64,000 nucleotides of DNA, taken from Aminobacterium sp. MB27-C1. GTDB taxonomy: Bacteria; Synergistota; Synergistia; Synergistales; Aminobacteriaceae. A model generated the notes under the pieces. The model saw only the letters and a list, made by a program, of their open reading frames with translations, was not told the origin of the DNA and did not search any database. Location of the stretch: NCBI RefSeq assembly GCF_030908405.1, contig NZ_CP133089.1, forward strand, positions 682,001 to 746,000, written 5' to 3'. Made by a program: the position numbers and the translations under genes. Below are positions 1-64,000 of the stretch, one piece after another. Within the stretch, counting starts at the first letter, position 1. Each line of letters begins with the position of its first letter.

Positions 1-107
1 AGATAACAGTCTATCCGTATAACGTTACGGAACTTGAAAACGTTGCTTCTATCCGGTGGGCGCTGGGATATCAAGCAGTTGAAACAGTTACAGTTTATCC
101 ACTTTAG
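1..107 (+). CDS. C-terminal end of a phage structural protein (partial)
   Basis: An open frame enters from the left edge (first full codon at base 3) and stops with TAG at 105-107. Its last residues read ...SIRWALGYQAVETVTVYPL. It ends 10 bases before the tail-fibre start, and its stop lies inside the fibre gene's ribosome binding site, as expected in a tightly packed phage late operon. In many prophages the gene before the collar fibre encodes a baseplate or tail-tip protein, so that role is an inference. Too little is visible to name a family. Confidence 0.55.
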   Translation, partial: ITVYPYNVTELENVASIRWALGYQAVETVTVYPL

Positions 108-117
108 GAGGTGTGAT

Positions 118-1581
118 ATGGCTGAAAATTTTTATACTATTTTAACTAATGTGGGGAAAGCAAAACTTGCCAACGCCCAGGCGTTGGGAACGAAAGTGGA
201 GTTTTCTTCCATAGCTGTTGGAGATGGGGCTGGAAACTACTACGAACCTGCCGAATCGCAAGCAGCTCTTAAAAATGAGGTTTGGCGTGGGCCGATAAAT
301 CAGATAAAAACGGATGAGGCAAATCCGAATTGGATTGTTGTTGAAGTGGTGATTCCTACCACGACGGGAAGCTTTACAGTTCGGGAAGCTGGAATTATTG
401 ATTCTGAGGGAGACCTGATAGCTCTGGGCAAATACCCGGCTACATACAAGCCAGCTCTGGCTGAGGGATCTGGAAAAGATCTTTATATCCGGATGATTTT
501 AGAGGTGTCGAACGCGTCTGCAATTACGTTGAAGATTGACCCTGCTGTTGTGCTGTCAACACGTGGATATGTCGATGAGAGCATTGCAGAGCATAACACA
601 GACCCCTTGGCGCATGGGAATCTGCCTTATCAGAAAACCTCGCAAAAAGATCAACCGGGTGGGTATGTTGGGTTAGATGCAGAGAGAAAAATAAATAAAG
701 ATAGGTTGCCTGACGGTACTGGCATTCCAGTTGGTTTTATCGGCATTTTCTTGGCTGAAACACCGCCTGCTGGGTGGCTTGAGTGTAATGGTTCTTTAGT
801 CAGTAGAGAAACATATCCGGAATTATGGGCATATGCTCAAAGTTCTGGAAACATTCTAGCGGAAGATACAACGGCAAATGAAGGACACTTCACAGTGGGG
901 AATGGCCTTACCACTTTCAGGTTACCTAACCCACAAGGAACGTTTTTCAGGGTACTCGATAAAACCCGCGGAGTTGACCCCGATTCTGGCAGAGTTGTTG
1001 GTAGTGAGCAGATGGATGCTTTTAAAAGTCATACGCATTTATTAGGGACCACGACAGAAACTCTTGGGAACGCGGTTTATGTACTAAGAACACAAATGGG
1101 AAGCTCCTTATTATCTTCTGAGAGTGGAATTACAAGTACTGGTGATTCTGAAACCCGCCCACGCAACACTGCTATTCTCTGTTGCATTAAGGCTTTTGAC
1201 GGAGCGACCAACCAAGGGCTAATAGATATTACAGCTTTAGCAAATGAACTAAACAATAAAGTTGATAAGGTAGATATCAAAGCTCCGGGAGATGCTCCAA
1301 TGTATGTTTGTCGTGCGTGGGTAAATTTTGATGCCTCATCAGGAACTCCCGTCATAAAAAACAGCGCGAACGTTTCTAGCATTGTGAAAATAGATGTTGG
1401 GAAATTTACAATAAATTTTCAAACACCAATGTCAACTGGAACCCCTTCTGTTAGTGCTATTTGTCGGTTTCTTGGTTCTGCTCTTATATTATCCACAGAA
1501 AATAAAGTTGATATATTTACAACAAATTACAATGCTGTTCCCGTCGATGTTGAAAATAATTGTGTAGCTGTATTTTGCTAG
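118..1581 (+). CDS. Prophage tail-collar fibre protein
   Basis: This 487-residue protein is a phage tail fibre, expected to sit at the tail tip and contact the host surface. Residues 1-170 match the DUF3751-type collar-fibre N-terminus (FYTILTNVGKAKLA, VGDGAG, a beta-rich stretch, then VREAGIID). Residues about 210-360 carry a phage tail-collar domain, with the typical GFIGIFLAETPPAGWLECNG opening and a RPRNTAILCCIKA end. The C-terminus is beta-rich and probably forms the variable tip. The ATG at 118 follows AGGAGGTGTGAT, a clear ribosome binding site. A longer frame opens upstream but lacks such a site and would overlap the preceding gene. The two small genes that follow are coupled to it. 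Confidence 0.9.
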   Translation: MAENFYTILTNVGKAKLANAQALGTKVEFSSIAVGDGAGNYYEPAESQAALKNEVWRGPINQIKTDEANPNWIVVEVVIPTTTGSFTVREAGIIDSEGDLIALGKYPATYKPALAEGSGKDLYIRMILEVSNASAITLKIDPAVVLSTRGYVDESIAEHNTDPLAHGNLPYQKTSQKDQPGGYVGLDAERKINKDRLPDGTGIPVGFIGIFLAETPPAGWLECNGSLVSRETYPELWAYAQSSGNILAEDTTANEGHFTVGNGLTTFRLPNPQGTFFRVLDKTRGVDPDSGRVVGSEQMDAFKSHTHLLGTTTETLGNAVYVLRTQMGSSLLSSESGITSTGDSETRPRNTAILCCIKAFDGATNQGLIDITALANELNNKVDKVDIKAPGDAPMYVCRAWVNFDASSGTPVIKNSANVSSIVKIDVGKFTINFQTPMSTGTPSVSAICRFLGSALILSTENKVDIFTTNYNAVPVDVENNCVAVFC

Positions 1582-1592
1582 GAGGTTTTAAC

Positions 1593-1790
1593 ATGCAAGT
1601 AATTTTATTTCCTATAGATGAAAAAGTTGCCGTAATGACACCTGTCGGAGATTCTCTCACAACGGCAAAAAAAGATGTACCGGCAGGAGTTCCTTTTATT
1701 ATCATAGATTCAACTGAATTACCTACTGCACCTCAAGAAACATGGGAAGTTGATTTTTCAAATCCCGATGGTTATGGGGGTGAGGCGTAG
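1593..1790 (+). CDS. Small prophage protein after the tail fibre
   Basis: This 65-residue protein (MQVILFPIDEKVAVMTPVGD...) starts at an ATG preceded by AGGAGGTTTTAAC, 11 bases after the fibre stop. I do not recognise a named family. It has no membrane segment or signal peptide. Its position between the fibre and a fibre-assembly-like gene, and its overlap with the next gene (stop TAG and start GTG share one base), suggest a fibre accessory or small virion protein. That role rests on position alone. Confidence 0.75.
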   Translation: MQVILFPIDEKVAVMTPVGDSLTTAKKDVPAGVPFIIIDSTELPTAPQETWEVDFSNPDGYGGEA

Positions 1791-2167
1791 TGGTCAGGAT
1801 AACCGTAAATACAGCAAAATTATTAACTTTAAAAATAACTGAAAAAAAAGAGGAAATAAAACAGGCATGGCTGAATGAGATAGAAAAAGTCGGTATGCCT
1901 ATAGAAGGCCACAATTTTAATGTTGATTTTGGAGTAGAAGATGCTCTTATTTGGCAGGAGGGCGTTCAATATGTGGCTCCAGAAGTAACTGAAGTAGAGG
2001 TAAGAGCTATAGATAACACATTTTATTCTTTACCTAGAAATGTTTATGAATCTATACCTGTTTTACAGAAAGCATATTATGCTCAAATGCTGCAGAAAAA
2101 ATGGGAACTTCAAAAGCAAGCTGATAATGCTGCAACATTAGAAGAGCTAGAACAAATCAACTGGTAA
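1790..2167 (+). CDS. Tail-fibre assembly-like prophage protein
   Basis: This 125-residue protein starts at GTG 1790, overlapping the previous stop by one base (TAGTG), so translation is probably coupled. The C-terminal half is helical and charged (VLQKAYYAQMLQKKWELQKQADNAATLEELEQI). The middle contains a short beta region (FNVDFGVEDALIWQEGVQYV). This plan, a beta N-terminal half with a helical tail directly after the fibre gene, resembles DUF4376-type or tail-fibre assembly proteins of other phages. The resemblance is weak at sequence level and the call depends mainly on position. Confidence 0.65.
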   Translation: MVRITVNTAKLLTLKITEKKEEIKQAWLNEIEKVGMPIEGHNFNVDFGVEDALIWQEGVQYVAPEVTEVEVRAIDNTFYSLPRNVYESIPVLQKAYYAQMLQKKWELQKQADNAATLEELEQINW

Positions 2168-2191
2168 AAGAACAAGCTAAATTAAACACTC

Positions 2192-2222
2192 GAGAGGTTG
2201 CCTACTCGGCAGCCTCTTTCTT
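2192..2222 (+). terminator. Rho-independent terminator after the fibre genes
   Basis: A hairpin with arms AGAGGTTGCC (2193-2202) and GGCAGCCTCT (2208-2217), one G-U pair and a 5-base loop, is followed by TTCTTT. It separates the tail-fibre cluster from the lysis genes. Confidence 0.7.
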
Positions 2223-2245
2223 TATGGAGAGGAGGGATGTATCAC

Positions 2246-2623
2246 ATGTTTTCAGAGCACTTTAGCAGATCTGAACTTGCATGCCGTTGTGGGTGTGATA
2301 GGTGCGATATCAAACCGGAACTTTTGAATCTTTTAGAAAAGATCCGCTCTCTGATGGGAACGCCAATCTTCATCAATTCCGGCTACCGCTGCCCTACGCA
2401 TAACAAAAAAGTGGGGGGGGTTCCAAATAGCTGGCATATGCAAGGCATAGCCGCAGATATTCGCCAAACAAAATGTTCTAACGATATTTTTCATTCAAAG
2501 GTTCTTCAGGCATATGAAGAGGGAAAACTTCCAGAGTTGGGAGGTTTGGGATTTTATAACGGAAGAATTCACGTAGATACACATAAATCTAGAGACGGAC
2601 ATTTACGTCAATGGAGAGGGTAA
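2246..2623 (+). CDS. Prophage M15-type peptidoglycan peptidase (endolysin)
   Basis: This 125-residue protein is a member of the M15 (M15_3) D-Ala-D-Ala carboxypeptidase-like family used by many phages as lysins. Metal-ligand motifs are visible: SGYRCPTHN with SWH (His64) and AADI (Asp71) in the middle, and a C-terminal IHVDTH. A cysteine-rich patch (CRCGCDRC, residues 13-20) sits near the N-terminus. The ATG at 2246 is chosen because GGAGAGGAGGG ends 9 bases upstream; an ATG at 2237 would abut the ribosome binding site. No signal peptide is present, so export would depend on the holins encoded next. Confidence 0.88.
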   Translation: MFSEHFSRSELACRCGCDRCDIKPELLNLLEKIRSLMGTPIFINSGYRCPTHNKKVGGVPNSWHMQGIAADIRQTKCSNDIFHSKVLQAYEEGKLPELGGLGFYNGRIHVDTHKSRDGHLRQWRG

Positions 2624-2624
2624 C

Positions 2625-2873
2625 ATGACAGGAGACGAAAATAAAATTCTTCTTGAAATTAGGGATCGTACAACCCGAATAGAACAACGTTTAGAAGATC
2701 GTGATAGGCAATGTGTTCTTCATGCAAAGGCCATAGCAGCTTTAGACGAACGTATTGATCACATAGAACGTCAGCTTACGGGATTGAGATCATGGATTGC
2801 TTCTGCAGGTCTCATTGGTGGAATCTTTGGCTGGGTAGCTCACACTGTATTGCCTACTATGACAGGGAGGTAG
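2625..2873 (+). CDS. Holin-like small membrane protein (XhlA-like plan)
   Basis: This 82-residue protein begins one base after the lysin stop. Residues 1-55 form a charged coiled coil (heptads in RTTRIEQRLEDRDRQ and ALDERIDHIERQL). Residues about 56-78 form one transmembrane helix. A coiled coil followed by a single membrane helix next to a lysin is the plan of XhlA/hemolysin-type phage lysis proteins. The assignment rests on architecture and neighbourhood. Confidence 0.7.
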   Translation: MTGDENKILLEIRDRTTRIEQRLEDRDRQCVLHAKAIAALDERIDHIERQLTGLRSWIASAGLIGGIFGWVAHTVLPTMTGR

Positions 2874-2876
2874 AAG

Positions 2877-3368
2877 ATGAATATTCTTGAAGTAGCACCC
2901 GTTATAGGACAATTAATAGATAAAGTTGTTCCCAACCCCAATCAGGCAAATGAACTAAAAATAGAACTAGCCAAACTCGACATAAAGAGAGATATAGCCA
3001 AACTTGATGTTCAGAAAGCTTGGTTATCTAACAAAAGTCCGTACGTGGCGGGAGCAATTCCGACAATTTTGTGGATGGTTAGTTTCGTTATCTTATTCAA
3101 CCACGTAGTGGCTCCTTTATTATCGTGGGGATTTCAAGCTACAGTCCCTGCCTTGGAACTACCTGGATATTACGTAGATATGGCTTCTACAATTGTGATT
3201 GGGTTATTCGTGAAAAAAGCATGGGATAACACAGATGTAAAAATTGGGGGATTCCATTCTCCCGTAAAATCAGAAGTAGAAGAGAGAGGTAGAGAGAGTC
3301 CTGATTATTACAAGAAGAGGTATGAGGAACTAGTAAGAGAACATCAACAAAAGGAGGCATCTACATGA
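2877..3368 (+). CDS. Phage holin, 3TM-type
   Basis: This 163-residue protein has an amphipathic N-terminus containing a repeated KLDI/KLDV pattern, two clear hydrophobic segments (about 58-80 and 98-113) and a charged C-terminal tail (SPDYYKKRYEELVREHQQKEAST). It resembles the 3TM holin family of tailed phages and gene-transfer agents (sequence around SPYVAGAIPTILWMVSF). Holins make the inner-membrane hole that releases the lysin. Spacing to the upstream holin-like gene is 3 bases. Its stop overlaps the next start (ATGA). Confidence 0.75.
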   Translation: MNILEVAPVIGQLIDKVVPNPNQANELKIELAKLDIKRDIAKLDVQKAWLSNKSPYVAGAIPTILWMVSFVILFNHVVAPLLSWGFQATVPALELPGYYVDMASTIVIGLFVKKAWDNTDVKIGGFHSPVKSEVEERGRESPDYYKKRYEELVREHQQKEAST

Positions 3369-3481
3369 GTTTTGCAGATATAGCTGGAAAAAGCTGGTCA
3401 TACTTGGGGTTGATTTTTACTTTGGTAGTTATGGGTAGCTTTATATATCATGAAAAACGAGGCAAGTGGCCTTGGAACTAA
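3365..3481 (+). CDS. 38-residue prophage membrane protein
   Basis: This short reading frame (MSFADIAGKSWSYLGLIF...) overlaps the holin stop by four bases (ATGA), and AAGGAGG lies just upstream at 3351-3357. It encodes one transmembrane helix (about residues 12-29) and a basic tail (HEKRGKWPWN). It ends 7 bases before a strong terminator, so it is the last gene of the late operon. It could modulate holin function or be a spanin-like small membrane protein. Sequence gives no further clue. Confidence 0.75.
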   Translation: MSFADIAGKSWSYLGLIFTLVVMGSFIYHEKRGKWPWN

Positions 3482-3487
3482 ATATAA

Positions 3488-3545
3488 CACCCCAGAGTAG
3501 CGTTTATTTTTCTAGAAATTCTCTGGGGTGTATTTTTTATTTTCT
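3488..3545 (+). terminator. Rho-independent terminator closing the prophage late operon
   Basis: Perfect 10-bp arms CACCCCAGAG (3488-3497) and CTCTGGGGTG (3521-3530) enclose a 23-base loop and are followed by TATTTTTTATTTTC. It lies 6 bases after the last prophage gene. Confidence 0.88.
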
Positions 3546-3936
3546 TGTCTTGCTTCTTTGGAAAAACTCCTACCGGGCGGGAGTTGCAAAAAACATAAGA
3601 ATGAAAAATCTAATTAAAATTAGATAGAAAAATTTCATTTAATTTATCGTGCTACTTTATTTATTTTTATATAAAGAGTACGAGGTTCGACGAGGTGTAA
3701 ACAAGGGGACTATCTAGCGGAGAATATGTGAGAAAGAAATTTTCTTGAAAATATACTGATCCTTTTTCTTTATAATGTTTCTACGTTTCGTAGCAATGCA
3801 CTATACTATTAAATATTTCAAGAGGAAGTGACGTTTGGTAAAAGAGTTCCCTTTTGACATTATTTGAAGTAAAAGTTCTATTAATTTTATAGTACAATTA
3901 CTATGTGTTCTTATTATGAAAATAGGGGGACTTAAA
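3546..3936. other. Prophage/chromosome boundary region, no gene seen
   Basis: This is about 390 bases of AT-rich sequence. It contains a short hairpin (AACTCC...GGAGTT, near 3565-3585) and a stretch of A/T-rich direct sequence. I found no tRNA, integrase or clear attachment site. If the prophage ends here, its attachment core would lie in this stretch, but the matching left end is outside the window. Confidence 0.4.
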
Positions 3937-4782
3937 ATGGCTCGTCCTTCGGCTAAAAGATGGCATGAAACGAAATTTACACTAAGATATGTACCAATTA
4001 ACAAGAAAAGAGGCAGCCGAATTAACGCTCAAGATTTTTGTAAATCTATTGATGGTCTTGCTAGAACAATAAAAGCTGCAGCAAAAGCGATTCATAAAGA
4101 AGAAGTTTCCCTAGAAATAGAGGGGCACGTAAAAAAAGGTTCAGTGGTAGTAAGCTTAATAGAAGTTTCAAAACTATCATTACTTCCTATGATAGATTAT
4201 ATTATTATTAATCCAGCCTCTCTTATACATCTAATAAGATTCTTAAAGAAAACTCAATATAGAATAGAAGAAATATTGCCTGATGGATTATGCCGCATTA
4301 TTACCGAAGACAACAGAGAATATAAAACAAGTACAGATTCAGCGGAACTTTATCGAGATAAAAAAGTGATGCAACATTTTAAAACTTTTCTTTCGGCGAC
4401 GTCCACTTACAAAGAAGAAATTACAACAGGTGATAAATTAACCAAAATAGAATTGACATCTTCTGATTATGAGAATATTCCTGATATAACTGAAGAGGAA
4501 TATGAAGAAAGAAGAATTATACTTCAGCCTATTATCACAAATGTGATAGGGCAAGATAATGGGTGGCGTTTTGATTACGTTCAAGAAGGGAAAGCTATCC
4601 ATGTAGACATGGAAGACGAGGTCTTTCTTTCTCTTATCCGTGAAAACAGAATAATTTTGCGTAGTACAGATAAACTTGAAGTTAATTTAAAAATCACAAA
4701 GAAATTTGGTAATAAGACAACTTATCGTTATACGGTTACGAAAGTTTGCAGATACAACAACAAAAGCTTATCCGAAAATTGA
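3937..4782 (+). CDS. Hypothetical protein, 281 residues
   Basis: I do not recognise this protein. It starts at ATG 3937, preceded by AGGGGGA 6 bases upstream. The N-terminus is basic (MARPSAKRWHETKFTLRYVPINKKRG). A middle segment (SVVVSLIEVSKLSLLPMIDYIIINPASLIHLIRFLKK) is hydrophobic and may be membrane-interacting. The C-terminal half has alternating beta strands with charged loops. The following gene starts 20 bases downstream, so the two probably form an operon. Position beside a prophage end suggests accessory cargo (moron) genes, but no function can be inferred. Confidence 0.75.
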   Translation: MARPSAKRWHETKFTLRYVPINKKRGSRINAQDFCKSIDGLARTIKAAAKAIHKEEVSLEIEGHVKKGSVVVSLIEVSKLSLLPMIDYIIINPASLIHLIRFLKKTQYRIEEILPDGLCRIITEDNREYKTSTDSAELYRDKKVMQHFKTFLSATSTYKEEITTGDKLTKIELTSSDYENIPDITEEEYEERRIILQPIITNVIGQDNGWRFDYVQEGKAIHVDMEDEVFLSLIRENRIILRSTDKLEVNLKITKKFGNKTTYRYTVTKVCRYNNKSLSEN

Positions 4783-4802
4783 CTATTATAGTGGAGGCCG
4801 CC

Positions 4803-5447
4803 ATGGATATGTCATTCTGGGCAATGATGTCAGCCATTGCGTCGTTAATAGCTTCGTTTTGTTCATTGAGGCAAGTGATTTTAACGAGAAAACAGTATAA
4901 TGAAGAGCGTCAACCTAAATTATTCCCAACAGGGCTTAATTTTAGGCAGGAGGAATTGAAAGAAGGTATAGAAAGTGATAAAAATGAATTGCCACAAATT
5001 GGATTCATTAACATGGGGGTTTACCCTGCTATAAATATAGTGGCTGAATGGGATGTCCCTTATCTAGGTAATTTGTGCGATTATACAGAACGTCAAAATT
5101 GCGAAAATGGAATAAGAAAAAGTTCACGTATTAACGAGGTAAATTATAAAAAGTATAAAGCTGAAAACACCGATATTAGGCAAGAAAAGGTAAGGTGTTG
5201 GTCAATAGGTAAAAAGGCAGAGGATTCTGTGTCTATAGTAGTTCCGCGAGCGATACTATTACTTTTGTACATATGTTACATAGAAAAAATTCCTTTTCCA
5301 GAAGCAGAACTTGCATTGAGATATCAAAATCCTTCATTAAAGAAATTCACATACATATACACCATAAAATGGTTAGCTAATCAGGATAGGAAGAGAAGCA
5401 GTACTATTTATAAAGCAGAATTTATTCTGTCAGAAAGGACAAAATAA
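4803..5447 (+). CDS. Hypothetical membrane-anchored protein, 214 residues
   Basis: The ATG at 4803 follows GTGGAGG. Residues 1-24 form one hydrophobic helix (SFWAMMSAIASLIASFCSL), followed by a polar linker (RKQYNEERQPKLFP) and a soluble beta-rich domain with a second hydrophobic stretch (VPRAILLLLYICYIE, around residue 145-160). This plan, a short N-terminal membrane helix followed by RxxxYxxxxxP, is common in small accessory proteins of mobile and defence regions. No named family is recognised. It probably shares a transcript with the 281-residue gene upstream. Confidence 0.72.
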   Translation: MDMSFWAMMSAIASLIASFCSLRQVILTRKQYNEERQPKLFPTGLNFRQEELKEGIESDKNELPQIGFINMGVYPAINIVAEWDVPYLGNLCDYTERQNCENGIRKSSRINEVNYKKYKAENTDIRQEKVRCWSIGKKAEDSVSIVVPRAILLLLYICYIEKIPFPEAELALRYQNPSLKKFTYIYTIKWLANQDRKRSSTIYKAEFILSERTK

Positions 5448-5500
5448 AAAATCATCGTTAATCCTTTTACATTCTTGTAATATCCCACCTATGAATAAAA

Positions 5501-6472
5501 CTAAAAAAAATAAGAAAATATAAAAAGTAGCTTATTATGATTGCTAAAAGCCGTAACTGTTCCCTTTTGTGGCGCTATTAATCGTGGAGCGGGGATTCCT
5601 TCTAATCCAATAACAGTTTGTGACGGTTTTTCTCCATCTATAGAAAGCACAACCATGTCGTGGTCTGGGTGCTGAGTGCGTTTTGTTGATCGAGCTGCTA
5701 TAGCACTTTCGACTTCGTATAATACCCACGAGGGTGCTCTTTTTACATTCGCAAATCCGATGTAATCAAGGTTGCTTTTGCTGTTGTCGTAGCTGTATCG
5801 TCCTTTGCCGAGGGCTAATAAGGGGAAGGAACACCCAGTAGGCGTGTCAGTGTTGTAGTCTCCGAGTATGAAAACGGGACCTTTCAGTGTCGATACAAGT
5901 TTGTTGATCCCATCGATTTGGGCGTTGCGTTTAGCCTCGTTATATCGTTTGGCCTGATCTTGGTCTTTTTTCCCTCTGGTACTCTGGCTTTTGAGGTGCA
6001 CGTTGACCAGGGTAAATTGGCGGTTTTTCTCTTTGTCTAGGAAGGTAGCTACGAGATTGGGGCGGTCATTTAGTTTGTAGCTTTTCCCCTCAAATCGGAA
6101 AGAGGCATTGGCTCCATAAGCGAAGGGGCCGTCTAGAAGTTTTAAGTTTTCGCTATTCCAGAGAAAGTAAAGATCTTGTCTTCCGCCTGTGTCGTTTCCT
6201 GCATATTTCCATTTTGGCAAGAATTTAGTAACGAAATATCTCATTGCGGCGTTTCCCTTGATTTCCTGGAGGGCTAAAACATCAGCGCCAGAAAAGGTGA
6301 TGGTCTTGGCTAGGTTGGCGCAATCAGAGGGGGAGTAGGCCTTTTTCCCCGAGACGTCGAAATACTCGATATTCATGGTTCCAATGGAGAGTGCTAATGC
6401 CTGGCTGGCGATGGTTAAGAAAATGGCGGTCAGAAGGCTGGCAAAAATAGAACGTTTTCGATTTCGAATCAT
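5501..6472 (-). CDS. Secreted endonuclease/exonuclease/phosphatase-family protein
   Basis: This 323-residue protein has an N-terminal signal peptide (about 1-27, ending SQALA) and an EEP-fold catalytic domain (DNase I-like). Motifs in order are TMNIEYF, LALQEIKG (metal-binding Glu), LVNVHLKS (His), LGDYNTDTP (Asp-x-Asn), LDYIGF and HPDHDMVVL (catalytic His). Family members hydrolyse phosphodiesters in DNA or phospholipid head groups with a divalent metal; here the enzyme would act in the periplasm or outside. ATG 6472 is preferred over an upstream TTG because GAGGAG lies 7 bases before it. It follows the usher-like gene on the same strand with an 86-base gap, so co-transcription is possible. 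Confidence 0.88.
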   Translation of the reverse strand: MIRNRKRSIFASLLTAIFLTIASQALALSIGTMNIEYFDVSGKKAYSPSDCANLAKTITFSGADVLALQEIKGNAAMRYFVTKFLPKWKYAGNDTGGRQDLYFLWNSENLKLLDGPFAYGANASFRFEGKSYKLNDRPNLVATFLDKEKNRQFTLVNVHLKSQSTRGKKDQDQAKRYNEAKRNAQIDGINKLVSTLKGPVFILGDYNTDTPTGCSFPLLALGKGRYSYDNSKSNLDYIGFANVKRAPSWVLYEVESAIAARSTKRTQHPDHDMVVLSIDGEKPSQTVIGLEGIPAPRLIAPQKGTVTAFSNHNKLLFIFSYFF

Positions 6473-6558
6473 GGTCAAACTCCTCGCGGCTTTTTCGATT
6501 ATGTCTATACGTTTTGTCTATATCAGTCTTGCACAAAACGATTAATCCGCAAGGGAAT

Positions 6559-9492
6559 TTATGACTGGTTTCGTATAATCCCTTCTTCCAATATTTCGAT
6601 CTGTCTCTTTTTAGGTGCGACTTTTATTGTGATGTTTCTTTTCTCGCCGGGCGCTAGTGTTATATGTTCTTCGGGGTTTTGAATGTAGTGGTAAGCAGGT
6701 ACGTCGTAGTCGTAGACTTTGAAGTTCCATGCTCCGGGACGTATGTTCAAGAAAGAGAATTTTCCTTCGCTGTCTGTCATCATTCTGATGGTTTCATCGT
6801 TTTTTGAAAGCTCAACCAGAATTCCTTCCAATTTTGCTGGAACCCGCGCCGCGCCGTTGTCAGGGTTTCCTACCGTTACGGCTTCATCCCTGATTGTATG
6901 TGACGGTGGTGTCTCCTCTTTAAGAAGAACGATCTCTCCGCTGAGTGTAGCAGCGTTGACAATTGTGAGCTCAACGGAGGTTGTTTGGCCTGCTTGTACG
7001 TGCACTTTCATTGGGAGTTTTTCCAGCGCGGTTTTTTCGAGTCCGATGGAGGAGCGATCTATGTCGAGAAAGTACGTGCCAGGAGGTGCCGAAAACGTAA
7101 ACTTTCCAGAAGCGTCTGTGGCAACTTTGCTGCCGTTTAGGGTGATAATGGCGTTGGGAAGAGCTTTTTTAGTTTCGTCGGGAGCGGAATAAGTGTTTAG
7201 TTGTGCCGATGCCGCAGATGTTTGAGCTGCCGCCAATGCGGAAACATCCCCGACACGTTCCCATACTGATCCAGAGAGGATTCCTAGAGATTTTTTCTTG
7301 CTCACAGAGATACCGATAGGAACGGTGTATGAAAGGGAGTAGTCAGTTTCAGTCTCGTTGCCATACTCCCAGTCGTAGCGGCGGATTTTGAAGGCCCAAC
7401 GGCTTTCGTCTGGCATGGCGAGGGATACTTCGAACTGATAGTTGTTGCTTTCGGGATCTTTCGAGTTGAAATTATATTTCGTGTACCATCCGCTGAGTAT
7501 AAGTTGCTCTGTTGCCTGCCACCGGAAAGAAAGTCCCCAGTTGTCTTGATCTGAAAGAAGCCTGCTTCCGCTGATCGCGCTATTATCGCCGAACCCTCCG
7601 TAAAGGGTGAACAAGAGCTTGCTTGAGGGTATGTACGATATGTAGAAACTGTAGTTCCATGGCGAACTGCTTTCATCGGTGAGTAGATCGTGTTGGTCAG
7701 CGTAGCGCGCCTCGACTCGGTAGTTGAATTTTTCGGTGCTTCTTCCGAGACTGAAGCGGTAGGCCTTTTCTTTTGTGTCATATTCCGAGGGGAAGAGTCG
7801 GTCTTTTCTGCTGAAGTTATCGTAAGCAAGTTGAGCATACCAGCCATTAGAGAGGCTGTGATTGATTCCTGCCTGAAAGAGCGTCTCTTTTGCCGAAATG
7901 TCTCCCTTATCGAGTCGTTTGTCTAGATTGGTTTCATAGGTGCTGTATGCAAGGAAACCCCGCGTACGGTTTGCTACGAGGCTTGATTTTTGGCCGAATA
8001 GAGGAAAGCTCACCGACGTGGCCATATAATCGCTATCATTGTAATATCCGTAGAAATCAGGCTCAGCGTGAGTTTTGACAAAGGAGTAGCGCGCTGTTCC
8101 CGCAAGGCCTGAAAGATTCACCCTATAAGCGTCATCCTCGACTTTTCCCGCACCATTTTCTTCACTTCTTTCTCCTCTCGCATATTCAAGGCTGAGCCTC
8201 GTATTCTTGGCAGGCACGAAGGTTCCTTCAATGCTATAAATATCATCTGTTGTTTTGGAACCCCTCTTTTCATGCCTATCCCACTCTTTCTGCAAATAGT
8301 TGAGCTTCCATTGGGCCTGGGGGGAAAAGGCTCCCTTTATGTACACTCCGCCCTCTTCCCAGTCAGGAGTGGTGAAACGGTTTTTCACATAGTAGGTTCC
8401 AAGACCGTAAAAGCTGTTTTCGGGATGATAGAAGGCTTCTATTCCCCTTCCGTATCGCGAGTAAGACGTGAGGTGCGAGAGTCCGTAGCTTTGGTCGCCC
8501 AGTCTGAAATCGAGGTCGGGGTCAAAGTAGTTTATGTAATATTCGTCTCTCTCTCCGTAAAGTCCCTTCTCATGCGTGTCAGGGCCGCGTAGTGAAAAGT
8601 CAATCCAGCGTCTGCCTCCCTCTTCAAGGGTTCCCTTACCTTCCAGTTCGATGTCGAAACCATCGGAGTCTTTTGTATCTCTTCTCCCCATAGATTTCAG
8701 GGTTAAACTAGCCGGAATGCGGTGGTAGAGGTCGATTTTCGCGTGTTGAGATACGATTCCTGTCGTTACGGAAAGAACCGATCTGATAGAGGAATCCTCT
8801 TTGCTCACTGCTTCAATGAAGACGGTGTGGTTCAGACTTTTGGGTATTTGGGAGGGGGTTTTCACTGAAATGGCGATGACGGTATTTCCTCCAGGTTCAA
8901 GAACAATTTCGTGTGTAGAGAGAGTTAAGGGGTAGTCATTCGAACTTCTGGCAGAGATCAGCATTGTGAGAGCAGTGTTTCCCTTATTGGCGATTCTTGC
9001 TGTTATTTCGTAGGATTCGCCGCCTACAATCATGTCTGGCGCACTTTCAGAAAAAATGTGTATTCCATCTACTGAAAGAACAGATATGCTTATGGAAACG
9101 GCGTCTGAGATGGCGTAGTCTCGTTGGGATCGCACCGAGTACGTTACGGTATAATCCTTGGCGCTCGATGTGGTCGGAATTTGGAAAGCCAGCATTCTCA
9201 CCGTTTGCTGTTTAGCGCCCAGAATAAAAACGTCGGGGGGAGTGATTTCAAGCCAGCCTTCCGGCAAGGAGAGGGCTTCTTCGAAGGTTTCTTCACTATC
9301 GGTTGTATTTTCAACTATAAAACTGGCGCTAACTATTTCTCCGGGGTTAGCATCAAGTTGTGGGGGAACCATGAGGCGGATATGTACACCATATCCCTTA
9401 CCCTGAGCGTACGCGCTTTTTGCCCAGAGAAGAAGAATCAATAAAATGAAAAGAAAGAATATTGATCTGTACCGTCTCTTTTTTCTCATCAT
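6559..9492 (-). CDS. Usher-like outer-membrane beta-barrel protein
   Basis: This large secreted protein of 977 residues has a signal peptide at 1-29 (ending SAYAQ). Residues 30-250 form two Ig-like/NEW3-like beta domains (PGEIVSASFIVENTTDSEE, then a second copy at GGESYEITARIANKGNTA). Residues 255-745 alternate aromatic-rich amphipathic strands typical of an outer-membrane beta barrel (YYINYFDPDLDFRLGDQSYG, WKLNYLQKEWDRH). Residues 780-960 hold two carboxypeptidase-regulatory-like beta-sandwich repeats (ITLNGSKVATDASGKFTFSAPPGTY and VELSKNDETIRMMTDSEGKFSFLNIRPGAW). The combination with a PapD-like chaperone and two secreted subunits suggests a secretion/assembly pore analogous to a fimbrial usher. 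The domain plan differs from FimD/PapC. Export function is inference. Confidence 0.75.
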   Translation of the reverse strand: MMRKKRRYRSIFFLFILLILLLWAKSAYAQGKGYGVHIRLMVPPQLDANPGEIVSASFIVENTTDSEETFEEALSLPEGWLEITPPDVFILGAKQQTVRMLAFQIPTTSSAKDYTVTYSVRSQRDYAISDAVSISISVLSVDGIHIFSESAPDMIVGGESYEITARIANKGNTALTMLISARSSNDYPLTLSTHEIVLEPGGNTVIAISVKTPSQIPKSLNHTVFIEAVSKEDSSIRSVLSVTTGIVSQHAKIDLYHRIPASLTLKSMGRRDTKDSDGFDIELEGKGTLEEGGRRWIDFSLRGPDTHEKGLYGERDEYYINYFDPDLDFRLGDQSYGLSHLTSYSRYGRGIEAFYHPENSFYGLGTYYVKNRFTTPDWEEGGVYIKGAFSPQAQWKLNYLQKEWDRHEKRGSKTTDDIYSIEGTFVPAKNTRLSLEYARGERSEENGAGKVEDDAYRVNLSGLAGTARYSFVKTHAEPDFYGYYNDSDYMATSVSFPLFGQKSSLVANRTRGFLAYSTYETNLDKRLDKGDISAKETLFQAGINHSLSNGWYAQLAYDNFSRKDRLFPSEYDTKEKAYRFSLGRSTEKFNYRVEARYADQHDLLTDESSSPWNYSFYISYIPSSKLLFTLYGGFGDNSAISGSRLLSDQDNWGLSFRWQATEQLILSGWYTKYNFNSKDPESNNYQFEVSLAMPDESRWAFKIRRYDWEYGNETETDYSLSYTVPIGISVSKKKSLGILSGSVWERVGDVSALAAAQTSAASAQLNTYSAPDETKKALPNAIITLNGSKVATDASGKFTFSAPPGTYFLDIDRSSIGLEKTALEKLPMKVHVQAGQTTSVELTIVNAATLSGEIVLLKEETPPSHTIRDEAVTVGNPDNGAARVPAKLEGILVELSKNDETIRMMTDSEGKFSFLNIRPGAWNFKVYDYDVPAYHYIQNPEEHITLAPGEKRNITIKVAPKKRQIEILEEGIIRNQS

Positions 9493-9556
9493 TTCTCTTC
9501 TTCAGCCTCCCCTTCACCATGGCTTTTCGCACCAAGACTCAGGTTAGCGCTCAGGA

Positions 9557-10375
9557 TCACTTAACATCTAATATGTATCTGGCACCGAAAACTTTTTCAT
9601 TTTCTCCGCTATCTGCTATAACGAGAGCGTTGTATTTTCCCGAATTCAATTTTCCAAGATCTATAACATAACGGGCGGAGCAGCCCGGGTATATGCGGAA
9701 CTTTTTCCCTTCGTATCGTTTCATTGCGTTCCCACCTGAATCGGCTACATCAACATAAAGCTGAGGAACTAGCCATTGTTCGCCTACATTTTCTACATCT
9801 ATGGTTAGGAAGGTCTTGTGGGCTTGAACTTTGAGGGCTTTGTTTGAGAACTGGAGAGCACGGGTTCCTGTATTTTCTATATGTGTGATCATCTGAACGG
9901 CATGCCTAAACACAGCCTGAACTCCGATAGTCGCTTTGTCCTTTTTAGGATTCGGAGGTTTCAAAGCATCTTGAGGAATGGGTTCCACCATAATGACGCT
10001 CCAGTATGTTCCACGAAGGTCAGATGTCTCTGGAACCGCTATCTCGTAAAAAATTGAGGTTTCTTCGCCAGGAGCTACGGTTACTTGGTTAGGCGTAAAT
10101 TTGATCCATTTTGCGTTAGATCGCGGCATGCTTCCCGGAGATCCGAAATTGTTCTTGCCGTCTGCAGAAAACATGTAATCTGTTTGATAGATACGAACTG
10201 TTTCTGCTTCTTTGCCATTATTTGCAATGACAATATTCCCAGATGTTTGTCCACCTAGCGGAAGGGTTTTATTGACAGTCATTCCATCTGGTAGTTGTAT
10301 GGCGTATCCCTTATCAGAAAAATATAGGCACAATAATAAAAACAAACAGAAAGACACGAATAATATTTTTTTCAT
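9557..10375 (-). CDS. PapD-like periplasmic chaperone
   Basis: This 272-residue protein has a signal peptide at 1-25 (ending KGYA). The first beta domain has the PapD-type layout, with strands at GGQTSGNIVIANNGKEAETVRIYQ, a W-x-K-F-x-P motif (WIKFTPNQVTVAPGEETSIFYEIAVP) and the proline-glycine turn usual before the last strands. A second beta domain follows (about 140-265). Such chaperones donate a beta strand to unfolded pilin subunits in the periplasm and deliver them to the outer-membrane pore. The start overlaps the stop of the upstream subunit gene by 4 bases, which implies coupled translation. It could alternatively be a DUF916-like surface adaptor; neighbours favour the chaperone role. 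Confidence 0.75.
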   Translation of the reverse strand: MKKILFVSFCLFLLLCLYFSDKGYAIQLPDGMTVNKTLPLGGQTSGNIVIANNGKEAETVRIYQTDYMFSADGKNNFGSPGSMPRSNAKWIKFTPNQVTVAPGEETSIFYEIAVPETSDLRGTYWSVIMVEPIPQDALKPPNPKKDKATIGVQAVFRHAVQMITHIENTGTRALQFSNKALKVQAHKTFLTIDVENVGEQWLVPQLYVDVADSGGNAMKRYEGKKFRIYPGCSARYVIDLGKLNSGKYNALVIADSGENEKVFGARYILDVK

Positions 10376-10863
10376 GATTGATCCACCACCGTAAAAGTTA
10401 TAGGGGCGCTGTACGTTCCTTGGGGCGCCGATATAGACAGTTCAGATATTTTGTATTGTATAGAAATATTTGTTCTGTCGCCGTTTCCACTAAAGAAAAG
10501 AACATCAGATTCCCCGACAGCTATGTATAAAGTTCCCCCACGGATTGATCCGGCTCCGCTTCCATTTCCTGTTCGCTTAACGTAAAGAGTAGCACCACTT
10601 GCCCACGATGAAGCGCTCTTTCGTATTAAAACATCCCATGCGCCACAAGGGCATTCGGTGCCTGCAATGCTTATTATTGTTGCATCTACAGTGCTTTCGA
10701 AACTATCGGCTAGATTGCTTCCGGCACCACCTCTGAGATGGGAAGAATTAATAACTAAATTTGTCCAACCACCAGTTGCATAAATATCGATTTCAATGGC
10801 ATAGAGGGGCGATTGTAAAGAAACTATGCATAATAAGACAATTAAAATGCATCTTTTTATCAC
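10372..10863 (-). CDS. Secreted minor subunit of the surface structure
   Basis: This 163-residue protein has a signal peptide at 1-22 (ending PLYA). The mature part is a predicted beta sandwich rich in Gly/Ser/Thr, with one CPCG cysteine pair that may form a disulphide. The C-terminus ends APQGTYSAPITFTVVDQ, the Gly-x-Tyr...x-hydrophobic pattern seen in the last strand of chaperone-dependent pilin subunits (spore-coat-U-like families). It overlaps the chaperone gene by 4 bases. I infer a tip or minor subunit; no specific family hit can be claimed. Confidence 0.65.
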   Translation of the reverse strand: MIKRCILIVLLCIVSLQSPLYAIEIDIYATGGWTNLVINSSHLRGGAGSNLADSFESTVDATIISIAGTECPCGAWDVLIRKSASSWASGATLYVKRTGNGSGAGSIRGGTLYIAVGESDVLFFSGNGDRTNISIQYKISELSISAPQGTYSAPITFTVVDQS

Positions 10864-10893
10864 AGCAAGACACCTCGTTTCACTCCAAAGAGA

Positions 10894-10926
10894 CAGGGGG
10901 GGAGGGGGAGAGGAACCTCCCCCCTG
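10894..10926 (-). terminator. GC-rich hairpin between major-subunit gene and the rest of the operon
   Basis: Arms CAGGGGGGGAGG (10894-10905) and CCTCCCCCCTG (10916-10926) pair almost perfectly, with one extra G. On the minus strand the hairpin is followed by TCTCTTT, a weak T tract. It lies between the stop of the major subunit and the start of the minor subunit. Partial termination or 3'-end protection here would give more subunit than assembly machinery. Confidence 0.65.
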
Positions 10927-10955
10927 CCTTAGAACAACTTAGAAAAAATGAGGAT

Positions 10956-11459
10956 TTAGATTACGACATCCGTGAGAGTGAACGTAACTGTTTTCGTTGC
11001 TGTGCTTTCCATAACATCTGCAGTTGAATCTGCAGAAAAGATATAGGTTATTATTTTGCCACTTTCCGCTACATGTTCAATACTAGTTACTACGTCATTA
11101 TCAGTTGTCGCTAACTCTACTTGACCTGACGAAGTTCCTCCGGTGGGTGCTTCCAGCTCTACGTAAAGATCAGTTCCCATGGGCATAGCGGTGTCAATTT
11201 TAGCTGTAATTTTTTTGCCTTCATCGTTTGTTGTGATAGCGTATGTCGATGTGCCTTGAGCATAATCTGGCTCACTTCCAGCGGTTGCTGTGCTGATAAT
11301 GAGGGGGTCAGGATCTGCACCTAAGCTGATTTCATTTATTGCCTGCACCTGAAATGTTACTGTTTGAGTGGCAGTATTACTTGCCTGTGCCATAGCAGCC
11401 AATCCAAAAACTACAAGCGCTATTGCTAAAAAGAGTACCAACGCCTTTCGTGCCTTCAT
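10956..11459 (-). CDS. Secreted major subunit (pilin-like beta-sandwich protein)
   Basis: This 167-residue protein starts at ATG 11459, 7 bases after GGAGG. It has a signal peptide (about 1-26, ending MAQA) and then a Thr/Ala-rich beta protein with no cysteine. The N-terminal strand (TATQTVTFQVQAI) and the final strand (TKTVTFTLTDVVI) have the alternating hydrophobic pattern needed for donor-strand exchange. It is the first gene of the four-gene surface operon and is followed by a hairpin, so it is probably the most highly expressed. Identification as a fibre subunit is inference from context; WxL-like or DUF4402-like adhesive proteins are alternatives. Confidence 0.65.
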   Translation of the reverse strand: MKARKALVLFLAIALVVFGLAAMAQASNTATQTVTFQVQAINEISLGADPDPLIISTATAGSEPDYAQGTSTYAITTNDEGKKITAKIDTAMPMGTDLYVELEAPTGGTSSGQVELATTDNDVVTSIEHVAESGKIITYIFSADSTADVMESTATKTVTFTLTDVVI

Positions 11460-12107
11460 CACATTTCCTCCTTTTTCTTTCTCCGTAGGATTAGTTACCA
11501 TTTTGCTAGTTGCATGTATTGCCTACTTCTTGTTGCATGGCTTATTGCGCGGCTGTGAAAGGCTTTTTGATTAGCGTTTTGTAGGAACCGTATCGAGTGC
11601 AGATCATGAGAATAAGCGCTTACGTTGCAATGGGAAAAAAGAGAGATTTCCTTAGGAAGGGATAATTTTCGTAGACAGGCCGTCGCCATTATTACGAAAA
11701 TTGGTTCAAGCGTTACTAGAAGTGTCGCAATCGATATTCCTTTATACGATCGAACTATTCAAGTGCTTCAAATAATATGTGGGTTAAAATGGACTTAACA
11801 GAATAGGAAGAATGGACTACAATATATGAGTTAATAGTATTATTTAATATAATTAAACTGTATCAGTAATAAGTAGTTTTGTCTACCCATTTTAAATAGG
11901 TGTAAATTTGAAAATTATTGGGATTTTAATTATTTTTTGTGAGGAAAAATAAAAAGACATCGATGGGATTATGAGTGAATTCCCACAGATGTTTTTCCTG
12001 TTTGGGCAGGGAATGTTTGATAAAGTATGATTCAACTAATTTAAATTATTATGCATTTGGAGACATTATGGAGAAAAAACTGAGAAAGTCATTTCCTAGA
12101 GGTAAGA
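11460..12107. other. Long intergenic region upstream of the surface operon
   Basis: About 650 bases carry no supported gene. The part next to the minus-strand operon (11460-11700) should hold its promoter and leader; a GTAGG...CCTAC inverted repeat spans about 11485-11525. I compared it by eye with the cyclic-di-GMP-I riboswitch consensus and saw no match. The middle is AT-rich. A hairpin lies at 11951-11996 and is listed separately. Confidence 0.4.
11951..11996. terminator. Possible bidirectional terminator hairpin
   Basis: Arms AAAAAGACATC (11951-11961) and GATGTTTTT (11988-11996) pair with a bulged base, and an inner GGGA/TCCC pair extends the stem. A and T tracts on both sides would allow termination in either direction. 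No gene ends close by, so it may be a remnant. Confidence 0.4.
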
Positions 12108-12938
12108 ATGTTGGAATCGATGATTGCGCTATCACTAAATGCTTTTAAACAAAATGCTTTTAAACAAATAAAAAGGGTGATGAAAATAAACGGGAATAAA
12201 AAAGGTAAAGAAAAAATTATTTTGGAGATTTTAAAATTAAAATTAAAGGATTTTCCTGAAGGTACTATAGTAGAGAGTGAAAATCCTGATTTTATTATTG
12301 AAAATAAGGCTAATAGAATTGGTGTTGAAGTAACAGGAGTGTATTGGCCGGAATATTTTTCTAAATTTCAATTTTCTAAACGTCCACGCCAGGCAAGTGA
12401 AAGCATGCAGAACAACATTGCTAAAAAGATTAAGGACAAACTTATTTTAAAGAAAAATCCTTTTCTCTTAGTAAGACTTATTTTTGAGGGGCATGTTTTT
12501 CAAAAGAAGAATGTGAACGAAGAAGAAATCTCAGAAAAAATAAAAAAATTAATCATTTGTAATATTCCTGAGTTGAATGAATCAATATCCTTACGCTTCC
12601 CTATTGAAGAATTGAGGAGTATTAGAATTATAAGAAAAAATTATTTTAAAGAAACTAATGTTTTTGTCTCAGATTGTGATTATACCCCAGAAGGGGAAGA
12701 ACTTACTGTTCAAATAAAAGAAGCTGTAAAAAAGAAGAATGAAAGATATTCTTGTTATAAAAGAAAATGCGAAGAGGTCTGGTTGGCAATTAATTTTAAT
12801 GTTTCTGGTAAAATTTCTACTTATTTTTCTTTTACGGATCAGGATATACACGAAATGAAGAATGATGAGGAATTCACTAGTAAATTTGAGCGAACGTTTT
12901 TAGTTAGCCAATATTCTCAAAAAATAATAGAAATTTAG
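12108..12938 (+). CDS. Orphan protein with a possible PD-(D/E)xK-like motif
   Basis: This 276-residue, lysine-rich protein is encoded by AT-rich DNA. The segment ENPDFIIENKANRIGVEVTGVYW (about residues 59-81) has the spacing of a restriction-endonuclease-like core (PD...xGVEVT), which is the only functional hint. The rest is helical and charged. AGAGGT precedes ATG 12108; an internal ATG at 12180 (MKINGNKK) is a possible alternative. The N-terminus contains a tandem NAFKQ-NAFKQ repeat from a 15-base duplication. It stands alone, with no partner gene. A nuclease role is a guess. Confidence 0.6.
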   Translation: MLESMIALSLNAFKQNAFKQIKRVMKINGNKKGKEKIILEILKLKLKDFPEGTIVESENPDFIIENKANRIGVEVTGVYWPEYFSKFQFSKRPRQASESMQNNIAKKIKDKLILKKNPFLLVRLIFEGHVFQKKNVNEEEISEKIKKLIICNIPELNESISLRFPIEELRSIRIIRKNYFKETNVFVSDCDYTPEGEELTVQIKEAVKKKNERYSCYKRKCEEVWLAINFNVSGKISTYFSFTDQDIHEMKNDEEFTSKFERTFLVSQYSQKIIEI

Positions 12939-13195
12939 TATGATGTTTAGTTTTTTTAGTTGTGGATAATATGCAATAGCAGAATAAGGTCATTATTTCG
13001 CATATAAGCGACTGAAGTTGTTCTCATGGCATCGAAGCAGCTTGGGGAGCTGTAATTGAGCGATGATGTGAAAAGTCTCTGAGGAAAAAGTAACATCAAC
13101 AATAAAGAAGAGACTATGGCATATCTAGGCATGGAATAAGCTCTATAATGAGCTACAAAACTAAAAAAAGATATATTTTCCTAACGTCACGCTTC

Positions 13196-13711
13196 CTACA
13201 CCTTGCAAACGAATCTCTTCTCCACCATATCAGCGCCCCCTATTTCAACATGCAGCAAGCCTCCGTTTGCCCAGAATCCCTGGCGCTCGTAGAACTTTAT
13301 GGCGGATTCGTTGCCGTCTAACACCCACAGTGCAATGCGGAGAAATCTATTTTCGGAGGCGTATTTTTTTACTTCCTTCATGAGGGCGTGTCCGTAGCCC
13401 TTCCCCCAAAACTCGGGCAGACAGTATATTGATACCAATTCGAGGTTTCCTTCATACCCTTTGTAGCGGGACGGGCAAACGCTTGCGCAGGCTATTACTT
13501 TGTTTTCTTGCAAAACAACCCATGCGGTGGTTGTACTTCCGTCAGACAGAATAGTAGAGAAGAGTTCGACCCAATGGTCGTCTCTGAGGTTTTGAAGGTA
13601 ATCTGCGGGAATCAATTCGCGATAGGCCTCTCTCCAAGCTTGGGCATGGATGTAGCTCATTTCCTGGGCGTCGCTGGGTACAGCTTTTCTTACGGTAAAT
13701 TCGTTCGACAT
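13196..13711 (-). CDS. GNAT-family N-acetyltransferase
   Basis: This 171-residue protein is a GNAT acetyltransferase, transferring acetyl from acetyl-CoA to an amine. Visible features are the N-terminal FTVRKAVPSDAQEMSYIHAQAW, the acetyl-CoA-binding loop (FWGKGYGHALMKEV, an R/Q-x-x-G-x-G/A variant) and a final IALWVLDGNESAIKFYERQGFW motif (asparagine then tyrosine). The substrate is unknown. GAGGGG lies about 7 bases before ATG 13711. A second GNAT gene lies 46 bases upstream on the same strand, so the pair may be one operon. Confidence 0.88.
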   Translation of the reverse strand: MSNEFTVRKAVPSDAQEMSYIHAQAWREAYRELIPADYLQNLRDDHWVELFSTILSDGSTTTAWVVLQENKVIACASVCPSRYKGYEGNLELVSIYCLPEFWGKGYGHALMKEVKKYASENRFLRIALWVLDGNESAIKFYERQGFWANGGLLHVEIGGADMVEKRFVCKV

Positions 13712-13757
13712 CTTTTTCCCCTCGCTGCTGTTTGTGATTTGGTGTGCGGAAATTTTA

Positions 13758-14306
13758 TTATAACGGTAATGCCATCAAATATTCCGAGCTGTATCTTCCA
13801 TCGCGATATTTGAAGGAGTTTTTGCGGACTCCATAAATTTCGAATCCAAACTTTTTGTAGAGGGAAAATGCACGGATGTTGTCTGCGACGACCTCTAACT
13901 CCACCTGTTCATAGCCCATCTTTCTGGCTTCGTCGATAATCATTCCCATTATGGTAAAACCGATACCTTTCCCCCAGAAATCTTTTAGAACGCACATTCC
14001 CAACACTGCTCTGTGACTGCATTTATCGCATTCCACTACAGGGGATATTCCAGTGAGCGCCACGAGCTTTTCATCAAAGTATGCGGAAATCATTATGGCC
14101 TTTGGGCTCTCTGCCTGCTTTGACAAAAAATCTTGCTCTTCCTCGACAGTCATTCTGATCTCATCTTCGTATCTCAGCAAATATTCGGTTTCGGAGCTTG
14201 TCTGCTTCATGTGGTTCAAAACATCGTGTGCGTGTTCTTCAGTCGGCGAGAGGAATGTGAAATATTCCCCATTTTTTATCTGTAAACTGATTGTGTCGAT
14301 TCTCAT
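13758..14306 (-). CDS. GNAT-family N-acetyltransferase
   Basis: This 182-residue GNAT enzyme has the acetyl-CoA loop FWGKGIGFTIMGMIIDEA and a C-terminal VVADNIRAFSLYKKFGFEIYG motif of the RimJ/RimL or spermidine-acetyltransferase type. A CDKC pair in the middle could bind metal or be incidental. ATG 14306 is chosen because GAAGGAGG lies 5 bases upstream; a TTG further upstream overlaps that site. Its downstream neighbour is a second, divergent GNAT, so the two are not a recent duplication. Confidence 0.88.
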   Translation of the reverse strand: MRIDTISLQIKNGEYFTFLSPTEEHAHDVLNHMKQTSSETEYLLRYEDEIRMTVEEEQDFLSKQAESPKAIMISAYFDEKLVALTGISPVVECDKCSHRAVLGMCVLKDFWGKGIGFTIMGMIIDEARKMGYEQVELEVVADNIRAFSLYKKFGFEIYGVRKNSFKYRDGRYSSEYLMALPL

Positions 14307-14391
14307 GATGTCCTCCTTCAAGTGAGTGGAGTACGAAAGAGTTGAGGCATGATTATTAAATATATGAGTATAGTATAGCGCTATTTTTGTT

Positions 14392-14583
14392 TTGCAAGAG
14401 GGAGAGGACTTTTGCTCAAATATTGTTGAAAGCGGACGAAGGCATTATCAAAAAGATAAATCTAAGTTTATGAAATATGACATTGTGCAAAGTGTTAATA
14501 TTATATTTGATAATGGCATTAAAGGAACTTTTTATATTAAATACAAGGTGAATAACTCTTTTCCCAATTTATATAGGAGGTAA
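14392..14583 (+). CDS. Possible small protein before the DUF2971 gene
   Basis: A 63-codon frame starts at TTG 14392 and ends 7 bases before the DUF2971 start. The segment MKYDIVQSVNIIFDNGIKGTFYIKYKV looks like plausible beta-strand protein. The upstream half is less convincing, and no good ribosome binding site precedes the TTG. It may be a small partner, a gene remnant or chance. Confidence 0.3.
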   Translation: MQEGEDFCSNIVESGRRHYQKDKSKFMKYDIVQSVNIIFDNGIKGTFYIKYKVNNSFPNLYRR

Positions 14584-14590
14584 ATAGGAA

Positions 14591-15526
14591 TTGTTTAATA
14601 TAATCCATGGTCGAGAAGCTTTCTATAAGTATTATTCTGTGGAAGGAGCCATGAAAACTCTAAAAGAAAAAAAATTTAAATGGAGTTCTCCTTCTGTATT
14701 TAATGATCCATATGATTGCCAGTTTTCTGTTTTTTCCAAGGGGAGCAACCAAGAAATTATGGAGATATTATTAGAGCAATTAATTGAAATTGCACTCCAG
14801 ACAAGAGGAAAAGAACCTGCCTTCTTTTTACCTGAAGTACAACAACGATTCAATTTAATAAAGCGGAGAATGAGAGACAGTAAATCTAATGGTCAGGTAC
14901 GCCATCTCCGTAACAAAATAAGAAGTATTGGGAATTTTTACAATGGTAATTCTATCCTTTCTAATCTTGCTAAAACTTTAAACAATAGAAGGCAGGATTT
15001 TTCGAAAGAAGTAAAAATATTTTGTGTCACAGAAACTAATGACAACCTTCTAATGTGGTCACACTATGCCCAGGAGCATCGTGGTTTAGTTATTAAAATA
15101 AAATGCCTCCCCGAGGGAGACGGTTCCCCTTTGTGTGCTGCTCGAAAAGTTCAATATAAAAATTCGTTACCTTGTATTACTCCTGATATTATAGCGCCAA
15201 TTTTATTGTCACCTGGAAGGCAAGAATATTATGCAAAAATTGAAGAGATATATCTAAGTTGGTTCTTGAGAAAATCTATGGTTTGGTCGTATGAAAAAGA
15301 ATGGAGGGTTATTTCTTATCCTCTAATGTCTAGACGTTATGATTTTTATTTTTGTGAATTTCATCCGAATGAAATAGAAGGCATATATTTAGGAGCTAAG
15401 ATGGGAAATAAATTAAAAACTGACTTTATAACTCTCATTTCAGAGGAATATCCCAAATGTCATATTTATCAGGCGAAACTTCGAGAATATTCACCTGGCT
15501 TGGATTTTTTTGCTATTACAGATTAA
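14591..15526 (+). CDS. DUF2971-family protein
   Basis: This 311-residue protein matches the DUF2971 pattern. It has YKYYSVEGAMKTLKEKKFKWSSPSVFNDPYD at the start, IFCVTETNDNLLMWSHYAQEHRGLVIKI in the middle and WSYEKEWRVI followed by IEGIYLGAKM near the end. The function of DUF2971 proteins is unknown; they are frequent in defence and mobile islands. Start TTG 14591 lies 10 bases after AGGAGG. It is AT-rich like the neighbouring PIN-domain gene, and the two may have arrived together. Confidence 0.85.
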   Translation: MFNIIHGREAFYKYYSVEGAMKTLKEKKFKWSSPSVFNDPYDCQFSVFSKGSNQEIMEILLEQLIEIALQTRGKEPAFFLPEVQQRFNLIKRRMRDSKSNGQVRHLRNKIRSIGNFYNGNSILSNLAKTLNNRRQDFSKEVKIFCVTETNDNLLMWSHYAQEHRGLVIKIKCLPEGDGSPLCAARKVQYKNSLPCITPDIIAPILLSPGRQEYYAKIEEIYLSWFLRKSMVWSYEKEWRVISYPLMSRRYDFYFCEFHPNEIEGIYLGAKMGNKLKTDFITLISEEYPKCHIYQAKLREYSPGLDFFAITD

Positions 15527-15679
15527 TCTATACAAAGATAGTAACTGACTAAAGTGGGTGTTGGTAAAATATAGAAATAATTAGGAGTATTTAATCTAAT
15601 AAAAATATTATCGATTTCTTGAAAAATATTTATATTGTATATAATAGTTAAATATTAATAATTTCTTGAGGTGAGCGAA

Positions 15680-16847
15680 GTGAAAGAAAAATTTTCATAT
15701 TTTTTGCCTCCAAGTGATCAAGATTGGAGGGAAATGTGGAACAAAGGCATTTTTGTTTTTGACGCAAATTCAATCTTAAATATTTATAAATATAAAGAAA
15801 CAGCTGTTGAAGATATATTTAAAGTTTTAGAGGATGCGAAGATTAAAGGTAGGATTTTTTTACCATGGCATGCAGCAAATGAATTTTTTAATAATAGGTT
15901 AAGTGTAATAAATGAACAAGCAAAAGTATACGATGATTTTATTGAATGCATAAAAAATTTTCAAAAAAATTAGATAATTTAGCCAATAAAAACAAAAATC
16001 ACTATTGTCTTGATTGTAAGAATATTGAAAAAAGATGGACTCTCATTGTGAAGAAATGATAACACAAATAAATCAAGAAAAAGAAAGACATCCTAGCTTG
16101 TCTGAAAAAGATGGGATATTAGATAGAATATTATTTGATTTTGACACTAAAGTCGGTGCAGAACTTAGTGAAAAAGAAAAAGAAGAAAATGTCAAAGAGG
16201 CCAAACTGAGATTTGAACAAAAAATACCGCCAGGATATATGGATTCTAAAAAAGACAATGGGAACAAATATGGAGATTACTTTATATGGGAAGAAATTAT
16301 TTCCGAGGCTAAAGAGAGAAAAATGCCAGTTATGTTTATTAGTGATGATAAAAAGGATGATTGGTGGGAAAAAGGAGAGAAATCTAAAAAAATAGGTCCT
16401 AGATATGAATTAATAAAAGAGTTAAAAGATTTGTCGGGCCAACGTTTTTATATGTCTTCTATGGAGAATTTTCTGGAAAAATCTAAAGAATATTTAGATA
16501 TATCTATTTCAGATAAGTCAGTTACGAATGTAAGGGACGTGACAATCGCAGAAGTCCTAGCAGTAAGGAATAAGTTAGCACACAGTACAAGTTTACATAA
16601 TGATTTGATGCAGGAATTTAATTCACTTAATAGTAAAGAATGTTTTCAAAATATGGAAAAATTAAACGAATTGGAGCCTTATAGCGAAGAAGCCTCCCAA
16701 TCCAAGAGATTATTGAATGAATTAAATCGTTATCACAAAGAACGCTCCCAATCCAAGAGATTATTGAACAAATCAAATCGTAGTAGCCAAGAATGCCTCC
16801 AATTCTTGAAATTATTGAATAAATTAAATCATAACAGTGAAGAATAA
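15680..16847 (+). pseudogene. PIN-like (PIN_8/DUF4935-type) protein, split by two single-base shifts
   Basis: Two separate frames form one recognisable protein. The first (GTG 15680 to 15973) carries the PIN start, FVFDANSILNIYKYKE, and FLPWHAANEFFNNRL. The second (from about 16057 to 16847) carries the PIN end, PVMFISDDKKDDWWEK, with the acidic residues of the nuclease site. A third frame bridges them: from the A-run at 15963-15969 to about 16055 it reads KLDNLANKNKNHYCLDCKNIEKRWTLIVKK without a stop. Restoring one base in the A-run and one near GAAGAAATGA (16050-16058) joins all three. The C-terminus has 17-residue repeats. Either the gene is dead or the two shifts are sequencing errors in A-rich runs. 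Confidence 0.75.
16669..16830 (+). repeat. Three imperfect 51-base tandem repeats in the PIN gene
   Basis: The C-terminal region encodes three repeats of 17 residues (LNELEPYSEEASQSKRL, LNELNRYHKERSQSKRL, LNKSNRSSQECLQFLKL) and a fourth partial copy. CTCCCAATCCAAGAGATTAT is shared exactly by the first two. Expansion by slippage is likely. Confidence 0.75.
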
Positions 16848-16875
16848 ATAAAAATATTTATGTGTAAATATTTAA

Positions 16876-16934
16876 AAAGATCCAAAAAGGATCAGATTAG
16901 ATTATCATCTTAATCTGATCCTTTTTGGATCTTT
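16876..16934. terminator. 24-bp perfect inverted repeat, likely bidirectional terminator
   Basis: Arms 16876-16899 and 16911-16934 are perfect reverse complements over 24 bp (starting AAAGATCC and ending GGATCTTT), with an 11-base loop. It lies 28 bases after the PIN gene. The stem is longer than usual for a terminator, and no U-tract follows the closing TTT, so a mobile-element end or processing hairpin is also possible. Confidence 0.55.
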
Positions 16935-17304
16935 GGGGGGCATATTGTAAGCTAATTATCAGTTGTGAGGTATAGCTAAGAAGTAGAAAATGAGATTTTG
17001 AAATGTATTTCCGCATATGAATAAAGTGTAGCAGATAGCTCTCTCTATACATGCTACATGCTAATGGAAGAAAGATTGTTTGGGGTTAATTGAGGTACAA
17101 TATTTGTAAAAATTATGCGTCCTTGAGGTGCCTGTTTCTTTTTCTTTAAATTGTTTTGGGATTAAATTTTTGAAAAGTAATTACATTACGTAGTTTGTTT
17201 TTAAAATAATCTAAGAAGGTTATCCTTTTTAGTCAGTTTAAAAGTGTTTTCTACTGCAAACTACTGAAATAGAAGCAATAACTTAGACTGGGAGGCATGC
17301 CTAA
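16935..17304. other. Intergenic region before the SIR2-HerA operon
   Basis: This AT-rich stretch of 370 bases holds no gene that I can support. It should carry the promoter of the SIR2 operon. The SIR2 ribosome binding site (GGGAGG, 17290-17295) is at its end. I see no inverted repeat strong enough to name an operator. Confidence 0.4.
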
Positions 17305-18651
17305 ATGAGTTGGGAAGGAAAACATATTCTTAAAGTGGGTACTAAAAAACAATTTGGAATATCTGATTCTGAATTGGATGAAGAAAAACTAAAAAGAGAT
17401 ATCGAATCTTGGCTTGCGGCTGTTTTCCAAAGTGAACATCTCTCTTTATTGTTAGGCAGTGGATTTACCACTGCGGTTGCAACTAAAGCTGGAGTAAAAG
17501 GAGCTGGCATGGACTGCGATTATGCGGAGTTTAGTCATGGTGAAGAGTTAAAATTAGCTGCAGAAAAAGTGGCAAAGGCTACAGGACGTGGTGAGCCAAA
17601 TATTGAAGATCAAATTCGTGTGGCAAATATATTAGCTCAGGGATTAGAAATTATGAGAAAAGATGAAGAAGCCATGGAGGTAAAAAAGGCGTTATTAGAA
17701 TTAATAAGAAAATTTATAAATAATATTTCGCGAAGTGAACAAAATATTAGAAAGGCTATTGAGCGAGAAGCTAACGAGGAAGAAAAATTACATCTGGAAA
17801 CAAATAGCGATGAGGAAAACGTAACATCGAAATCACTGGTCGTGCTTGTCTCATTTTTATTAAGTTTTGCAAGCAGAACTGCGACGCGAGAACGACTTAA
17901 TATTTTTACGACTAACTACGACCGACTTATTGAATACGGTGCTGATATGGCTGGTTTACATTTAATAGATAGATTTGTTGGAATCCTTGAACCTGTTTTT
18001 AGATCATCAAGACTTGATATAGATATGCATTATAATCCACCTGGAATAAGAGGTGAGCCTAGATACCTTGAAGGAGTAGTTCGGTTTACTAAACTTCATG
18101 GTTCATTAGATTGGATTTATAGGGATGGTTTTGTCAGAAAAATTGGTTTGCCATTTGGGTTTGAATATGACCACCCGGCATTTGAAAACAGATCTCATAC
18201 GCAGGTAATGATCTATCCAAATGCTGCAAAAGATAGAGAAACAGCTGAATATCCTTATGTTGAACTGTTTCGTGATTACGCAGCTGCCATATGTCGCCCC
18301 AATTCTTCGCTTGTAACTTACGGCTATGGTTTTGGTGATGATCATATAAATAGGAGCATAGCAGATATGCTTACAATCCCTTCGACCCATTTGGTCATTA
18401 TCTCACACGGAGATAAAAGTGGAAGAATATGTAATTTTTATAATAACGTTGGTCATGATGCGCAAATTTCGTTATTGATAGGGACACATTTAGGGGATAT
18501 ACAGCAACTTGTTAAGTACTATCTTCCCAAACCGGCAATTGATCCAATTACAATGCGTCAAGCTAGTTTGCTTAAAAATAGGGGATGGAGTTCCAATAAA
18601 GAAGATGAAGAAAAAATGAAAAATTTCCCCTATAAGGAGGATGTGTTGTAA
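17305..18651 (+). CDS. SIR2-domain protein of a SIR2-HerA defence module
   Basis: This 448-residue protein contains a SIR2-like NAD-binding domain (SIR2_2 type). Motifs are LLLGSGFT (GSG 51-53, nucleotide loop), IFTTNYDRLIE (Asn204, Asp206), KLHGSLDW (His265, the expected catalytic histidine) and YGYGFGDDHINRSIADM (about 340-356). In known anti-phage systems such domains hydrolyse NAD+ on infection and stop growth. An inserted helical, acidic segment (about 115-175) separates the first two motifs. GGGAGG lies 9 bases before ATG 17305. The stop overlaps the HerA start by one base, so the proteins are made together, as in described SIR2-HerA complexes. The DNA is AT-rich compared with sbcCD downstream. 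Confidence 0.85.
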   Translation: MSWEGKHILKVGTKKQFGISDSELDEEKLKRDIESWLAAVFQSEHLSLLLGSGFTTAVATKAGVKGAGMDCDYAEFSHGEELKLAAEKVAKATGRGEPNIEDQIRVANILAQGLEIMRKDEEAMEVKKALLELIRKFINNISRSEQNIRKAIEREANEEEKLHLETNSDEENVTSKSLVVLVSFLLSFASRTATRERLNIFTTNYDRLIEYGADMAGLHLIDRFVGILEPVFRSSRLDIDMHYNPPGIRGEPRYLEGVVRFTKLHGSLDWIYRDGFVRKIGLPFGFEYDHPAFENRSHTQVMIYPNAAKDRETAEYPYVELFRDYAAAICRPNSSLVTYGYGFGDDHINRSIADMLTIPSTHLVIISHGDKSGRICNFYNNVGHDAQISLLIGTHLGDIQQLVKYYLPKPAIDPITMRQASLLKNRGWSSNKEDEEKMKNFPYKEDVL

Positions 18652-20777
18652 TGACATCTCCTATATCTAATATATCAATGCGGACTGTTGGGACTGTAGA
18701 AAGTGTTTCTTCTGACGAAATTAAGGTCTTGTTGGATATAGATGCACCACGAAATATAGCTTTAAATACGGGTGTTCCCATTTCTTTCCCTAAAATAAAT
18801 AGTTTCCTTTTGTTGCCTAACGAGGTAGGTGCTGTTGTAGGTTCTGTTATTTGGGTTGGGGTAGAGCGTTCCGCATACCCTAAAAGGCAGGGGTTAAAAG
18901 ATTTTGGGCTTATTGATTTACCGTTCCCATTAAGAAAAATGATTTTAACCCCTATTGGAACTCTTACATCAAAGGAAGGGCAGTGGAAATTAGAAAGAGG
19001 GGTTCAAAGTTTCCCTTCAGTAGGAGATCCTGTTATTTTACCTACGCAGGAACAAAGTATTGCTATTGTTACAAATTATGAAAAAAATAGTAGGTTGAAA
19101 ATAGGAACGTGTCCTACTGCTCATAATGCTTTAATTCAAGTAGATCCAGATAAACTTTTTGGGAGGCATCTGGCAGTGTTAGGTAATACCGGCAGTGGAA
19201 AATCGTGTACTTTGGCTGTACTGATACGTTCCTCTGTAGAGGCGGCACAATCTAATTTAAAACAAGAGGAGTCTGATCCTAAAAGAGATGAACAAAAGAA
19301 TACTAACGCACGATTTATTATACTTGATCCTAATGGAGAGTATTCTAATTGCTTTCAAGATTTAGGTTCAGGATGTCGTGTCTTTAAAGTACCTCCTTTT
19401 GAATATAAAAGTGCGGAAGAATTTGTTTTACCAGCTTGGATGTGGAATAGTTCTGAATGGGCTGCAGTCGCACAAGCTGCACCTAAAGCTCAAAAGCCCT
19501 TGTTACAGACAGCCCTAAGAGATTTGCGTTCTGGATATTCTCAGGAGCTTAATCTTAGAACTAGGATACAGACACGGTGTAATTTGGTTCTGAAATGGTT
19601 GCTAGGGTTTGAAGGAAAAGGTGCTACAGGGTTCCCCGAGAATAAGGATTGTGGAACAATGTTACATGCATTCCAAGAAGATATTAATATATATAAAAGC
19701 GATTTGGCTGCAGGTGATGTATTAATTAAACCTATGTCGGATCTTGGAAAAGAGTTAGATAAAATTTATAAGGAGAACTTCATCGACAACAAAAAATATT
19801 ACGGAGACTTTTCTGATAGCTCGCTCTCTAAAATTATTAAATTGATTAAAGAAGTTCTTGCACAGTATCCCCAAAAAAAACAATATATTAGTGCTAATGA
19901 AGATATGCCGATTAGATTTGATGCGAGTAATTTGGCCAATTATTTAGAAGTATTGGCGAGTCAACAAAGTGGCAATTCCAGCCAGTATATTCCTATGATG
20001 GTCATGAGAATTAAAACGATGCTTTCTGATTCCAGAATGAAAGATGTTGTAAATCCGAATGATCCGCCATCTCTACAAGAATGGCTCGAAAAATATATAG
20101 GCTCAAATCAAGGGGAAAATGGTCCAGTCGCTGTTATTGATCTCTCATTAGTTCCTTATGAAATTTTACATCTCGTTATTGCAATTACTTCAAGGTTAAT
20201 TATTGAAGCCTTACAGCGATATAAAAAATTATATAAAGAAAATCTTCCAACGGTATTGGTTCTCGAAGAAGCCCACACATTTGTAGCAAAAAAAATGCCT
20301 CATGGTGATGAAATACCAACTCCTGCAGATATGTGTCGATGCATTTTTGAACGTATTGCACGGGAAGGACGTAAATTTGGTTTAGGATTGGTACTTTCTT
20401 CGCAAAGGCCATCAGAACTTTCTGAAACGGTTTTATCACAGTGTAATACCTTCTTATTACATAGAATTACAAATGACCGAGATCAAGAACTAGTTAGTCG
20501 ACTAGTTCCTGATACGACAAGAGGGTTATTAAAAGAGCTTCCAAGTTTACCAAAAAGACATTGTATTTTATTAGGCGTCACTTCAAAAATTCCTGTTTTA
20601 GTTGAAGTTAAGGATCTTAAAAAAGAGCAACAACCGGAATCTGAAGATCCTGATTTTTGGGATGTTTGGACTTTTCAAAAAGAAAGAAAAGTCGATTGGA
20701 GCAAAATCGCGAATATCTGGATTGGAACTTCTCCAGAAGATACAAGTGATTTCGCTTCACAGGAGGAAGCCCAATGA
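18651..20777 (+). CDS. HerA-type hexameric ATPase
   Basis: This 708-residue protein is a HerA/DUF87-family DNA translocase. The N-terminal beta-barrel (HAS-barrel-like, about 10-150) is followed by Walker A GNTGSGKS (178-185), FIILDPNGEYS, a helical insertion, Walker B VLVLEEAHTF (about 532-541) and a sensor/arginine region EGRKFGLGLVLSSQRPSELSETVLSQCNTFLLHRI. HerA rings act with a nuclease in archaeal end resection and with SIR2 or other effectors in bacterial defence. The start overlaps the SIR2 stop (TAATG) and the end overlaps the sbcD start by 4 bases (ATGA). It would form a ring bound by the SIR2 protein and could also serve SbcCD. Confidence 0.88.
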   Translation: MTSPISNISMRTVGTVESVSSDEIKVLLDIDAPRNIALNTGVPISFPKINSFLLLPNEVGAVVGSVIWVGVERSAYPKRQGLKDFGLIDLPFPLRKMILTPIGTLTSKEGQWKLERGVQSFPSVGDPVILPTQEQSIAIVTNYEKNSRLKIGTCPTAHNALIQVDPDKLFGRHLAVLGNTGSGKSCTLAVLIRSSVEAAQSNLKQEESDPKRDEQKNTNARFIILDPNGEYSNCFQDLGSGCRVFKVPPFEYKSAEEFVLPAWMWNSSEWAAVAQAAPKAQKPLLQTALRDLRSGYSQELNLRTRIQTRCNLVLKWLLGFEGKGATGFPENKDCGTMLHAFQEDINIYKSDLAAGDVLIKPMSDLGKELDKIYKENFIDNKKYYGDFSDSSLSKIIKLIKEVLAQYPQKKQYISANEDMPIRFDASNLANYLEVLASQQSGNSSQYIPMMVMRIKTMLSDSRMKDVVNPNDPPSLQEWLEKYIGSNQGENGPVAVIDLSLVPYEILHLVIAITSRLIIEALQRYKKLYKENLPTVLVLEEAHTFVAKKMPHGDEIPTPADMCRCIFERIAREGRKFGLGLVLSSQRPSELSETVLSQCNTFLLHRITNDRDQELVSRLVPDTTRGLLKELPSLPKRHCILLGVTSKIPVLVEVKDLKKEQQPESEDPDFWDVWTFQKERKVDWSKIANIWIGTSPEDTSDFASQEEAQ

Positions 20778-22015
20778 AGATTCTTCATACATCAGACTGG
20801 CACCTGGGACGCTCCCTTTACGGGCGCAAACGCTACGACGAGTTTTCCCAATTTCTAGGCTGGCTCGGCACAACTATCGAAGCCGAAAATGTCGACGCAC
20901 TGCTCGTCGCCGGAGATGTTTTTGACACGAGCACTCCCAGCAACCGCGCTCAGGAGCTTTACTACAACTTTCTCTGCACAGTCTCTCGTTCCTGTTGCCG
21001 GCACGTTGTCATTATTGCAGGAAACCACGATTCCCCCTCATTCCTGAACGCTCCGAAAGAGATTCTCAAAGCTCTGAACGTCCACGTTGTGGGTTCCATA
21101 ACAGATAACCCGGAAGACGAAATTATCGTGCTGAGAGATAGAAGCCAAAAGCCGGAAGCCATAGTCTGCGCGGTTCCATATCTTCGGGATAAAGATATTC
21201 GCGTTGTCGAGGCCGGCGAAACGATTAAAGATAAGAATGAGAAGCTCATCGAAGGTCTTACAACTCACTATGGAACCGTCTGTGACATTGCCGAGAAGAA
21301 GCGCGCCGAGTTTAAGAAAGATAGCGGAGTAGATATTCCAATTATCGCAATGGGGCACCTTTTCACGGTGGGAGGCAAAACGGTGGACGGGGACGGCGTC
21401 AGAGAGTTGTACGTCGGCTCACTGGCTCACGTGGCGGCCGACCGCTTCCCTTCGTCTATCGACTACCTGGCGTTGGGACACCTCCACGTTCCTCAGTGTG
21501 TGGGAAATACTGATCACATCCGTTACTGTGGCGCTCCCATCCCTATGGGCTACGGCGAGGCCCGTCAGAATAAAAAGGTGATTATTGTTGAATTCAACAG
21601 CACGACGCCAGACGTTCGCGACATTCAGGTTCCGTGCTTTCAGCATTTGGAACGCATCGTGGGTTCCCTTGATGAAATAGAGTCGAAAATTGAGGAACTC
21701 AAGGGGCAGGGCAGCTCCGCGTGGCTTGAGATCGAGTATACGGGCACAAGCGTTGTTGGAAACCTGCGAGAGGTTCTGGAAGAGGCAATCTCGGGCAGTT
21801 CCATGGAAATTAGGCGAATAAAAAACAGACAGATTATTGAAAATGCCACCCTTACTCTTGAGGAAAGCGAGACCCTCGACGATATGACAGTGAACGACAT
21901 TTTTGAACGCTGCCTTGACGACTACGGCGTTTCTCAGGAAGAGCGGGAAGAGCTTATCACGGCATATAACGAGATAGTCAGGTCTCTTTATGAAGACGAC
22001 GTTAACGCAGAATAG
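20774..22015 (+). CDS. sbcD: Nuclease SbcCD subunit D (Mre11-like)
   Basis: This 413-residue calcineurin-like phosphoesterase is the Mre11-type nuclease of the SbcCD complex. It degrades hairpins and protein-blocked DNA ends with manganese. Motifs are HTSDWHLGR (Asp8, His10), AGDVFD (Asp48), GNHD (Asn84, His85), IAMGHLF and LALGHLHVPQ, followed by the capping domain and a C-terminal SbcC-binding region. The length is normal. Base composition shifts sharply upward in G+C at this gene relative to herA, although they overlap by 4 bases, suggesting that the SIR2-herA pair was inserted precisely in front of a resident sbcDC operon. Confidence 0.95.
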   Translation: MKILHTSDWHLGRSLYGRKRYDEFSQFLGWLGTTIEAENVDALLVAGDVFDTSTPSNRAQELYYNFLCTVSRSCCRHVVIIAGNHDSPSFLNAPKEILKALNVHVVGSITDNPEDEIIVLRDRSQKPEAIVCAVPYLRDKDIRVVEAGETIKDKNEKLIEGLTTHYGTVCDIAEKKRAEFKKDSGVDIPIIAMGHLFTVGGKTVDGDGVRELYVGSLAHVAADRFPSSIDYLALGHLHVPQCVGNTDHIRYCGAPIPMGYGEARQNKKVIIVEFNSTTPDVRDIQVPCFQHLERIVGSLDEIESKIEELKGQGSSAWLEIEYTGTSVVGNLREVLEEAISGSSMEIRRIKNRQIIENATLTLEESETLDDMTVNDIFERCLDDYGVSQEEREELITAYNEIVRSLYEDDVNAE

Positions 22016-22026
22016 GGAGGCTGAAC

Positions 22027-25000
22027 ATGAAAATTCTTGAACTCCGATTTAAAAATCTGAACTCCCTTTACGGAGAGTGGCGTATCGATTTTACAGATCC
22101 AGCATATATGACGAACGGCCTCTTTGCAATCACGGGGCCTACAGGCGCCGGCAAATCCACCATACTTGACGCAATCTGCCTGGCTTTGTACGGGGCGACT
22201 CCTCGACTCGGGCGGATCACGAAGAGTGGCAACGAAATCATGTCTCGTCAGACGGCGGAGTGCTTTGCAGAGGTTGTTTTCGAATCTCAGGCAGGGCGTT
22301 TTCGTTGTTTCTGGGAACAACATCGCGCCCACGGCAAAACTGATGGAAACCTCGTCGATGCACATCATGAGATCAGCGAAGTGAAAGACGATGGGCCAGG
22401 CAAAGTTATAGAGTCGAAAAAGAGCCTGGTTCCGGGCGTTATCGTAGATAAAATTGGAATGGATTTCGACCGATTTACAAGATCAATTCTCCTTGCGCAG
22501 GGCAGCTTCGATACCTTCCTGAAGGCCAATCCGGAGCAAAAATCTGAAATACTCGAACAGATAACCGGCACCGAGATTTATTCTGAAATTTCACGGCGTG
22601 TCCAGAAGCGTCATAGTAGAGAAAAAGATGCGTTAGGCCTGCTGGAAGCCGAGGCCTCTGGCATTGAACTTCTCACTCCCGAGCGGGAATGCGAGATTGG
22701 GCACGAGATAGCCGAAAAACGCGAAGAAGAGGCAGCACTTGCCGATCAGCGGGAGAAAATGGAGCGCGCCCTTTCATGGCTGAAAGATATAGAAGCACTT
22801 CATGAAGAGATTGCTTCCCTCTCTGAGGAATCCGCGAAGCTCACATCCGAAATTGAAGAGTTCAAACCGGAGCGTGAACGCCTTGACCATGCCCAGAAAG
22901 CGGCCGAACTTGACGGCGAATATGCCAGGCTGGCAGAGGTTCGGAAGGTTCAGAGCGATGATAGAGCCTCGTTGGAAAAGCTGGAAGGGGAGCTTCCCGG
23001 GCTTGAGGGTTCCTTTAAAGAGTGTGAAGAGAGCTTGAAAAAAGCAGAGCAGCAGACCGAAAAAGCCAAAGACGAGCTGAACCAAGAGGTTCCTCTTATT
23101 AAAAATGTGCGTTTGCTCGACCAAAATCTCGCCCTGAAAGGGGAAGACGTCGAATCGTGCGCCAAGAAGTGTACAGGGGATGCCGAGGCGATTGAGGCAA
23201 AGGAGAAGGAGAGGAGCGTAACACAAGAGGAGCACAACAGAGCTGACGAAAAGTTGAAAGCCGTTCAAGAATACCTTGAGGCTAACTGCGAAGATAAGGG
23301 GTTGGTGAGCGGCTTTACGGGAATAGAACAGCAGCTGGCCCATCTCGGTAGTGAGCAGAAGGCCATTATTCAACAAGAGACGAAGGCGCAACAGGCTCAG
23401 GCACAGCTTGCCGATTGTTGTGAAAGGCTGAGAGAGTGCGGCAGAAAGAACGACGTTTTCAAGAAGCAGGTTGAAGAAGCTGTCAAGGCTCACGAAGAGG
23501 CGCAAAAAGAGCTTGAAACTCTCTTGGCAGGACGATTGCTTCGTGAATATCGCGCCGAAAAAGATGCATTGCTACGTGAAGGTGATCTCCTTAGTAAGAT
23601 AGCGAAACTTGAAGATTACAGAGCCCAACTCGAAGACGGCAAACCGTGTCCACTCTGTGGAGCTACGGTCCATCCCTATGCTGAGGGGAATGTTCCCCTC
23701 CCTGATGGAACGCAGAAGAAGATCGATGAGCTGACGGGGTTCATAGAAGCGGCAGAAGCTTTGGGTGAAGACGTAAAAGAGCGTGAAGCAGCTGAGCGGG
23801 AGGCTGTGAGCAAACTAAAAGAGTTGGAAAGCGATGCTCGGCTCGTTACACAAGAGAAGGAAAGGGCGGAAAAAGATCTCTCAGACTTGAATGAGACGCT
23901 ACAAAAGATGAGAGACGACTATGATCGCTTAAAGGTAACTGTATCAGAGAAACTTCACCCCCTCGGTGTCGACCTCACATCAGAGACAGACGTTTCTTCG
24001 TTGCGTGAGGCGTTGCATGAACGGCTCGAAGCATGGCAGATCCATGTCGATGAGAAGGAAAAAATAGAAAGAGAGCGCTTTCAGCTTGAAAAAACGTTGG
24101 GGAAGCTCGATGGTGAGATTGAGACGCAGAAGAAGGATTTGGCAGAGAAAAAACAGGCCTTACAGTCGGCTCAAGATGGATATACGAGCGCAAAGACTGA
24201 GCGCCAGAAGCTCTACGGAGATAAAGATCCCGACAAAGAAGAAGAGCGCATGAACCAACAGATTGCCAAGGCTGATGAGGTAGAGAGAGAGGCACGAAAT
24301 CAGCTTAACCTAGCGCAACAGAAGCTGACCGCAACGAAGGCAAGCATAGAGTCGCTCAGTAAGAAGATTGGGGAGAGAGCGTCGCTGCTTGACGAGCTCG
24401 AGTCGGCGTTTCATATCTCTTTGCATGCGGGCGGGTTCGGCGATGAGGCGCGGTTCCTTCAGGCTCGCCTTACATCTTCGGAACGGATGGCACTGGCAAA
24501 CAGGGCAAAGAGCCTCGACAACCGGCAGACGGAACTCAAGGCCAAAGAGGAAGACCGCAAAGAGCGTTTGGCGGCTGAAATTGCCAAAAAGGTGACGGAT
24601 GAGGGGCGTGAAGAGCTTGAACCCCAATTCAGGGAGTGCGAAGAAAATCTGAAGCTTCTTCGTGACGTTATTGCGGGGTTGAAACAGCAACTTGTCTCGA
24701 ACAGCCAGAATAAAGAGCGCATGAAAGAGAAGCAGGGGGCCATTGAGGAGCAGAAAAAAGAGTGCAATCGATGGGCTAAACTGCATAGTCTCATAGGGTC
24801 GGCAGATGGTAAAAAGTACCGAAATTTTGCGCAGGGGCAGACCTTCAAATTGATGGTGTCTCATGCCAATCGGCAGCTTGCGAAAATGACAGATCGCTAC
24901 CTTCTGATACAAAATGAGGAACAGCCGCTGGAGCTTGATGTTATCGACAACTACCAGGCGGGGGAGGTCAGATCGACGAAAAACCTCTCTGGTGGAGAAA

Positions 25001-25284
25001 CCTTTATTGTGAGCCTTAACCTGGCTCTCGGACTCTCGAAGATGGCGAGTCAGAATGTGAGAGTCGATTCGCTCTTTTTGGACGAAGGGTTTGGAACGCT
25101 AGATGAAGACGCCTTGGAAACCGCTCTCGAAACCTTAGCTGGCTTACAGCAGGAGGAGAAACTCATTGGTGTGATTTCGCACGTATCCGCGCTGCGAGAG
25201 AGGATCAGCACGCAGATTGAGGTGGAGCCGGTGTCGGGTGGGAAGAGCAGACTGACGGGCCCGGGGTGTTGTGAGGGCGCGTAG
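22027..25284 (+). CDS. sbcC: Nuclease SbcCD subunit C (Rad50-like ATPase)
   Basis: This 1085-residue SMC-like ATPase has an N-terminal Walker A (GPTGAGKSTILDAICLALYG, about 38-57), Q-loop region LLAQGSFDTFLKA, long coiled coils either side of a zinc hook (CPLCGATVHPYA, Cys541 and Cys544), the ABC signature LSGGETF and Walker B LFLDEGFGTLDED at the C-terminus. It dimerises with SbcD to form the ATP-dependent nuclease that opens DNA hairpins. Spacing to sbcD is 11 bases with GGGAGG inside. No terminator is obvious in the 43 bases before the next, convergent gene. Confidence 0.95.
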   Translation: MKILELRFKNLNSLYGEWRIDFTDPAYMTNGLFAITGPTGAGKSTILDAICLALYGATPRLGRITKSGNEIMSRQTAECFAEVVFESQAGRFRCFWEQHRAHGKTDGNLVDAHHEISEVKDDGPGKVIESKKSLVPGVIVDKIGMDFDRFTRSILLAQGSFDTFLKANPEQKSEILEQITGTEIYSEISRRVQKRHSREKDALGLLEAEASGIELLTPERECEIGHEIAEKREEEAALADQREKMERALSWLKDIEALHEEIASLSEESAKLTSEIEEFKPERERLDHAQKAAELDGEYARLAEVRKVQSDDRASLEKLEGELPGLEGSFKECEESLKKAEQQTEKAKDELNQEVPLIKNVRLLDQNLALKGEDVESCAKKCTGDAEAIEAKEKERSVTQEEHNRADEKLKAVQEYLEANCEDKGLVSGFTGIEQQLAHLGSEQKAIIQQETKAQQAQAQLADCCERLRECGRKNDVFKKQVEEAVKAHEEAQKELETLLAGRLLREYRAEKDALLREGDLLSKIAKLEDYRAQLEDGKPCPLCGATVHPYAEGNVPLPDGTQKKIDELTGFIEAAEALGEDVKEREAAEREAVSKLKELESDARLVTQEKERAEKDLSDLNETLQKMRDDYDRLKVTVSEKLHPLGVDLTSETDVSSLREALHERLEAWQIHVDEKEKIERERFQLEKTLGKLDGEIETQKKDLAEKKQALQSAQDGYTSAKTERQKLYGDKDPDKEEERMNQQIAKADEVEREARNQLNLAQQKLTATKASIESLSKKIGERASLLDELESAFHISLHAGGFGDEARFLQARLTSSERMALANRAKSLDNRQTELKAKEEDRKERLAAEIAKKVTDEGREELEPQFRECEENLKLLRDVIAGLKQQLVSNSQNKERMKEKQGAIEEQKKECNRWAKLHSLIGSADGKKYRNFAQGQTFKLMVSHANRQLAKMTDRYLLIQNEEQPLELDVIDNYQAGEVRSTKNLSGGETFIVSLNLALGLSKMASQNVRVDSLFLDEGFGTLDEDALETALETLAGLQQEEKLIGVISHVSALRERISTQIEVEPVSGGKSRLTGPGCCEGA

Positions 25285-25327
25285 TCGTGGGCAGAGCATG
25301 GTTGTCTCTAGAGCATCTATGTAACTT

Positions 25328-26641
25328 TTAATCTTTTTTTAGTTTCACCATTTGCTCGTGGACCTTTTGAATGCGTTCGAGGAGTTTGCTTTTTTGATCT
25401 TCATCTTTGGTTAGTTTGGCTAGTGCAATCAAAGTCTCTTTTAAGTTATTCCAAACGCGATAATCTTTATCATAGATTGAGATTGCTTTTTCATACTTTT
25501 CACACGCGTCATTGAGGAGTTCTATAGCGACGTTTTGATCTTCGTCTTTTTTTGCGAGTTCAGAGAGAGCATTCCCCCAGTTATACCAAGCATTGGAGTT
25601 ATTTTTGTCAATGGAAGTAGCTTGTTCATATTTTTCACATGCATCATTGAGGAGTTTTATAGCGATGTCTTGATCTTCCTGTTTTTCTGCGAGTGCAGAG
25701 AGAACTACCCCCAAATTATTCCGAACACTGGAGTTGTTCGCATTAATAAGGGTAGCTTTTTCATACAAATCAGAGGCTTTTTTCATTCTGAAGGAAAAAT
25801 CATCACCAGTAGAATTTTTACTCCAAAAGTAATAAGCGTTTCCTAAGAAAAAACATATAGAGAAATCGTTAGGATCTAATAGTAATAGGGGGGTAAAGAA
25901 AGAAATGGATTTTTCCCATTCTTTCTCATTATAAAATTTTAATGCATATGCTTTGAGTTTAATGTGAAAAGGGATTCCCTCTTGATTACTAATAACAGTT
26001 TTTATTGCTTCTAGGTCTCCTTCTGTTATTTTGGAGGCTAGTTCCTCATTATCGATGTTTGTTCTATTGGGTAAAATTTTTTCCGTTTTTTGGATTGCTT
26101 CTCGTATATTGTCTATCTCTTCTTTCGTCTTCTTAGAGTCTTTATATAGCGTATCCATATCATTTTTAATTTTTGTCACTTTTTCATAAAGGTGTTCAAT
26201 GTTGCTTAAAATAGTTCTCCCTTTAAAAAGGCCCCACACACCTATAAGAGCAAACGAGGCAGGAAGAAAAGTCATCCACCAATTTATATTATCTCTGGCA
26301 ATATCTAATTTTGTCTTTTCAATGCTAAAAGCTTGTTGCTTTAAAAGTAATTTTTCATCTATTAATTTATTAATTTCATTTTCAATATCAGCTTCTGTGA
26401 AGGGCGCAGCTACCGGGATTTTTTTCTGCAAAAGTTTAATCTTTTCGTTAAAAAGATTTTTATACGTATCAATTTCATCTTGAAGGATGTTTATATTACG
26501 TTCCAAATAGTTGCTAGGCATTGTTTCAGTATTTTGATTTCCAGTTGTTAAGGGGGATGCAAAGGATACCTGAGAGAAAAGAAGAAGAGAGATAATTGAA
26601 GCAAAAAAGTAAATCTTCATTTTTATGTGATTACAAAACAT
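25328..26641 (-). CDS. Secreted or membrane-anchored TPR protein
   Basis: This 437-residue protein starts at ATG 26641, with GGAGGA 6 bases upstream. It has a signal peptide (about 1-28, ending SFA), a coiled-coil stretch (NINILQDEIDTYKNLFNEKIKLLQKK), a transmembrane helix (NWWMTFLPASFALIGVWGLFKG, about 115-136), a second coiled coil and at least five TPR units in the C-terminal half. Two of these are nearly identical (AEKQEDQDIAIKLLNDACEKYEQATSIDKNN / AKKDEDQNVAIELLNDACEKYEKAISI). TPR arrays scaffold protein complexes; the partner is unknown. It is convergent with sbcC. Confidence 0.75.
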   Translation of the reverse strand: MFCNHIKMKIYFFASIISLLLFSQVSFASPLTTGNQNTETMPSNYLERNINILQDEIDTYKNLFNEKIKLLQKKIPVAAPFTEADIENEINKLIDEKLLLKQQAFSIEKTKLDIARDNINWWMTFLPASFALIGVWGLFKGRTILSNIEHLYEKVTKIKNDMDTLYKDSKKTKEEIDNIREAIQKTEKILPNRTNIDNEELASKITEGDLEAIKTVISNQEGIPFHIKLKAYALKFYNEKEWEKSISFFTPLLLLDPNDFSICFFLGNAYYFWSKNSTGDDFSFRMKKASDLYEKATLINANNSSVRNNLGVVLSALAEKQEDQDIAIKLLNDACEKYEQATSIDKNNSNAWYNWGNALSELAKKDEDQNVAIELLNDACEKYEKAISIYDKDYRVWNNLKETLIALAKLTKDEDQKSKLLERIQKVHEQMVKLKKD

Positions 26642-26766
26642 AAAAAATCCTCCAGAATTGGGTAGTTATATTTGAAAATTAAATTCAAAAATCAAACAAA
26701 CTAATAGTAACATTAAATTAAGAAAAATGAAGCAAAAACTAGATTCTTTTTTATTTTCCCCACCCC

Positions 26767-26790
26767 CATCCGATAGCGGTCAAATCCCAG
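26767..26790. repeat. 24-bp direct repeat, copy 1
   Basis: The sequence from 26767 to 26790 (CATCCGATAGCGGTCAAATC then CCAG) recurs exactly at 28813-28836. Copy 1 abuts the left end of the decayed dctP copy. The two copies bracket the pseudogene and the Panacea-type pair, so they may mark ends of a mobile unit or recombination points. Confidence 0.7.
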
Positions 26791-27190
26791 CGGCGGAAAA
26801 ATTAAGATTCGTGTCTATCCCAACTGTCAGCTTGCCGACGGTTGCATGGCCAAGAGTATTAAACTTCTGATAGTTGGCGGCAATTACGAACTTGCAGTGT
26901 TCTCTGGTTCCGTTCTTGGCAATACCAATGCAAAGTCCCTTACGCACTCTGTTCCTTTTATCTTCTCTAGCTATGTTGAGGCAAGTGCAAAGATGGATAG
27001 CATCGGTGGAGAATACTATGCGAATTTAATGAAATAAAAAGGGTTGGTTTACTTAGCTGGAGTCTATAACGGACTTCGTCAGCTTACCAATAACAAGAAA
27101 GAAATTAAGAAGCCGGAAGATCTTAAAGGATTAAAAATCAGAGTTCCGAGCGGAGAAATTTACATGAGCAAAGCGGCCGGAACCGGAGCG
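26791..27190 (+). pseudogene. Fragment of a TRAP-transporter binding-protein gene (dctP)
   Basis: About 390 bases are highly similar to bases 34817-35200 of the intact dctP gene in the same window, starting GGCGGAAAAATTAAGAT and ending GAGCGGAGAAATTTACATGA. Similarity begins abruptly at the 24-bp direct repeat and ends abruptly at 27180-27185. The signal peptide and the C-terminal half are missing. An in-frame TAA replaces GAA at 27035-27037 (NLMK-stop-KGLVYLAG). It is a partial, non-functional duplicate. Confidence 0.88.
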
Positions 27191-27199
27191 AGCGGCTTT

Positions 27200-27298
27200 T
27201 TAGTAGATAACGCAGGCGTTACTGATCTGCTTGAAGTTAAAAGACGAAAGAAAAGGAACAGAAAGGATAGGGTTTGTTTGAACACACGCATAAAGTAA
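27200..27298 (+). pseudogene. Remnant resembling the 3' end of the gene ending at 28592
   Basis: Directly after the dctP fragment the frame reads DNAGVTDLLEVKRRKKRN. The gene at 28098-28592 ends DNLNRAGVTGLPKVKRRKRG. DNA such as GCAGGCGTTAC and AAGTTAAAAGACGAAAG is shared. The fragment is therefore a second, decayed copy of that gene's tail fused to dctP sequence, evidence of repeated rearrangement. Confidence 0.65.
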
Positions 27299-27488
27299 GA
27301 GACGTTATTTGCTATTGTAGCTTATTAAGGCTTGTTACAGCCGCTCTGGTTTGACTTCTCTTGTTGGTTTGTACATAATTAGATACAAAGATACATTTGA
27401 AAATTATATAGTGTATTTTGATACTTTATAAGTAGATTTGTGCCTTGAGTTTATTTGGCTCTTTTTATTGTGAAAGGAGGTTAAAGAA

Positions 27489-28082
27489 GTGATTCCTTAT
27501 AGGGAAGAAAAGCTTAAAAATGCGATTGCCTATTTTTCTTCAGAATTTTATTCTCGAAAAAAATACTTTCCGCGACAGACTTGGATATATAAATTTCTTG
27601 CCCTTCTTGATTTTAGAATGCTGAAGAAAACAGGAGTTCCGTGTATTGGCCTAGAATATAATGCAATGAAATATGGCCCAGTTCCTCCCTTATTATATGA
27701 TGCACGAAATGAACTAAAAACTGATAAATATCGATTTGTTACAACGAGTGATGGCGGAAGCAAAGTTGAGCCCCTTGATGAGCCTGACCTGGATTACTTT
27801 TCTGACAATGAACTTGATGTAATGGATGGGATATTAGACGCATATACTCAAGATGATGTCGACCTTGAAACATTGATAAAGGATGCCCATAAAGAAATAA
27901 AAGCTTGGAAAAAAGCCTGGGCGATTGCAGAAAAGGTTGGACGAGGGAAAATACCTATGGAGTATGAAGATGAATTTGATGACCTATTTCAGAAAGCAGA
28001 GGAGGACCTAACTCCTGAGGAAGAGCGTTTCTTATGTTATAGAGATATAGCGGCTATGGAAGAGGCCGAAGCGACTTTTTAG
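27489..28082 (+). CDS. Panacea-domain (DUF4065/SocA-like) antitoxin candidate
   Basis: This 197-residue protein starts at GTG 27489, 8 bases after AAAGGAGG. Residues 1-165 match the Panacea/DUF4065 fold: IPYREEKLKNAIAYFSSEF, then WIYKFLALLDFRMLKKTG and YNAMKYGPVPPLLYDA, the hallmark region with Tyr-Gly-Pro-Val-Pro. The C-terminus is acidic. Panacea domains neutralise many unrelated toxins by direct binding. The next gene starts 15 bases downstream and is the natural toxin candidate. Confidence 0.82.
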   Translation: MIPYREEKLKNAIAYFSSEFYSRKKYFPRQTWIYKFLALLDFRMLKKTGVPCIGLEYNAMKYGPVPPLLYDARNELKTDKYRFVTTSDGGSKVEPLDEPDLDYFSDNELDVMDGILDAYTQDDVDLETLIKDAHKEIKAWKKAWAIAEKVGRGKIPMEYEDEFDDLFQKAEEDLTPEEERFLCYRDIAAMEEAEATF

Positions 28083-28097
28083 CCAGTATATAAAGTT

Positions 28098-28592
28098 ATG
28101 GTTATTGGAGATGTTTTTGTTTGGGAACAATACCCACACAATTACGAAGGAAAGCAAAAACGACGTTGGTTTATTTATTTAGGGGCATATAGATATACTC
28201 CAGATCCTTTAAATTCTGATTACCCTGTTATGATAATAGCTCCAACAACAACTACACAAACACATTATTACGAAATAGGATCATCTCGATCAACACATCC
28301 TCATGTACGTTTTAAACCAGAAGAAAATTTTGGCTTCTCTGCAGAATGTGTTCTTGATCTTGCTGTAGAAAATAGAGTAGCTGAACATATTCTTATGAAG
28401 GCAGAAAAAGATGGTCAAATAGAAATAAAAGGAAACCTTCCACATACAAAGCTTAGGGAAATCTATACGAAAATATGTGATTCACAGGGTTACTCTCCAA
28501 TAGCGAAAAGGCAAATTCGTGATAACTTGAATAGAGCAGGCGTTACCGGTTTGCCTAAAGTTAAAAGACGAAAGAGGGGCAGATCTCGATAA
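28098..28592 (+). CDS. Candidate toxin paired with the Panacea antitoxin
   Basis: This 164-residue protein begins MVIGDVFVWEQYPHNYEGKQKRRWFIYLGAYR and continues with PVMIIAPTTTTQTHYY, a beta-rich start that resembles the MazF/PemK barrel (GDVF...K-R-x-x-hydrophobic-hydrophobic). The C-terminus is helical and very basic (KVKRRKRGRSR), suitable for nucleic-acid binding. No strong ribosome binding site is seen, so translation is probably coupled to the antitoxin 15 bases upstream. RNA cleavage is a hypothesis based on the fold resemblance. Toxin identity is inferred from pairing. Confidence 0.6.
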   Translation: MVIGDVFVWEQYPHNYEGKQKRRWFIYLGAYRYTPDPLNSDYPVMIIAPTTTTQTHYYEIGSSRSTHPHVRFKPEENFGFSAECVLDLAVENRVAEHILMKAEKDGQIEIKGNLPHTKLREIYTKICDSQGYSPIAKRQIRDNLNRAGVTGLPKVKRRKRGRSR

Positions 28593-28625
28593 GGGATTGT
28601 TCCTTTTTCTCTTTTCAAATTTTGA

Positions 28626-28677
28626 TGATCATATACGAGTCACAAATGAATTTGCTGATAATATATGAGTAACAAAT
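28626..28677. repeat. Imperfect 22-base tandem repeat
   Basis: Copies at 28626-28647 and 28656-28677 (TGATCATATACGAGTCACAA / TGATAATATATGAGTAACAA, both ending AT) differ at three positions and have a 30-base period. They could be protein-binding sites or element ends. Nothing nearby identifies a binder. Confidence 0.55.
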
Positions 28678-28812
28678 TGTAGTTTAGTATCAGTATAAAA
28701 ATGTAGCATATCCACCACCCACCCGCAAAAAACTCACACATGCGCCATGTTTTCCCTGCCTCGTGGTGGTTTCCCACTACGGAAAAATAGAAATATCAAA
28801 TCTGTTTGCTGT

Positions 28813-28836
28813 CATCCGATAGCGGTCAAATCCCAG
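28813..28836. repeat. 24-bp direct repeat, copy 2
   Basis: This is an exact second copy of bases 26767-26790. Flanking sequences differ on both sides, so only the 24 bp are shared. Here it is followed by TGATGACGAG instead of the dctP fragment. Confidence 0.7.
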
Positions 28837-29028
28837 TGATGACGAGATTTAGAGATAAAAGAGAGAAGAGCATGATGAAAATCCCCCCCTCATTTTTCAT
28901 ATTTGAGAATAATTTATCATTGACAAATGGGTAAGAAGCTCTTATATTATCTTATATACCAACTTGGATACTAGTATGAATACCAGCATATATCCTTGTG
29001 TTTCATTAATTTCAAAAAGTGAGGGATT

Positions 29029-29205
29029 ATGTATGGAATGCCGTTCTGGATCATTGAAGAAGCTAAAGGCACTACTATTACAATTGGTTTCTGGCAAGGC
29101 GATGATGCCGATTTTACAAACGTCGATACGATTACATTTCGACGCAGCCTTGCGATTTCTTCTTCGTATGATCCGTGTTCCTCAGTATTTCCCTTTCCTT
29201 CTTAA
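29029..29205 (+). CDS. Possible 58-residue protein
   Basis: A frame from ATG 29029 (GAGGG lies upstream) to TAA 29203 encodes MYGMPFWIIEEAKGTTITIG followed by FWQGDDADFTNVDTITFRR. This reads more like protein than the longer overlapping frame at 28964-29404. No family is recognised. It may be a gene remnant in a rearranged region. Confidence 0.3.
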   Translation: MYGMPFWIIEEAKGTTITIGFWQGDDADFTNVDTITFRRSLAISSSYDPCSSVFPFPS

Positions 29206-29468
29206 TAAATCTCATCAATTCAAACCAACTCATGGCGAGACACACGTACAATGTTATTATTCTTTTAATGGCTTAAGCATGAGAATGGGCGAGTTATGGG
29301 TGTCAGAATTTTCCATCATTTTTAAGAGGAAAGATCTGATGAGAAGGAAATTCGGCAATACGGCATTGTTTGAAGCTGCTTATTCATCCTACTTACGAGC
29401 ATAGATATTCAACTAATCTTTTGCCGTTTGTAAGCAGAATTTTCACTTAACAGCAAAGGAGAAAAAAA

Positions 29469-30089
29469 GTGGAACAACTACCAAATAAATCAGAGATTGC
29501 TTATCAGCAGATTAAAGAAATGATACATAAAGAGATTCTAACGAGAGATCAACCGATTTCAGAAAATCGTTTAGCGTCTGAACTCAATATGAGCAGAACC
29601 CCTATAAGATCAGCGCTTAAGCTTTTGGAAAAAGAAGGTTTTGTCAAAATCGTACCGAAACTGGGTATTTATTTGCAAGAGCTGTCAGATGAAGAGGCGA
29701 ATCAGCTATATGACGTCAGAAGGGCTCTTGAGAGATTTGTTATTGAGCAAATTATTAATGTTATTACTGCCGAAGATATCGAAAAATTGCGAGGAATGAT
29801 TGATTTCCAGCGAGAGGCTTTTGAACAAAATGACCCTGTTGCGTTTATGTCTTCGGACCAGCAGTTCCATAACTATTTTTTCGAAATTTACAATAACCCT
29901 AAGATGAGTGAATTGTTGGGGCAGCTTCGAGATCGTTTTTTCCTCATTGGTCTAAGGGCATGTAAATATGAAAATCGAATGGAGCCCTCAATTCAAGAGC
30001 ACTCCTCCCTTGTTTCAGCGCTGGAAAAAAGAGATTTGAAGGCCGCTCTAGAGCACATTACAAATAATATAAGAAGGCAGTCAAGTTAG
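29469..30089 (+). CDS. GntR/FadR-family transcriptional regulator
   Basis: This 206-residue protein has an N-terminal winged helix (IAYQQIKEMIHKEIL, ISENRLASELNMSRTPIRSALKLLEKEGFVKIVPKLGIYLQ) and an all-helical FCD ligand-binding domain (about 75-200) with the metal-binding Asp and His (SSDQQFHNYFF, QEHSSLVSALEKRD). It should repress or activate the following catabolic genes in response to an organic acid. GTG 29469 lies 7 bases after AAAGGAG. The amidase gene begins 23 bases downstream, so it is the first gene of the operon. Confidence 0.9.
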   Translation: MEQLPNKSEIAYQQIKEMIHKEILTRDQPISENRLASELNMSRTPIRSALKLLEKEGFVKIVPKLGIYLQELSDEEANQLYDVRRALERFVIEQIINVITAEDIEKLRGMIDFQREAFEQNDPVAFMSSDQQFHNYFFEIYNNPKMSELLGQLRDRFFLIGLRACKYENRMEPSIQEHSSLVSALEKRDLKAALEHITNNIRRQSS

Positions 30090-30112
30090 CACAGGCAAAG
30101 GAGGAATCGTGT

Positions 30113-30904
30113 ATGATCCAAAAAATAGCTCTTTTGCAGATGGATATAGCATTTGCAGATCCAGTAGCGAACAGGAACAAAGCCGAAGAGATGATATGCG
30201 AGGCTGTAAAAGGAAACCCTGATGTCATTTGTTTATCGGAAACTTGGAATGTAGGCTTTTTCCCCAAAGAGAACCTGAAAGACTTGGCAGATGTGGATGG
30301 TCAGCCGACAAAAGAGTTGCTAGGTAGGTTAGCGAGTAAATATAAGGTCAATATAGTTGGTGGCTCTGTTGCTAATAGGCGGGGCGACAAAATTTATAAC
30401 ACTGGTTTCGTTTTTGACCGGGAGGGAAAATGTATCGCCGAATATGACAAAATCCACGGCTTTTCTCCTTCTGGGGAACATACGTATTTCGAGGGCGGTT
30501 CCAAACTTTGTACTTTTGAGTTAGATGGCATTAAAGCCGGAATGATTATTTGTTACGACATGAGATTTCTTGAATTGGTCCGCACCTTGGCGCTAGATGG
30601 CATTCAAATTTTATTTATTCCTGCACAATGGCCTCATCCCAGATTGAAACATTGGAAAACACTGGCAATGGCAAGAGCTATTGAAAATCAGATGTTTGTT
30701 GCTGCCATAAATGGAGTTGGCACAGCGAATGATTTGAAATTCTGTGGTAACTCTATGCTGATAGATCCTTGGGGAGAAATACTGGTCAATGCTGGTGAGG
30801 ATGAAAAGATCGTAATGGCAGAGGCAGATTTTTCCATAGTTGAAGATATTCGCGAAAGAATTAACGTCTTTAGAGATAGAAAACCTGAATTCTATAAATT
30901 ATAG
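30113..30904 (+). CDS. Nitrilase-superfamily carbon-nitrogen hydrolase (omega-amidase-like)
   Basis: This 263-residue enzyme belongs to the C-N hydrolase (nitrilase) superfamily. The Glu-Lys-Cys triad is visible: Glu43 (CLSETW), Lys113 (YDKIH) and Cys147 (IICYDMRF). Members hydrolyse amides to acid and ammonia; the length and motif spacing fit the Nit2/omega-amidase or YafV group. AAAGGAGG precedes the ATG at 30113. It lies between the regulator and two DUF2848 genes, so its substrate is probably a carboxylic amide brought in by the TRAP system. Confidence 0.9.
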   Translation: MIQKIALLQMDIAFADPVANRNKAEEMICEAVKGNPDVICLSETWNVGFFPKENLKDLADVDGQPTKELLGRLASKYKVNIVGGSVANRRGDKIYNTGFVFDREGKCIAEYDKIHGFSPSGEHTYFEGGSKLCTFELDGIKAGMIICYDMRFLELVRTLALDGIQILFIPAQWPHPRLKHWKTLAMARAIENQMFVAAINGVGTANDLKFCGNSMLIDPWGEILVNAGEDEKIVMAEADFSIVEDIRERINVFRDRKPEFYKL

Positions 30905-30917
30905 GGAGATCAGACAC

Positions 30918-31595
30918 ATGAAAACGATGAATTTTACATTGGTCACAAAAGAAGGACGTAAAGAACTGCGCGTTGATTTCGACAAGGTGCTGGCGATAGG
31001 GTTTGCGGGGAGAGATCAGGTCAAAGCCATGGAACATATTCACGAACTTGAAAAGCTTGGAGTTAAAGCTCCAGAGAGTATTCCTGTGTTGTATCCGGTA
31101 GCCGATCTCTTGGTAACGGATGAGGATTACATTCAGGTTCTTGGAGACAAATCCAGTGGAGAAGCAGAATTCCTCATCGTTCTGCAGGGAGGAAAAATAT
31201 ACATTGGTTTGGGCAGTGACCACACAGATAGAGATTTAGAGTCGGTGAGCATTGCCAAATCGAAACAAATTTGTGCCAAGCCTTTATCCAATGAAGTATG
31301 GCTATACGATGAAGTGAAAGATCATTGGGATGATTTAAAACTCGTTTCGTGGCAGGTTCACAACAAAAAAGAAGTGAAGTACCAGGAAGGGAAAGTCAGT
31401 GAAATTTTGAGAGTCGAAAAAATAATAGAGGAAGTTAGCAAGACGTACCCCGATATGGACAATATGATTATGTTTTCTGGCACTGTGCCCTTGCTTGATG
31501 GTTTTGTTTATGGCGATTCTTTTAGATGCGAGCTTCAGGATGAAGTATTGCAGAGAAAGATAGCTCATGAATATAAAGTAGAGGTTCTTGGGTAG
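30918..31595 (+). CDS. DUF2848-family protein, copy 1
   Basis: This 225-residue protein matches DUF2848: FAGRDQ near the start, IYIGLGSDHTDRDLESVSIAKSKQICAKPLSNEVWLYDEVKDHWDDLKL in the middle, and MFSGTVPLLDGFVYGDSF near the end. The function is unproven. Members sit beside catabolic and transporter genes, and the fold has been likened to fumarylacetoacetase-type hydrolases (tentative). The ATG at 30918 follows AGGGAGAT, 14 bases after the amidase stop. A diverged paralogue lies 250 bases downstream. Confidence 0.82.
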   Translation: MKTMNFTLVTKEGRKELRVDFDKVLAIGFAGRDQVKAMEHIHELEKLGVKAPESIPVLYPVADLLVTDEDYIQVLGDKSSGEAEFLIVLQGGKIYIGLGSDHTDRDLESVSIAKSKQICAKPLSNEVWLYDEVKDHWDDLKLVSWQVHNKKEVKYQEGKVSEILRVEKIIEEVSKTYPDMDNMIMFSGTVPLLDGFVYGDSFRCELQDEVLQRKIAHEYKVEVLG

Positions 31596-31847
31596 AGCTC
31601 TTATTGTAATATCTGTAACTTTAACATCAGTAACTGAGGATTTTCCGGAAATATCCCCATTAGTTTTTTGAAGGTACTTGAAAGTTTTTGTGAATTTAAA
31701 TGAGCTGTATATGACCTCATGGTTATGGAGGCCATTGATGTTTTTTTACTGTGTCTTTTACTTTAGCTATTTAGATAGTTCTAAAGAAAATTAAGTAATT
31801 ATTTAAAACTTTAGTTAGATATTTTCTATAAACTTGGGGGAATAAAA

Positions 31848-32540
31848 ATGAAAAAGATCTGGTTTGATGTTGAGGACAAAAATGGAAATGTAACACCTAC
31901 GGGGTTTGCTATCCGAAACTGTTGCCTTTTCGGATGGGCTGGACGTAATAAAGATGAGATCAGAAAACATGCAGCAGAATTGGCCGAGCACGGTATAAGA
32001 GGGCCCAAGAGCATGCCTGAACATTTCCTTTGCTCTCCGAATGTTGTAACCCAAGATGATGAAATTACAGTAGTCGGCGATGGAACATGCGGGGAGATCG
32101 AATTTTTCTTCCTTGAGAGAGAGGGCAATATATATGTAGGTGTTACAAGTGAGCATACAGATAGATCTCTTGAAGCTGTAGACATGGTCAAGTCGAAAGC
32201 TATTTGTCAGAAGCCCATGAGTACCACAGTCTGGAAATATGAAGACGTAAAGGATCACTGGGACGATCTTGAGTTGATCGCATGGCAGACGAAGGATGGC
32301 AAAGAAGTTGTCTATCAAAAAGAAAAACTTTCCGCTCTGATCACCCTAGAGACTCTTCGGGAAGAGGCCTTAAAACTTTATTCTAACCTTGAAGATTGCA
32401 TTATTTTCTCTGGCACAATCCCGGCTTTGAATGGATTGGTTTACGGAGAAAAGTTTAGAGGATGTCTGAAAGACGACGTTCTTGGTAGAAGCATTGGTTT
32501 TGAATACAGCGTTAAAATAGTTCCTGCCGACGAAGATTAG
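31848..32540 (+). CDS. DUF2848-family protein, copy 2
   Basis: This 230-residue paralogue of the preceding DUF2848 protein shares YVGVTSEHTDRSLEAVDMVKSKAICQKPM, VWKYEDVKDHWDDLEL and FSGTIPALNGLVYGEKF. Residues in the EHTDR, SK and HWDDL motifs are conserved in both, whereas the N-termini differ (GWAGRNKDE versus GFAGRDQVK). This looks like an old duplication that may form a heteromer or split substrate range. GGGGGA lies upstream of ATG 31848. The 250-base gap before it may hold a separate promoter. Confidence 0.82.
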   Translation: MKKIWFDVEDKNGNVTPTGFAIRNCCLFGWAGRNKDEIRKHAAELAEHGIRGPKSMPEHFLCSPNVVTQDDEITVVGDGTCGEIEFFFLEREGNIYVGVTSEHTDRSLEAVDMVKSKAICQKPMSTTVWKYEDVKDHWDDLELIAWQTKDGKEVVYQKEKLSALITLETLREEALKLYSNLEDCIIFSGTIPALNGLVYGEKFRGCLKDDVLGRSIGFEYSVKIVPADED

Positions 32541-32578
32541 GATGTCGCATAATGCTTGTGGCATGGCGTGAGCTGTTT

Positions 32579-32634
32579 TAGAGCAAGGTTTCTACGCTTG
32601 GTCGTGCCATAAGCAAATAACCTGTCTTGCTCTA
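32579..32634 (+). other. Inverted repeat in the leader of the TRAP genes
   Basis: Arms TAGAGCAAG (32579-32587) and CTTGCTCTA (32626-32634) are perfect 9-bp complements with an inner GCTT...AAGC pair. It lies between the second DUF2848 gene and dctQ. No T tract follows, so it may tune transporter expression or mRNA stability rather than terminate. Confidence 0.45.
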
Positions 32635-32678
32635 GGTAACGGCCTTTCTTATAGGGCTGGAAGGAGTTGAATAGGCAA

Positions 32679-33146
32679 GTGGAAAAGATATTTAATAATA
32701 TCGAAGAGGTTTTATCGGCAATTGTTATGTTTGTTATGCTGATGCTCACCTTCGTAAACGTAATTGCAAGATACTTTCTTAGTTCATCTATTTCATTTAC
32801 CGAAGAGATCACAACATCGCTGTTTGTCCTTTTATGCACCCTTGGAGCCGCTATTGCGGTAAAGCATAATGCTCATTTGGGTTTGAGCCTGATTACAGAC
32901 AAACTGAGCAGGAAATGGCAAAGGAGATTTTATCTCTTAGCCTGTGCTTTAGGTGTGATATTTTCTCTCGTGCTTTTTTACAAAGGAATATTTATGGCAA
33001 TTCATGAGTACGAACTGAAACAGATTTCCATAACGCTACAGTGGCCGGAATGGATTTACGGTTCCTTTGTTCCTATAGGGGCATTCTTTTTAACCGTACG
33101 TTTTATCCAAGCTTTTTTTGAGTCTTTAAGCCAGAAGGAGGCGTAG
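32679..33146 (+). CDS. dctQ: TRAP transporter small permease (DctQ-like)
   Basis: This 155-residue protein has four membrane helices (about 8-30, 45-65, 87-107 and 126-148), the usual TRAP small-subunit plan, with VIARYFLSSSISFTEEITTSLFVLLCTLGAAIAVKHNAH in the conserved region. It pairs with the large permease to take up carboxylates using a sodium or proton gradient. GTG 32679 is chosen because AAGGAG ends 12 bases upstream; a TTG at 32667 abuts that site. Spacing to the large permease is 3 bases. Confidence 0.9.
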   Translation: MEKIFNNIEEVLSAIVMFVMLMLTFVNVIARYFLSSSISFTEEITTSLFVLLCTLGAAIAVKHNAHLGLSLITDKLSRKWQRRFYLLACALGVIFSLVLFYKGIFMAIHEYELKQISITLQWPEWIYGSFVPIGAFFLTVRFIQAFFESLSQKEA

Positions 33147-33149
33147 CTA

Positions 33150-34433
33150 ATGGTTGCGGCCGTATTATTAGGATCATTCCTAATCATGTTGTTGATAAAT
33201 GTTCCCATTGCCATTACTATGGGCGTTTCGAGTTTGCTGGGCCTCATGGCTATGGGTATGAGCTTCGACATGATTCCCATTAATTTTTATGCAGCTAGCA
33301 GCAAGTTCGTCCTTCTCGCTATTCCTTTCTTTATTTTGGGCGGAAATATTATGGAAAAGGCCGGTATTTCCAGGAAATTGATTGATTTTGCAATGGCCTT
33401 GGTTGGTCACCTTAAAGGCGGACTCGCAATCGTATGTGTTCTCGTTTCCTGTTTTTTTGCCGCTATCTCAGGATCCGCTCCCGCTACAGTTGCAGCTCTC
33501 GGTATGATCGTCATTCCTGCAATGGTTGAAGTGGGATACAAAAAAGATACCTCTTCGGCCTTAATGGCAACGTCAGGTGCCATAGGCCTTATTATCCCTC
33601 CATCTATTACTTTCGTTATATACGGCTCAATTGCTGGGGTTTCCATAAGCAAACTTTTTATGGCCGGAATTGTTCCTGGACTTCTTATGGGAGCTTTTAT
33701 CGCTGTGTCATGCCTTTTGACGACGAGGAAAGAAGATATAAAAAGAATCCCGAAGGTTCCTCCGAAACAGTGCTGGGTTGCATTTAAAGATGCTATATGG
33801 GCAATTTTGATGCCTGTCATCATACTAGGTGGCATTTATGGTGGAGTGTGCACACCTACGGAAGCGGCGGCAATAGCTGCTGTCTACGGTTTATTTGTTG
33901 GAATCTTTATCTACAAGTCTCTGAAATTCAAGGAATTATACCAAATATTGGTTACATCAACAGTCCAATCTGCTGTGGTTATGTTTATTACAGCGACTGC
34001 AAGTTTGTTTGCATGGATTATCACGACAGAAGGAATCGCGGCTGCGGCAAGTGAGCTACTCATAAATATGGCAGGAGGGAACATCATAATATTCCTTCTG
34101 ATAGTGAATATTATCCTTCTTTTGGCAGGATGCGGTATTGACGGAACATCCGCGTTTTATATATTTACGCCTATTTTGTTGCCAGTTGCCATACAGTTGG
34201 GATACGATCCTCTCGTTTTTGGTGTTGTCATGGTGATGAACCTTGCAATTGGTAATGCTACGCCACCTGTCGGAGTCTGTCTCTACGTTGCGTGTGGTAT
34301 TGGTAACGTATCTCTCAAAGAGATATCGAAAGCGGCTTTACCGTTTTTAACGGCGGCAGTATTGGCTCTGCTTATCGTTACTTATATACCTGCAATATCT
34401 CAGTTTATTCCGAATCTGCTTATGGCGGATTAG
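33150..34433 (+). CDS. dctM: TRAP transporter large permease (DctM-like)
   Basis: This 427-residue protein has about 12 hydrophobic segments. DctM-family signatures include FFILGGNIMEKAGISRKLIDFA, CFFAAISGSAPATVAALGMIVIPAM, GAIGLIIPPSITFVIYG and GGVCTPTEAAAIAAVYGL. It forms the substrate channel of the tripartite carrier with DctQ and the lipoprotein DctP downstream. GAAGGAGG precedes ATG 33150. The substrate is not readable from the sequence; neighbours suggest an organic acid or amide. Confidence 0.93.
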   Translation: MVAAVLLGSFLIMLLINVPIAITMGVSSLLGLMAMGMSFDMIPINFYAASSKFVLLAIPFFILGGNIMEKAGISRKLIDFAMALVGHLKGGLAIVCVLVSCFFAAISGSAPATVAALGMIVIPAMVEVGYKKDTSSALMATSGAIGLIIPPSITFVIYGSIAGVSISKLFMAGIVPGLLMGAFIAVSCLLTTRKEDIKRIPKVPPKQCWVAFKDAIWAILMPVIILGGIYGGVCTPTEAAAIAAVYGLFVGIFIYKSLKFKELYQILVTSTVQSAVVMFITATASLFAWIITTEGIAAAASELLINMAGGNIIIFLLIVNIILLLAGCGIDGTSAFYIFTPILLPVAIQLGYDPLVFGVVMVMNLAIGNATPPVGVCLYVACGIGNVSLKEISKAALPFLTAAVLALLIVTYIPAISQFIPNLLMAD

Positions 34434-34615
34434 CAAGCGGTAGTAAAAGGGGCTAAACATACAATCTGGGGTAATGAGGTTTACATCTCGCACAACCTAG
34501 AAGGGGGATTTGTGCCAGGATGTTGAAATACGAAGATGAAGAGAAGTTCTTTACTCCAGATTTTTAATATAGTGCTTGCTTTTAGCGTTTCTAATTCATA
34601 ACAAAAGGGGAGAAA

Positions 34616-35650
34616 ATGATGAAAAAAGTAATGTCTTTTATCCTTATGTGTGTATTCGTTCTTGCGTTTGCTTTCGGCTGTGGGAATTCGGTTGTAGAAG
34701 CAAAAGAGAGTGGCTCCGATGATTATGAGAAACTGAACCTAAAATTAAGTACGTCTGGAACAAATCTTGGCGTAGATGCCGTTACCGCTCAGTACTTTGC
34801 TGACGCTGTTAAGGAAGCCAGCGGCGGAAAAATTAAGATCCGTGTCTATCCCAACTGTCAGCTTGCCGGCGGTAGCATGGCGAAGAGTATTGAACTTCTG
34901 ATAGTTGGCGGCAATTACGAACTTGCAGTGTTCTCTGGTTCCGTTCTTGGCAATATCGATGCCAGGTTCCTTACGCACTCCGTTCCTTTTATCTTCTCTA
35001 GCTATGCTGAGGCAAGTGCAAAGATGGATAGCACCGGCGGAGAATACTACGCGAATTTAATGAAAGAAAAAGGGTTGGTTTACTTAGCTGGAGTCCATAA
35101 TGGACTTCGTCAGCTTACTAATAACGAGAAAGAAATAAAAATGCCGGAAGATCTTAAGGGGTTAAAAATCAGAGTTCCGAGCGGAGAAGTTTACATGAAA
35201 ACATTACGTGAGTTCGGTGCCGACCCCATAGCAATGAACTGGAGCGAAGTTTTTACCGCACTTCAGCAGGGAACAATTGATGGTCATGAAAACGGATATC
35301 AGACAATCGATTCAGCTAAAATTTATGAAGTGCAGAAGTATATGACAGAGTGGAATTGGAGCTATGATGGTTATTGGCTGATGGCCAACAGCAAAGATTG
35401 GGCTAAATTCAGCGAAAAAACTCAAAAACTCTTGCTGGAAAAAGCTAAAGAAGCTCAGGCGTACGGTAGAAAATATCTTGAAGACGCAGAAAAAGAGATA
35501 AAGAAAGACTTTGTCGAAAACAGAGGCGTCACTATTACAGAATTGACACCAGATGAACTTGCTGCGTTCAAGAAGGCTGCAAGACCCGTACAGGAATACT
35601 TCATTGAAAAGTTTGGTGAAGAGGCAACTTCTGCTTGGGGCCTTAAATAA
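34616..35650 (+). CDS. dctP: TRAP transporter solute-binding protein (DctP-like lipoprotein)
   Basis: This 344-residue protein has a lipoprotein signal peptide with a lipobox near Cys22 (AFAFGCGNS). The mature part is a DctP-family binding protein with LKGLKIRVPSGEVYMKTLREFGADPIAMNWSEVFTALQQGTIDG, including the conserved arginine that clamps carboxylates. AGGGGAG precedes the double ATG (34616 or 34619). It is separated from dctM by 182 bases. A truncated copy of its middle third lies at 26791-27190. A terminator follows. Confidence 0.93.
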   Translation: MMKKVMSFILMCVFVLAFAFGCGNSVVEAKESGSDDYEKLNLKLSTSGTNLGVDAVTAQYFADAVKEASGGKIKIRVYPNCQLAGGSMAKSIELLIVGGNYELAVFSGSVLGNIDARFLTHSVPFIFSSYAEASAKMDSTGGEYYANLMKEKGLVYLAGVHNGLRQLTNNEKEIKMPEDLKGLKIRVPSGEVYMKTLREFGADPIAMNWSEVFTALQQGTIDGHENGYQTIDSAKIYEVQKYMTEWNWSYDGYWLMANSKDWAKFSEKTQKLLLEKAKEAQAYGRKYLEDAEKEIKKDFVENRGVTITELTPDELAAFKKAARPVQEYFIEKFGEEATSAWGLK

Positions 35651-35670
35651 GTTAGGGGCATAAATATATT

Positions 35671-35708
35671 TAAAGGGGTAGCAGAGATGCTGCCCCTTTA
35701 ATTTTTAG
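35671..35708. terminator. Bidirectional terminator between dctP and the MFS gene
   Basis: Arms TAAAGGGG (35671-35678) and CCCCTTTA (35693-35700), with inner AGCA/TGCT pairs, form a tight hairpin followed by ATTTTTAG. It lies between two convergent genes and probably stops both. Confidence 0.82.
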
Positions 35709-35712
35709 AGGT

Positions 35713-36885
35713 TTATTCTTTTTTCCCCCATTTACACAGAATAATAAAGATATTAAGCGGGGGGAATAGAAGTATAAGTGAGAATGCAAACACAATACCT
35801 TGCAGGTCAGCTATCTTTCCAACAATGGCCATAGTAAGGCCGCTGAGGCCGTACGCAACTCCCATCAGAAGAGATGTGGCCGTACTTTTTGATTCCGGAG
35901 CCAATTCCTGAGCCTGGGCAACGAGAATTGGAGACGAAGATATTAGTAAGGCGTTCCCTACAAGAAAAAGAACGAAGGCCTGCCAGCCTTCAAAGAATAA
36001 TTCAGGAAAAATAAGTAAAGGGCAGGCTCCTTGGGCAAAAAGTAAAACCTTTTTGTTCCCGTATTTTAAAGCTGCTTTTCCGGCCAGAAGGGGAGATACA
36101 ACTTTAGCTAACTGGAGAAGGAAAAGAGAAAATCCTACCTTTTCAATGCCTCCCCCCCGAAGAGCGATAAGGAGGGGAAATAAAAACTTTATTCCGTGGT
36201 TGGTCATATCTCTAAAGAAAGTAACAGTCCAGATCGGCCAAATATCACTAAAAATATGTTTCGTGGTCTTAAGAAAATGACCTGACTGTTGTTTTTTAAT
36301 CTTTTCTTTTATTTTATGTACCGATGGAACCAGTATCCAGAATAATATTCCTGTAATGGTTACTGGAACGACAGGAATCATGTTAAGTGGCCAATCATGG
36401 CAGTATTTGAAAAGAAATGTTGCATAAAGTGGACTAGCAGAACTTGCTAGAATTCCCACAGTACTAAAAAAAGCGAGCTGAAGAGGCAATTTTTCCAAAC
36501 TTCCAATATATCCTATGGAGCCGTGCCCCTGAGGGTGGTAGACGGCACTGCCCAACCCCCATATCGACACAAGAATCAAAGTAACTCCGTAAGAAGGAGC
36601 CGAAGGAATGAGCGAGGCTCCAAGTGCTGTTAAAATTGGCCCCCAGACGATCATGACTGGACGGGATGTTATGTCTGAAACAAAACCCAAGAACGGCTGG
36701 AGAAACATGTTAAATAGTCCAGGCAAAGAAGTCAGTATCCCTGCTTGAGTTACAGAAAGTCCCAGCCTTTCTATCAAAAAGGGCAGAAAAGTCTGCAAAA
36801 AAGAGGTGTGCAGATCGTTAAAAAAATGTTGTAAATAAATGAGCGAAAGCTTTTTGTTAGCTGTCATCTTAAGATGTTTTATCAA
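35713..36885 (-). CDS. MFS transporter, fosmidomycin-resistance (Fsr)-like
   Basis: This 390-residue protein has about 12 membrane helices and the Fsr-type N-terminus (LIYLQHFFNDLHTSFLQTFLPFLIERLGLSVTQAGILTSLPGLFN). A GFVSDITSRP loop follows helix 2, and there is a VYHPQGHGSIGYI motif. Fsr-like MFS proteins export drugs or small metabolites by proton exchange. TTG 36885 is used because GAGGAGA lies 5 bases upstream; ATG 36867 is an alternative. Only 11 bases separate it from the PLP enzyme on the same strand, so they form an operon, and it could export that enzyme's substrate or product. Confidence 0.85.
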   Translation of the reverse strand: MIKHLKMTANKKLSLIYLQHFFNDLHTSFLQTFLPFLIERLGLSVTQAGILTSLPGLFNMFLQPFLGFVSDITSRPVMIVWGPILTALGASLIPSAPSYGVTLILVSIWGLGSAVYHPQGHGSIGYIGSLEKLPLQLAFFSTVGILASSASPLYATFLFKYCHDWPLNMIPVVPVTITGILFWILVPSVHKIKEKIKKQQSGHFLKTTKHIFSDIWPIWTVTFFRDMTNHGIKFLFPLLIALRGGGIEKVGFSLFLLQLAKVVSPLLAGKAALKYGNKKVLLFAQGACPLLIFPELFFEGWQAFVLFLVGNALLISSSPILVAQAQELAPESKSTATSLLMGVAYGLSGLTMAIVGKIADLQGIVFAFSLILLFPPLNIFIILCKWGKKE

Positions 36886-36896
36886 TATAATCTCCT

Positions 36897-38072
36897 CTAT
36901 CTATTTTCAATGGCTGTTTTAATTCTGTTGAGTCCTTCAGTGATTGTGGATCTGGGAGCCGCTATGGTCATTCTGGCAAACCCCTCTGTTACTTTGCCGA
37001 ATTCTGCTCCGTTGTTCATTCCAACGCCAGCTTTATGAACAAGAAATTTCTGAAGTTCCTCTGAAGACAATCCCAGTTCCCTGAAATCGATAAGGGGAAC
37101 ATATGTCCCTTCCGGTTTGATTAGCTTGATAGCGGGAATATTTTCTCTAAGAAACTCTTCGACGAAACGTAAATTTCCGCTGAGATACTCAATTAGTTCT
37201 TCTAGCCATTCTTCCCCAGTTGAATAGGCGGCGGCAATGGCTTCTGCTCCAAAGACTGTGACTCCGGCAAGGTGCATTCCAGAGATAAGATCGTTGTATC
37301 TATCTCTAAGATCTTTATTGGGAATTACGACCACAGCAGAACGGAAGCCGGCAAGGTTAAACGTCTTACTGGGTGAAAAACTTGTTATGGTTCTTTCTTC
37401 TATATCTCGTGAGATGCTTGCTATTGGAATATGCTTATTGCCTTCGTATACAATGTCTGAATGAACATCGTCAGATACTATAGTGATGTTATTTTTAAGG
37501 CATATTTCAGCTATTTCCTCGAGCTCTCTCTTTTGCCATACTCGCCCTGAAGGATTGTGAGGGTTGCAGAGAAAAAGCATTTTTACCCTGGAATTCAGCT
37601 TAGCTTTCAGATCATCGAGATTCATGAAAAAGCGCCCGTTGTCGAGAACGAGAGGATTATCTGTTATCCTTCGGCCATTTTCTTCGATGATGTGATAGAA
37701 AGGGGCGTAGATTGGTGATTGGATAACAACCCGATCGCCTGGTCTTGTCATGGCAAGCATAGAAAAGACAAGAGAGGGAGTAACGCCTGGAGAGTGGCAA
37801 ATCCATTCCTTTTTGATATCCCAACCATGGCGGCGAGACATCCAAGAAATAATGGCATCATAAAAATCATCAGGTCTGTTAGGGTATCCGAAAATTCCGT
37901 GATCGAGTCTTTTTTTCAGGCGTTCAATCACTTCAGGTGGGGCTTTAAAATCCATGTCGGCTTTCCAAAGAGCTAGAATATCAGGATCACCGAAAACCTT
38001 GCCGAGATTATCCCATTTTTGACAAGCTGTACCTCTACGTTCTATTACGTGATCAAAGTTGTATTTACCCAT
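36897..38072 (-). CDS. PLP-dependent C-S lyase/aminotransferase (PatB/MalY-type)
   Basis: This 391-residue fold-type I PLP enzyme resembles PatB/MalY cystathionine beta-lyases. Features are the family N-terminus (YNFDHVIERRGTACQKWD, then LWKADMDFKAPPEV), NPHNPSGRVW (about 170-179), the VSDDVHSDIVY segment and the PLP lysine in SPSKTFN (Lys236). MalY-type enzymes cleave C-S bonds of cystathionine or S-alkyl cysteines, giving pyruvate, ammonia and a thiol. The MFS gene follows. An ordinary aminotransferase activity cannot be excluded. Confidence 0.9.
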   Translation of the reverse strand: MGKYNFDHVIERRGTACQKWDNLGKVFGDPDILALWKADMDFKAPPEVIERLKKRLDHGIFGYPNRPDDFYDAIISWMSRRHGWDIKKEWICHSPGVTPSLVFSMLAMTRPGDRVVIQSPIYAPFYHIIEENGRRITDNPLVLDNGRFFMNLDDLKAKLNSRVKMLFLCNPHNPSGRVWQKRELEEIAEICLKNNITIVSDDVHSDIVYEGNKHIPIASISRDIEERTITSFSPSKTFNLAGFRSAVVVIPNKDLRDRYNDLISGMHLAGVTVFGAEAIAAAYSTGEEWLEELIEYLSGNLRFVEEFLRENIPAIKLIKPEGTYVPLIDFRELGLSSEELQKFLVHKAGVGMNNGAEFGKVTEGFARMTIAAPRSTITEGLNRIKTAIENR

Positions 38073-38388
38073 GTGTCTATTCTCCTATGTCAAATGTGTT
38101 TTTTCGCGAAGGGGTGCCCATTTTCATGCGTTGGCAGCGGTGAAACATGAGAATTCCCGAGAAGAGAGGTTCGCAAAACATTCTAATATCATGATACTAC
38201 TTTCAAGAATGGAGTGCCAGTTAAGCGCTCATCCCGAAAACTCCAAATAGAGTCACCCCTTTCACGGTTAGATTTTTTTCACCCCAAAAACTTCAAAAAT
38301 TTTTCACTTTTTGTTTTTTCAGCGTCACGAGCACACTTATGTAGGTAGAGGGAGTCTATTTTTTTATATCAGAAAGAGGGGAAGTTAC
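38073..38388. other. Intergenic region between PLP enzyme and replication pair
   Basis: About 316 bases separate divergent genes. The right part (38270-38330) is very T-rich with TTTTTTCACCCC and ATTTTTCACTTTTTG, which gives two TTTTTCAC copies. No RNA gene is seen. The promoters of both flanking genes must lie here. Confidence 0.4.
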
Positions 38389-39258
38389 ATGACAGACCAA
38401 ACACTTCTAAACGACACTCGTGATTTTTGGTGGACATGCGTAGACCTCTGCGTCATTCGTGACAAAGACCTTTCTCCTATCGACAAAACCGTCTACGCTG
38501 TTCTTTGCAGTTTCGCATCCGTAGGCGAGAGAAAATGTTTTCCCAAAGTGGCAAAAATTGCCGCATATGCGGGGTGCTCAGTGCGCTCCACTCAAGAGAG
38601 CCTGAAACGGTTGCAATCTAAAAAATATCTGAGGCGGAATCCTCGGTACAAAAATAAGCGCCAGCTTTCTTCGGAATATATCCTTATCGGTCACCGAGCT
38701 GGGGGCGCATCGTCTGCAAGGATGCACGACGTGCACCAGGGGGATGCAGCAAACGAAGTAGCGGAACTAGAATCACTTGAACTAGATACTTCTCTTTCAG
38801 AGAAGCGGAAGGAACCCGCGAAAGCACGCTTGAAACAAACGGACGTGGGAGCAGACTTGGAAGCGGACTTAGAAACGGCCTTAAAAGCGGTTCCTCAAGC
38901 AATGCGCGCGACGGTAGAGTATTTCTTACTTAAGACTGGAAGAAAGGAAATCACTCTACGGGAACTTTCCGCAATCAAAGCCCTCGAAAAAATTCATGTC
39001 CCTGCACGGGTGAACCATGAGATCGCAAAGGCTGTGTCGCGATACGAAAAAATGAAACGTCCGCTGCACATGCTCACACTCGAATACATTTACGAAAGCT
39101 TGAAATATCAGACTTCGGGGCGGAGGGGCCGATCTGAAACGCAAAGGGCTTTGACATCTGATGACCCATACGAAAAACAGCGAGCGTCTGATTTAAAAGA
39201 GTGGGAGGCCAGTCAGCAGAAGGCTCTGCTTGAAAAATACGGAGGTGAGTTGCCATGA
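38389..39258 (+). CDS. Helix-turn-helix replication-type protein
   Basis: This 289-residue protein has a winged-helix N-terminus of the kind found in plasmid or phage replication initiators and DnaD-like proteins (LSPIDKTVYAVLCSFASVGERKCFPKVAKIAAYAGCSVRSTQESLKRLQSKKYLRR). A low-complexity charged linker follows (about 115-165), then a helical C-terminal domain. GAGGGGAAG precedes ATG 38389. Its stop overlaps the next start by 4 bases, and that next gene is a DnaC-like ATPase. The pair therefore looks like an initiator and a helicase loader. Confidence 0.75.
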   Translation: MTDQTLLNDTRDFWWTCVDLCVIRDKDLSPIDKTVYAVLCSFASVGERKCFPKVAKIAAYAGCSVRSTQESLKRLQSKKYLRRNPRYKNKRQLSSEYILIGHRAGGASSARMHDVHQGDAANEVAELESLELDTSLSEKRKEPAKARLKQTDVGADLEADLETALKAVPQAMRATVEYFLLKTGRKEITLRELSAIKALEKIHVPARVNHEIAKAVSRYEKMKRPLHMLTLEYIYESLKYQTSGRRGRSETQRALTSDDPYEKQRASDLKEWEASQQKALLEKYGGELP

Positions 39259-40106
39259 CAAACGGGGTTCTCTCGTACGTGCGGCGACTTTTCAAAAATC
39301 CATCAATAACGGAATCGGATTTATATGGTTCCATGGGAGATTTCATACAGGCTGAAGAGCAGCAACGATTCTGCGCCACGTGTCCGGGAATCGCACTGTG
39401 CAAATACAAAGGGCTCCGATGGTCAGTTTCAGCGAAAAAAATCTTCGGACGGAAAATAATTGTGGCCGAGTTGGGAAAGTGTGTGAACCGCGAGAGAAAG
39501 AGTCGGCAGCGGAAAATGGAACGGCTTATTCGGGCGAGCAAGATTCCAAAAGCCATGAAACGCTGTACTTTCGACACCTTCATAACGACCGGAGACCCCA
39601 TGATCAGAACGGCGAAGGGGCTGGCAATGGCGAGTGTGGAAGACGGCGCCTCCATAATTCTGGGTGGAGGAACAGGTGTGGGGAAGACCCATCTTGCCAT
39701 CGCCATGGTGCAAGAAACTGTGAGTCGGGGCAGAGAGGCCCTATTCGTGCCGGTGGTGGATTTGCTCGACGAAATTCGGTCAGGCTACGATGAAGGAACC
39801 GCAGACGCGATTCAAGAGGCAGTGAAGGAGGCGGATTGCGTGGCTCTCGACGATTTGGGGGCGCAGAGATCGACGAGTTGGGTGAGTGAGCGGCTTTTTT
39901 CTGTTATTGACGCGCGATACAGGTTGGGGAAGCAGACAGTCATAACAACAAATGCGTGCTCTATGTCGCAGCTTGAAAAAATGTTGGGAGAAAGGGGCGC
40001 GCGGATCGTTTCGCGATTGACGGAAATGGCGCAGCCCCTGTTTATTAAGGCCCGGGATTTCAGAACACGCAAAAATGTGCAGCAGCGCCTTCCTGTTGGG
40101 AAGTAG
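39255..40106 (+). CDS. DnaC/IstB-like helicase-loader ATPase
   Basis: This 283-residue AAA+ protein has an N-terminal cysteine cluster (CATCPGIALCKY, with a further Cys near residue 75, possibly zinc-binding), Walker A GGGTGVGKTHLA (about 137-148), Walker B CVALDDLGA (about 195-203), a sensor VITTNA and an arginine finger region GARIVSRL. This is the DnaC/DnaI loader or IstB class. No IstA transposase is adjacent, and the upstream partner is a helix-turn-helix protein, so a loader role fits best. It may be a chromosomal primosome gene or a mobile-element remnant. Confidence 0.85.
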   Translation: MTNGVLSYVRRLFKNPSITESDLYGSMGDFIQAEEQQRFCATCPGIALCKYKGLRWSVSAKKIFGRKIIVAELGKCVNRERKSRQRKMERLIRASKIPKAMKRCTFDTFITTGDPMIRTAKGLAMASVEDGASIILGGGTGVGKTHLAIAMVQETVSRGREALFVPVVDLLDEIRSGYDEGTADAIQEAVKEADCVALDDLGAQRSTSWVSERLFSVIDARYRLGKQTVITTNACSMSQLEKMLGERGARIVSRLTEMAQPLFIKARDFRTRKNVQQRLPVGK

Positions 40107-40128
40107 CGGCGGCGTGCATTTGTTTTAA

Positions 40129-40980
40129 TCATGCAGCAGTGGGATCAGGATGTGAAGATGGGGTTTCAGCTTTAATATCTATACCGAGTTCTTGTGCGAT
40201 TGCAACTTGAAGCATCAAACTATAATTTTTTATTCCCGCTTCTTTGGCGGCACGATCCATCCATGCAGGTATTGTAAGCGTCTTTTTTACGCTGTATTCT
40301 TTTACAGATGCGCGAATGAGTGGCATCCAAACATCAACAAGTACGCAGATTGTTCCTTTTTTCTGTGGCAAACTTTTAATAGATGACGGAGCGGGAATTG
40401 ATTCGCCATCAACTTCCATGCCGTAGAGATGTAGTCCCAACGCTTCTTTTGCGCATTTGATAGCATTTGTTTCATCTTTGCCTACCGTAACACAGCCAGG
40501 CAAATCGGGAAATGTTACTCCCACTTGGTTTTCTTCATAGTGAAAAAGTGCTGGGTAAATATAGCGGGTCCATTCGTCAGTAACACGTAATTCTTCTTTT
40601 AAAGCTCGCTGGAGCAGGGCAGAATAGTTTACGTGATTTTCTTCGGCGAGGTCTGATAACCATGCAGGGATCGTTAATGTTTTTTTCACAGCTTTTGTAC
40701 TCCAAGCTCTTCGAATGGGCGACATAACAGCAACAACTAATTGAACAAATCCGCCCGATGGAGAACCAATCATTTCTATCGGCGTAGGCTCAGGAATGTT
40801 GTCTTTTTGAACTTCACGGAAATACATGCAATCTCCAAGCACTGCTTGAGCTTCTACTATAGCTTCTTCTATAGTATCTGCTGATGTGAAACAGTTTTCC
40901 AAATTTGGAAAGGTGACAGTCCATCCGTCCCCATCGGGAAGAAATATAGCGGGATATTTATAATACTTAGGTCGTTTCAC
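40129..40980 (-). CDS. Tandem-duplicated HicB-like protein
   Basis: This 283-residue protein consists of two complete HicB units. Each has the HicB antitoxin fold (YPAIFLPDGDGWTVTFPNLENCFTSADTIEEAIVEAQAVL and YPALFHYEENQVGVTFPDLPGCVTVGKDETNAIKCAKEAL) followed by a ribbon-helix-helix-like segment (VKKTLTIPAWLSDLAEE and VKKTLTIPAWMDRAAKE). Ordinary HicB proteins have one unit and bind a HicA toxin; no HicA frame is visible on either side. GTG 40980 is preferred because AGGTAGGTG lies just upstream. It could be a free-standing regulator derived from an antitoxin. Confidence 0.85.
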   Translation of the reverse strand: MKRPKYYKYPAIFLPDGDGWTVTFPNLENCFTSADTIEEAIVEAQAVLGDCMYFREVQKDNIPEPTPIEMIGSPSGGFVQLVVAVMSPIRRAWSTKAVKKTLTIPAWLSDLAEENHVNYSALLQRALKEELRVTDEWTRYIYPALFHYEENQVGVTFPDLPGCVTVGKDETNAIKCAKEALGLHLYGMEVDGESIPAPSSIKSLPQKKGTICVLVDVWMPLIRASVKEYSVKKTLTIPAWMDRAAKEAGIKNYSLMLQVAIAQELGIDIKAETPSSHPDPTAA

Positions 40981-41017
40981 AGTGATCACCTACCTTTCAA
41001 GGCGATGCAAAGGTAAC

Positions 41018-41048
41018 ATGTGTATCAGTACGTGTCAATACGTGTTCA
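41018..41048. promoter_or_regulatory. Direct-repeat operator candidate upstream of the HicB gene
   Basis: TACGTGT occurs at 41029-41035 and 41039-41045, and a related CATGTGT lies at 41018-41024. The spacing is about one helical turn (10-11 bases). The repeats lie 38-69 bases upstream of the HicB start, where the ribbon-helix-helix parts of that protein could bind for autoregulation. Binding is inferred. Confidence 0.5.
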
Positions 41049-41194
41049 TGGGTCGCAATCTATTTCTTCTTTTGAAGAAGGCATGAAAAAACACTTAAAG
41101 CATTTTATACGTGCCGCAGTGTTTCTTCGTTTAAAAATCTCTTCATAAATTTTCTGAACGATTCGTAATGAAAATATTGCTAAAAATATAAGGA

Positions 41195-41272
41195 GTAATC
41201 TCGTTACAACATTGACAAATTTCTTTTTTGAGTTAATATAATTTTGAAATTGAGTAACTCCGTTATTACGTT
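41195..41272 (+). promoter_or_regulatory. Promoter and palindromic sites of the RM/CBASS island
   Basis: TTGACA (41212-41217) is followed after 16 bases by TAATAT (41234-41239), with TATAAT overlapping at 41237. Related palindromic boxes lie on both sides: GTAATCTCGTTAC (41195-41207) and GTAACTCCGTTATTAC (41254-41269). They look like paired binding sites of a repressor or controller protein. The regulator itself is not identified. Confidence 0.55.
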
Positions 41273-41292
41273 AAAAATGAGGGGGTTTTGGG

Positions 41293-41868
41293 GTGCTTCA
41301 ACTAAAAAAAATGGTTTCTATACAGATAGGTCAAAATTTTAGATGCCGTCTTGAAAACGTAAAAAAATCAAATGCTTATGTCATTCAGATGAAAGATTTG
41401 ACAGAAGACAACAGGTTAAATTGTGATAGTCTTTTTGGTATAGATATAGACGAAATTAATGGTAAATATCTTATCAAGAAAAATGATATACTTTTTCGCT
41501 CTAGAGGAAAAACAAATACAGCAGTATTGGTTGATCAAGAAGTTGCTTACACAGTAGTTAGTTCACCTCTATATAGAATCAGAGTGTTAACAAATAATGT
41601 AACTCCGGCCTACCTTTGTTGGTTTATTAATCATCCTTCATCGCAATTATATTTTGCAAAAATGGCAAAAGGTACTTCTGTTCAGATGATAGATAAAAAA
41701 ACGCTCGGAGAATTGAAAATATATGTTCCATCTTTAGATATTCAAGATAAAGTTGTTACCTTAAATAATCTAAGCAACAAAGAGCAAAAAATAATTAAAG
41801 AAATTTTGAATAAGCGACAAATTTATATGGATGCTTTTTTAATGAAGTTAGTTTCAGAACAGAGGTAA
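41293..41868 (+). CDS. Half-size HsdS-like specificity protein
   Basis: This 191-residue protein has a single type I restriction target-recognition domain. Features are VIQMKDLTEDNRLNCDSL, FRSRGKTNTAVLV, the loop SSPLYRIRVLTNNVTPAYLCWFINHPSSQLYF, GTSVQMIDKKTLGELKIYVPSLDIQDKVV and the helical C-terminal spacer (EQKIIKEILNKRQIYM). A full HsdS has two such halves. GTG 41293 follows AGGGGG. It is the first gene of the island, 60 bases before hsdM, and could dimerise or swap with the full HsdS to change DNA specificity. Confidence 0.82.
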   Translation: MLQLKKMVSIQIGQNFRCRLENVKKSNAYVIQMKDLTEDNRLNCDSLFGIDIDEINGKYLIKKNDILFRSRGKTNTAVLVDQEVAYTVVSSPLYRIRVLTNNVTPAYLCWFINHPSSQLYFAKMAKGTSVQMIDKKTLGELKIYVPSLDIQDKVVTLNNLSNKEQKIIKEILNKRQIYMDAFLMKLVSEQR

Positions 41869-41928
41869 TATCTTTAATAAAAATTAAACTTAGTTAGATT
41901 TCGTGATAACTAGCTTGGAGGTTTTTCT

Positions 41929-43485
41929 ATGTCAGATACGATTAATCAAAAGGATATTAACAATGCAGCATGGGCAGCATGTGACACTTTTAGAGGTGTA
42001 GTGGATCCAGCACAGTATAAAGATTATATTTTGGTTACACTTTTCTTAAAGTATATTTCTGATATATGGAGAGTTCATTATAAGAAGTATCAAGAAAGAT
42101 ATGGCAATGATGAAGAAAGAATCCGCCGTAAACTTGAACGGGAAAGATTTGTGCTTCCAAATATTGAGATTAAGAATCATTCCACTGGAGTATTGGAGGA
42201 TAAATTCCTTGCTGATTTCTACAGCCTTTATGAGAGACGTAGCAGCAATAATATAGGCGAATTGTTTAATTTAGTTTTAGATGCTATAGAAGAAGCCAAC
42301 AAAGCCAAGCTTGACAGTGTTTTCAGGAATATTGATTTTAATTCTGAGGCAAATCTCGGAAAGACAAAAGAAAGAAATAGAAGGATAAAAAATCTCCTTG
42401 AAGATTTTAATAAGCCTCAGCTTGATATGAGCACTGAGAACGTGTCTGAGGATATTATCGGTAATACATACCTGTATTTGATTGAAAGATTTGCAACTGA
42501 TGCTGGTAAAAAGGCTGGAGAGTTCTATACACCTTTCCCGGTATCGCGATTGGTAGCAAAGCTTGCTCGTCCAAAACCCGGCGATAGGATTTGTGATCCT
42601 GCTTGTGGTTCCAGTACTTTATTAATCGAAGCAGGAAGAGAAGTTGGAAGTCCTGATTTTGCTCTTTTTGGTATGGAAGTCAATGGAAGTACATGGGCGT
42701 TAGCTAGAATGAACATGTTTTTGCATGGATTTGATAGTGCTCGTATCGAATGGTGTAACACTCTTACAAGCCCCGCTCTCGTGGAAAATGACAAGCTTAT
42801 GAAATTTAACGTTGTAGTTGCGAATCCACCTTTCTCTTTAAATAAATGGGGTGCTGAAGAAGCTCAAAATGATAGGTTCAATCGTTTTTGGCGTGGAATA
42901 CCACCAAAAAGCAAAGGCGATTATGCGTTTATTAGCCATATGATAGAAGCTGCCTTAGAGAAAGAGGGAAGGGTCGCTGTTGTTGTCCCTCATGGTGTCC
43001 TTTTTAGGGCTGGAGCTGAAGGGCGTATTCGTCAAAAGCTTATAGAGGAAAACTTGCTAGACACGATTGTGGGATTACCAGCTAACTTGTTCCAGACTAC
43101 TGGAATACCAGTAGCAATTATGGTATTCGACCGTAGTAGAGAAAAAGGAGGGGTCAATGAAAACCGACAAGATGTTCTTTTTATAGATGCGAGTCAAGAA
43201 TTTGAGCCTGGAAAAAATCAAAATTCTCTTTCCGATGAGCATATCAAGAAGATTATGGATACCTATTTGAGTCGCAAAGACGTTGATAAATATGCTCACG
43301 TAGCTACTTTTGAGGAGATTAAGGAAAATGATTTTAACCTCAATATACCCCGATATGTGGATACTTATAAAGAGGAAGAGGAAATTGATATCGATGCTGT
43401 TCAAAAGGAAATTGATTTACTAGAAGAAGAATTGGCTGCAGTGCGGGTGAAGATGACTGAACATCTTAAGGAGATCCGGCGATGA
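41929..43485 (+). CDS. hsdM: Type I restriction-modification methyltransferase HsdM
   Basis: This 518-residue N6-adenine methyltransferase has the HsdM N-terminal helical domain (INNAAWAACDTFRGVVDPAQYKDYILVTLFLKYISDIW), the GEFYTPFPVSRLVAKL region, the SAM-binding motif DPACGSSTL (about 222-230) and the catalytic NPPF (about 299-302). Two copies join HsdS to methylate the target site. TTGGAGG lies upstream of ATG 41929. The stop overlaps the hsdS start by 4 bases. Confidence 0.95.
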   Translation: MSDTINQKDINNAAWAACDTFRGVVDPAQYKDYILVTLFLKYISDIWRVHYKKYQERYGNDEERIRRKLERERFVLPNIEIKNHSTGVLEDKFLADFYSLYERRSSNNIGELFNLVLDAIEEANKAKLDSVFRNIDFNSEANLGKTKERNRRIKNLLEDFNKPQLDMSTENVSEDIIGNTYLYLIERFATDAGKKAGEFYTPFPVSRLVAKLARPKPGDRICDPACGSSTLLIEAGREVGSPDFALFGMEVNGSTWALARMNMFLHGFDSARIEWCNTLTSPALVENDKLMKFNVVVANPPFSLNKWGAEEAQNDRFNRFWRGIPPKSKGDYAFISHMIEAALEKEGRVAVVVPHGVLFRAGAEGRIRQKLIEENLLDTIVGLPANLFQTTGIPVAIMVFDRSREKGGVNENRQDVLFIDASQEFEPGKNQNSLSDEHIKKIMDTYLSRKDVDKYAHVATFEEIKENDFNLNIPRYVDTYKEEEEIDIDAVQKEIDLLEEELAAVRVKMTEHLKEIRR

Positions 43486-44696
43486 ACTCCTTTTTCCCAG
43501 AGAGATCAATTAAAGAGATAGCGAAGGTGATTGTAAGTAGTGTCGATAAAAAGTCGGTTTCTTGTGAGGTCTCTGTGAGTTTATGTAACTATTCAGATGT
43601 TTACTATAACAACGTCATTACAAAAGATATGGTTTTTATGGGGGCGACGGCTAAAGAAAGTGAAATTGGAAAGTTTGCATTAATGCCCAACGATGTCGTT
43701 ATAACAAAGGATTCGGAGAGTGCAAACGATATTGGCATTCCTGCTTTTGTTGAAAGCGTTCCAAAAAATTTAATTTGTGGTTATCATCTCGCAATTTTAA
43801 GGCCTAATAAATCTATTGATGCAAAATTTCTTTCGTATGCGTTACAGCTTCCAAAAGTTGCACGTAATTTTTATCGTTACTCAAACGGCGTTACGAGATT
43901 TGGGCTAACAGAAGAAACGTATCGAAAAGTTACAATACCTTTCCCCTCTTATTCCGAACAAAAGGCTATCGCCGATCTGCTGAGCACTTGGGATGAAGCT
44001 ATCGAAAAAACTGAACGGTTGATCGAGCTAAAGGAGAAGCAACAATCTTTTTGGATGACTCGGTTATTGAAGAAACAAATCCGTCTTAAAGGATTTAATC
44101 AAGCGTGGACAGCATGTTCGTTAGGAGAGCTTTTTACAGAGAGAAAAGAAAAAGATTTCTCTAATTTGCCATTGCTTTCTATTACTAAAACTCAAGGAGT
44201 AATACCTCAAAATTTGAATGGTAAAAGAGATACTTCTTGTGAAGATAAATCTTGTTATCTTAGAATATGCAAGGGGGATATAGGGTATAACACTATGCGG
44301 ATGTGGCAAGGAGTATCAGCTTTATCAAATCTTGAAGGTATTGTTAGTCCAGCTTATACAATTTGCGTTCCTAAAGATAATGTAGACGGGGTGTTTATGG
44401 CCTATCTTTTCAAACTCCCAAGAATGATCCACCTTTTTTATAGATATTCTCAAGGGCTTACTTCTGATACTTTGAATCTTAAATTTCATCATTTCAGTAA
44501 GATAAAGATTTGTATTCCTAGTTTAAAAGAACAGAAGGCTATTGCAAGTTTCTTAAAGGTAGCTGACAATGAAAAAGATCTCTTAGAAAGATTAAAAAAA
44601 CTCTTAATAATACAAAAAAAGGGTTTAATGCAGAAACTTTTAACTGGAAAATGGCGAGTGAATCATAAAATCGTCAATCAACATATGGAGGTGTAA
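43482..44696 (+). CDS. hsdS: Type I restriction-modification specificity subunit HsdS
   Basis: This 404-residue protein has two target-recognition domains. TRD1 (about 1-160) ends in TEETYRKVTIPFPSYSEQKAIADLLSTWDEAIEKTERLIELKEKQ. TRD2 (about 205-365) ends in NLKFHHFSKIKICIPSLKEQKAIASFLKVADNEKDLLERLKKL. The repeated PS...EQKAIA...L spacer helices set the gap between half-sites. The start overlaps hsdM by 4 bases. The next gene begins 2 bases after the stop. Confidence 0.95.
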   Translation: MNSFFPERSIKEIAKVIVSSVDKKSVSCEVSVSLCNYSDVYYNNVITKDMVFMGATAKESEIGKFALMPNDVVITKDSESANDIGIPAFVESVPKNLICGYHLAILRPNKSIDAKFLSYALQLPKVARNFYRYSNGVTRFGLTEETYRKVTIPFPSYSEQKAIADLLSTWDEAIEKTERLIELKEKQQSFWMTRLLKKQIRLKGFNQAWTACSLGELFTERKEKDFSNLPLLSITKTQGVIPQNLNGKRDTSCEDKSCYLRICKGDIGYNTMRMWQGVSALSNLEGIVSPAYTICVPKDNVDGVFMAYLFKLPRMIHLFYRYSQGLTSDTLNLKFHHFSKIKICIPSLKEQKAIASFLKVADNEKDLLERLKKLLIIQKKGLMQKLLTGKWRVNHKIVNQHMEV

Positions 44697-44698
44697 TT

Positions 44699-44932
44699 AT
44701 GGCAAAAGGTAAAAACCAGCATGTTGTAAAGCATCCCAGTGGTTGGGCTGTTAAAGGTGAAGGAAATACTAAGGCAACCAAAGTAACTCGAACACAAGCA
44801 GAAGCTATTGAAGTTGCAGAAAATATTGCTAGAAATCAAAAATCGGACACTAAGATTCATGGTGAAAATGGAAAGATTCGTGCTGGTAATAGCTACGGAA
44901 ATGATCCTTGCCCACCAAAAGATAAAAAATGA
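44699..44932 (+). CDS. DUF2188-family small protein
   Basis: This 77-residue protein matches DUF2188 (NQHVVKHPSGWAVKGEGNTKATKVTRTQAEAIEVAENIARNQKSD, ending in a basic GKIRAGNSYGNDPCPPKDKK). The typical W-x-V...T...A pattern is clear. The function of the family is unknown. GGAGGTG lies just upstream of ATG 44699. It lies between hsdS and the patatin gene and leads the nested CBASS block, as small DUF2188 genes often do in defence islands. Confidence 0.85.
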   Translation: MAKGKNQHVVKHPSGWAVKGEGNTKATKVTRTQAEAIEVAENIARNQKSDTKIHGENGKIRAGNSYGNDPCPPKDKK

Positions 44933-44941
44933 GGATATAGC

Positions 44942-45880
44942 ATGAGCAAAATATTCAGAATATTGAGTGTTGATGGAGGGGGAATTCGAGGAGTATATCC
45001 TGCCCATATACTTCGATGTATTGAAGAACGATTGCATATCAATCTTTACGAAATCTTCGATATGATTACTGGCACAAGTACTGGTTCTATTATTGCTGCA
45101 GGTGTGGCTATCCGTCTCCCAGTAGCCGATATTGTTGAAATGTATAGAAAGTACGGTAGCAAAATCTTTCAGAAAAAGAAGTTTTTCTTTTCAGGTAGAA
45201 ATTTAAAAAAATTCTGCCAGCCGCTGGTAGATAGTATCTATGATTCTCAATACCTAGAGAAAATACTTAAAGAGGTGTGTCAAGGAACGTGTTTGGGTGA
45301 AATTGATAAACCTCTTTTGATTCCATCTACTGATATTGGTAATGGAGGAGTTCATGTTTTTAAATCAGGATATTCTACGGACTTCAACCGTGATAACAAC
45401 GTCCTTCTCAAAGATGCTATTTTAGCTTCTTGCTCAGCTCCAATTTTCTTTGATCCACATAAAATTGACCATTATCTTTTAGCTGATGGCGGGCTTTGGG
45501 CCAATAATCCCGCATTGGCAGCTGTGATTGATGCTCAGCGACGTTTAGGGGCCGAAAAAGAGAATATTAGGGTTTTCTCTATTGGCACCGGTTATTCCAA
45601 AACGATGTATGGTACAAGTAAATTACGCAAATGGGGTTTTCTTAATGGATGGAGGCATAAAAAATTTATTGGCTTCATCCTGTCTTTGCAAAGTCAAAGC
45701 GCCATGAATTACCTAAAATTGCAACTTCGTTCCGAGCAGATTAAGCGAATTGATTTTAACTCTGATACTCCGTTGTCCTTAGATGATGTATCTGTGATCG
45801 ATGATTTGATATCAAAAGCAGACAGAGACTTTACTCATGAGAGTACTTCGATTAGAGATTTCCTACAGGGAGGAGAATGA
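44942..45880 (+). CDS. capV: Patatin-like phospholipase, CBASS effector (CapV-like)
   Basis: This 312-residue patatin-family lipase has the oxyanion motif DGGGIRG (11-17), nucleophile GTSTG (Ser46) and catalytic DGG (Asp182). In CBASS, CapV-type effectors are switched on by cyclic dinucleotides and destroy the inner membrane, killing the infected cell. The next gene, a CD-NTase, begins 4 bases before this stop, supporting a joint system. No signal peptide is present, as expected. The DNA is AT-rich like the surrounding RM genes. Confidence 0.9.
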   Translation: MSKIFRILSVDGGGIRGVYPAHILRCIEERLHINLYEIFDMITGTSTGSIIAAGVAIRLPVADIVEMYRKYGSKIFQKKKFFFSGRNLKKFCQPLVDSIYDSQYLEKILKEVCQGTCLGEIDKPLLIPSTDIGNGGVHVFKSGYSTDFNRDNNVLLKDAILASCSAPIFFDPHKIDHYLLADGGLWANNPALAAVIDAQRRLGAEKENIRVFSIGTGYSKTMYGTSKLRKWGFLNGWRHKKFIGFILSLQSQSAMNYLKLQLRSEQIKRIDFNSDTPLSLDDVSVIDDLISKADRDFTHESTSIRDFLQGGE

Positions 45881-47073
45881 TGATGATTATACTAGAACAG
45901 AAGAAATTAATTATTGAAAACATGATTGAATTACTAGAGCTACCTGAGTCAGCCTATGAAAAGGCTATAAAAAGGTACGAAGATATTGGTAGTTGGTTAA
46001 GTAGGGATGACTCTTCTGTTTATATAAACAAGCCTCATATTTTCCCACAAGGTTCTTTTCGCTTGGGAACAGCAATTCGACCACTTAATGATAATGAAGA
46101 ATATGATGTGGATCTTTCTTGCAAGCTTAGAGAAGGTATTACACATGTTAGCCATACACAGGAGTTCTTAAAATCAATTGTAGGCCGAGAACTTGAAGCT
46201 TATCGAGTTTCCAGAGGAATCAAGGAAGCACTTGAGGAGAAGCATCGTTGTTGGCGCTTAGAATATCAGGATGATTTGAGCTTCCACATGGATATTGTTC
46301 CTTGTATTCCAGCTGATGAGAGTACAAAGAAAAAGACCGTTGAATCAATGCGCAAATTTGGCCTAGAGGAATCTATGGCAAATTCAGCTTCGCAAACCGC
46401 CGTTTACATTACGGACAATAGACGTCAAGGGTACAGAAGAATCTGTTGTGATTGGAAGATAAGCAATCCAGAAGGATATGCTCATTGGTTCGAATATCGA
46501 ATGGATCCTCAAAGATTGAAAGCATTTCAAGTAAGAGGTCAAGTTGATAATATGCCCCTGTATAAGAGGAAAACGCCCTTACAACGAGCAATCCAACTAT
46601 TAAAACGACACAGAGATCAGATGTTTAAAGGGAATGAAGATCTAAAACCTATTTCTATTATTATTACAACTCTTGCTGCTAGAGCGTACACAGGAGAACA
46701 AAATGTCTTTTCGGCACTACAAAATATTTTAAAAAACATGGGGCAGTATGTAAATAAAAGTACCCCACGAATCCCTAATCCTGTTGACCCAGCAGAAGAT
46801 TTTGCAGACCGTTGGGGGATGGAAAAATATAAGAATCTTAATTTAGAAAAAAATTTTTGGGATTGGTTAAAGCAAGCACAACTAGATTTTGAGAGCATAA
46901 CTTCCACTCTTGACACTCATTTTATTACAGAACAGGCACAACAAAAATTTTCGCTAAAGCTAAATCAATCTGAGTTATCTAGAAAACTTGGTATTAACCT
47001 TGATTCAGAAGAAAGAGTTACCCCTAAGGTTCATGTAATTTCAGATCCTGCGAAACCATGGGAAAACGGTTAA
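45877..47073 (+). CDS. CD-NTase (CBASS oligonucleotide cyclase)
   Basis: This 398-residue nucleotidyltransferase has the cGAS/DncV-like catalytic signature GS (59-60, in FPQGSFRLGTAIRP), Asp77 and Asp79 (EEYDVDL) and a third acidic residue, Asp139 (SFHMDIVPCIP). On phage infection such enzymes make cyclic di- or trinucleotides that activate the effector. All three metal ligands are present, so it should be active. The product and clade cannot be told from the sequence. It overlaps capV by 4 bases and precedes the E2-like gene by 3 bases. Confidence 0.88.
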   Translation: MMMIILEQKKLIIENMIELLELPESAYEKAIKRYEDIGSWLSRDDSSVYINKPHIFPQGSFRLGTAIRPLNDNEEYDVDLSCKLREGITHVSHTQEFLKSIVGRELEAYRVSRGIKEALEEKHRCWRLEYQDDLSFHMDIVPCIPADESTKKKTVESMRKFGLEESMANSASQTAVYITDNRRQGYRRICCDWKISNPEGYAHWFEYRMDPQRLKAFQVRGQVDNMPLYKRKTPLQRAIQLLKRHRDQMFKGNEDLKPISIIITTLAARAYTGEQNVFSALQNILKNMGQYVNKSTPRIPNPVDPAEDFADRWGMEKYKNLNLEKNFWDWLKQAQLDFESITSTLDTHFITEQAQQKFSLKLNQSELSRKLGINLDSEERVTPKVHVISDPAKPWENG

Positions 47074-47076
47074 TAA

Positions 47077-47736
47077 ATGGGAAAAGAGGATCGATATGGT
47101 TTGATTCAATTTTTGAGAGATTATCCTAAAATGTCGATTGTTCCATCTAAAGATGTAAGTCTTTTGTTTAAGCTTAGGGGGCGATTTGACTTTCAGGTTC
47201 AACTCAACGAGCCTATCAACGGTAGCTTTATGCTTGAAATATTAGTTCCAATTAATTACCCTCAAGACTTGCCAGTTGTGAAGGAAGTCGAACGTCAAAT
47301 TCCTCTTGATGGTTGGCACCATGTAAATAGTGATGGCTCTCTATGCTTGGGATCTCCAATTAGATTACTAAAAAAGGTTCATGATAATCCCAATCTAACA
47401 GGTTTTGCAGAAAATTGTCTTGTACCTTTCCTATGCGCCATATCCTATAGATTTAAATTTGGTGGTGATTTTATTTATGGGGAGTTGCGCCATGGGGCAG
47501 AGGGGATAATAGATGACTATAAGGATTTGCTTGGACTAAAAACTAAATCGCAAGTTTTAAAAACATTAAAATTACTAGGGATGAGAAAAAAACGGGCGAA
47601 CAAAAAACTTTGTCCATGTGGGTGCAATCGTAAACTTGGAGCCTGCGAATTTCATTATAAATTAAATGACCTAAGAAAAATTGCTTCTCGATCATGGTTC
47701 CGGGAGCATTTTAAAAAATTAAAAAAGGAAAAGTAA
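47077..47736 (+). CDS. E2-like CBASS accessory protein with a C-terminal zinc motif
   Basis: This 219-residue protein has a ubiquitin-conjugating (E2)-like domain: PINGSFMLEILVPINYPQDLPVVKEV, then GWHHVNSDGSLCLGSP with the predicted catalytic Cys90. The C-terminus carries a SEC-C-type zinc motif (CPCGCNRKLGACEFH, 179-193). In type II-short CBASS an E2 without E1 or JAB is thought to charge or prime the cyclase; none of these partners is seen here. It follows the cyclase by 3 bases. I infer the same role. The zinc motif fusion may aid binding to the cyclase or nucleic acid. Confidence 0.78.
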   Translation: MGKEDRYGLIQFLRDYPKMSIVPSKDVSLLFKLRGRFDFQVQLNEPINGSFMLEILVPINYPQDLPVVKEVERQIPLDGWHHVNSDGSLCLGSPIRLLKKVHDNPNLTGFAENCLVPFLCAISYRFKFGGDFIYGELRHGAEGIIDDYKDLLGLKTKSQVLKTLKLLGMRKKRANKKLCPCGCNRKLGACEFHYKLNDLRKIASRSWFREHFKKLKKEK

Positions 47737-47755
47737 GATAGAAGGAGACAGAAAA

Positions 47756-50700
47756 ATGACTGGTTTCCATTTTAACGAAAAACATCTTTCTCAGATTCCA
47801 GCTTTGCAGGAATTAATCAATCTTGGTTTTATCTATCTAACTCCTGAGCAGGCTCTTCGCGAACGTCTCGGAAAAAGAAGTAATGTCCTTTTGGAGGGGA
47901 TTTTAAGAGAGCAACTAAAAAAAATAAATCGTATTTATTACAAAAATGAAGAATATTTATTTAGCGAAGAAAACATTCAATCTGCCATTCAAAAATTTAA
48001 AAATATTGACTATGCTGGCCTTTTGAAGACAAATGAAAACATTTATGATCTCTTGACATTGGGGACTTCTCTTGAACAGACTGTTAACGGGGATTCAAAA
48101 AGTTTTAATCTTCATTACATTGATTGGTGCGATTGGACTAATAATAGCTTTCATGTTACTGCTGAATTTTCTGTGGAAAAGACGAAAAGCCTTGAAACGA
48201 CAAGACCTGACATTGTCCTTTTTGTGAATGGTATTCCTTTTGTGGTAATAGAATGCAAGTCTCCTAATGTAGATATAGCAGAAGCAATAAGTCAGTCTAT
48301 AAGAAATCAAAGAGAGGAGTATATTCCCAAACTTTTTGTTTACACTCAAATGGTAATGGGTATAAATAAGAATTCCTCTTTATATGCTACCGTAGGTTCT
48401 TCTGCAAAATTTTGGAATGTATGGAAGGAACTTTCCGACAGTGAAGATTCAGTATCTTCATGCATTAATAAGCCTATTTCCTCTCAAAATAAACAACTAC
48501 TTTTTTCTGGTGATTTTGCACATTCAAAAACATATTTCGATGATTTAGAAAAGATAGAAAGAATTGTTACTGTTCAAGACAAAGCGGTTTTCAGCTTATG
48601 CCGTCCAGAACGATTACTGGATCTTGTCTATAAATTTACAGTTTTCGATAATGGAATTCGTAAATTAGCTAGATATCAACAGTATTTTGTGATCAAGTTT
48701 ACTTTAAATAGAGTGAAGCAATATGACGAAGAAGGTTGTCGTAAGGGCGGAATTATCTGGCACACGCAAGGATCCGGTAAATCTTTAACTATGGTTATGC
48801 TTACACGAAATTTAGCACTAGATCCCGATATTCCTGCCCCTAAAATAGTTCTCGTTACGGATAGAGAGAACCTAGATATTCAATTAAGCAACACCTTCAT
48901 GACATGTGGTTTTTACCCTAAAAGAGCGAAGTCAGGTAGGCATTTGCTTGAGCTTATAAGTGAACGCAAATCCTCTATTATTACGACTATCATTAATAAA
49001 TTTGATAAAGCTTTAAATGTTAAACAGTTTCATGACGATTCACCAGATATATATGTACTTGTAGATGAAAGTCATCGTTCAAATTATAATTCCATGGCTG
49101 CACGAATGCGACAGATGTTTCCAAAAGCTTGTTATTTAGGATTTACAGGAACTCCTTTGATGAAGAAAGAAAAGAACAGCTTTTCTAAATTCGGTGGTTT
49201 GATTGAGCCCATTTACTCTATTCGGCAAGCTGTTGAAGATGGAGTAGTTGTCCCTTTGCTTTATGAAGGCCGTCATGTAGAAATGGAGCAAAATAAGAAT
49301 GCTATCGATTTATGGTTTGAGCGCCATACCCAAAATCTTTCGAAGGAACAAAAGGCAGACATGAAAAAGAAATATGCTCATGCAGAAACACTCAATAAAA
49401 CTGACCAGGTTATTTATATGAGAGCTTTTGATATCAGTACTCATTTTAAGGAAAATTGGCAAGGGACAGGCTTGAAAGCACAATTAGTAGCGCCAAGTAA
49501 AAAATCAGCTCTGAAATATCACGAATATCTTAAGCATATTGGTGAAGTGTCCTCCGAGGTCCTTATTTCTGCTCCTGATAAAAGGGAGGGATTTGAAGAT
49601 GTTTTTGAAGACCCCACAGAAGAAGTCGTTTCCTTTTGGCATAGCAGAATGGAAAGGTATGGTTCAGAAGAGGAGTATAACAATCAGGTTATCAATCAAT
49701 TTAAAAATGGAGAAGATCTGGAAATTCTTATAGTAGTTCACAAGTTGTTGACGGGGTTTGACGCTCCGAGAAATACAGTCCTTTATCTTTGCAGAAGCCT
49801 TAAAGAACACACTTTGCTTCAGGCTATAGCAAGAGTAAATCGCTTACACGATGATAAAGAGTTTGGCTTTATTGTTGACTACGTGAGTATTCTTGAAGAA
49901 CTCGATAAGGCTTTGAATATGTATGATGCTTTAGAAGGTTTTGACGAGGAGGATCTTGTGGGAACACTCACTTCTGTGAATGAAGAGATAAAGAAGCTTC
50001 CACAAGTATATTCTGATCTTTATAATATTTTTAAAACAGTAAAACATAAAAAAGATGAGGAGGCTTATGAACAGTTGCTTGGAGATGATGCTTTGCGAGA
50101 AAGCTTTTATGAAAATTTGTATGAGTTTAGTAAAATTTTAAAAATAGCTCTTTCGACAGAGCATTTTCTCAATAAAACCCCGGAAAGTAAGATCAATATG
50201 TATAAAAATGATCTTTTACGTTTTCAAAAATTGAAGGCTTCTGTAAAGTTGCGTTATGCCGAGGCCATTGATTATAGGGATTATGAACCTAAAATTATGA
50301 AACTTTTAAACACGCATATTCATGCAGATGGAGTAATTCAGCTTAATAAACCTGTCAATATTTTTGATGATCGTACCTTTACTCAAGTCAAAGAAGATCA
50401 TGGAATATTTCAAGGTAAGAGTATTGCTGCCAGAGCAGATATTATTGCACATACAACAAAAAAAGTTATTACGGAAAAAATGGAGGAAGATCCCGCTTTC
50501 TTCAAAAAGTTTTCTCAATTAATTCAACAAGCAATAGATGACTATAGACAAAAACGTCTATCTGATCTTCAATACCTAAATACAGTAAGTGACCTTAGAC
50601 ATAAAATTGTTACTCGTCATCATGATGATATGCCTTCACAAATAGAAGGTGATGATAACGCTATGGCATATTATGGAGTCATCCAACCCTTTTTCAATCA

Positions 50701-50950
50701 AAAAGGATTGGATGAAAGAAAGATTGAAGATATAGCAGCCGATATGGCCCTTGAAATCAAGAAGATTTTTTATAAATATTGGAAGGTACAGTTTTGGGAT
50801 GATGAGGTGGCACAAAATAAAGTAATTAATGCTATAGATGATTATCTTTATGATGATATACGAGATGAGAAAAGAATCGATTTTTCTTCCGACGAAATGG
50901 ATGAAATTATCGAACAACTCATGCAGGTAGCTAAATTTAGGATGGTATAA
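47756..50950 (+). CDS. hsdR: Type I restriction endonuclease subunit HsdR
   Basis: This 1064-residue motor nuclease has a PD-(D/E)xK nuclease domain (RPDIVLFVNGIPFVVIECKSP, about 151-172), helicase Walker A (WHTQGSGKSLTMV, about 335-347), a DESH box (LVDESHRSN), GFTGTPL and a second RecA-like domain ending in LLQAIARVNRLH. The C-terminal helical part binds the HsdM-HsdS core. Together they cleave unmethylated DNA after translocation. A GAAGGAG site precedes ATG 47756. It is separated from hsdM/hsdS by the four-gene CBASS block. Confidence 0.95.
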   Translation: MTGFHFNEKHLSQIPALQELINLGFIYLTPEQALRERLGKRSNVLLEGILREQLKKINRIYYKNEEYLFSEENIQSAIQKFKNIDYAGLLKTNENIYDLLTLGTSLEQTVNGDSKSFNLHYIDWCDWTNNSFHVTAEFSVEKTKSLETTRPDIVLFVNGIPFVVIECKSPNVDIAEAISQSIRNQREEYIPKLFVYTQMVMGINKNSSLYATVGSSAKFWNVWKELSDSEDSVSSCINKPISSQNKQLLFSGDFAHSKTYFDDLEKIERIVTVQDKAVFSLCRPERLLDLVYKFTVFDNGIRKLARYQQYFVIKFTLNRVKQYDEEGCRKGGIIWHTQGSGKSLTMVMLTRNLALDPDIPAPKIVLVTDRENLDIQLSNTFMTCGFYPKRAKSGRHLLELISERKSSIITTIINKFDKALNVKQFHDDSPDIYVLVDESHRSNYNSMAARMRQMFPKACYLGFTGTPLMKKEKNSFSKFGGLIEPIYSIRQAVEDGVVVPLLYEGRHVEMEQNKNAIDLWFERHTQNLSKEQKADMKKKYAHAETLNKTDQVIYMRAFDISTHFKENWQGTGLKAQLVAPSKKSALKYHEYLKHIGEVSSEVLISAPDKREGFEDVFEDPTEEVVSFWHSRMERYGSEEEYNNQVINQFKNGEDLEILIVVHKLLTGFDAPRNTVLYLCRSLKEHTLLQAIARVNRLHDDKEFGFIVDYVSILEELDKALNMYDALEGFDEEDLVGTLTSVNEEIKKLPQVYSDLYNIFKTVKHKKDEEAYEQLLGDDALRESFYENLYEFSKILKIALSTEHFLNKTPESKINMYKNDLLRFQKLKASVKLRYAEAIDYRDYEPKIMKLLNTHIHADGVIQLNKPVNIFDDRTFTQVKEDHGIFQGKSIAARADIIAHTTKKVITEKMEEDPAFFKKFSQLIQQAIDDYRQKRLSDLQYLNTVSDLRHKIVTRHHDDMPSQIEGDDNAMAYYGVIQPFFNQKGLDERKIEDIAADMALEIKKIFYKYWKVQFWDDEVAQNKVINAIDDYLYDDIRDEKRIDFSSDEMDEIIEQLMQVAKFRMV

Positions 50951-50952
50951 AT

Positions 50953-51663
50953 ATGCCTTTAAAGTGTTCAATTAAATATGGGAAAGAGGTTATTTGCTTC
51001 CATTTAATCTATTCTAATCGTAAAACCATTGAAATCTCGGTTTTTCCCGATTTAAGCGTGGTTGTTAAGGCTCCTTCTCATATAAATTATTCTGTTATTG
51101 AAAAACGTATAAAAAAACGAGCTAATTGGATTAAAAAGCAACAAAAATACTTTGAACAATTTACTATAAAAACGTCGACAAGAAGTTATATTGGGGGAGA
51201 AACACATCTTTATCTGGGTAAGCAATATAGACTGAAAATTTCAGTAGGGAATATATCTGAGGTTAAACTTACTAGAGGATACTTTTTAATCAGTTGTAAA
51301 AATGAAATCAAACCGGAAAAAGTGAAACAACTTATGGATAATTGGTATAGGGAAAAGGCGCGTGAGGAATATGAAAAAATTTTTTATCAATGTTGGCCTT
51401 ATTTCGAAAAATTAGGGTTTTCTAAGCCGCAAATAAAAATTCGACAAATGAAAACTCGATGGGGAAGCCTATCAAAAAGAGGGAACCTTACATTGAATCT
51501 AGATCTCATTAAGGTGCCCAAAGAATGTATTGAATACGTTATTACCCATGAACTCTGTCATTTACGACATTATAATCATAGCGCAGATTTCTATAATCTT
51601 CTTGAAAAATTTATGCCAGATTGGAAACGACGTAAACATAAGCTAGAATTGACGTTTTTATAA
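50953..51663 (+). CDS. DUF45/YgjP-type metallopeptidase
   Basis: This 236-residue protein matches the DUF45 (YgjP/SprT-like) family. The zinc motif HELCH (His199, Glu200, His203) is followed by a third ligand in RHYNHSADF. The typical core is TRWGSLSKRGNLTLNLDL, then VPKECIEYVITHELCHLRH. DUF45 genes are commonly linked to type I RM operons next to hsdR, where their role is unknown. ATG 50953 lies 2 bases after the hsdR stop. No signal peptide is present, so it acts in the cytoplasm. Confidence 0.9.
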   Translation: MPLKCSIKYGKEVICFHLIYSNRKTIEISVFPDLSVVVKAPSHINYSVIEKRIKKRANWIKKQQKYFEQFTIKTSTRSYIGGETHLYLGKQYRLKISVGNISEVKLTRGYFLISCKNEIKPEKVKQLMDNWYREKAREEYEKIFYQCWPYFEKLGFSKPQIKIRQMKTRWGSLSKRGNLTLNLDLIKVPKECIEYVITHELCHLRHYNHSADFYNLLEKFMPDWKRRKHKLELTFL

Positions 51664-51718
51664 TGATCATTGTAAAAATGAACGCCGTTATATGCTAAAG
51701 AAGGAAAACGTGATAATA

Positions 51719-51770
51719 AAGTGTACCCCCAAAATAAGACTCATAGAAACCAGCATTTGGAGGTGCACTT
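51719..51770. mobile_element. Remnant of an insertion-sequence end (IS3-like appearance)
   Basis: AAGTGTACCCCC (51719-51730) and GGAGGTGCACTT (51759-51770) are near-perfect inverted repeats, 10 of 12 matching, separated by 28 bases. The sequence resembles the ends of IS3-family elements, whose termini often read TGTACC...; no transposase remains between them. It may be an internally deleted element or MITE-like remnant just downstream of the RM island. Confidence 0.45.
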
Positions 51771-51828
51771 TTTGTAAAGAACCGGTTATAACATTTTTAT
51801 ATTGGTTGCTACTGTGAAAATATGGGAA

Positions 51829-53115
51829 CTAAAACTCACCACAAATTTTAATTTCGCTTTTTTTATTTTCTGAAATTAAAAAAGGGAATTTCTGATTCTC
51901 CAATAGAGAATTAAAAATTGAAGGATCAGGGTGTCCGTATTTATTATTTTCTCCGGCCGATATAATAAAAATATATGCCTCTTTTTTACTTAACTCAAAA
52001 TTGTAATTGTGCTTTGAACCATGGTGTGGAACTTGTATCATGCCGATTTTCTCCCAGTAGCTTTTATATTTATTGTTTAGCTCTTCCCAATTATTAGCGT
52101 CATAATCACCAAGGTAAAGGCACCCAAGAGGTGGGTGGTATTTAATTTCATTCCAATGCTTCAAAAAACGTGAGGCATCATCAATAATTTCTAATAAGGG
52201 ACATTTAAAATACTCTCGAAAATGGTAAGGTACATAATTATCATAAAAACGTAAAAAACTTAAAGAGCTTTCATAGTCCATCCACTGTTTGTCATAAAAG
52301 GATCCCTTTTTAATGTAATTCATATAAAAAAATTTATGTTTCGGTCCAGAATAAAGTGTCATGGAATTCGAATTAAGATCCCCATTTAGATTCCTATACG
52401 CCTCTTTTAATCTTTTTTGGGTTTCAATGTCTTTCCACATTTTTTTAAAGTCATCTGTAGATTCCAGGGAGATCCCTCTATCATTTAGCTCTTTTATTAG
52501 CGATGTACTTTGATTGCGCGCTTTATAATTAAATGGTAAAAAAACCCATTCGTTCCCCAGGCACGTTGTTATTTCGGTATCTGGATTTAAAATTGGTCCT
52601 TTTTGTCCCCCTTTCCTAGATGAGTCTTCTCTATTGAAGCGGTTATCATCAGGGTCAAGTCTAAATAAAGAGCCTTCACCACTAAAACGCTCACCTCCAT
52701 ACCCAATAAAATAAATTTTCCCTTCGAAGTTGGGTATTTGGTTGCTATCTTGTGCAGAGATTAAATTTTGAATAAATATGTTATTCCTATTATATATAGC
52801 ATTATGAAGAAGAGCTTCTATCCTTTCTTCGTCAGTTAACAGAGGAAGAAAAATATTTTTGACATCACAATAATTTATTAGATACTTTAGACCGTTAACG
52901 TGGTCATTATGTAAATGAGAAATGAAAACAGCGTCTATTGGTTCTTTAGGAGTGAAACAGCTTTCTATTTCTGACTTTATGGTTTTTAGACTAGTTTCTG
53001 TACCACAATCATAAACAACGTTAAAGAAACTATTTCTATCTCTATCAAAAAATTTTTCGGTGTAGAAGGCTCCTTGCCCTATAGGATGGAAACATCTTTC
53101 TAGCGAAATTCCCAT
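51829..53115 (-). CDS. ComEC-like metallo-beta-lactamase-fold hydrolase
   Basis: This 428-residue protein has the MBL metal-binding motif HLHNDH (His67, His69, Asp71, His72) and late motifs VPHHGSKHNYNF and YGHPDPS found in the ComEC/Rec2-type MBL domain. No membrane segments are present, so it is a soluble relative. Residues about 100-350 include a long insertion of mixed beta and helical character. Such stand-alone enzymes often occur in defence or mobile islands and may be nucleases or phosphodiesterases. GGGAGG lies 10 bases upstream of ATG 53115. No partner gene adjoins it. Confidence 0.82.
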   Translation of the reverse strand: MGISLERCFHPIGQGAFYTEKFFDRDRNSFFNVVYDCGTETSLKTIKSEIESCFTPKEPIDAVFISHLHNDHVNGLKYLINYCDVKNIFLPLLTDEERIEALLHNAIYNRNNIFIQNLISAQDSNQIPNFEGKIYFIGYGGERFSGEGSLFRLDPDDNRFNREDSSRKGGQKGPILNPDTEITTCLGNEWVFLPFNYKARNQSTSLIKELNDRGISLESTDDFKKMWKDIETQKRLKEAYRNLNGDLNSNSMTLYSGPKHKFFYMNYIKKGSFYDKQWMDYESSLSFLRFYDNYVPYHFREYFKCPLLEIIDDASRFLKHWNEIKYHPPLGCLYLGDYDANNWEELNNKYKSYWEKIGMIQVPHHGSKHNYNFELSKKEAYIFIISAGENNKYGHPDPSIFNSLLENQKFPFLISENKKSEIKICGEF

Positions 53116-53595
53116 ATTTTATATCCTCCCTTGTCATTGATATTCCTATTGATTTTGTTAGGATTATACTTTGATTTTTCTAAATTAATTTAGCAAAATA
53201 CAAAAACTTTAACATAAAAATTTAAAAAATTATATTTAATACTTACTTTATTATACGTTATAAATTAAATTTTATTACAAAAAAATTTTATTAAATAAAA
53301 TATAAATTTAATTATAAAAATAAAACTTTTAAAAATTAGCAAAGAACGTGAAGAGAGGTGTAATAACAGCTATATCCCCCTCCAACTTGACAATCCCTTT
53401 TTGTATAAATATATTAAAATGAACTATACCAACTCTAATCTAGTACAGACTTCTTCCGTTGCCATAAAAGCATACGACACAGCAATTTCTTACCCAATCT
53501 ATCATCTAACCTATACACTCAGCCTTCAAGCCAGATCAATGTATCCATGCGAAAAGAACGTTTTTGCTAGATTCCACCAGAAAGGATGATGCTTT
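53116..53595. other. Very AT-rich intergenic region, no gene seen
   Basis: This 480-base region runs from the MBL gene to the Ntn-hydrolase gene. Bases 53160-53340 are extremely A+T-rich with short T and A runs, suitable for intrinsically bent DNA. A 62-codon frame at 53401-53589 has no ribosome binding site and unusual composition, and I do not accept it. A promoter for the Ntn hydrolase probably lies in the last 200 bases. Confidence 0.4.
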
Positions 53596-54708
53596 GTGAA
53601 CAGAAAAGCTCGGATCTGGCCCAAAACGCAGCAGCCCCAATCCCGCCACTATAACTACCACTGCCACCACTCTTTACATCTATCAATCTTCCTCGCCGTT
53701 GCACTCATCTTTTTAATCGGATTTCAAGCCCACGCCTGCACCCGAATTCTCTATGAAACTGGCACAAATAACTACATCGTCGGGCGAACTATGGACTGGT
53801 ACGACGATACAAAAACCGACCTATGGGCTTTTCCGCGCAGCTTGAAACGAGATGGAGGCTGTGGTTCCAACTCCATTACATGGACGTCAAAATATGGTTC
53901 GCTTGTAGCAGATATTTACAATACGGGAACAGTAGACGGAATCAACGATGCCGGACTCATCGTCAACGTTTTGTACCTTTCCGAATCCGACTATGGAGAC
54001 GCCAAGGCGTCAGGACGCCCGTTACTCTCGATTGGCGCCTGGGGGCAATATATTCTCGACAACTACGCTACTGTTGCGGAAGCCGTAAATTCCCTCAAAA
54101 AAGAGCCCTTTTCTATCGTTGCGCCACCTCTCCCCGGAGGAAAAGCAGCCAGCGGCCATGTTGCAATCGCAGACACATCGGGCGACAGCGCCATCTTCGA
54201 ATACATCGAAGGCAAACTTGTAACTCACCACAATCGCGCATACGTGGTCATGACCAACTCGCCTCCCTTTAATGAGCAACTGGCTATCGATAGCTATTGG
54301 AAGAGCGTCGGCGGCATGAAGTTTTTACCTGGAACCCACCGAGCTTCAGACCGTTTCGCTCGCATCAGCTGGAACCTCGACGCCACCCCCAAAGTAGACT
54401 CTCCAGAACGCGCCATCGCGACAGTTTTCTCTTTAATACGCCACATATCAGTTCCCCTGGGAATCGTCGACCCGGAAAAACCGAATCTCTCTTCCACACT
54501 CTGGCGCACAGTGGCGGACACTAAAGCCCGTCGCTACTATTTTGAGTCGGTGCTGACTCCTGCTGTATTTTGGGTGGATTTGGAAAAGTTGAATCTGAAG
54601 GAAGGGGCGAAACCCACGAAACTCGACTTGAGCAGCAATCCCATTCTCTCTGGCGAAGTCTCAAGTAAATTCACCCCAACGGAACCCTTCCCGTTCCTTT
54701 CGGAATGA
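53596..54708 (+). CDS. Secreted Ntn hydrolase (choloylglycine hydrolase/penicillin V acylase family)
   Basis: This 370-residue linear-amide C-N hydrolase has a long signal region (1-47, hydrophobic helix 30-45) ending just before Cys48 (QAHACTRILYE), the N-terminal nucleophile exposed by cleavage. GRTMDWYDD and the conserved INDAGLIVNVLYL and VIADTSGD-like (VAIADTSGDSAIFEYIEGK) segments follow. Family members deconjugate bile salts or hydrolyse penicillin V and N-acyl homoserine lactones; the substrate here is unknown, but export implies periplasmic or external amides. GTG 53596 follows AAAGGATG. DNA is richer in G+C than the left neighbour. Confidence 0.88.
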   Translation: MNRKARIWPKTQQPQSRHYNYHCHHSLHLSIFLAVALIFLIGFQAHACTRILYETGTNNYIVGRTMDWYDDTKTDLWAFPRSLKRDGGCGSNSITWTSKYGSLVADIYNTGTVDGINDAGLIVNVLYLSESDYGDAKASGRPLLSIGAWGQYILDNYATVAEAVNSLKKEPFSIVAPPLPGGKAASGHVAIADTSGDSAIFEYIEGKLVTHHNRAYVVMTNSPPFNEQLAIDSYWKSVGGMKFLPGTHRASDRFARISWNLDATPKVDSPERAIATVFSLIRHISVPLGIVDPEKPNLSSTLWRTVADTKARRYYFESVLTPAVFWVDLEKLNLKEGAKPTKLDLSSNPILSGEVSSKFTPTEPFPFLSE

Positions 54709-54716
54709 TATAAAAA

Positions 54717-54768
54717 GGCTTCTGCGGACTGGCGAAAAACCTGTTCACAGAAGCCTCTCTTATTTTAC
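54717..54768. terminator. Terminator between convergent genes
   Basis: Perfect arms AGGCTTCTG (54717-54725) and CAGAAGCCT (54748-54756) enclose a 22-base loop, followed by CTCTTATTTT. It lies between the Ntn hydrolase (plus) and the lyase gene (minus). Confidence 0.78.
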
Positions 54769-54773
54769 AGTTT

Positions 54774-55706
54774 CTACAGTTGATGGCAACAGTTGACGCT
54801 TTCCCTTCCAATATTGCTGGCAGACAAGTGACTTGTAACGTGCAGCCCATATGCTTCCATATCTCTGGCTACAGATATCACCTTAAGCAGATCAACGCCC
54901 GTCTTGACGCCTATTTTCTCTAAGAAGTTGACGAGATCTTCGGTAGCGAGGTTTCCTGCGGCGCCAGGAGCGAACGGACATCCTCCAAGTCCGCCCGTTG
55001 CCGAATCAAAGCGGCTGAACCCAAGCTGTAGCGCGGTAAGGGTGTTAACCATGGCCATGCCGTGGGTATCGTGAAGGTGGAGGAAGAAGGGATAGTCTCC
55101 ATAGTTTTCTCTGATTCGTGAAAGTGTGTTGTTGATTTTTGATGGATCTGCGGTTCCGATAGTGTCGGCAAGTGTAACGCCGTCCACTCCTATTTCAAAA
55201 ACGGTATCTAAAATCTTTATTACGGCTTCAGGGTCAATGGCTCCTTCGAAGGGGCAATCAAAGGTGGTGGCCACAGATACGCATAATTTGCATTCTCCCT
55301 TTATTGCTGCGACTTTTTTGAGCTCCTCCAAGGATTCCGCTACGGTTTTGCGAGTATTTGATTTATTGTGTGATTCGCTGGCTGAAAGAACAAAGTTAAT
55401 CCAATCGGGGTTTGCTTTGAGTGCATTCTCGGCGCCTCTCAAGTTAGGAATGAGCGCTACGGATTCTATCCTATCCTTCCAATTCTTGTTAAACTCTTCC
55501 ATGACTTCGGCAGCATCGGCCATTTGGGGAATGGCTTTGGGACTCACAAACGAAGTGACTTCCATTACCGAAATTCCCGTCTTTGCCAAGTCGTTTATGA
55601 ATTTCACCTTATCCTCTGTGGGGATAAAGTCTTTTACGCTCTGGAAACCATCTCTGGGACATACTTCGCGTATAATTGCCGAGCTCGGCGCCTGAAGATG
55701 TGTCAT
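54774..55706 (-). CDS. HMG-CoA-lyase-family enzyme (hydroxymethylglutaryl- or citramalyl-CoA lyase)
   Basis: This 310-residue TIM-barrel lyase belongs to the HMG-CoA lyase family. Motifs are REVCPRDGFQ (catalytic Arg/Asp), VEVTSF-like MEVTSFVSPKAIPQMAD, LHLHDTHGMA with metal ligands, and GLGGCPFAPGAAGN (active-site Cys). It cleaves a beta-hydroxy acyl-CoA to acetyl-CoA and a keto acid. Its start overlaps the CoA-transferase stop by one base (TAATG), so the CoA ester made by that enzyme is the likely substrate. HMG-CoA, citramalyl-CoA or a methyl-branched relative is possible. Confidence 0.88.
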   Translation of the reverse strand: MTHLQAPSSAIIREVCPRDGFQSVKDFIPTEDKVKFINDLAKTGISVMEVTSFVSPKAIPQMADAAEVMEEFNKNWKDRIESVALIPNLRGAENALKANPDWINFVLSASESHNKSNTRKTVAESLEELKKVAAIKGECKLCVSVATTFDCPFEGAIDPEAVIKILDTVFEIGVDGVTLADTIGTADPSKINNTLSRIRENYGDYPFFLHLHDTHGMAMVNTLTALQLGFSRFDSATGGLGGCPFAPGAAGNLATEDLVNFLEKIGVKTGVDLLKVISVARDMEAYGLHVTSHLSASNIGRESVNCCHQL

Positions 55707-56902
55707 TAGAGAATTTTTCTCCTTTCCAGCTCTTTCACTTCTTCCTCGTCCATATCGAGAAGTTCTTTCAGAATTTCAACATTGTGCTCTCCCAAAAGAG
55801 GGGAGTGGGTTCTTATGGTCGGAGGCGTGTCAGAAAGTTTGATATGGCTGCCTGTGATCGTCAGTTCCCCGGCAATTGGATGGCTGGTCTTTACGAACAT
55901 TTCTCGGTCTCCGGCAATGTGGGGATCTTTGACGATCTGGTCGATTGACATAATGGGTGCGCATGGAATTCCGGCGTCGTTAATCAAGTCGAAAGCTTCC
56001 TGAACGGTGTGTTTTGTGGTCCATTCCTCGACGATAACCTTGAGTTCTTCATTTCTGGCGACTCGGTCTTTTACTTCAAGATATTCGGGAGCTTCGGCCA
56101 ATTCAGGTCGTTCCATCACCGAGCAGAGGTTTTTCCATAATTTATTGTTGGCAGCGCCTATAACAAGACTTCCGTCTGAAGCTTTGAAGGAATCGTAAGG
56201 GTAGGTGGATTCGTAGCGGTTTCCTATTCTTTGAGGAATACGCCCCTCGATGAGGTAGATCATATTGATAATTTCGAGGCTGGCAACGGCGGAATCCACG
56301 AGCGCAATATCTACCTTTTGGCCCACTCCTGTGAGATTTCTTGCGTTGACTGCTGCGAGAATGCCGATAGCGCAGGAAAGACCTGCCAGAACATCGCCCA
56401 TCGCCGTTCCGGTTCGTGTTGGTTCTCCCCCCGGCCAACCAGTTGTGCTCATAAGTCCGCTCATGGCCTGGGCGATAATATCGTAACCGGGACGCATCTT
56501 GTAGGGGCCCGTATGTCCGAACCCTGAAATTGCGGCGTAAATAATTCGGGGATTGATTTCTTTCAAAGTCTCATAGCCAATGCCGAGATTTTCCATTGTG
56601 CCTGGCCGGAAGTTTTCTGTTACAATGTCAGCTTTTTTAACCATTTCAAGGAAGAGTTCTTTCCCTTGCGGATCTTTCAAATTCAGGGTCATTCCTCTTT
56701 TGTTTCTATTGAGATTCATGTAGTAGGCGCTTTCGCCGTTCAGAAATGGTCCCATTGAGCGAGTATCATCACCACTATCTGCCCGTTCGATCTTTATAAC
56801 ATCGGCTCCCATATCGGCAAGAATCATAGTGCAGAAAGGACCTGCCAATACACGAGTGAGGTCAAGCACCTTCAGATTTGTTAGCGCACCTTTTGTCTCC
56901 AT
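55706..56902 (-). CDS. Type III (CaiB/BaiF) CoA-transferase
   Basis: This 398-residue enzyme belongs to the CaiB/BaiF family of CoA-transferases, which move CoA between carboxylic acids. Sequence features are LKVLDLTRVLAGPFCTMILADMGADVIKIE, NLNRNKRGMTLNLKDPQGKE, NFRPGTMENLGIGYE and GTAMGDVLAGLSCAIGIL, containing the catalytic Asp. ATG 56902 is chosen because GTGAGGA lies just upstream; a longer frame begins earlier without such a site. It is co-transcribed with the downstream HMG-CoA-lyase-like gene. Its promoter region contains one copy of the GTCGAC palindrome. Confidence 0.9.
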   Translation of the reverse strand: METKGALTNLKVLDLTRVLAGPFCTMILADMGADVIKIERADSGDDTRSMGPFLNGESAYYMNLNRNKRGMTLNLKDPQGKELFLEMVKKADIVTENFRPGTMENLGIGYETLKEINPRIIYAAISGFGHTGPYKMRPGYDIIAQAMSGLMSTTGWPGGEPTRTGTAMGDVLAGLSCAIGILAAVNARNLTGVGQKVDIALVDSAVASLEIINMIYLIEGRIPQRIGNRYESTYPYDSFKASDGSLVIGAANNKLWKNLCSVMERPELAEAPEYLEVKDRVARNEELKVIVEEWTTKHTVQEAFDLINDAGIPCAPIMSIDQIVKDPHIAGDREMFVKTSHPIAGELTITGSHIKLSDTPPTIRTHSPLLGEHNVEILKELLDMDEEEVKELERRKIL

Positions 56903-57143
56903 TGAATCCTCACGCCCTTCTGGATAATAGTTGCATACATGTTTAGTGCTCCACGTAAAGAACCTGAAACCGCGCACAACGTTATTATTGCTGCTTTGCG
57001 TTACTGCAATTTCACCTAGCGAGAGAGGAGATCCTGTATTAAACCGTTCCTTTTATGGAAGAGCGGTATTGTTTAATTGTTTAAGTATGTAGTGAGGTTG
57101 GATTTATGAAGTTTTGTTGGAATGCGATTTTTCTTTTACATTT

Positions 57144-57158
57144 AGTCGACTGTCGACA
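57144..57158. promoter_or_regulatory. GntR operator candidate 1
   Basis: AGTCGACTGTCGACA contains the perfect 13-bp palindrome GTCGAC-T-GTCGAC. It lies about 240 bases upstream of the CoA-transferase start and 178 bases before the gntR start. Confidence 0.7.
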
Positions 57159-57265
57159 AAAATTATATATTGATATTTTATTTTGTCAATAAAACCAAGT
57201 TGTGTTTTTTCGATTATTAGACAAGTTGCAAATATTTTATCAATGCTGTATAGTAATAAACCATA

Positions 57266-57280
57266 AGTCGACTGTCGACT
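57266..57280. promoter_or_regulatory. GntR operator candidate 2
   Basis: AGTCGACTGTCGACT is a perfect 15-bp palindrome, 56 bases upstream of the gntR start, in a position suited to autoregulation. Confidence 0.75.
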
Positions 57281-57335
57281 ATTTAGAATCTTATCAACAT
57301 CTTCCCAGTATAAAAAACAAGAGGGGTAGAAAAAT

Positions 57336-58016
57336 ATGGTTTCGACAAAACCTTATTTTAATGAAACTGTTACATCCAAAGTAATGGACTACCTTAAAAA
57401 ACAAATTCTTGTCTCCAAAAAGTATAAAAAGGGAGACAAAATTATCGAATCCCAAATAGCAGAAGAACTTAATATTAGCCGCTCTCCTGTGAGAGAGGCC
57501 ATTCAACGTCTCGAAAGCCAGGGATTGGTGACAACCATTCCTCGAAAAGGGGCCTTTGTTACTCAATTTTCGATAAAAGAGATGGAGGAGATATATGCAC
57601 TTCGTTATCTTTTAGAGGGAAGCATTTACGAGGTTCTCATCAATGAAAATCTTTTAAAAGAAGAGGATTACGAGCATCTTTCCGGCCTTATTGACCAGAT
57701 GGTAGAAGTCGCAAGATCTGATATGTCTACAGGCGAAAAGGTTCTGGCCTTCTTGAAAAAAGACATTGAATTTCACCGCTATACCTGGTTGAAGGCAAAT
57801 CGTCCCCGAACGTTAAGTATCCTTTCTGACTTGTATCATCAGTTGGAATTGGGGATGCTCGATGATTTAATCCATGCGAAAAGTTTGGAAGTTACAGCTC
57901 TCAGTCACTATAGAATCGTAGAATTCTTGAAAAGCGGAGAGCTTGAAAAACTTAAAGAGAGTAGATCTTGGAGCCTTTTCGCAAGAAGGCTCGAAAATGT
58001 TAAAGAAGGGAGTTAA
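57336..58016 (+). CDS. GntR/FadR-family transcriptional regulator
   Basis: This 226-residue protein has a winged-helix N-terminus (KVMDYLKKQILVSKKYKKGDKIIESQIAEELNISRSPVREAIQRLESQGLVTTIPRKGAFV) and an all-helical FCD ligand domain (about 80-215) with a DIEFHRYTW metal motif. It should bind the GTCGACTGTCGAC palindromes in front of its own gene and of the TRAP genes, and respond to a carboxylate. AGAGGGG lies before ATG 57336. It is divergent from the CoA-transferase genes and precedes the TRAP genes, so it is positioned to control both sides. Confidence 0.9.
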   Translation: MVSTKPYFNETVTSKVMDYLKKQILVSKKYKKGDKIIESQIAEELNISRSPVREAIQRLESQGLVTTIPRKGAFVTQFSIKEMEEIYALRYLLEGSIYEVLINENLLKEEDYEHLSGLIDQMVEVARSDMSTGEKVLAFLKKDIEFHRYTWLKANRPRTLSILSDLYHQLELGMLDDLIHAKSLEVTALSHYRIVEFLKSGELEKLKESRSWSLFARRLENVKEGS

Positions 58017-58036
58017 ATTTTTTTAGTGTAAGGTAG

Positions 58037-58051
58037 TGTCGACTGTCGACT
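58037..58051. promoter_or_regulatory. GntR operator candidate 3 (upstream of dctP)
   Basis: TGTCGACTGTCGACT contains the same 13-bp palindrome, 53 bases before the dctP start and 21 bases after the regulator stop. Three identical palindromes in under 1 kb are not expected by chance. Confidence 0.75.
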
Positions 58052-58103
58052 CTTCGCACATGACATGATGCCCACGAATCAAAAATATTGGAGGTGCAAG
58101 ATA

Positions 58104-59099
58104 ATGAAACTCGGTAGATCCTTTTTGCTAGCAACTTTGGCTGCATTTATCATAACCCTCTACGCTTTCCCTGCAATGGCGGCATCGTCATGGAGGCTTT
58201 CCAATCAGCTTCCTCCTTCTCATTTTATTTCTAAAGGCATGGATTTTTTTGCTGAAAAGGTGTCAGAATATTCAAACGGAGAAATGAAAGTTGAAGTTTT
58301 CCATTCGGCACAGCTTTTTAAAGACACTGAAATAGTTGAAGCCATTCAAGAAGGTCTTGTTGAGCTTGCCCTCGTTCCTGTTAATAAATGGTCTGGAATG
58401 GTTCCAGCAGCCGATATTTTTGAAATGCCCTTCGTCTTTAAAGACCTCAGTTCCCCAAAGAAATTTATAGAAGCCGGCGCAGGCGAAATTCTTGATAATG
58501 AATTCCAGGCAAAAGGCGCCAAAGTTGTATTTTGGGTCGATTACGGCCTCGTCCAGTTTTACAACAACAAACGTCCCCTTGCAAAGCCAGCCGATTTTGA
58601 CGGCCTTAAAATACGAACCTTCAGTAAGGGAACAGCTGATACGGTAAAGGCTCTTGGCGGTATTCCCGCAGTCATGAGTTCTTCTGAAATGTACATGGCC
58701 CTTCAGAGAGGAACCGTTGATGGCGCTACCACAGGTATGCCCGCGGCCGTTTCGAGAAAGATATATGAAGTGCAGAAATATATGACTCTCGCCAACTACA
58801 CCACAGCTCAGTTCTTTGTACAGGGAAACTTTGAATGGTGGGATTCCCTCAGCGATAAAGAGAAAGAAGTTCTTCTCAAAGCCGGCGCTGATGCTGCAGA
58901 ATCAATTCGTGGCTCAATAGCCGATTCTGAAGATAAGGCCTATAACGTTATTAAAGAGGGCGGAGTAGAGATTTATGCGCTTAACGACGAGGAAAGAGCT
59001 GCTTTTGTAAAGGCTACAGAGTCGGTTAGATCTGAATTCATGCAGCAGACTGGCGAAATCAGCCATAAGCTTATGGAAATCTTAGAATCCATTGACTAA
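58104..59099 (+). CDS. dctP: TRAP transporter solute-binding protein (DctP-like)
   Basis: This 331-residue protein has a cleavable signal peptide (about 1-27, ending AMAAS) rather than the lipobox seen in the other DctP. Family features are GEMKVEVFHSAQLFKDTEIVEAIQEGLVELALVPVNKW, LKIRTFSKGTADTVKALGGIPAVMSSSEMYMALQRGTVDGATTG with the carboxylate-binding arginine, and YMTLANYTTAQFFVQGN. GGAGGTGCAAGATA precedes ATG 58104. It is the first transporter gene after operator 3. It differs strongly from the dctP at 34616, so the substrates should differ. Confidence 0.93.
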   Translation: MKLGRSFLLATLAAFIITLYAFPAMAASSWRLSNQLPPSHFISKGMDFFAEKVSEYSNGEMKVEVFHSAQLFKDTEIVEAIQEGLVELALVPVNKWSGMVPAADIFEMPFVFKDLSSPKKFIEAGAGEILDNEFQAKGAKVVFWVDYGLVQFYNNKRPLAKPADFDGLKIRTFSKGTADTVKALGGIPAVMSSSEMYMALQRGTVDGATTGMPAAVSRKIYEVQKYMTLANYTTAQFFVQGNFEWWDSLSDKEKEVLLKAGADAAESIRGSIADSEDKAYNVIKEGGVEIYALNDEERAAFVKATESVRSEFMQQTGEISHKLMEILESID

Positions 59100-59248
59100 T
59101 TGTAAAGGCAATTTAGCCTTGAACCTCTCTTTCATATAACACCCTTAGTTACCATCACTCACCAACGGAGGAGGCCGGGAATGCAAATTCCTTCCTCCTC
59201 CAAATAATAAGAAAAGCGTGCGAGTATTACAAGATTGGGGGAATTGGC

Positions 59249-59767
59249 GTGTTCTCTTCTCTAAACAAAACTATAGCAAAGGTGAATCTTCTAATCGGAT
59301 ATTGCAGTGGCCTTGGCATTTTGGCCATGGGAATTATCCTTTTTTATGAAGTTATAGCAAGATACGTTTTCAACTCGCCGACAATTTGGGCTCAGGAAGT
59401 ATCGATCATCCTTTTCATCTGGACCATGTTGGCAGGAGCCGCCTATACGTTGCAGGTAGGTAAGCATGTTCAGATAGATCTTCTGACCATTCGGCTTTCA
59501 AAAAAGACACAGAGCTTTCTCGAACTGATTACAAGCATCATAGGAATGTTTTTCTCTGCGTATGTTACGCTTCAGGGCGTGAAAATGCTGGAGGCTACGC
59601 TGAAATATCACAAGTTATCGGCAACTCCATTGCGCGTTCCACTCTGGATTCCACAACTTGCACTTCCTGTCGGTTTTGGTCTTCTTACTCTTCAGTTCAT
59701 TATTATCATAGCCATGAGATCGGCAGCACTCAAAGATCACAATAAAGAAGGTGAACAACCATGCTAA
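59249..59767 (+). CDS. dctQ: TRAP transporter small permease (DctQ-like)
   Basis: This 172-residue protein has four membrane helices and the family signature EVIARYVFNSPTIWAQEVSIILFIWTMLAGAAYTLQVGKHVQID. GTG 59249 follows TGGGGGAATT. It overlaps dctM by 7 bases (59761-59767). The gap from dctP to this gene, 149 bases, is longer than usual and may contain a processing or attenuation site, but I found no clear hairpin with a T tract in it. Confidence 0.92.
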   Translation: MFSSLNKTIAKVNLLIGYCSGLGILAMGIILFYEVIARYVFNSPTIWAQEVSIILFIWTMLAGAAYTLQVGKHVQIDLLTIRLSKKTQSFLELITSIIGMFFSAYVTLQGVKMLEATLKYHKLSATPLRVPLWIPQLALPVGFGLLTLQFIIIIAMRSAALKDHNKEGEQPC

Positions 59768-61041
59768 GCTTCCTTCTGGTTATTGCGCTTCTTATCGTCG
59801 TCCTTTTTACAGGACTCCCCGTAGCCTTCTCACTGGGCTCAACATCCGTCTTGCTCATACTTCTCAACGGACTTCCTGCGAAGATAGTCGGTTCCACCAT
59901 GTTCTCTGGCCTTGAAAGCTTCACCCTTCTTTCCATACCGCTATTCATTCTCATGAGCCAGATACTTTTAGATGGCCGTGTCGGTGACGACCTTTTTGAC
60001 GTTATGAACGCCTGGGTGCGACATCTTCCCGGAGGCCTTGCCATTGCTACCGTTCTTGCATGCGCCTTCTTCTCGGCAATAACTGGGTCTGGAGCTGCGA
60101 CAGCTGCTACTATCGGCATGGTTGCCTATCCCGCAATGATTGAAAGAGGGTACGACAAAAAATTTACCTTGGGACTTCTGGCGGCTGGCGGAACGTTGGG
60201 CATTTTGATTCCGCCGAGTATTCCCATGATTCTCTACGGTGCCATTACAGAGGAATCCGTCGGAAAACTCTTCATCGCAGGCGTCGTTCCCGGACTCATC
60301 CTGACAGCCATCTTCATCATTTATGCGGTTTTCAAAAGTAAACGGGGCGGCTTTACTCCCATGGAGAGAACCAGCTGGTCTGAGCGAATGAGCGTCACAA
60401 AAAAGAATGTTTGGGGAATTCTTCTGCCCTTATTAATCATAGGCGGTATCTATAGCGGAGTCTTTACTCCCACAGAAGCAGCTGCTGTAGGCTTGATATA
60501 CAGCCTCTTCATAACCATCGTCATTTACAAAACGATAAAGCTCAGTGAATTACCGAAAATTTGTCTGAAATCTGTAGGAACATCCTGCATGATCGCCATC
60601 ATCATCGCTGCGGCAATCCTCTTCGGCAAGGTTATGACCATGCTCATGATTCCTCAGAAACTCACTCAATTGATTATTCAAATCAACCTCTCGCCGCTCA
60701 TGTTCATAATTGCGATGAACCTGCTCATGCTCATACTTGGCATGATGCTCGAAACCGTATCTATCATACTTCTGACCATGCCTTTGGTTACCCCCATCCT
60801 CGTCGCTTTAAATATCGATCCTATCTGGTATGCCATTATTCTTACAGTCAACATGACCATGGCTCTCATCACGCCGCCAGTTGGAATGAACCTTTACGTT
60901 ATTAACGGCCTTCGCGAAGACATAAGCATGTCGGATATTATTCAGGGAGTATGGCCCTTTATCATCTTAATGACCTTCATGCTGATATTGGCCATGGCTT
61001 TTCCCCAGATGAGTCTCTGGCTGCCATCCATAATGCACTAA
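59761..61041 (+). CDS. dctM: TRAP transporter large permease (DctM-like)
   Basis: This 426-residue protein has about 12 membrane segments with DctM signatures (IPLFILMSQILLDGRVGDDLFDVMNAWVRHLPGGLAIATVLACAFFSAITGSGAATAATIGMVAYPAM, GTLGILIPPSIPMILYGA, GGIYSGVFTPTEAAAVGLIYSL). It starts at ATG 59761 inside the last codons of dctQ, so it is translationally coupled. It forms the third component of the tripartite carrier controlled by the GntR regulator. Confidence 0.94.
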   Translation: MLSFLLVIALLIVVLFTGLPVAFSLGSTSVLLILLNGLPAKIVGSTMFSGLESFTLLSIPLFILMSQILLDGRVGDDLFDVMNAWVRHLPGGLAIATVLACAFFSAITGSGAATAATIGMVAYPAMIERGYDKKFTLGLLAAGGTLGILIPPSIPMILYGAITEESVGKLFIAGVVPGLILTAIFIIYAVFKSKRGGFTPMERTSWSERMSVTKKNVWGILLPLLIIGGIYSGVFTPTEAAAVGLIYSLFITIVIYKTIKLSELPKICLKSVGTSCMIAIIIAAAILFGKVMTMLMIPQKLTQLIIQINLSPLMFIIAMNLLMLILGMMLETVSIILLTMPLVTPILVALNIDPIWYAIILTVNMTMALITPPVGMNLYVINGLREDISMSDIIQGVWPFIILMTFMLILAMAFPQMSLWLPSIMH

Positions 61042-61068
61042 ACCTGCAATAGACAGGAGTTGCTCACG

Positions 61069-61947
61069 TTGAAAAAAGAAAATACCAGAACGAGATTACG
61101 AACACTTCTTTATCAAGATCAGATAGTTGTGGCACCAGGCACCCATGATTGCCTTACCGCCCGAATCATTGAAAAAGAGGGCTTCAATGCGCTCTATATG
61201 ACTGGCTATGGAACCTCGGCAAGCATGCTGGGGAAACCAGATGTGGGACTCTTGACGCTGACTGAAATGGTGGCGAGGGCTTCCAGACTTGTAGAAGCTG
61301 TCAATATTCCTGTCATCGCCGATGCTGATACAGGCTATGGAAACGCTGTAAATGTAGCTCGTACCGTGCGGGAATATGAAAAAGCGGGAGTTGCGTGCCT
61401 CCAGCTGGAAGATCAGGTTGCTCCCAAAAAATGCGGCCACATGCTGGGGCGAGAAATAATACCGAAAGACGAAATGGTGGGGAAAATTAAGGCTGCTTGT
61501 GACGCCAGGCAGGACGATAACCTCATGATCATAGCGAGAACTGACGCCAGAACCACATGTGGAATCGATGAAGCCATAGAGAGAGGACTGGCCTATGAAG
61601 AGGCCGGGGCCGATATTATCTTCGTGGAATCTCCAGAAACAGAAGAAGAGATGAAAAAAATTACATCTATCTTCGTTGTTCCCGTACTGGCAAATATGGT
61701 TGAGCATGGCCGAACTCCCTTTCTTCCAGTCTCAAAACTAGAAGAGATCGGTTACAACCTCGCCATTTTTCCTGTGACGTCGACCTATGTTATCGCCAAG
61801 GCCGTTCAAGATGTTATGGCGACTCTCAAAAAAACAGGGTCTACGGAAAGCATGATGGATAAAATGGTTCTCTTTGAGGAATTCAACAACCTCATCGGAT
61901 TGCCTGACATATTAGAAGTGGAGAAGCTCTATTCCACACGTAAATAA
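61069..61947 (+). CDS. Isocitrate-lyase/PEP-mutase superfamily lyase, copy 1
   Basis: This 292-residue TIM-barrel enzyme belongs to the PEP mutase/isocitrate lyase superfamily. Metal ligands Asp85 and Asp87 (IADADTGYG) and the catalytic KKCGHM motif (Cys122) are present. Close families are 2-methylisocitrate lyase and 2,3-dimethylmalate lyase, which split a branched hydroxy-dicarboxylate into pyruvate and a shorter acid. TTG 61069 lies 8 bases after AGGAG. It is 27 bases after dctM, so it shares the transporter's transcript and probably acts on the imported compound. Confidence 0.88.
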   Translation: MKKENTRTRLRTLLYQDQIVVAPGTHDCLTARIIEKEGFNALYMTGYGTSASMLGKPDVGLLTLTEMVARASRLVEAVNIPVIADADTGYGNAVNVARTVREYEKAGVACLQLEDQVAPKKCGHMLGREIIPKDEMVGKIKAACDARQDDNLMIIARTDARTTCGIDEAIERGLAYEEAGADIIFVESPETEEEMKKITSIFVVPVLANMVEHGRTPFLPVSKLEEIGYNLAIFPVTSTYVIAKAVQDVMATLKKTGSTESMMDKMVLFEEFNNLIGLPDILEVEKLYSTRK

Positions 61948-62029
61948 CGCTGCAAAGAGTTGACCTAGCGGGGTTTTTCATACCTATAGAGATGTATCTG
62001 TGATAAATCAACCATTTGGAGGAAAAATC

Positions 62030-62950
62030 ATGAGAAAATCTACTCTGTTAAGAAATAGATTACAAGAGCCCCGAGCCGTTGTTGCTCCAGGCGTTTACGA
62101 TTCTCTAAGCGCCAGAATATGCGAAATGGCAGGATTCGAAGCTCTTCAACATTCTGGATATGGAACAGCTGCTGCGGTTTTGGGACAACCCGATGTCGGC
62201 CTTCTTACACTTTCTGAAATGGTCAGCCAGGTCAGAGCTACGGCAAGAGCGGTAAATATCCCCGTAGTTGGGGATTCCGACAACGGTTTTGGCAATGCTA
62301 TCAATGTGTATCGCACCGTACAGGAATATATAAATGCAGGAGCAGCCGGACTCTTTTTGGAAGATCAGGTAGCCCCGAAAAGATGCGGACACATGGAAGG
62401 CAAGCAGGTTATTCCCTATGAAGAGATGGAAGGCAAACTTCGAGCTGCCATGGACGCAAGAAAAGATATTGACCCAGATTTCATAATTATTTACAGAACT
62501 GACGCCATTGCCGTCAACGGATACAGCGATGCCCTTGACCGTGCCAGAAAAGCGGCAGAGCTTGGAGTTGATATGATATTCATAGAAGCTATGGAAACAC
62601 GGGAACAAATTAAAAAGACTGCCTCTGAATTGAAAGACATTCCGCTCATGCTCAACCTGATAGAGGGAGGAAAAACGCCACTCGTTCCAGTAAATGAAGC
62701 GGAAGAGATGGGGTATAAGTGGATCGTTCCAGCCCTTTCTTCTCTCTATGCCGCCGCAAGGGGAATGCTTGATGTTATGAGAGAGATCAAGGAAAATGGC
62801 GTCTCTGATAAATATCTCGATAAACTATTTACATTTAAGGAATTTACGGAAGTTGTTCACCTTGAAAACATCAAAAAGCTGGAAGAAAAGTATCTTCCCA
62901 CAAGCGTTATTGAGGAAAAATACCACGGTAAAGAAAAGATCGTGGGGTAG
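62030..62950 (+). CDS. Isocitrate-lyase/PEP-mutase superfamily lyase, copy 2
   Basis: This 306-residue paralogue of the preceding lyase has Asp82 and Asp84 (VVGDSDNGFG) and KRCGHM (Cys119). Second-shell residues differ (SDN in place of ADT), and the C-terminus is longer by about 12 residues. ATG 62030 follows TTGGAGGAAAAATC. The 82-base gap after copy 1 carries no clear terminator. The pair may form sequential steps, different substrates or a hetero-oligomer. It ends the operon, followed by a terminator. Confidence 0.88.
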   Translation: MRKSTLLRNRLQEPRAVVAPGVYDSLSARICEMAGFEALQHSGYGTAAAVLGQPDVGLLTLSEMVSQVRATARAVNIPVVGDSDNGFGNAINVYRTVQEYINAGAAGLFLEDQVAPKRCGHMEGKQVIPYEEMEGKLRAAMDARKDIDPDFIIIYRTDAIAVNGYSDALDRARKAAELGVDMIFIEAMETREQIKKTASELKDIPLMLNLIEGGKTPLVPVNEAEEMGYKWIVPALSSLYAAARGMLDVMREIKENGVSDKYLDKLFTFKEFTEVVHLENIKKLEEKYLPTSVIEEKYHGKEKIVG

Positions 62951-63002
62951 CGAGTAGCGAATCTAAAAACAAAACGTTGCCAATAGCGAGTTAGCTAAAA
63001 CG

Positions 63003-63047
63003 AAAGCGGAGCCTGGCTGAGACTTTATGCCACCTCCGCTTTTTTTG
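63003..63047 (+). terminator. Rho-independent terminator after the lyase operon
   Basis: Arms AAAGCGGAG (63003-63011) and CTCCGCTTT (63034-63042) with a 22-base loop are followed by TTTT. It lies 52 bases after the second lyase gene and closes the operon. Confidence 0.82.
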
Positions 63048-63059
63048 TACAAGTAGTGT

Positions 63060-63767
63060 CGAATGTTTTATGATTTTAATGTTCTTGTTAACATTTCAGA
63101 TTCAGGAGCGATATTGAAGCGGAGCGGAGTAACTTAATTCCTCCTGAAAAATTACCAAAATCACAAATATTTCCTTCATTTGCTTTGGGTGGACGAAAAG
63201 TATAAGTGGGAGGCTGTTAAGCATTTTCAAGACAATTGGGATATTAACGCTACTGATTTTGTCTCTATGCTTGAGGCGTCAACGGCAAAAACCGAGGAAA
63301 AACTTCAATCGGCGATTATAAACTAGTCTTTACAGCACTTTATAACATGAAGTATTTTATCGAAACATTGATTGCAAAGATCAAAAGACAGGCGGCAGGT
63401 TACAAATGACGGTCGTTTTAATAATGCTGTTAGACTGTCATCTTTTCGTACTCAGATGCTTTGACAGGAAAAAGCGTTTTGGTGCATGTACATATACTCA
63501 TACACAGCACACTACATCTGCTGCTCATTGTCTAATATTCATCCGTCATAAAATATTCTATAAGATTAATTTTTTAGTTTCGATAGTTATATACTAAGTT
63601 CAAATATTATGTTAGGCTATGTGCGAAGGGCTTAATGGTTCTTTATATTAAAAATAAGTTTGCACAGAGTTTAGTAAATAATTATTTGAATTTTAAATGA
63701 TTATTGTAATAAATGTAATTTAAATTATAGTTTTTATAGCCCTTCATCTGGGGGGCTTGTCGAAAAA
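63060..63767. other. Region with gene debris at the right end
   Basis: About 700 bases hold a McrB-like fragment (listed separately) and otherwise AT-rich sequence without a gene that I can support. A 63-codon frame at 63406-63597 is rejected. A single GTGTCGAAT half-site near 63057 resembles half of the GntR palindrome but is not a full site. Confidence 0.4.
63189..63326 (+). pseudogene. Fragment of a McrB-like restriction ATPase gene
   Basis: A 45-codon open stretch reads VDEKYKWEAVKHFQDNWDIN followed by ATDFVSMLEASTAKTEEKLQ, then TAG. The KWEAVKHFQDNWDI-x-A-x-DF-x-x-ML pattern is the one I associate with the N-terminus of McrB-type AAA+ restriction proteins (from memory). No start site precedes it and the rest of the gene is missing, so it is a remnant. 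Confidence 0.5.
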
Positions 63768-64000
63768 ATGGGCTATTCTTCACAAACTGCGAATCATAGA
63801 ATGAAACAGCTTTTCAAATATCTAGAAGCACTTAACCAACACAGAAATCCTGCGATTAAGAATGTTGAGGATTATTCGTGGAAATTGTGGATTCAATCTC
63901 TTCCCAAACATCCGAATTTAAAACTTTTAGGAAAATCCACAGATCAATTAGATATGTTCGATTTATATGAGGATGGTAATGATATTGACCTTGAAAATAT
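63768..64000 (+). CDS. Start of an unidentified gene (partial)
   Basis: A frame opens at ATG 63768 (MGYSSQTANHRMKQLFKYLEALNQHRNPAIKN...) and remains open to the window edge (77 codons). GGGGGG lies 12 bases upstream. The composition is AT-rich and the encoded segment (WKLWIQSLPKHPNLKLLGKSTD) is protein-like. I cannot name the family from this part. Its position next to a restriction-gene fragment suggests another defence-island gene. Confidence 0.6.
   Translation, partial: MGYSSQTANHRMKQLFKYLEALNQHRNPAIKNVEDYSWKLWIQSLPKHPNLKLLGKSTDQLDMFDLYEDGNDIDLEN

Follow-up and report, generated by a model that had tools for sequence, protein, structure and literature searches.

Does the operon of two small secreted proteins, a two-domain chaperone and a large barrel protein found in Aminobacterium sp. 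MB27-C1 (Synergistota) encode a machine for assembling surface fibres, and, if so, does this machine belong to the known chaperone-usher families? The genome of this bacterium, an anaerobe from sewage sludge (PMC11008193), consists of a single contig of 2,427,830 bases. The operon lies in a stretch of 64,000 nucleotides (positions 682,001 to 746,000 of NZ_CP133089.1), hereafter the window. Our reading is that its products probably assemble a surface fibre in the manner of a chaperone-usher system. The evidence comes from the layout of the locus and its repetition in other genomes, from the relationships of the chaperone, and from the features of the subunits and of the barrel protein.

Gene Order of the Locus

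According to the ORF coordinates, the minus strand carries, from 5' to 3', the genes sub1 and sub2, the chaperone gene, and the barrel gene (Table 1), and all four proteins start with a hydrophobic signal-like segment. The sequence-only reading of this DNA had described two secreted subunits, a two-domain chaperone, and a 977-residue barrel protein as adjacent and partly overlapping. The coordinates confirm this, the sole overlap among the four genes being the 4 bases shared by sub2 and the chaperone gene. The start of sub1 was set at 11459, while the mechanical ORF extends to 11501. An exonuclease-like gene (5501-6478) was considered as a part of the operon and rejected, as it is present in no related locus. 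G+C content is 0.47 over the barrel gene versus about 0.33-0.38 in the flanks. The operon is flanked by phage-like genes and defence genes.

Table 1. Features of the operon, with positions in the window and residues of the encoded proteins.
Feature	Position	Strand	Length or residues	Basis or remarks
sub1, putative major fibre subunit	10956-11459	-	167 aa	ATG start, GGAGG ahead of it
GC-rich hairpin, possible attenuator or mRNA stabiliser	10893-10932	-		sub1-sub2 gap, behind sub1
sub2, second subunit family	10372-10863	-	163 aa	GTG start; ends FTVVD
Periplasmic chaperone, WxLIP superfamily, two Ig-like domains	9557-10375	-	272 aa	Profile and fold
Putative chaperone donor strand (G1 position)	9902-9940	-	146-158	Inferred; I150, V152, A154, and F156 alternate
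Outer-membrane barrel protein, putative usher equivalent	6559-9492	-	977 aa	AF2, Foldseek
Two N-terminal NEW3/Ig-like domains	8758-9387	-	36-245	NPCBM_assoc/NEW3 and related Ig families; strands in model
Conserved motif GDQSYGLSHLTSYSRYGRG	8443-8499	-	332-350	In 20/20 aligned barrel proteins, with substitutions
Beta-barrel region	7255-8724	-	257-746	Strands in AF2 model
Two C-terminal carboxypeptidase-regulatory-like (transthyretin-like) domains	6613-7179	-	772-960	CarboxypepD_reg, E 5e-12

Distribution and History

The chaperone is present in 12 of 188 Synergistota genomes, that of MB27-C1 holding two copies. Eleven loci of this phylum contain the complete series sub1-sub2-chaperone-barrel, and two more are cut by contig ends. 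The order hardly varies: sub1, in one to several copies, comes first, followed by sub2, the chaperone gene, the barrel gene, and often a further sub1. A scan of contigs with the barrel yielded nine loci and led to metagenome-assembled genomes labelled CSMAG (L028 and L029); since L028 is absent from the search of all 188 Synergistota genomes, its phylum is not Synergistota. In this second phylum, the chaperone is matched in 35 of 291 searched genomes (nine of them at E <1e-86), and six loci are complete, one of them with seven tandem sub1 genes. The patterns used for the contig scan missed second-phylum genomes, and the scan is therefore no proof of absence elsewhere.

A reduced order, sub1-chaperone-barrel-sub1, is found on plasmid 2 of Deinococcus deserti, and on three other Deinococcus plasmids the chaperone gene lies close to one for a large protein that combines NEW3-like and carboxypeptidase-regulatory-like domains. 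In the Deinococcus loci, it is only these barrel-flanking domains, and not the barrel region itself, that can be recognised by sequence; a tblastn search of plasmids with the barrel returned nothing. As the order is repeated across two phyla and reduced in a third, the four-gene arrangement is not a product of chance. A separate lineage of fibre assembly within this phylum had been proposed from the sequence. Chaperone-dependent assembly by a lineage distinct from FimD/PapC is supported: Usher, PapD, and fimbrial Pfam matches are lacking, yet donor-strand chaperones and FimD come near the top of the Foldseek lists. The restriction to one phylum is not supported.

In the trees of both chaperone and barrel, the window copy groups with full support with the Acetomicrobium-type operons of another family, apart from the type of copy that is usual in its own genus. 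The window operon was likely acquired horizontally, although an old duplication with loss may be the alternative history.

The Chaperone and Its Relationship to WxLIP

As a single sequence, the chaperone matches no named family above the cut-off, and a single-sequence search of the PDB gave nothing. As a profile, it matches both domains of EfmWxLIP1 from Enterococcus faecium, with an E-value of 3e-7 for 12 members and 3e-10 for 27 members, and it aligns at full length with twelve plasmid WxLIPs (hhalign 96.6% over 267 columns); with these full-length matches, the DUF916-DUF3324 tandem is recognised. When members are scanned singly, WxLIP_PGBD (PF06030) stays below the Pfam cut-off (best E 0.0017, 5 of 12), and the PapD Pfam family has no match in the 12 members. 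Eight pilus chaperones of E. coli K-12 reach 85% by hhalign, over domain 1 only. This match to Proteobacterial pilus chaperones is not above the Ig background, since a control with the NEW3/Ig-like domains of the accompanying barrel protein reaches 90%.

The AF2 model (pLDDT 87.6) predicts two Ig-like domains in the PapD arrangement. In Foldseek, it retrieves first a WxLIP bound to WxL (9i25, E 2.4e-13), followed by CfaA (1e-9), CsuC (3e-9), YadV (8e-9), and then Caf1M, with modest TM-scores of 0.4-0.5 by query. The description of the protein as PapD-like, given earlier, thus holds for its two Ig-like domains and its donor-strand chaperone fold, but not for its nearest relative: judged by profile and predicted fold, the closest known relative is WxLIP, and not PapD/FimC.

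The main interior part of the model with low confidence (residues 131-160, pLDDT 62-80) is a loop between two strands, located in the same place as the F1-G1 loop and the donor strand of pilus chaperones. The alternation in the putative donor strand (Table 1) is retained across the chaperone family. Close to where the G1 position ends, 10 of 12 chaperones have a basic residue (R157), others lacking a certain alignment. Basic or Tyr residues have been described as anchors for the carboxylate of the subunit (PMC4654587). For WxLIP, AlphaFold2 predicts that a strand of a hairpin is lent to WxL in parallel orientation (PMC10599100). Donor-strand complementation has this geometry.

The kinship with WxLIP also suggests a different function, in which the chaperone would stay on the subunits and the whole complex would be presented on the barrel protein or anchored through it, forming a stable adhesive coat with neither strand exchange nor polymer. 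On the Gram-positive surface, WxLIP itself stays together with WxL (PMC10599100), and the barrel protein has additional Ig-like and transthyretin-like domains on which the subunits could be held. However, a C-terminal membrane helix, present in 11 of 12 WxLIPs, is found in 0 of 27 chaperones, as is also the case for the pilus chaperones of E. coli, and the subunits described in the next section do not fit such a coat well either.

The Subunits and the Hairpin Between Their Genes

The sub1 protein of the window has a signal peptide followed by an N-terminal amphipathic strand (TATQTVTFQV), the stretch AINEISL, and a C-terminal strand (KTVTFTLTD). This pattern at both ends is common to a family of 40 members, in which the alternating N-terminal strand is conserved and a C-terminal strand such as TVTFTLTD is shared. 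The gene order and the secreted subunits with amphipathic end strands are established, by sequence or by model. The gene for sub2 always lies immediately before that of the chaperone and is kept in all loci of Synergistota and of the second phylum where the contig reaches. Both subunit profiles are related, with an hhalign probability of 94-95% when the sub1-sub2 fusion row (L015) is left out; the 99.8% obtained with that row was rejected as an artefact of the fusion.

Members of the sub1 and sub2 families do not match any of the fimbrial or pilin families in Pfam, sub1 matches no Pfam family at all, and PDB profile searches with both gave no meaningful match. Against WxL domains, sub1 and sub2 reach at most 9% by hhalign, and the sub1 of the window holds no Trp. 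From its place upstream of the hairpin, sub1 is likely to be the major subunit, while sub2, constantly paired with the chaperone, is likely to be the tip or initiating subunit.

In the pap, fim, and CFA/I operons, a hairpin behind the gene for the major subunit keeps its mRNA in excess. The hairpin of the window has a z of -5.9 against mononucleotide shuffles, and of only -1.65 against the stricter dinucleotide shuffles of a 101-nt stretch; dinucleotide shuffles of longer stretches from seven other loci give z values of -2.9 to -4.8. Of 21 gaps behind the upstream subunit gene, 12 hold a hairpin with z <= -3.7 (mononucleotide shuffles), including those of the window, of both phyla, and of D. 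deserti. A hairpin in this position is a layout typical of fimbrial operons and, by analogy, may keep the sub1 mRNA in excess here. Tandem subunit genes with a hairpin behind the first point to one subunit in excess, which, together with the lack of WxL matches in both subunits, argues against a non-polymeric coat, and we consider such a coat unlikely.

The Barrel Protein

The AF2 model of the barrel protein is moderate to weak (pLDDT 70.7, pTM 0.54). It contains 27 strands of at least 7 residues, compared with about 24 for an usher, flanked by two Ig-like and two transthyretin-like domains. The N-terminal NEW3/Ig-like and C-terminal carboxypeptidase-regulatory-like domains that the sequence-only reading had assigned are recovered as Pfam families, the N-terminal ones also as strands in the model, and CarboxypepD_reg is found in 12 of 12 members. 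Its statement that the protein is unlike FimD/PapC ushers also agrees with the usher-family HMM search, in which PF00577 has no match in the 12 members or in divergent homologues. A single-sequence PDB search with the protein returned nothing.

With the barrel model, Foldseek ranks FimD best: its chains take 8 of the first 10 places, although the TM-scores are low (about 0.25-0.34). TonB receptors come after it, and because they are listed too, this ranking alone is weak evidence. An alignment of twenty barrels against K-12 ushers reaches 32% by hhalign (E 5e-4), versus at most 0.6% for LptD, FhuA, and FepA, a sequence relation that is suggestive, not significant. With a smaller profile of the barrel family, the value is 0.4%, whereas the same method relates the K-12 usher profile to EcpC at 47%. 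The conserved motif, with the consensus GDQxYxxSxLTxxxxYGRG, is an usher-like GD...RG early in the barrel, and resembles GDGYTQGDIFDGINFRG, likewise early in the barrel of FimD, in a by-eye comparison with K-12 ushers; as hhalign of the motif window is not significant, it is a lead only.

The widest gap between strands in this moderate-confidence model is 15 residues, and therefore no plug is inserted in the barrel. The sequence-only reading had named a barrel predicted without a pore or plug as evidence against itself, and on the plug the model goes partly against it.

Porin_4, BBP2, and OMP_b-brl are matched weakly in some members and, with TonB receptors next after FimD in Foldseek, would suit a porin or receptor for polysaccharide or peptide, with the small Ig-like neighbours as accessory binding proteins. 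This is very unlikely, however, as FimD-type ushers rank above the TonB receptors, the model has no plug domain, and it is unusual for a receptor gene to lie with genes for a two-Ig chaperone and several small, paralogous, secreted beta subunits.

A closer alternative keeps the mechanism and denies the separate lineage: the system would belong to the known chaperone-usher family, as an archaic or alternative member that has diverged beyond the reach of sequence methods. Archaic systems have been reported from Deinococcus-Thermus and from Cyanobacteria (PMC4654587). By fold, CfaA and CsuC rank among the best matches of the chaperone behind WxLIP, and a divergent barrel homologue of the second phylum weakly matches CooC_C of CS1-type ushers (E 0.06). 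On the other side, PapD, Usher, and pilin Pfam matches are absent in all members, the chaperone sequence is clearly closer to WxLIP, the barrel model lacks an inserted plug, and both barrel profiles stay below the value linking K-12 ushers to EcpC. This alternative is unlikely, and a separate lineage of chaperone-usher-type assembly, not confined to one phylum, is the most likely reading.

Proposed Mechanism

Sequence or model establishes an anchorless two-Ig chaperone related to WxLIP beside a multi-domain outer-membrane barrel; we infer surface fibres, complexes held by a donor strand, and a pore for secretion. All four proteins would be exported by Sec. The chaperone would then fill the presumably incomplete fold of sub1 or sub2 with a strand from its own first domain (G1 position), and the resulting complexes would dock on the periplasmic Ig-like domains of the barrel protein. 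There, the N-terminal strand of the next subunit would replace the chaperone strand, and the growing fibre would exit through the barrel. Since neither the sequence families nor the inserted plug of the chaperone-usher systems were found, the system is not classed as a member of them.

Comparison with Known Systems

Like the WxLIP/WxL clusters of Bacillota, the operon combines a two-Ig protein with small secreted beta proteins, and the former matches WxLIP in full-length profile and in fold. Unlike in those clusters, the subunits have no WxL motif or detectable WxL homology, the chaperone lacks the C-terminal membrane helix, and a barrel of the outer membrane is encoded alongside. No prior link between WxLIP (DUF916, WxL) and chaperone-usher systems was found in the literature searched.

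With the alternative (alpha, CFA/I: CfaA-CfaB-CfaC-CfaE; ECP) and archaic (Csu: CsuC-CsuD) pathways, the operon shares an anchorless two-Ig chaperone encoded in one operon with several small subunits with N-terminal amphipathic strands and a large barrel of the outer membrane that carries domains at its N- and C-terminus; CfaA and CsuC are also its closest pilus-chaperone folds after WxLIP. The resemblance to classical pili (FimC-FimD, PapD-PapC) lies in the operon logic, the FimD match at the top of the barrel Foldseek list, the GD...RG motif, and the hairpin behind the major subunit gene (as in the pap and fim operons), whereas the basic pair that is conserved as an anchor in classical chaperones cannot be made out clearly. 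The system differs from all these pathways in that its chaperone, barrel, and subunits have no family-level sequence match, NEW3/Ig domains replace the usher N-terminal domain, and no plug is inserted.

The classification of chaperone-usher pili rests on the usher (PF00577), and hence usher-based surveys would miss a system with a WxLIP-like chaperone and an unrecognised barrel. If the proposed mechanism is true, a lineage of fibre assembly would be added in phyla whose adhesion is poorly known, and the lending of a strand by WxLIP to WxL would gain a testable reason, namely descent from a pilus chaperone or a shared ancestor. A more tentative possibility is that the diderm Terrabacteria (Synergistota and Deinococcota, with one or more phyla besides) hold a separate donor-strand branch, and that the WxL/WxLIP systems of Bacillota come from the same ancestral chaperone, having lost the outer-membrane part with the outer membrane. 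Pilus assembly of the chaperone-usher type may thus be more varied and widespread than has been described.

Genes Flanking the Operon

In the window, the gene for the barrel protein, the putative usher equivalent, is followed after approximately 80 bases by a secreted endonuclease/exonuclease-like gene, which has no counterpart in the related operons examined, and phage-like genes also lie near the operon region.

Features in the window and at two related loci (L015, Acetomicrobium MAG; L028, second phylum)
Feature	Coordinates	Remarks
Phage tail-fibre, tail assembly, M15 peptidase, holin-like genes	34-3368	translations, by eye
Endonuclease/exonuclease-like gene	5501-6478	same strand as barrel gene
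PDC-S31 protein (candidate defence family)	14591-15526	PADLOC, E 1.6e-42
SIR2 + HerA pair	17305-20777	PADLOC SIR2 and HerA models, strong match
sbcD/sbcC-like genes	20774-25284	directly after SIR2/HerA
Type I restriction-modification locus	41929-50950	translations, by eye
Patatin-like phospholipase, CD-NTase-like nucleotidyltransferase, E2-like protein	44942-47736	consecutive; translations, by eye
sub1-sub2 fusion	L015:6875-7996	natural; single reading frame
LytTR-type response regulator, large PAS/histidine-kinase genes	L028:2877-3755 and L028:8781-13081	flanking operon; spans given for the set

Related Loci

The fusion of the two putative fibre subunits in Acetomicrobium could provide material for modelling the contacts between them. 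In the second phylum, the response regulator lies upstream of sub1 and the kinase genes come after the barrel gene, all of them possible regulators of the operon. Genomes of that phylum (G438, G259, G193, and others) also hold open frames of ~560–640 residues that partly match the chaperone profile, and these possibly encode a multi-domain relative.

Candidate Defence Genes

The SIR2/HerA pair probably acts in anti-phage defence. The phospholipase–nucleotidyltransferase–E2 row, nested within the restriction-modification locus, resembles in its predicted products a CBASS system.
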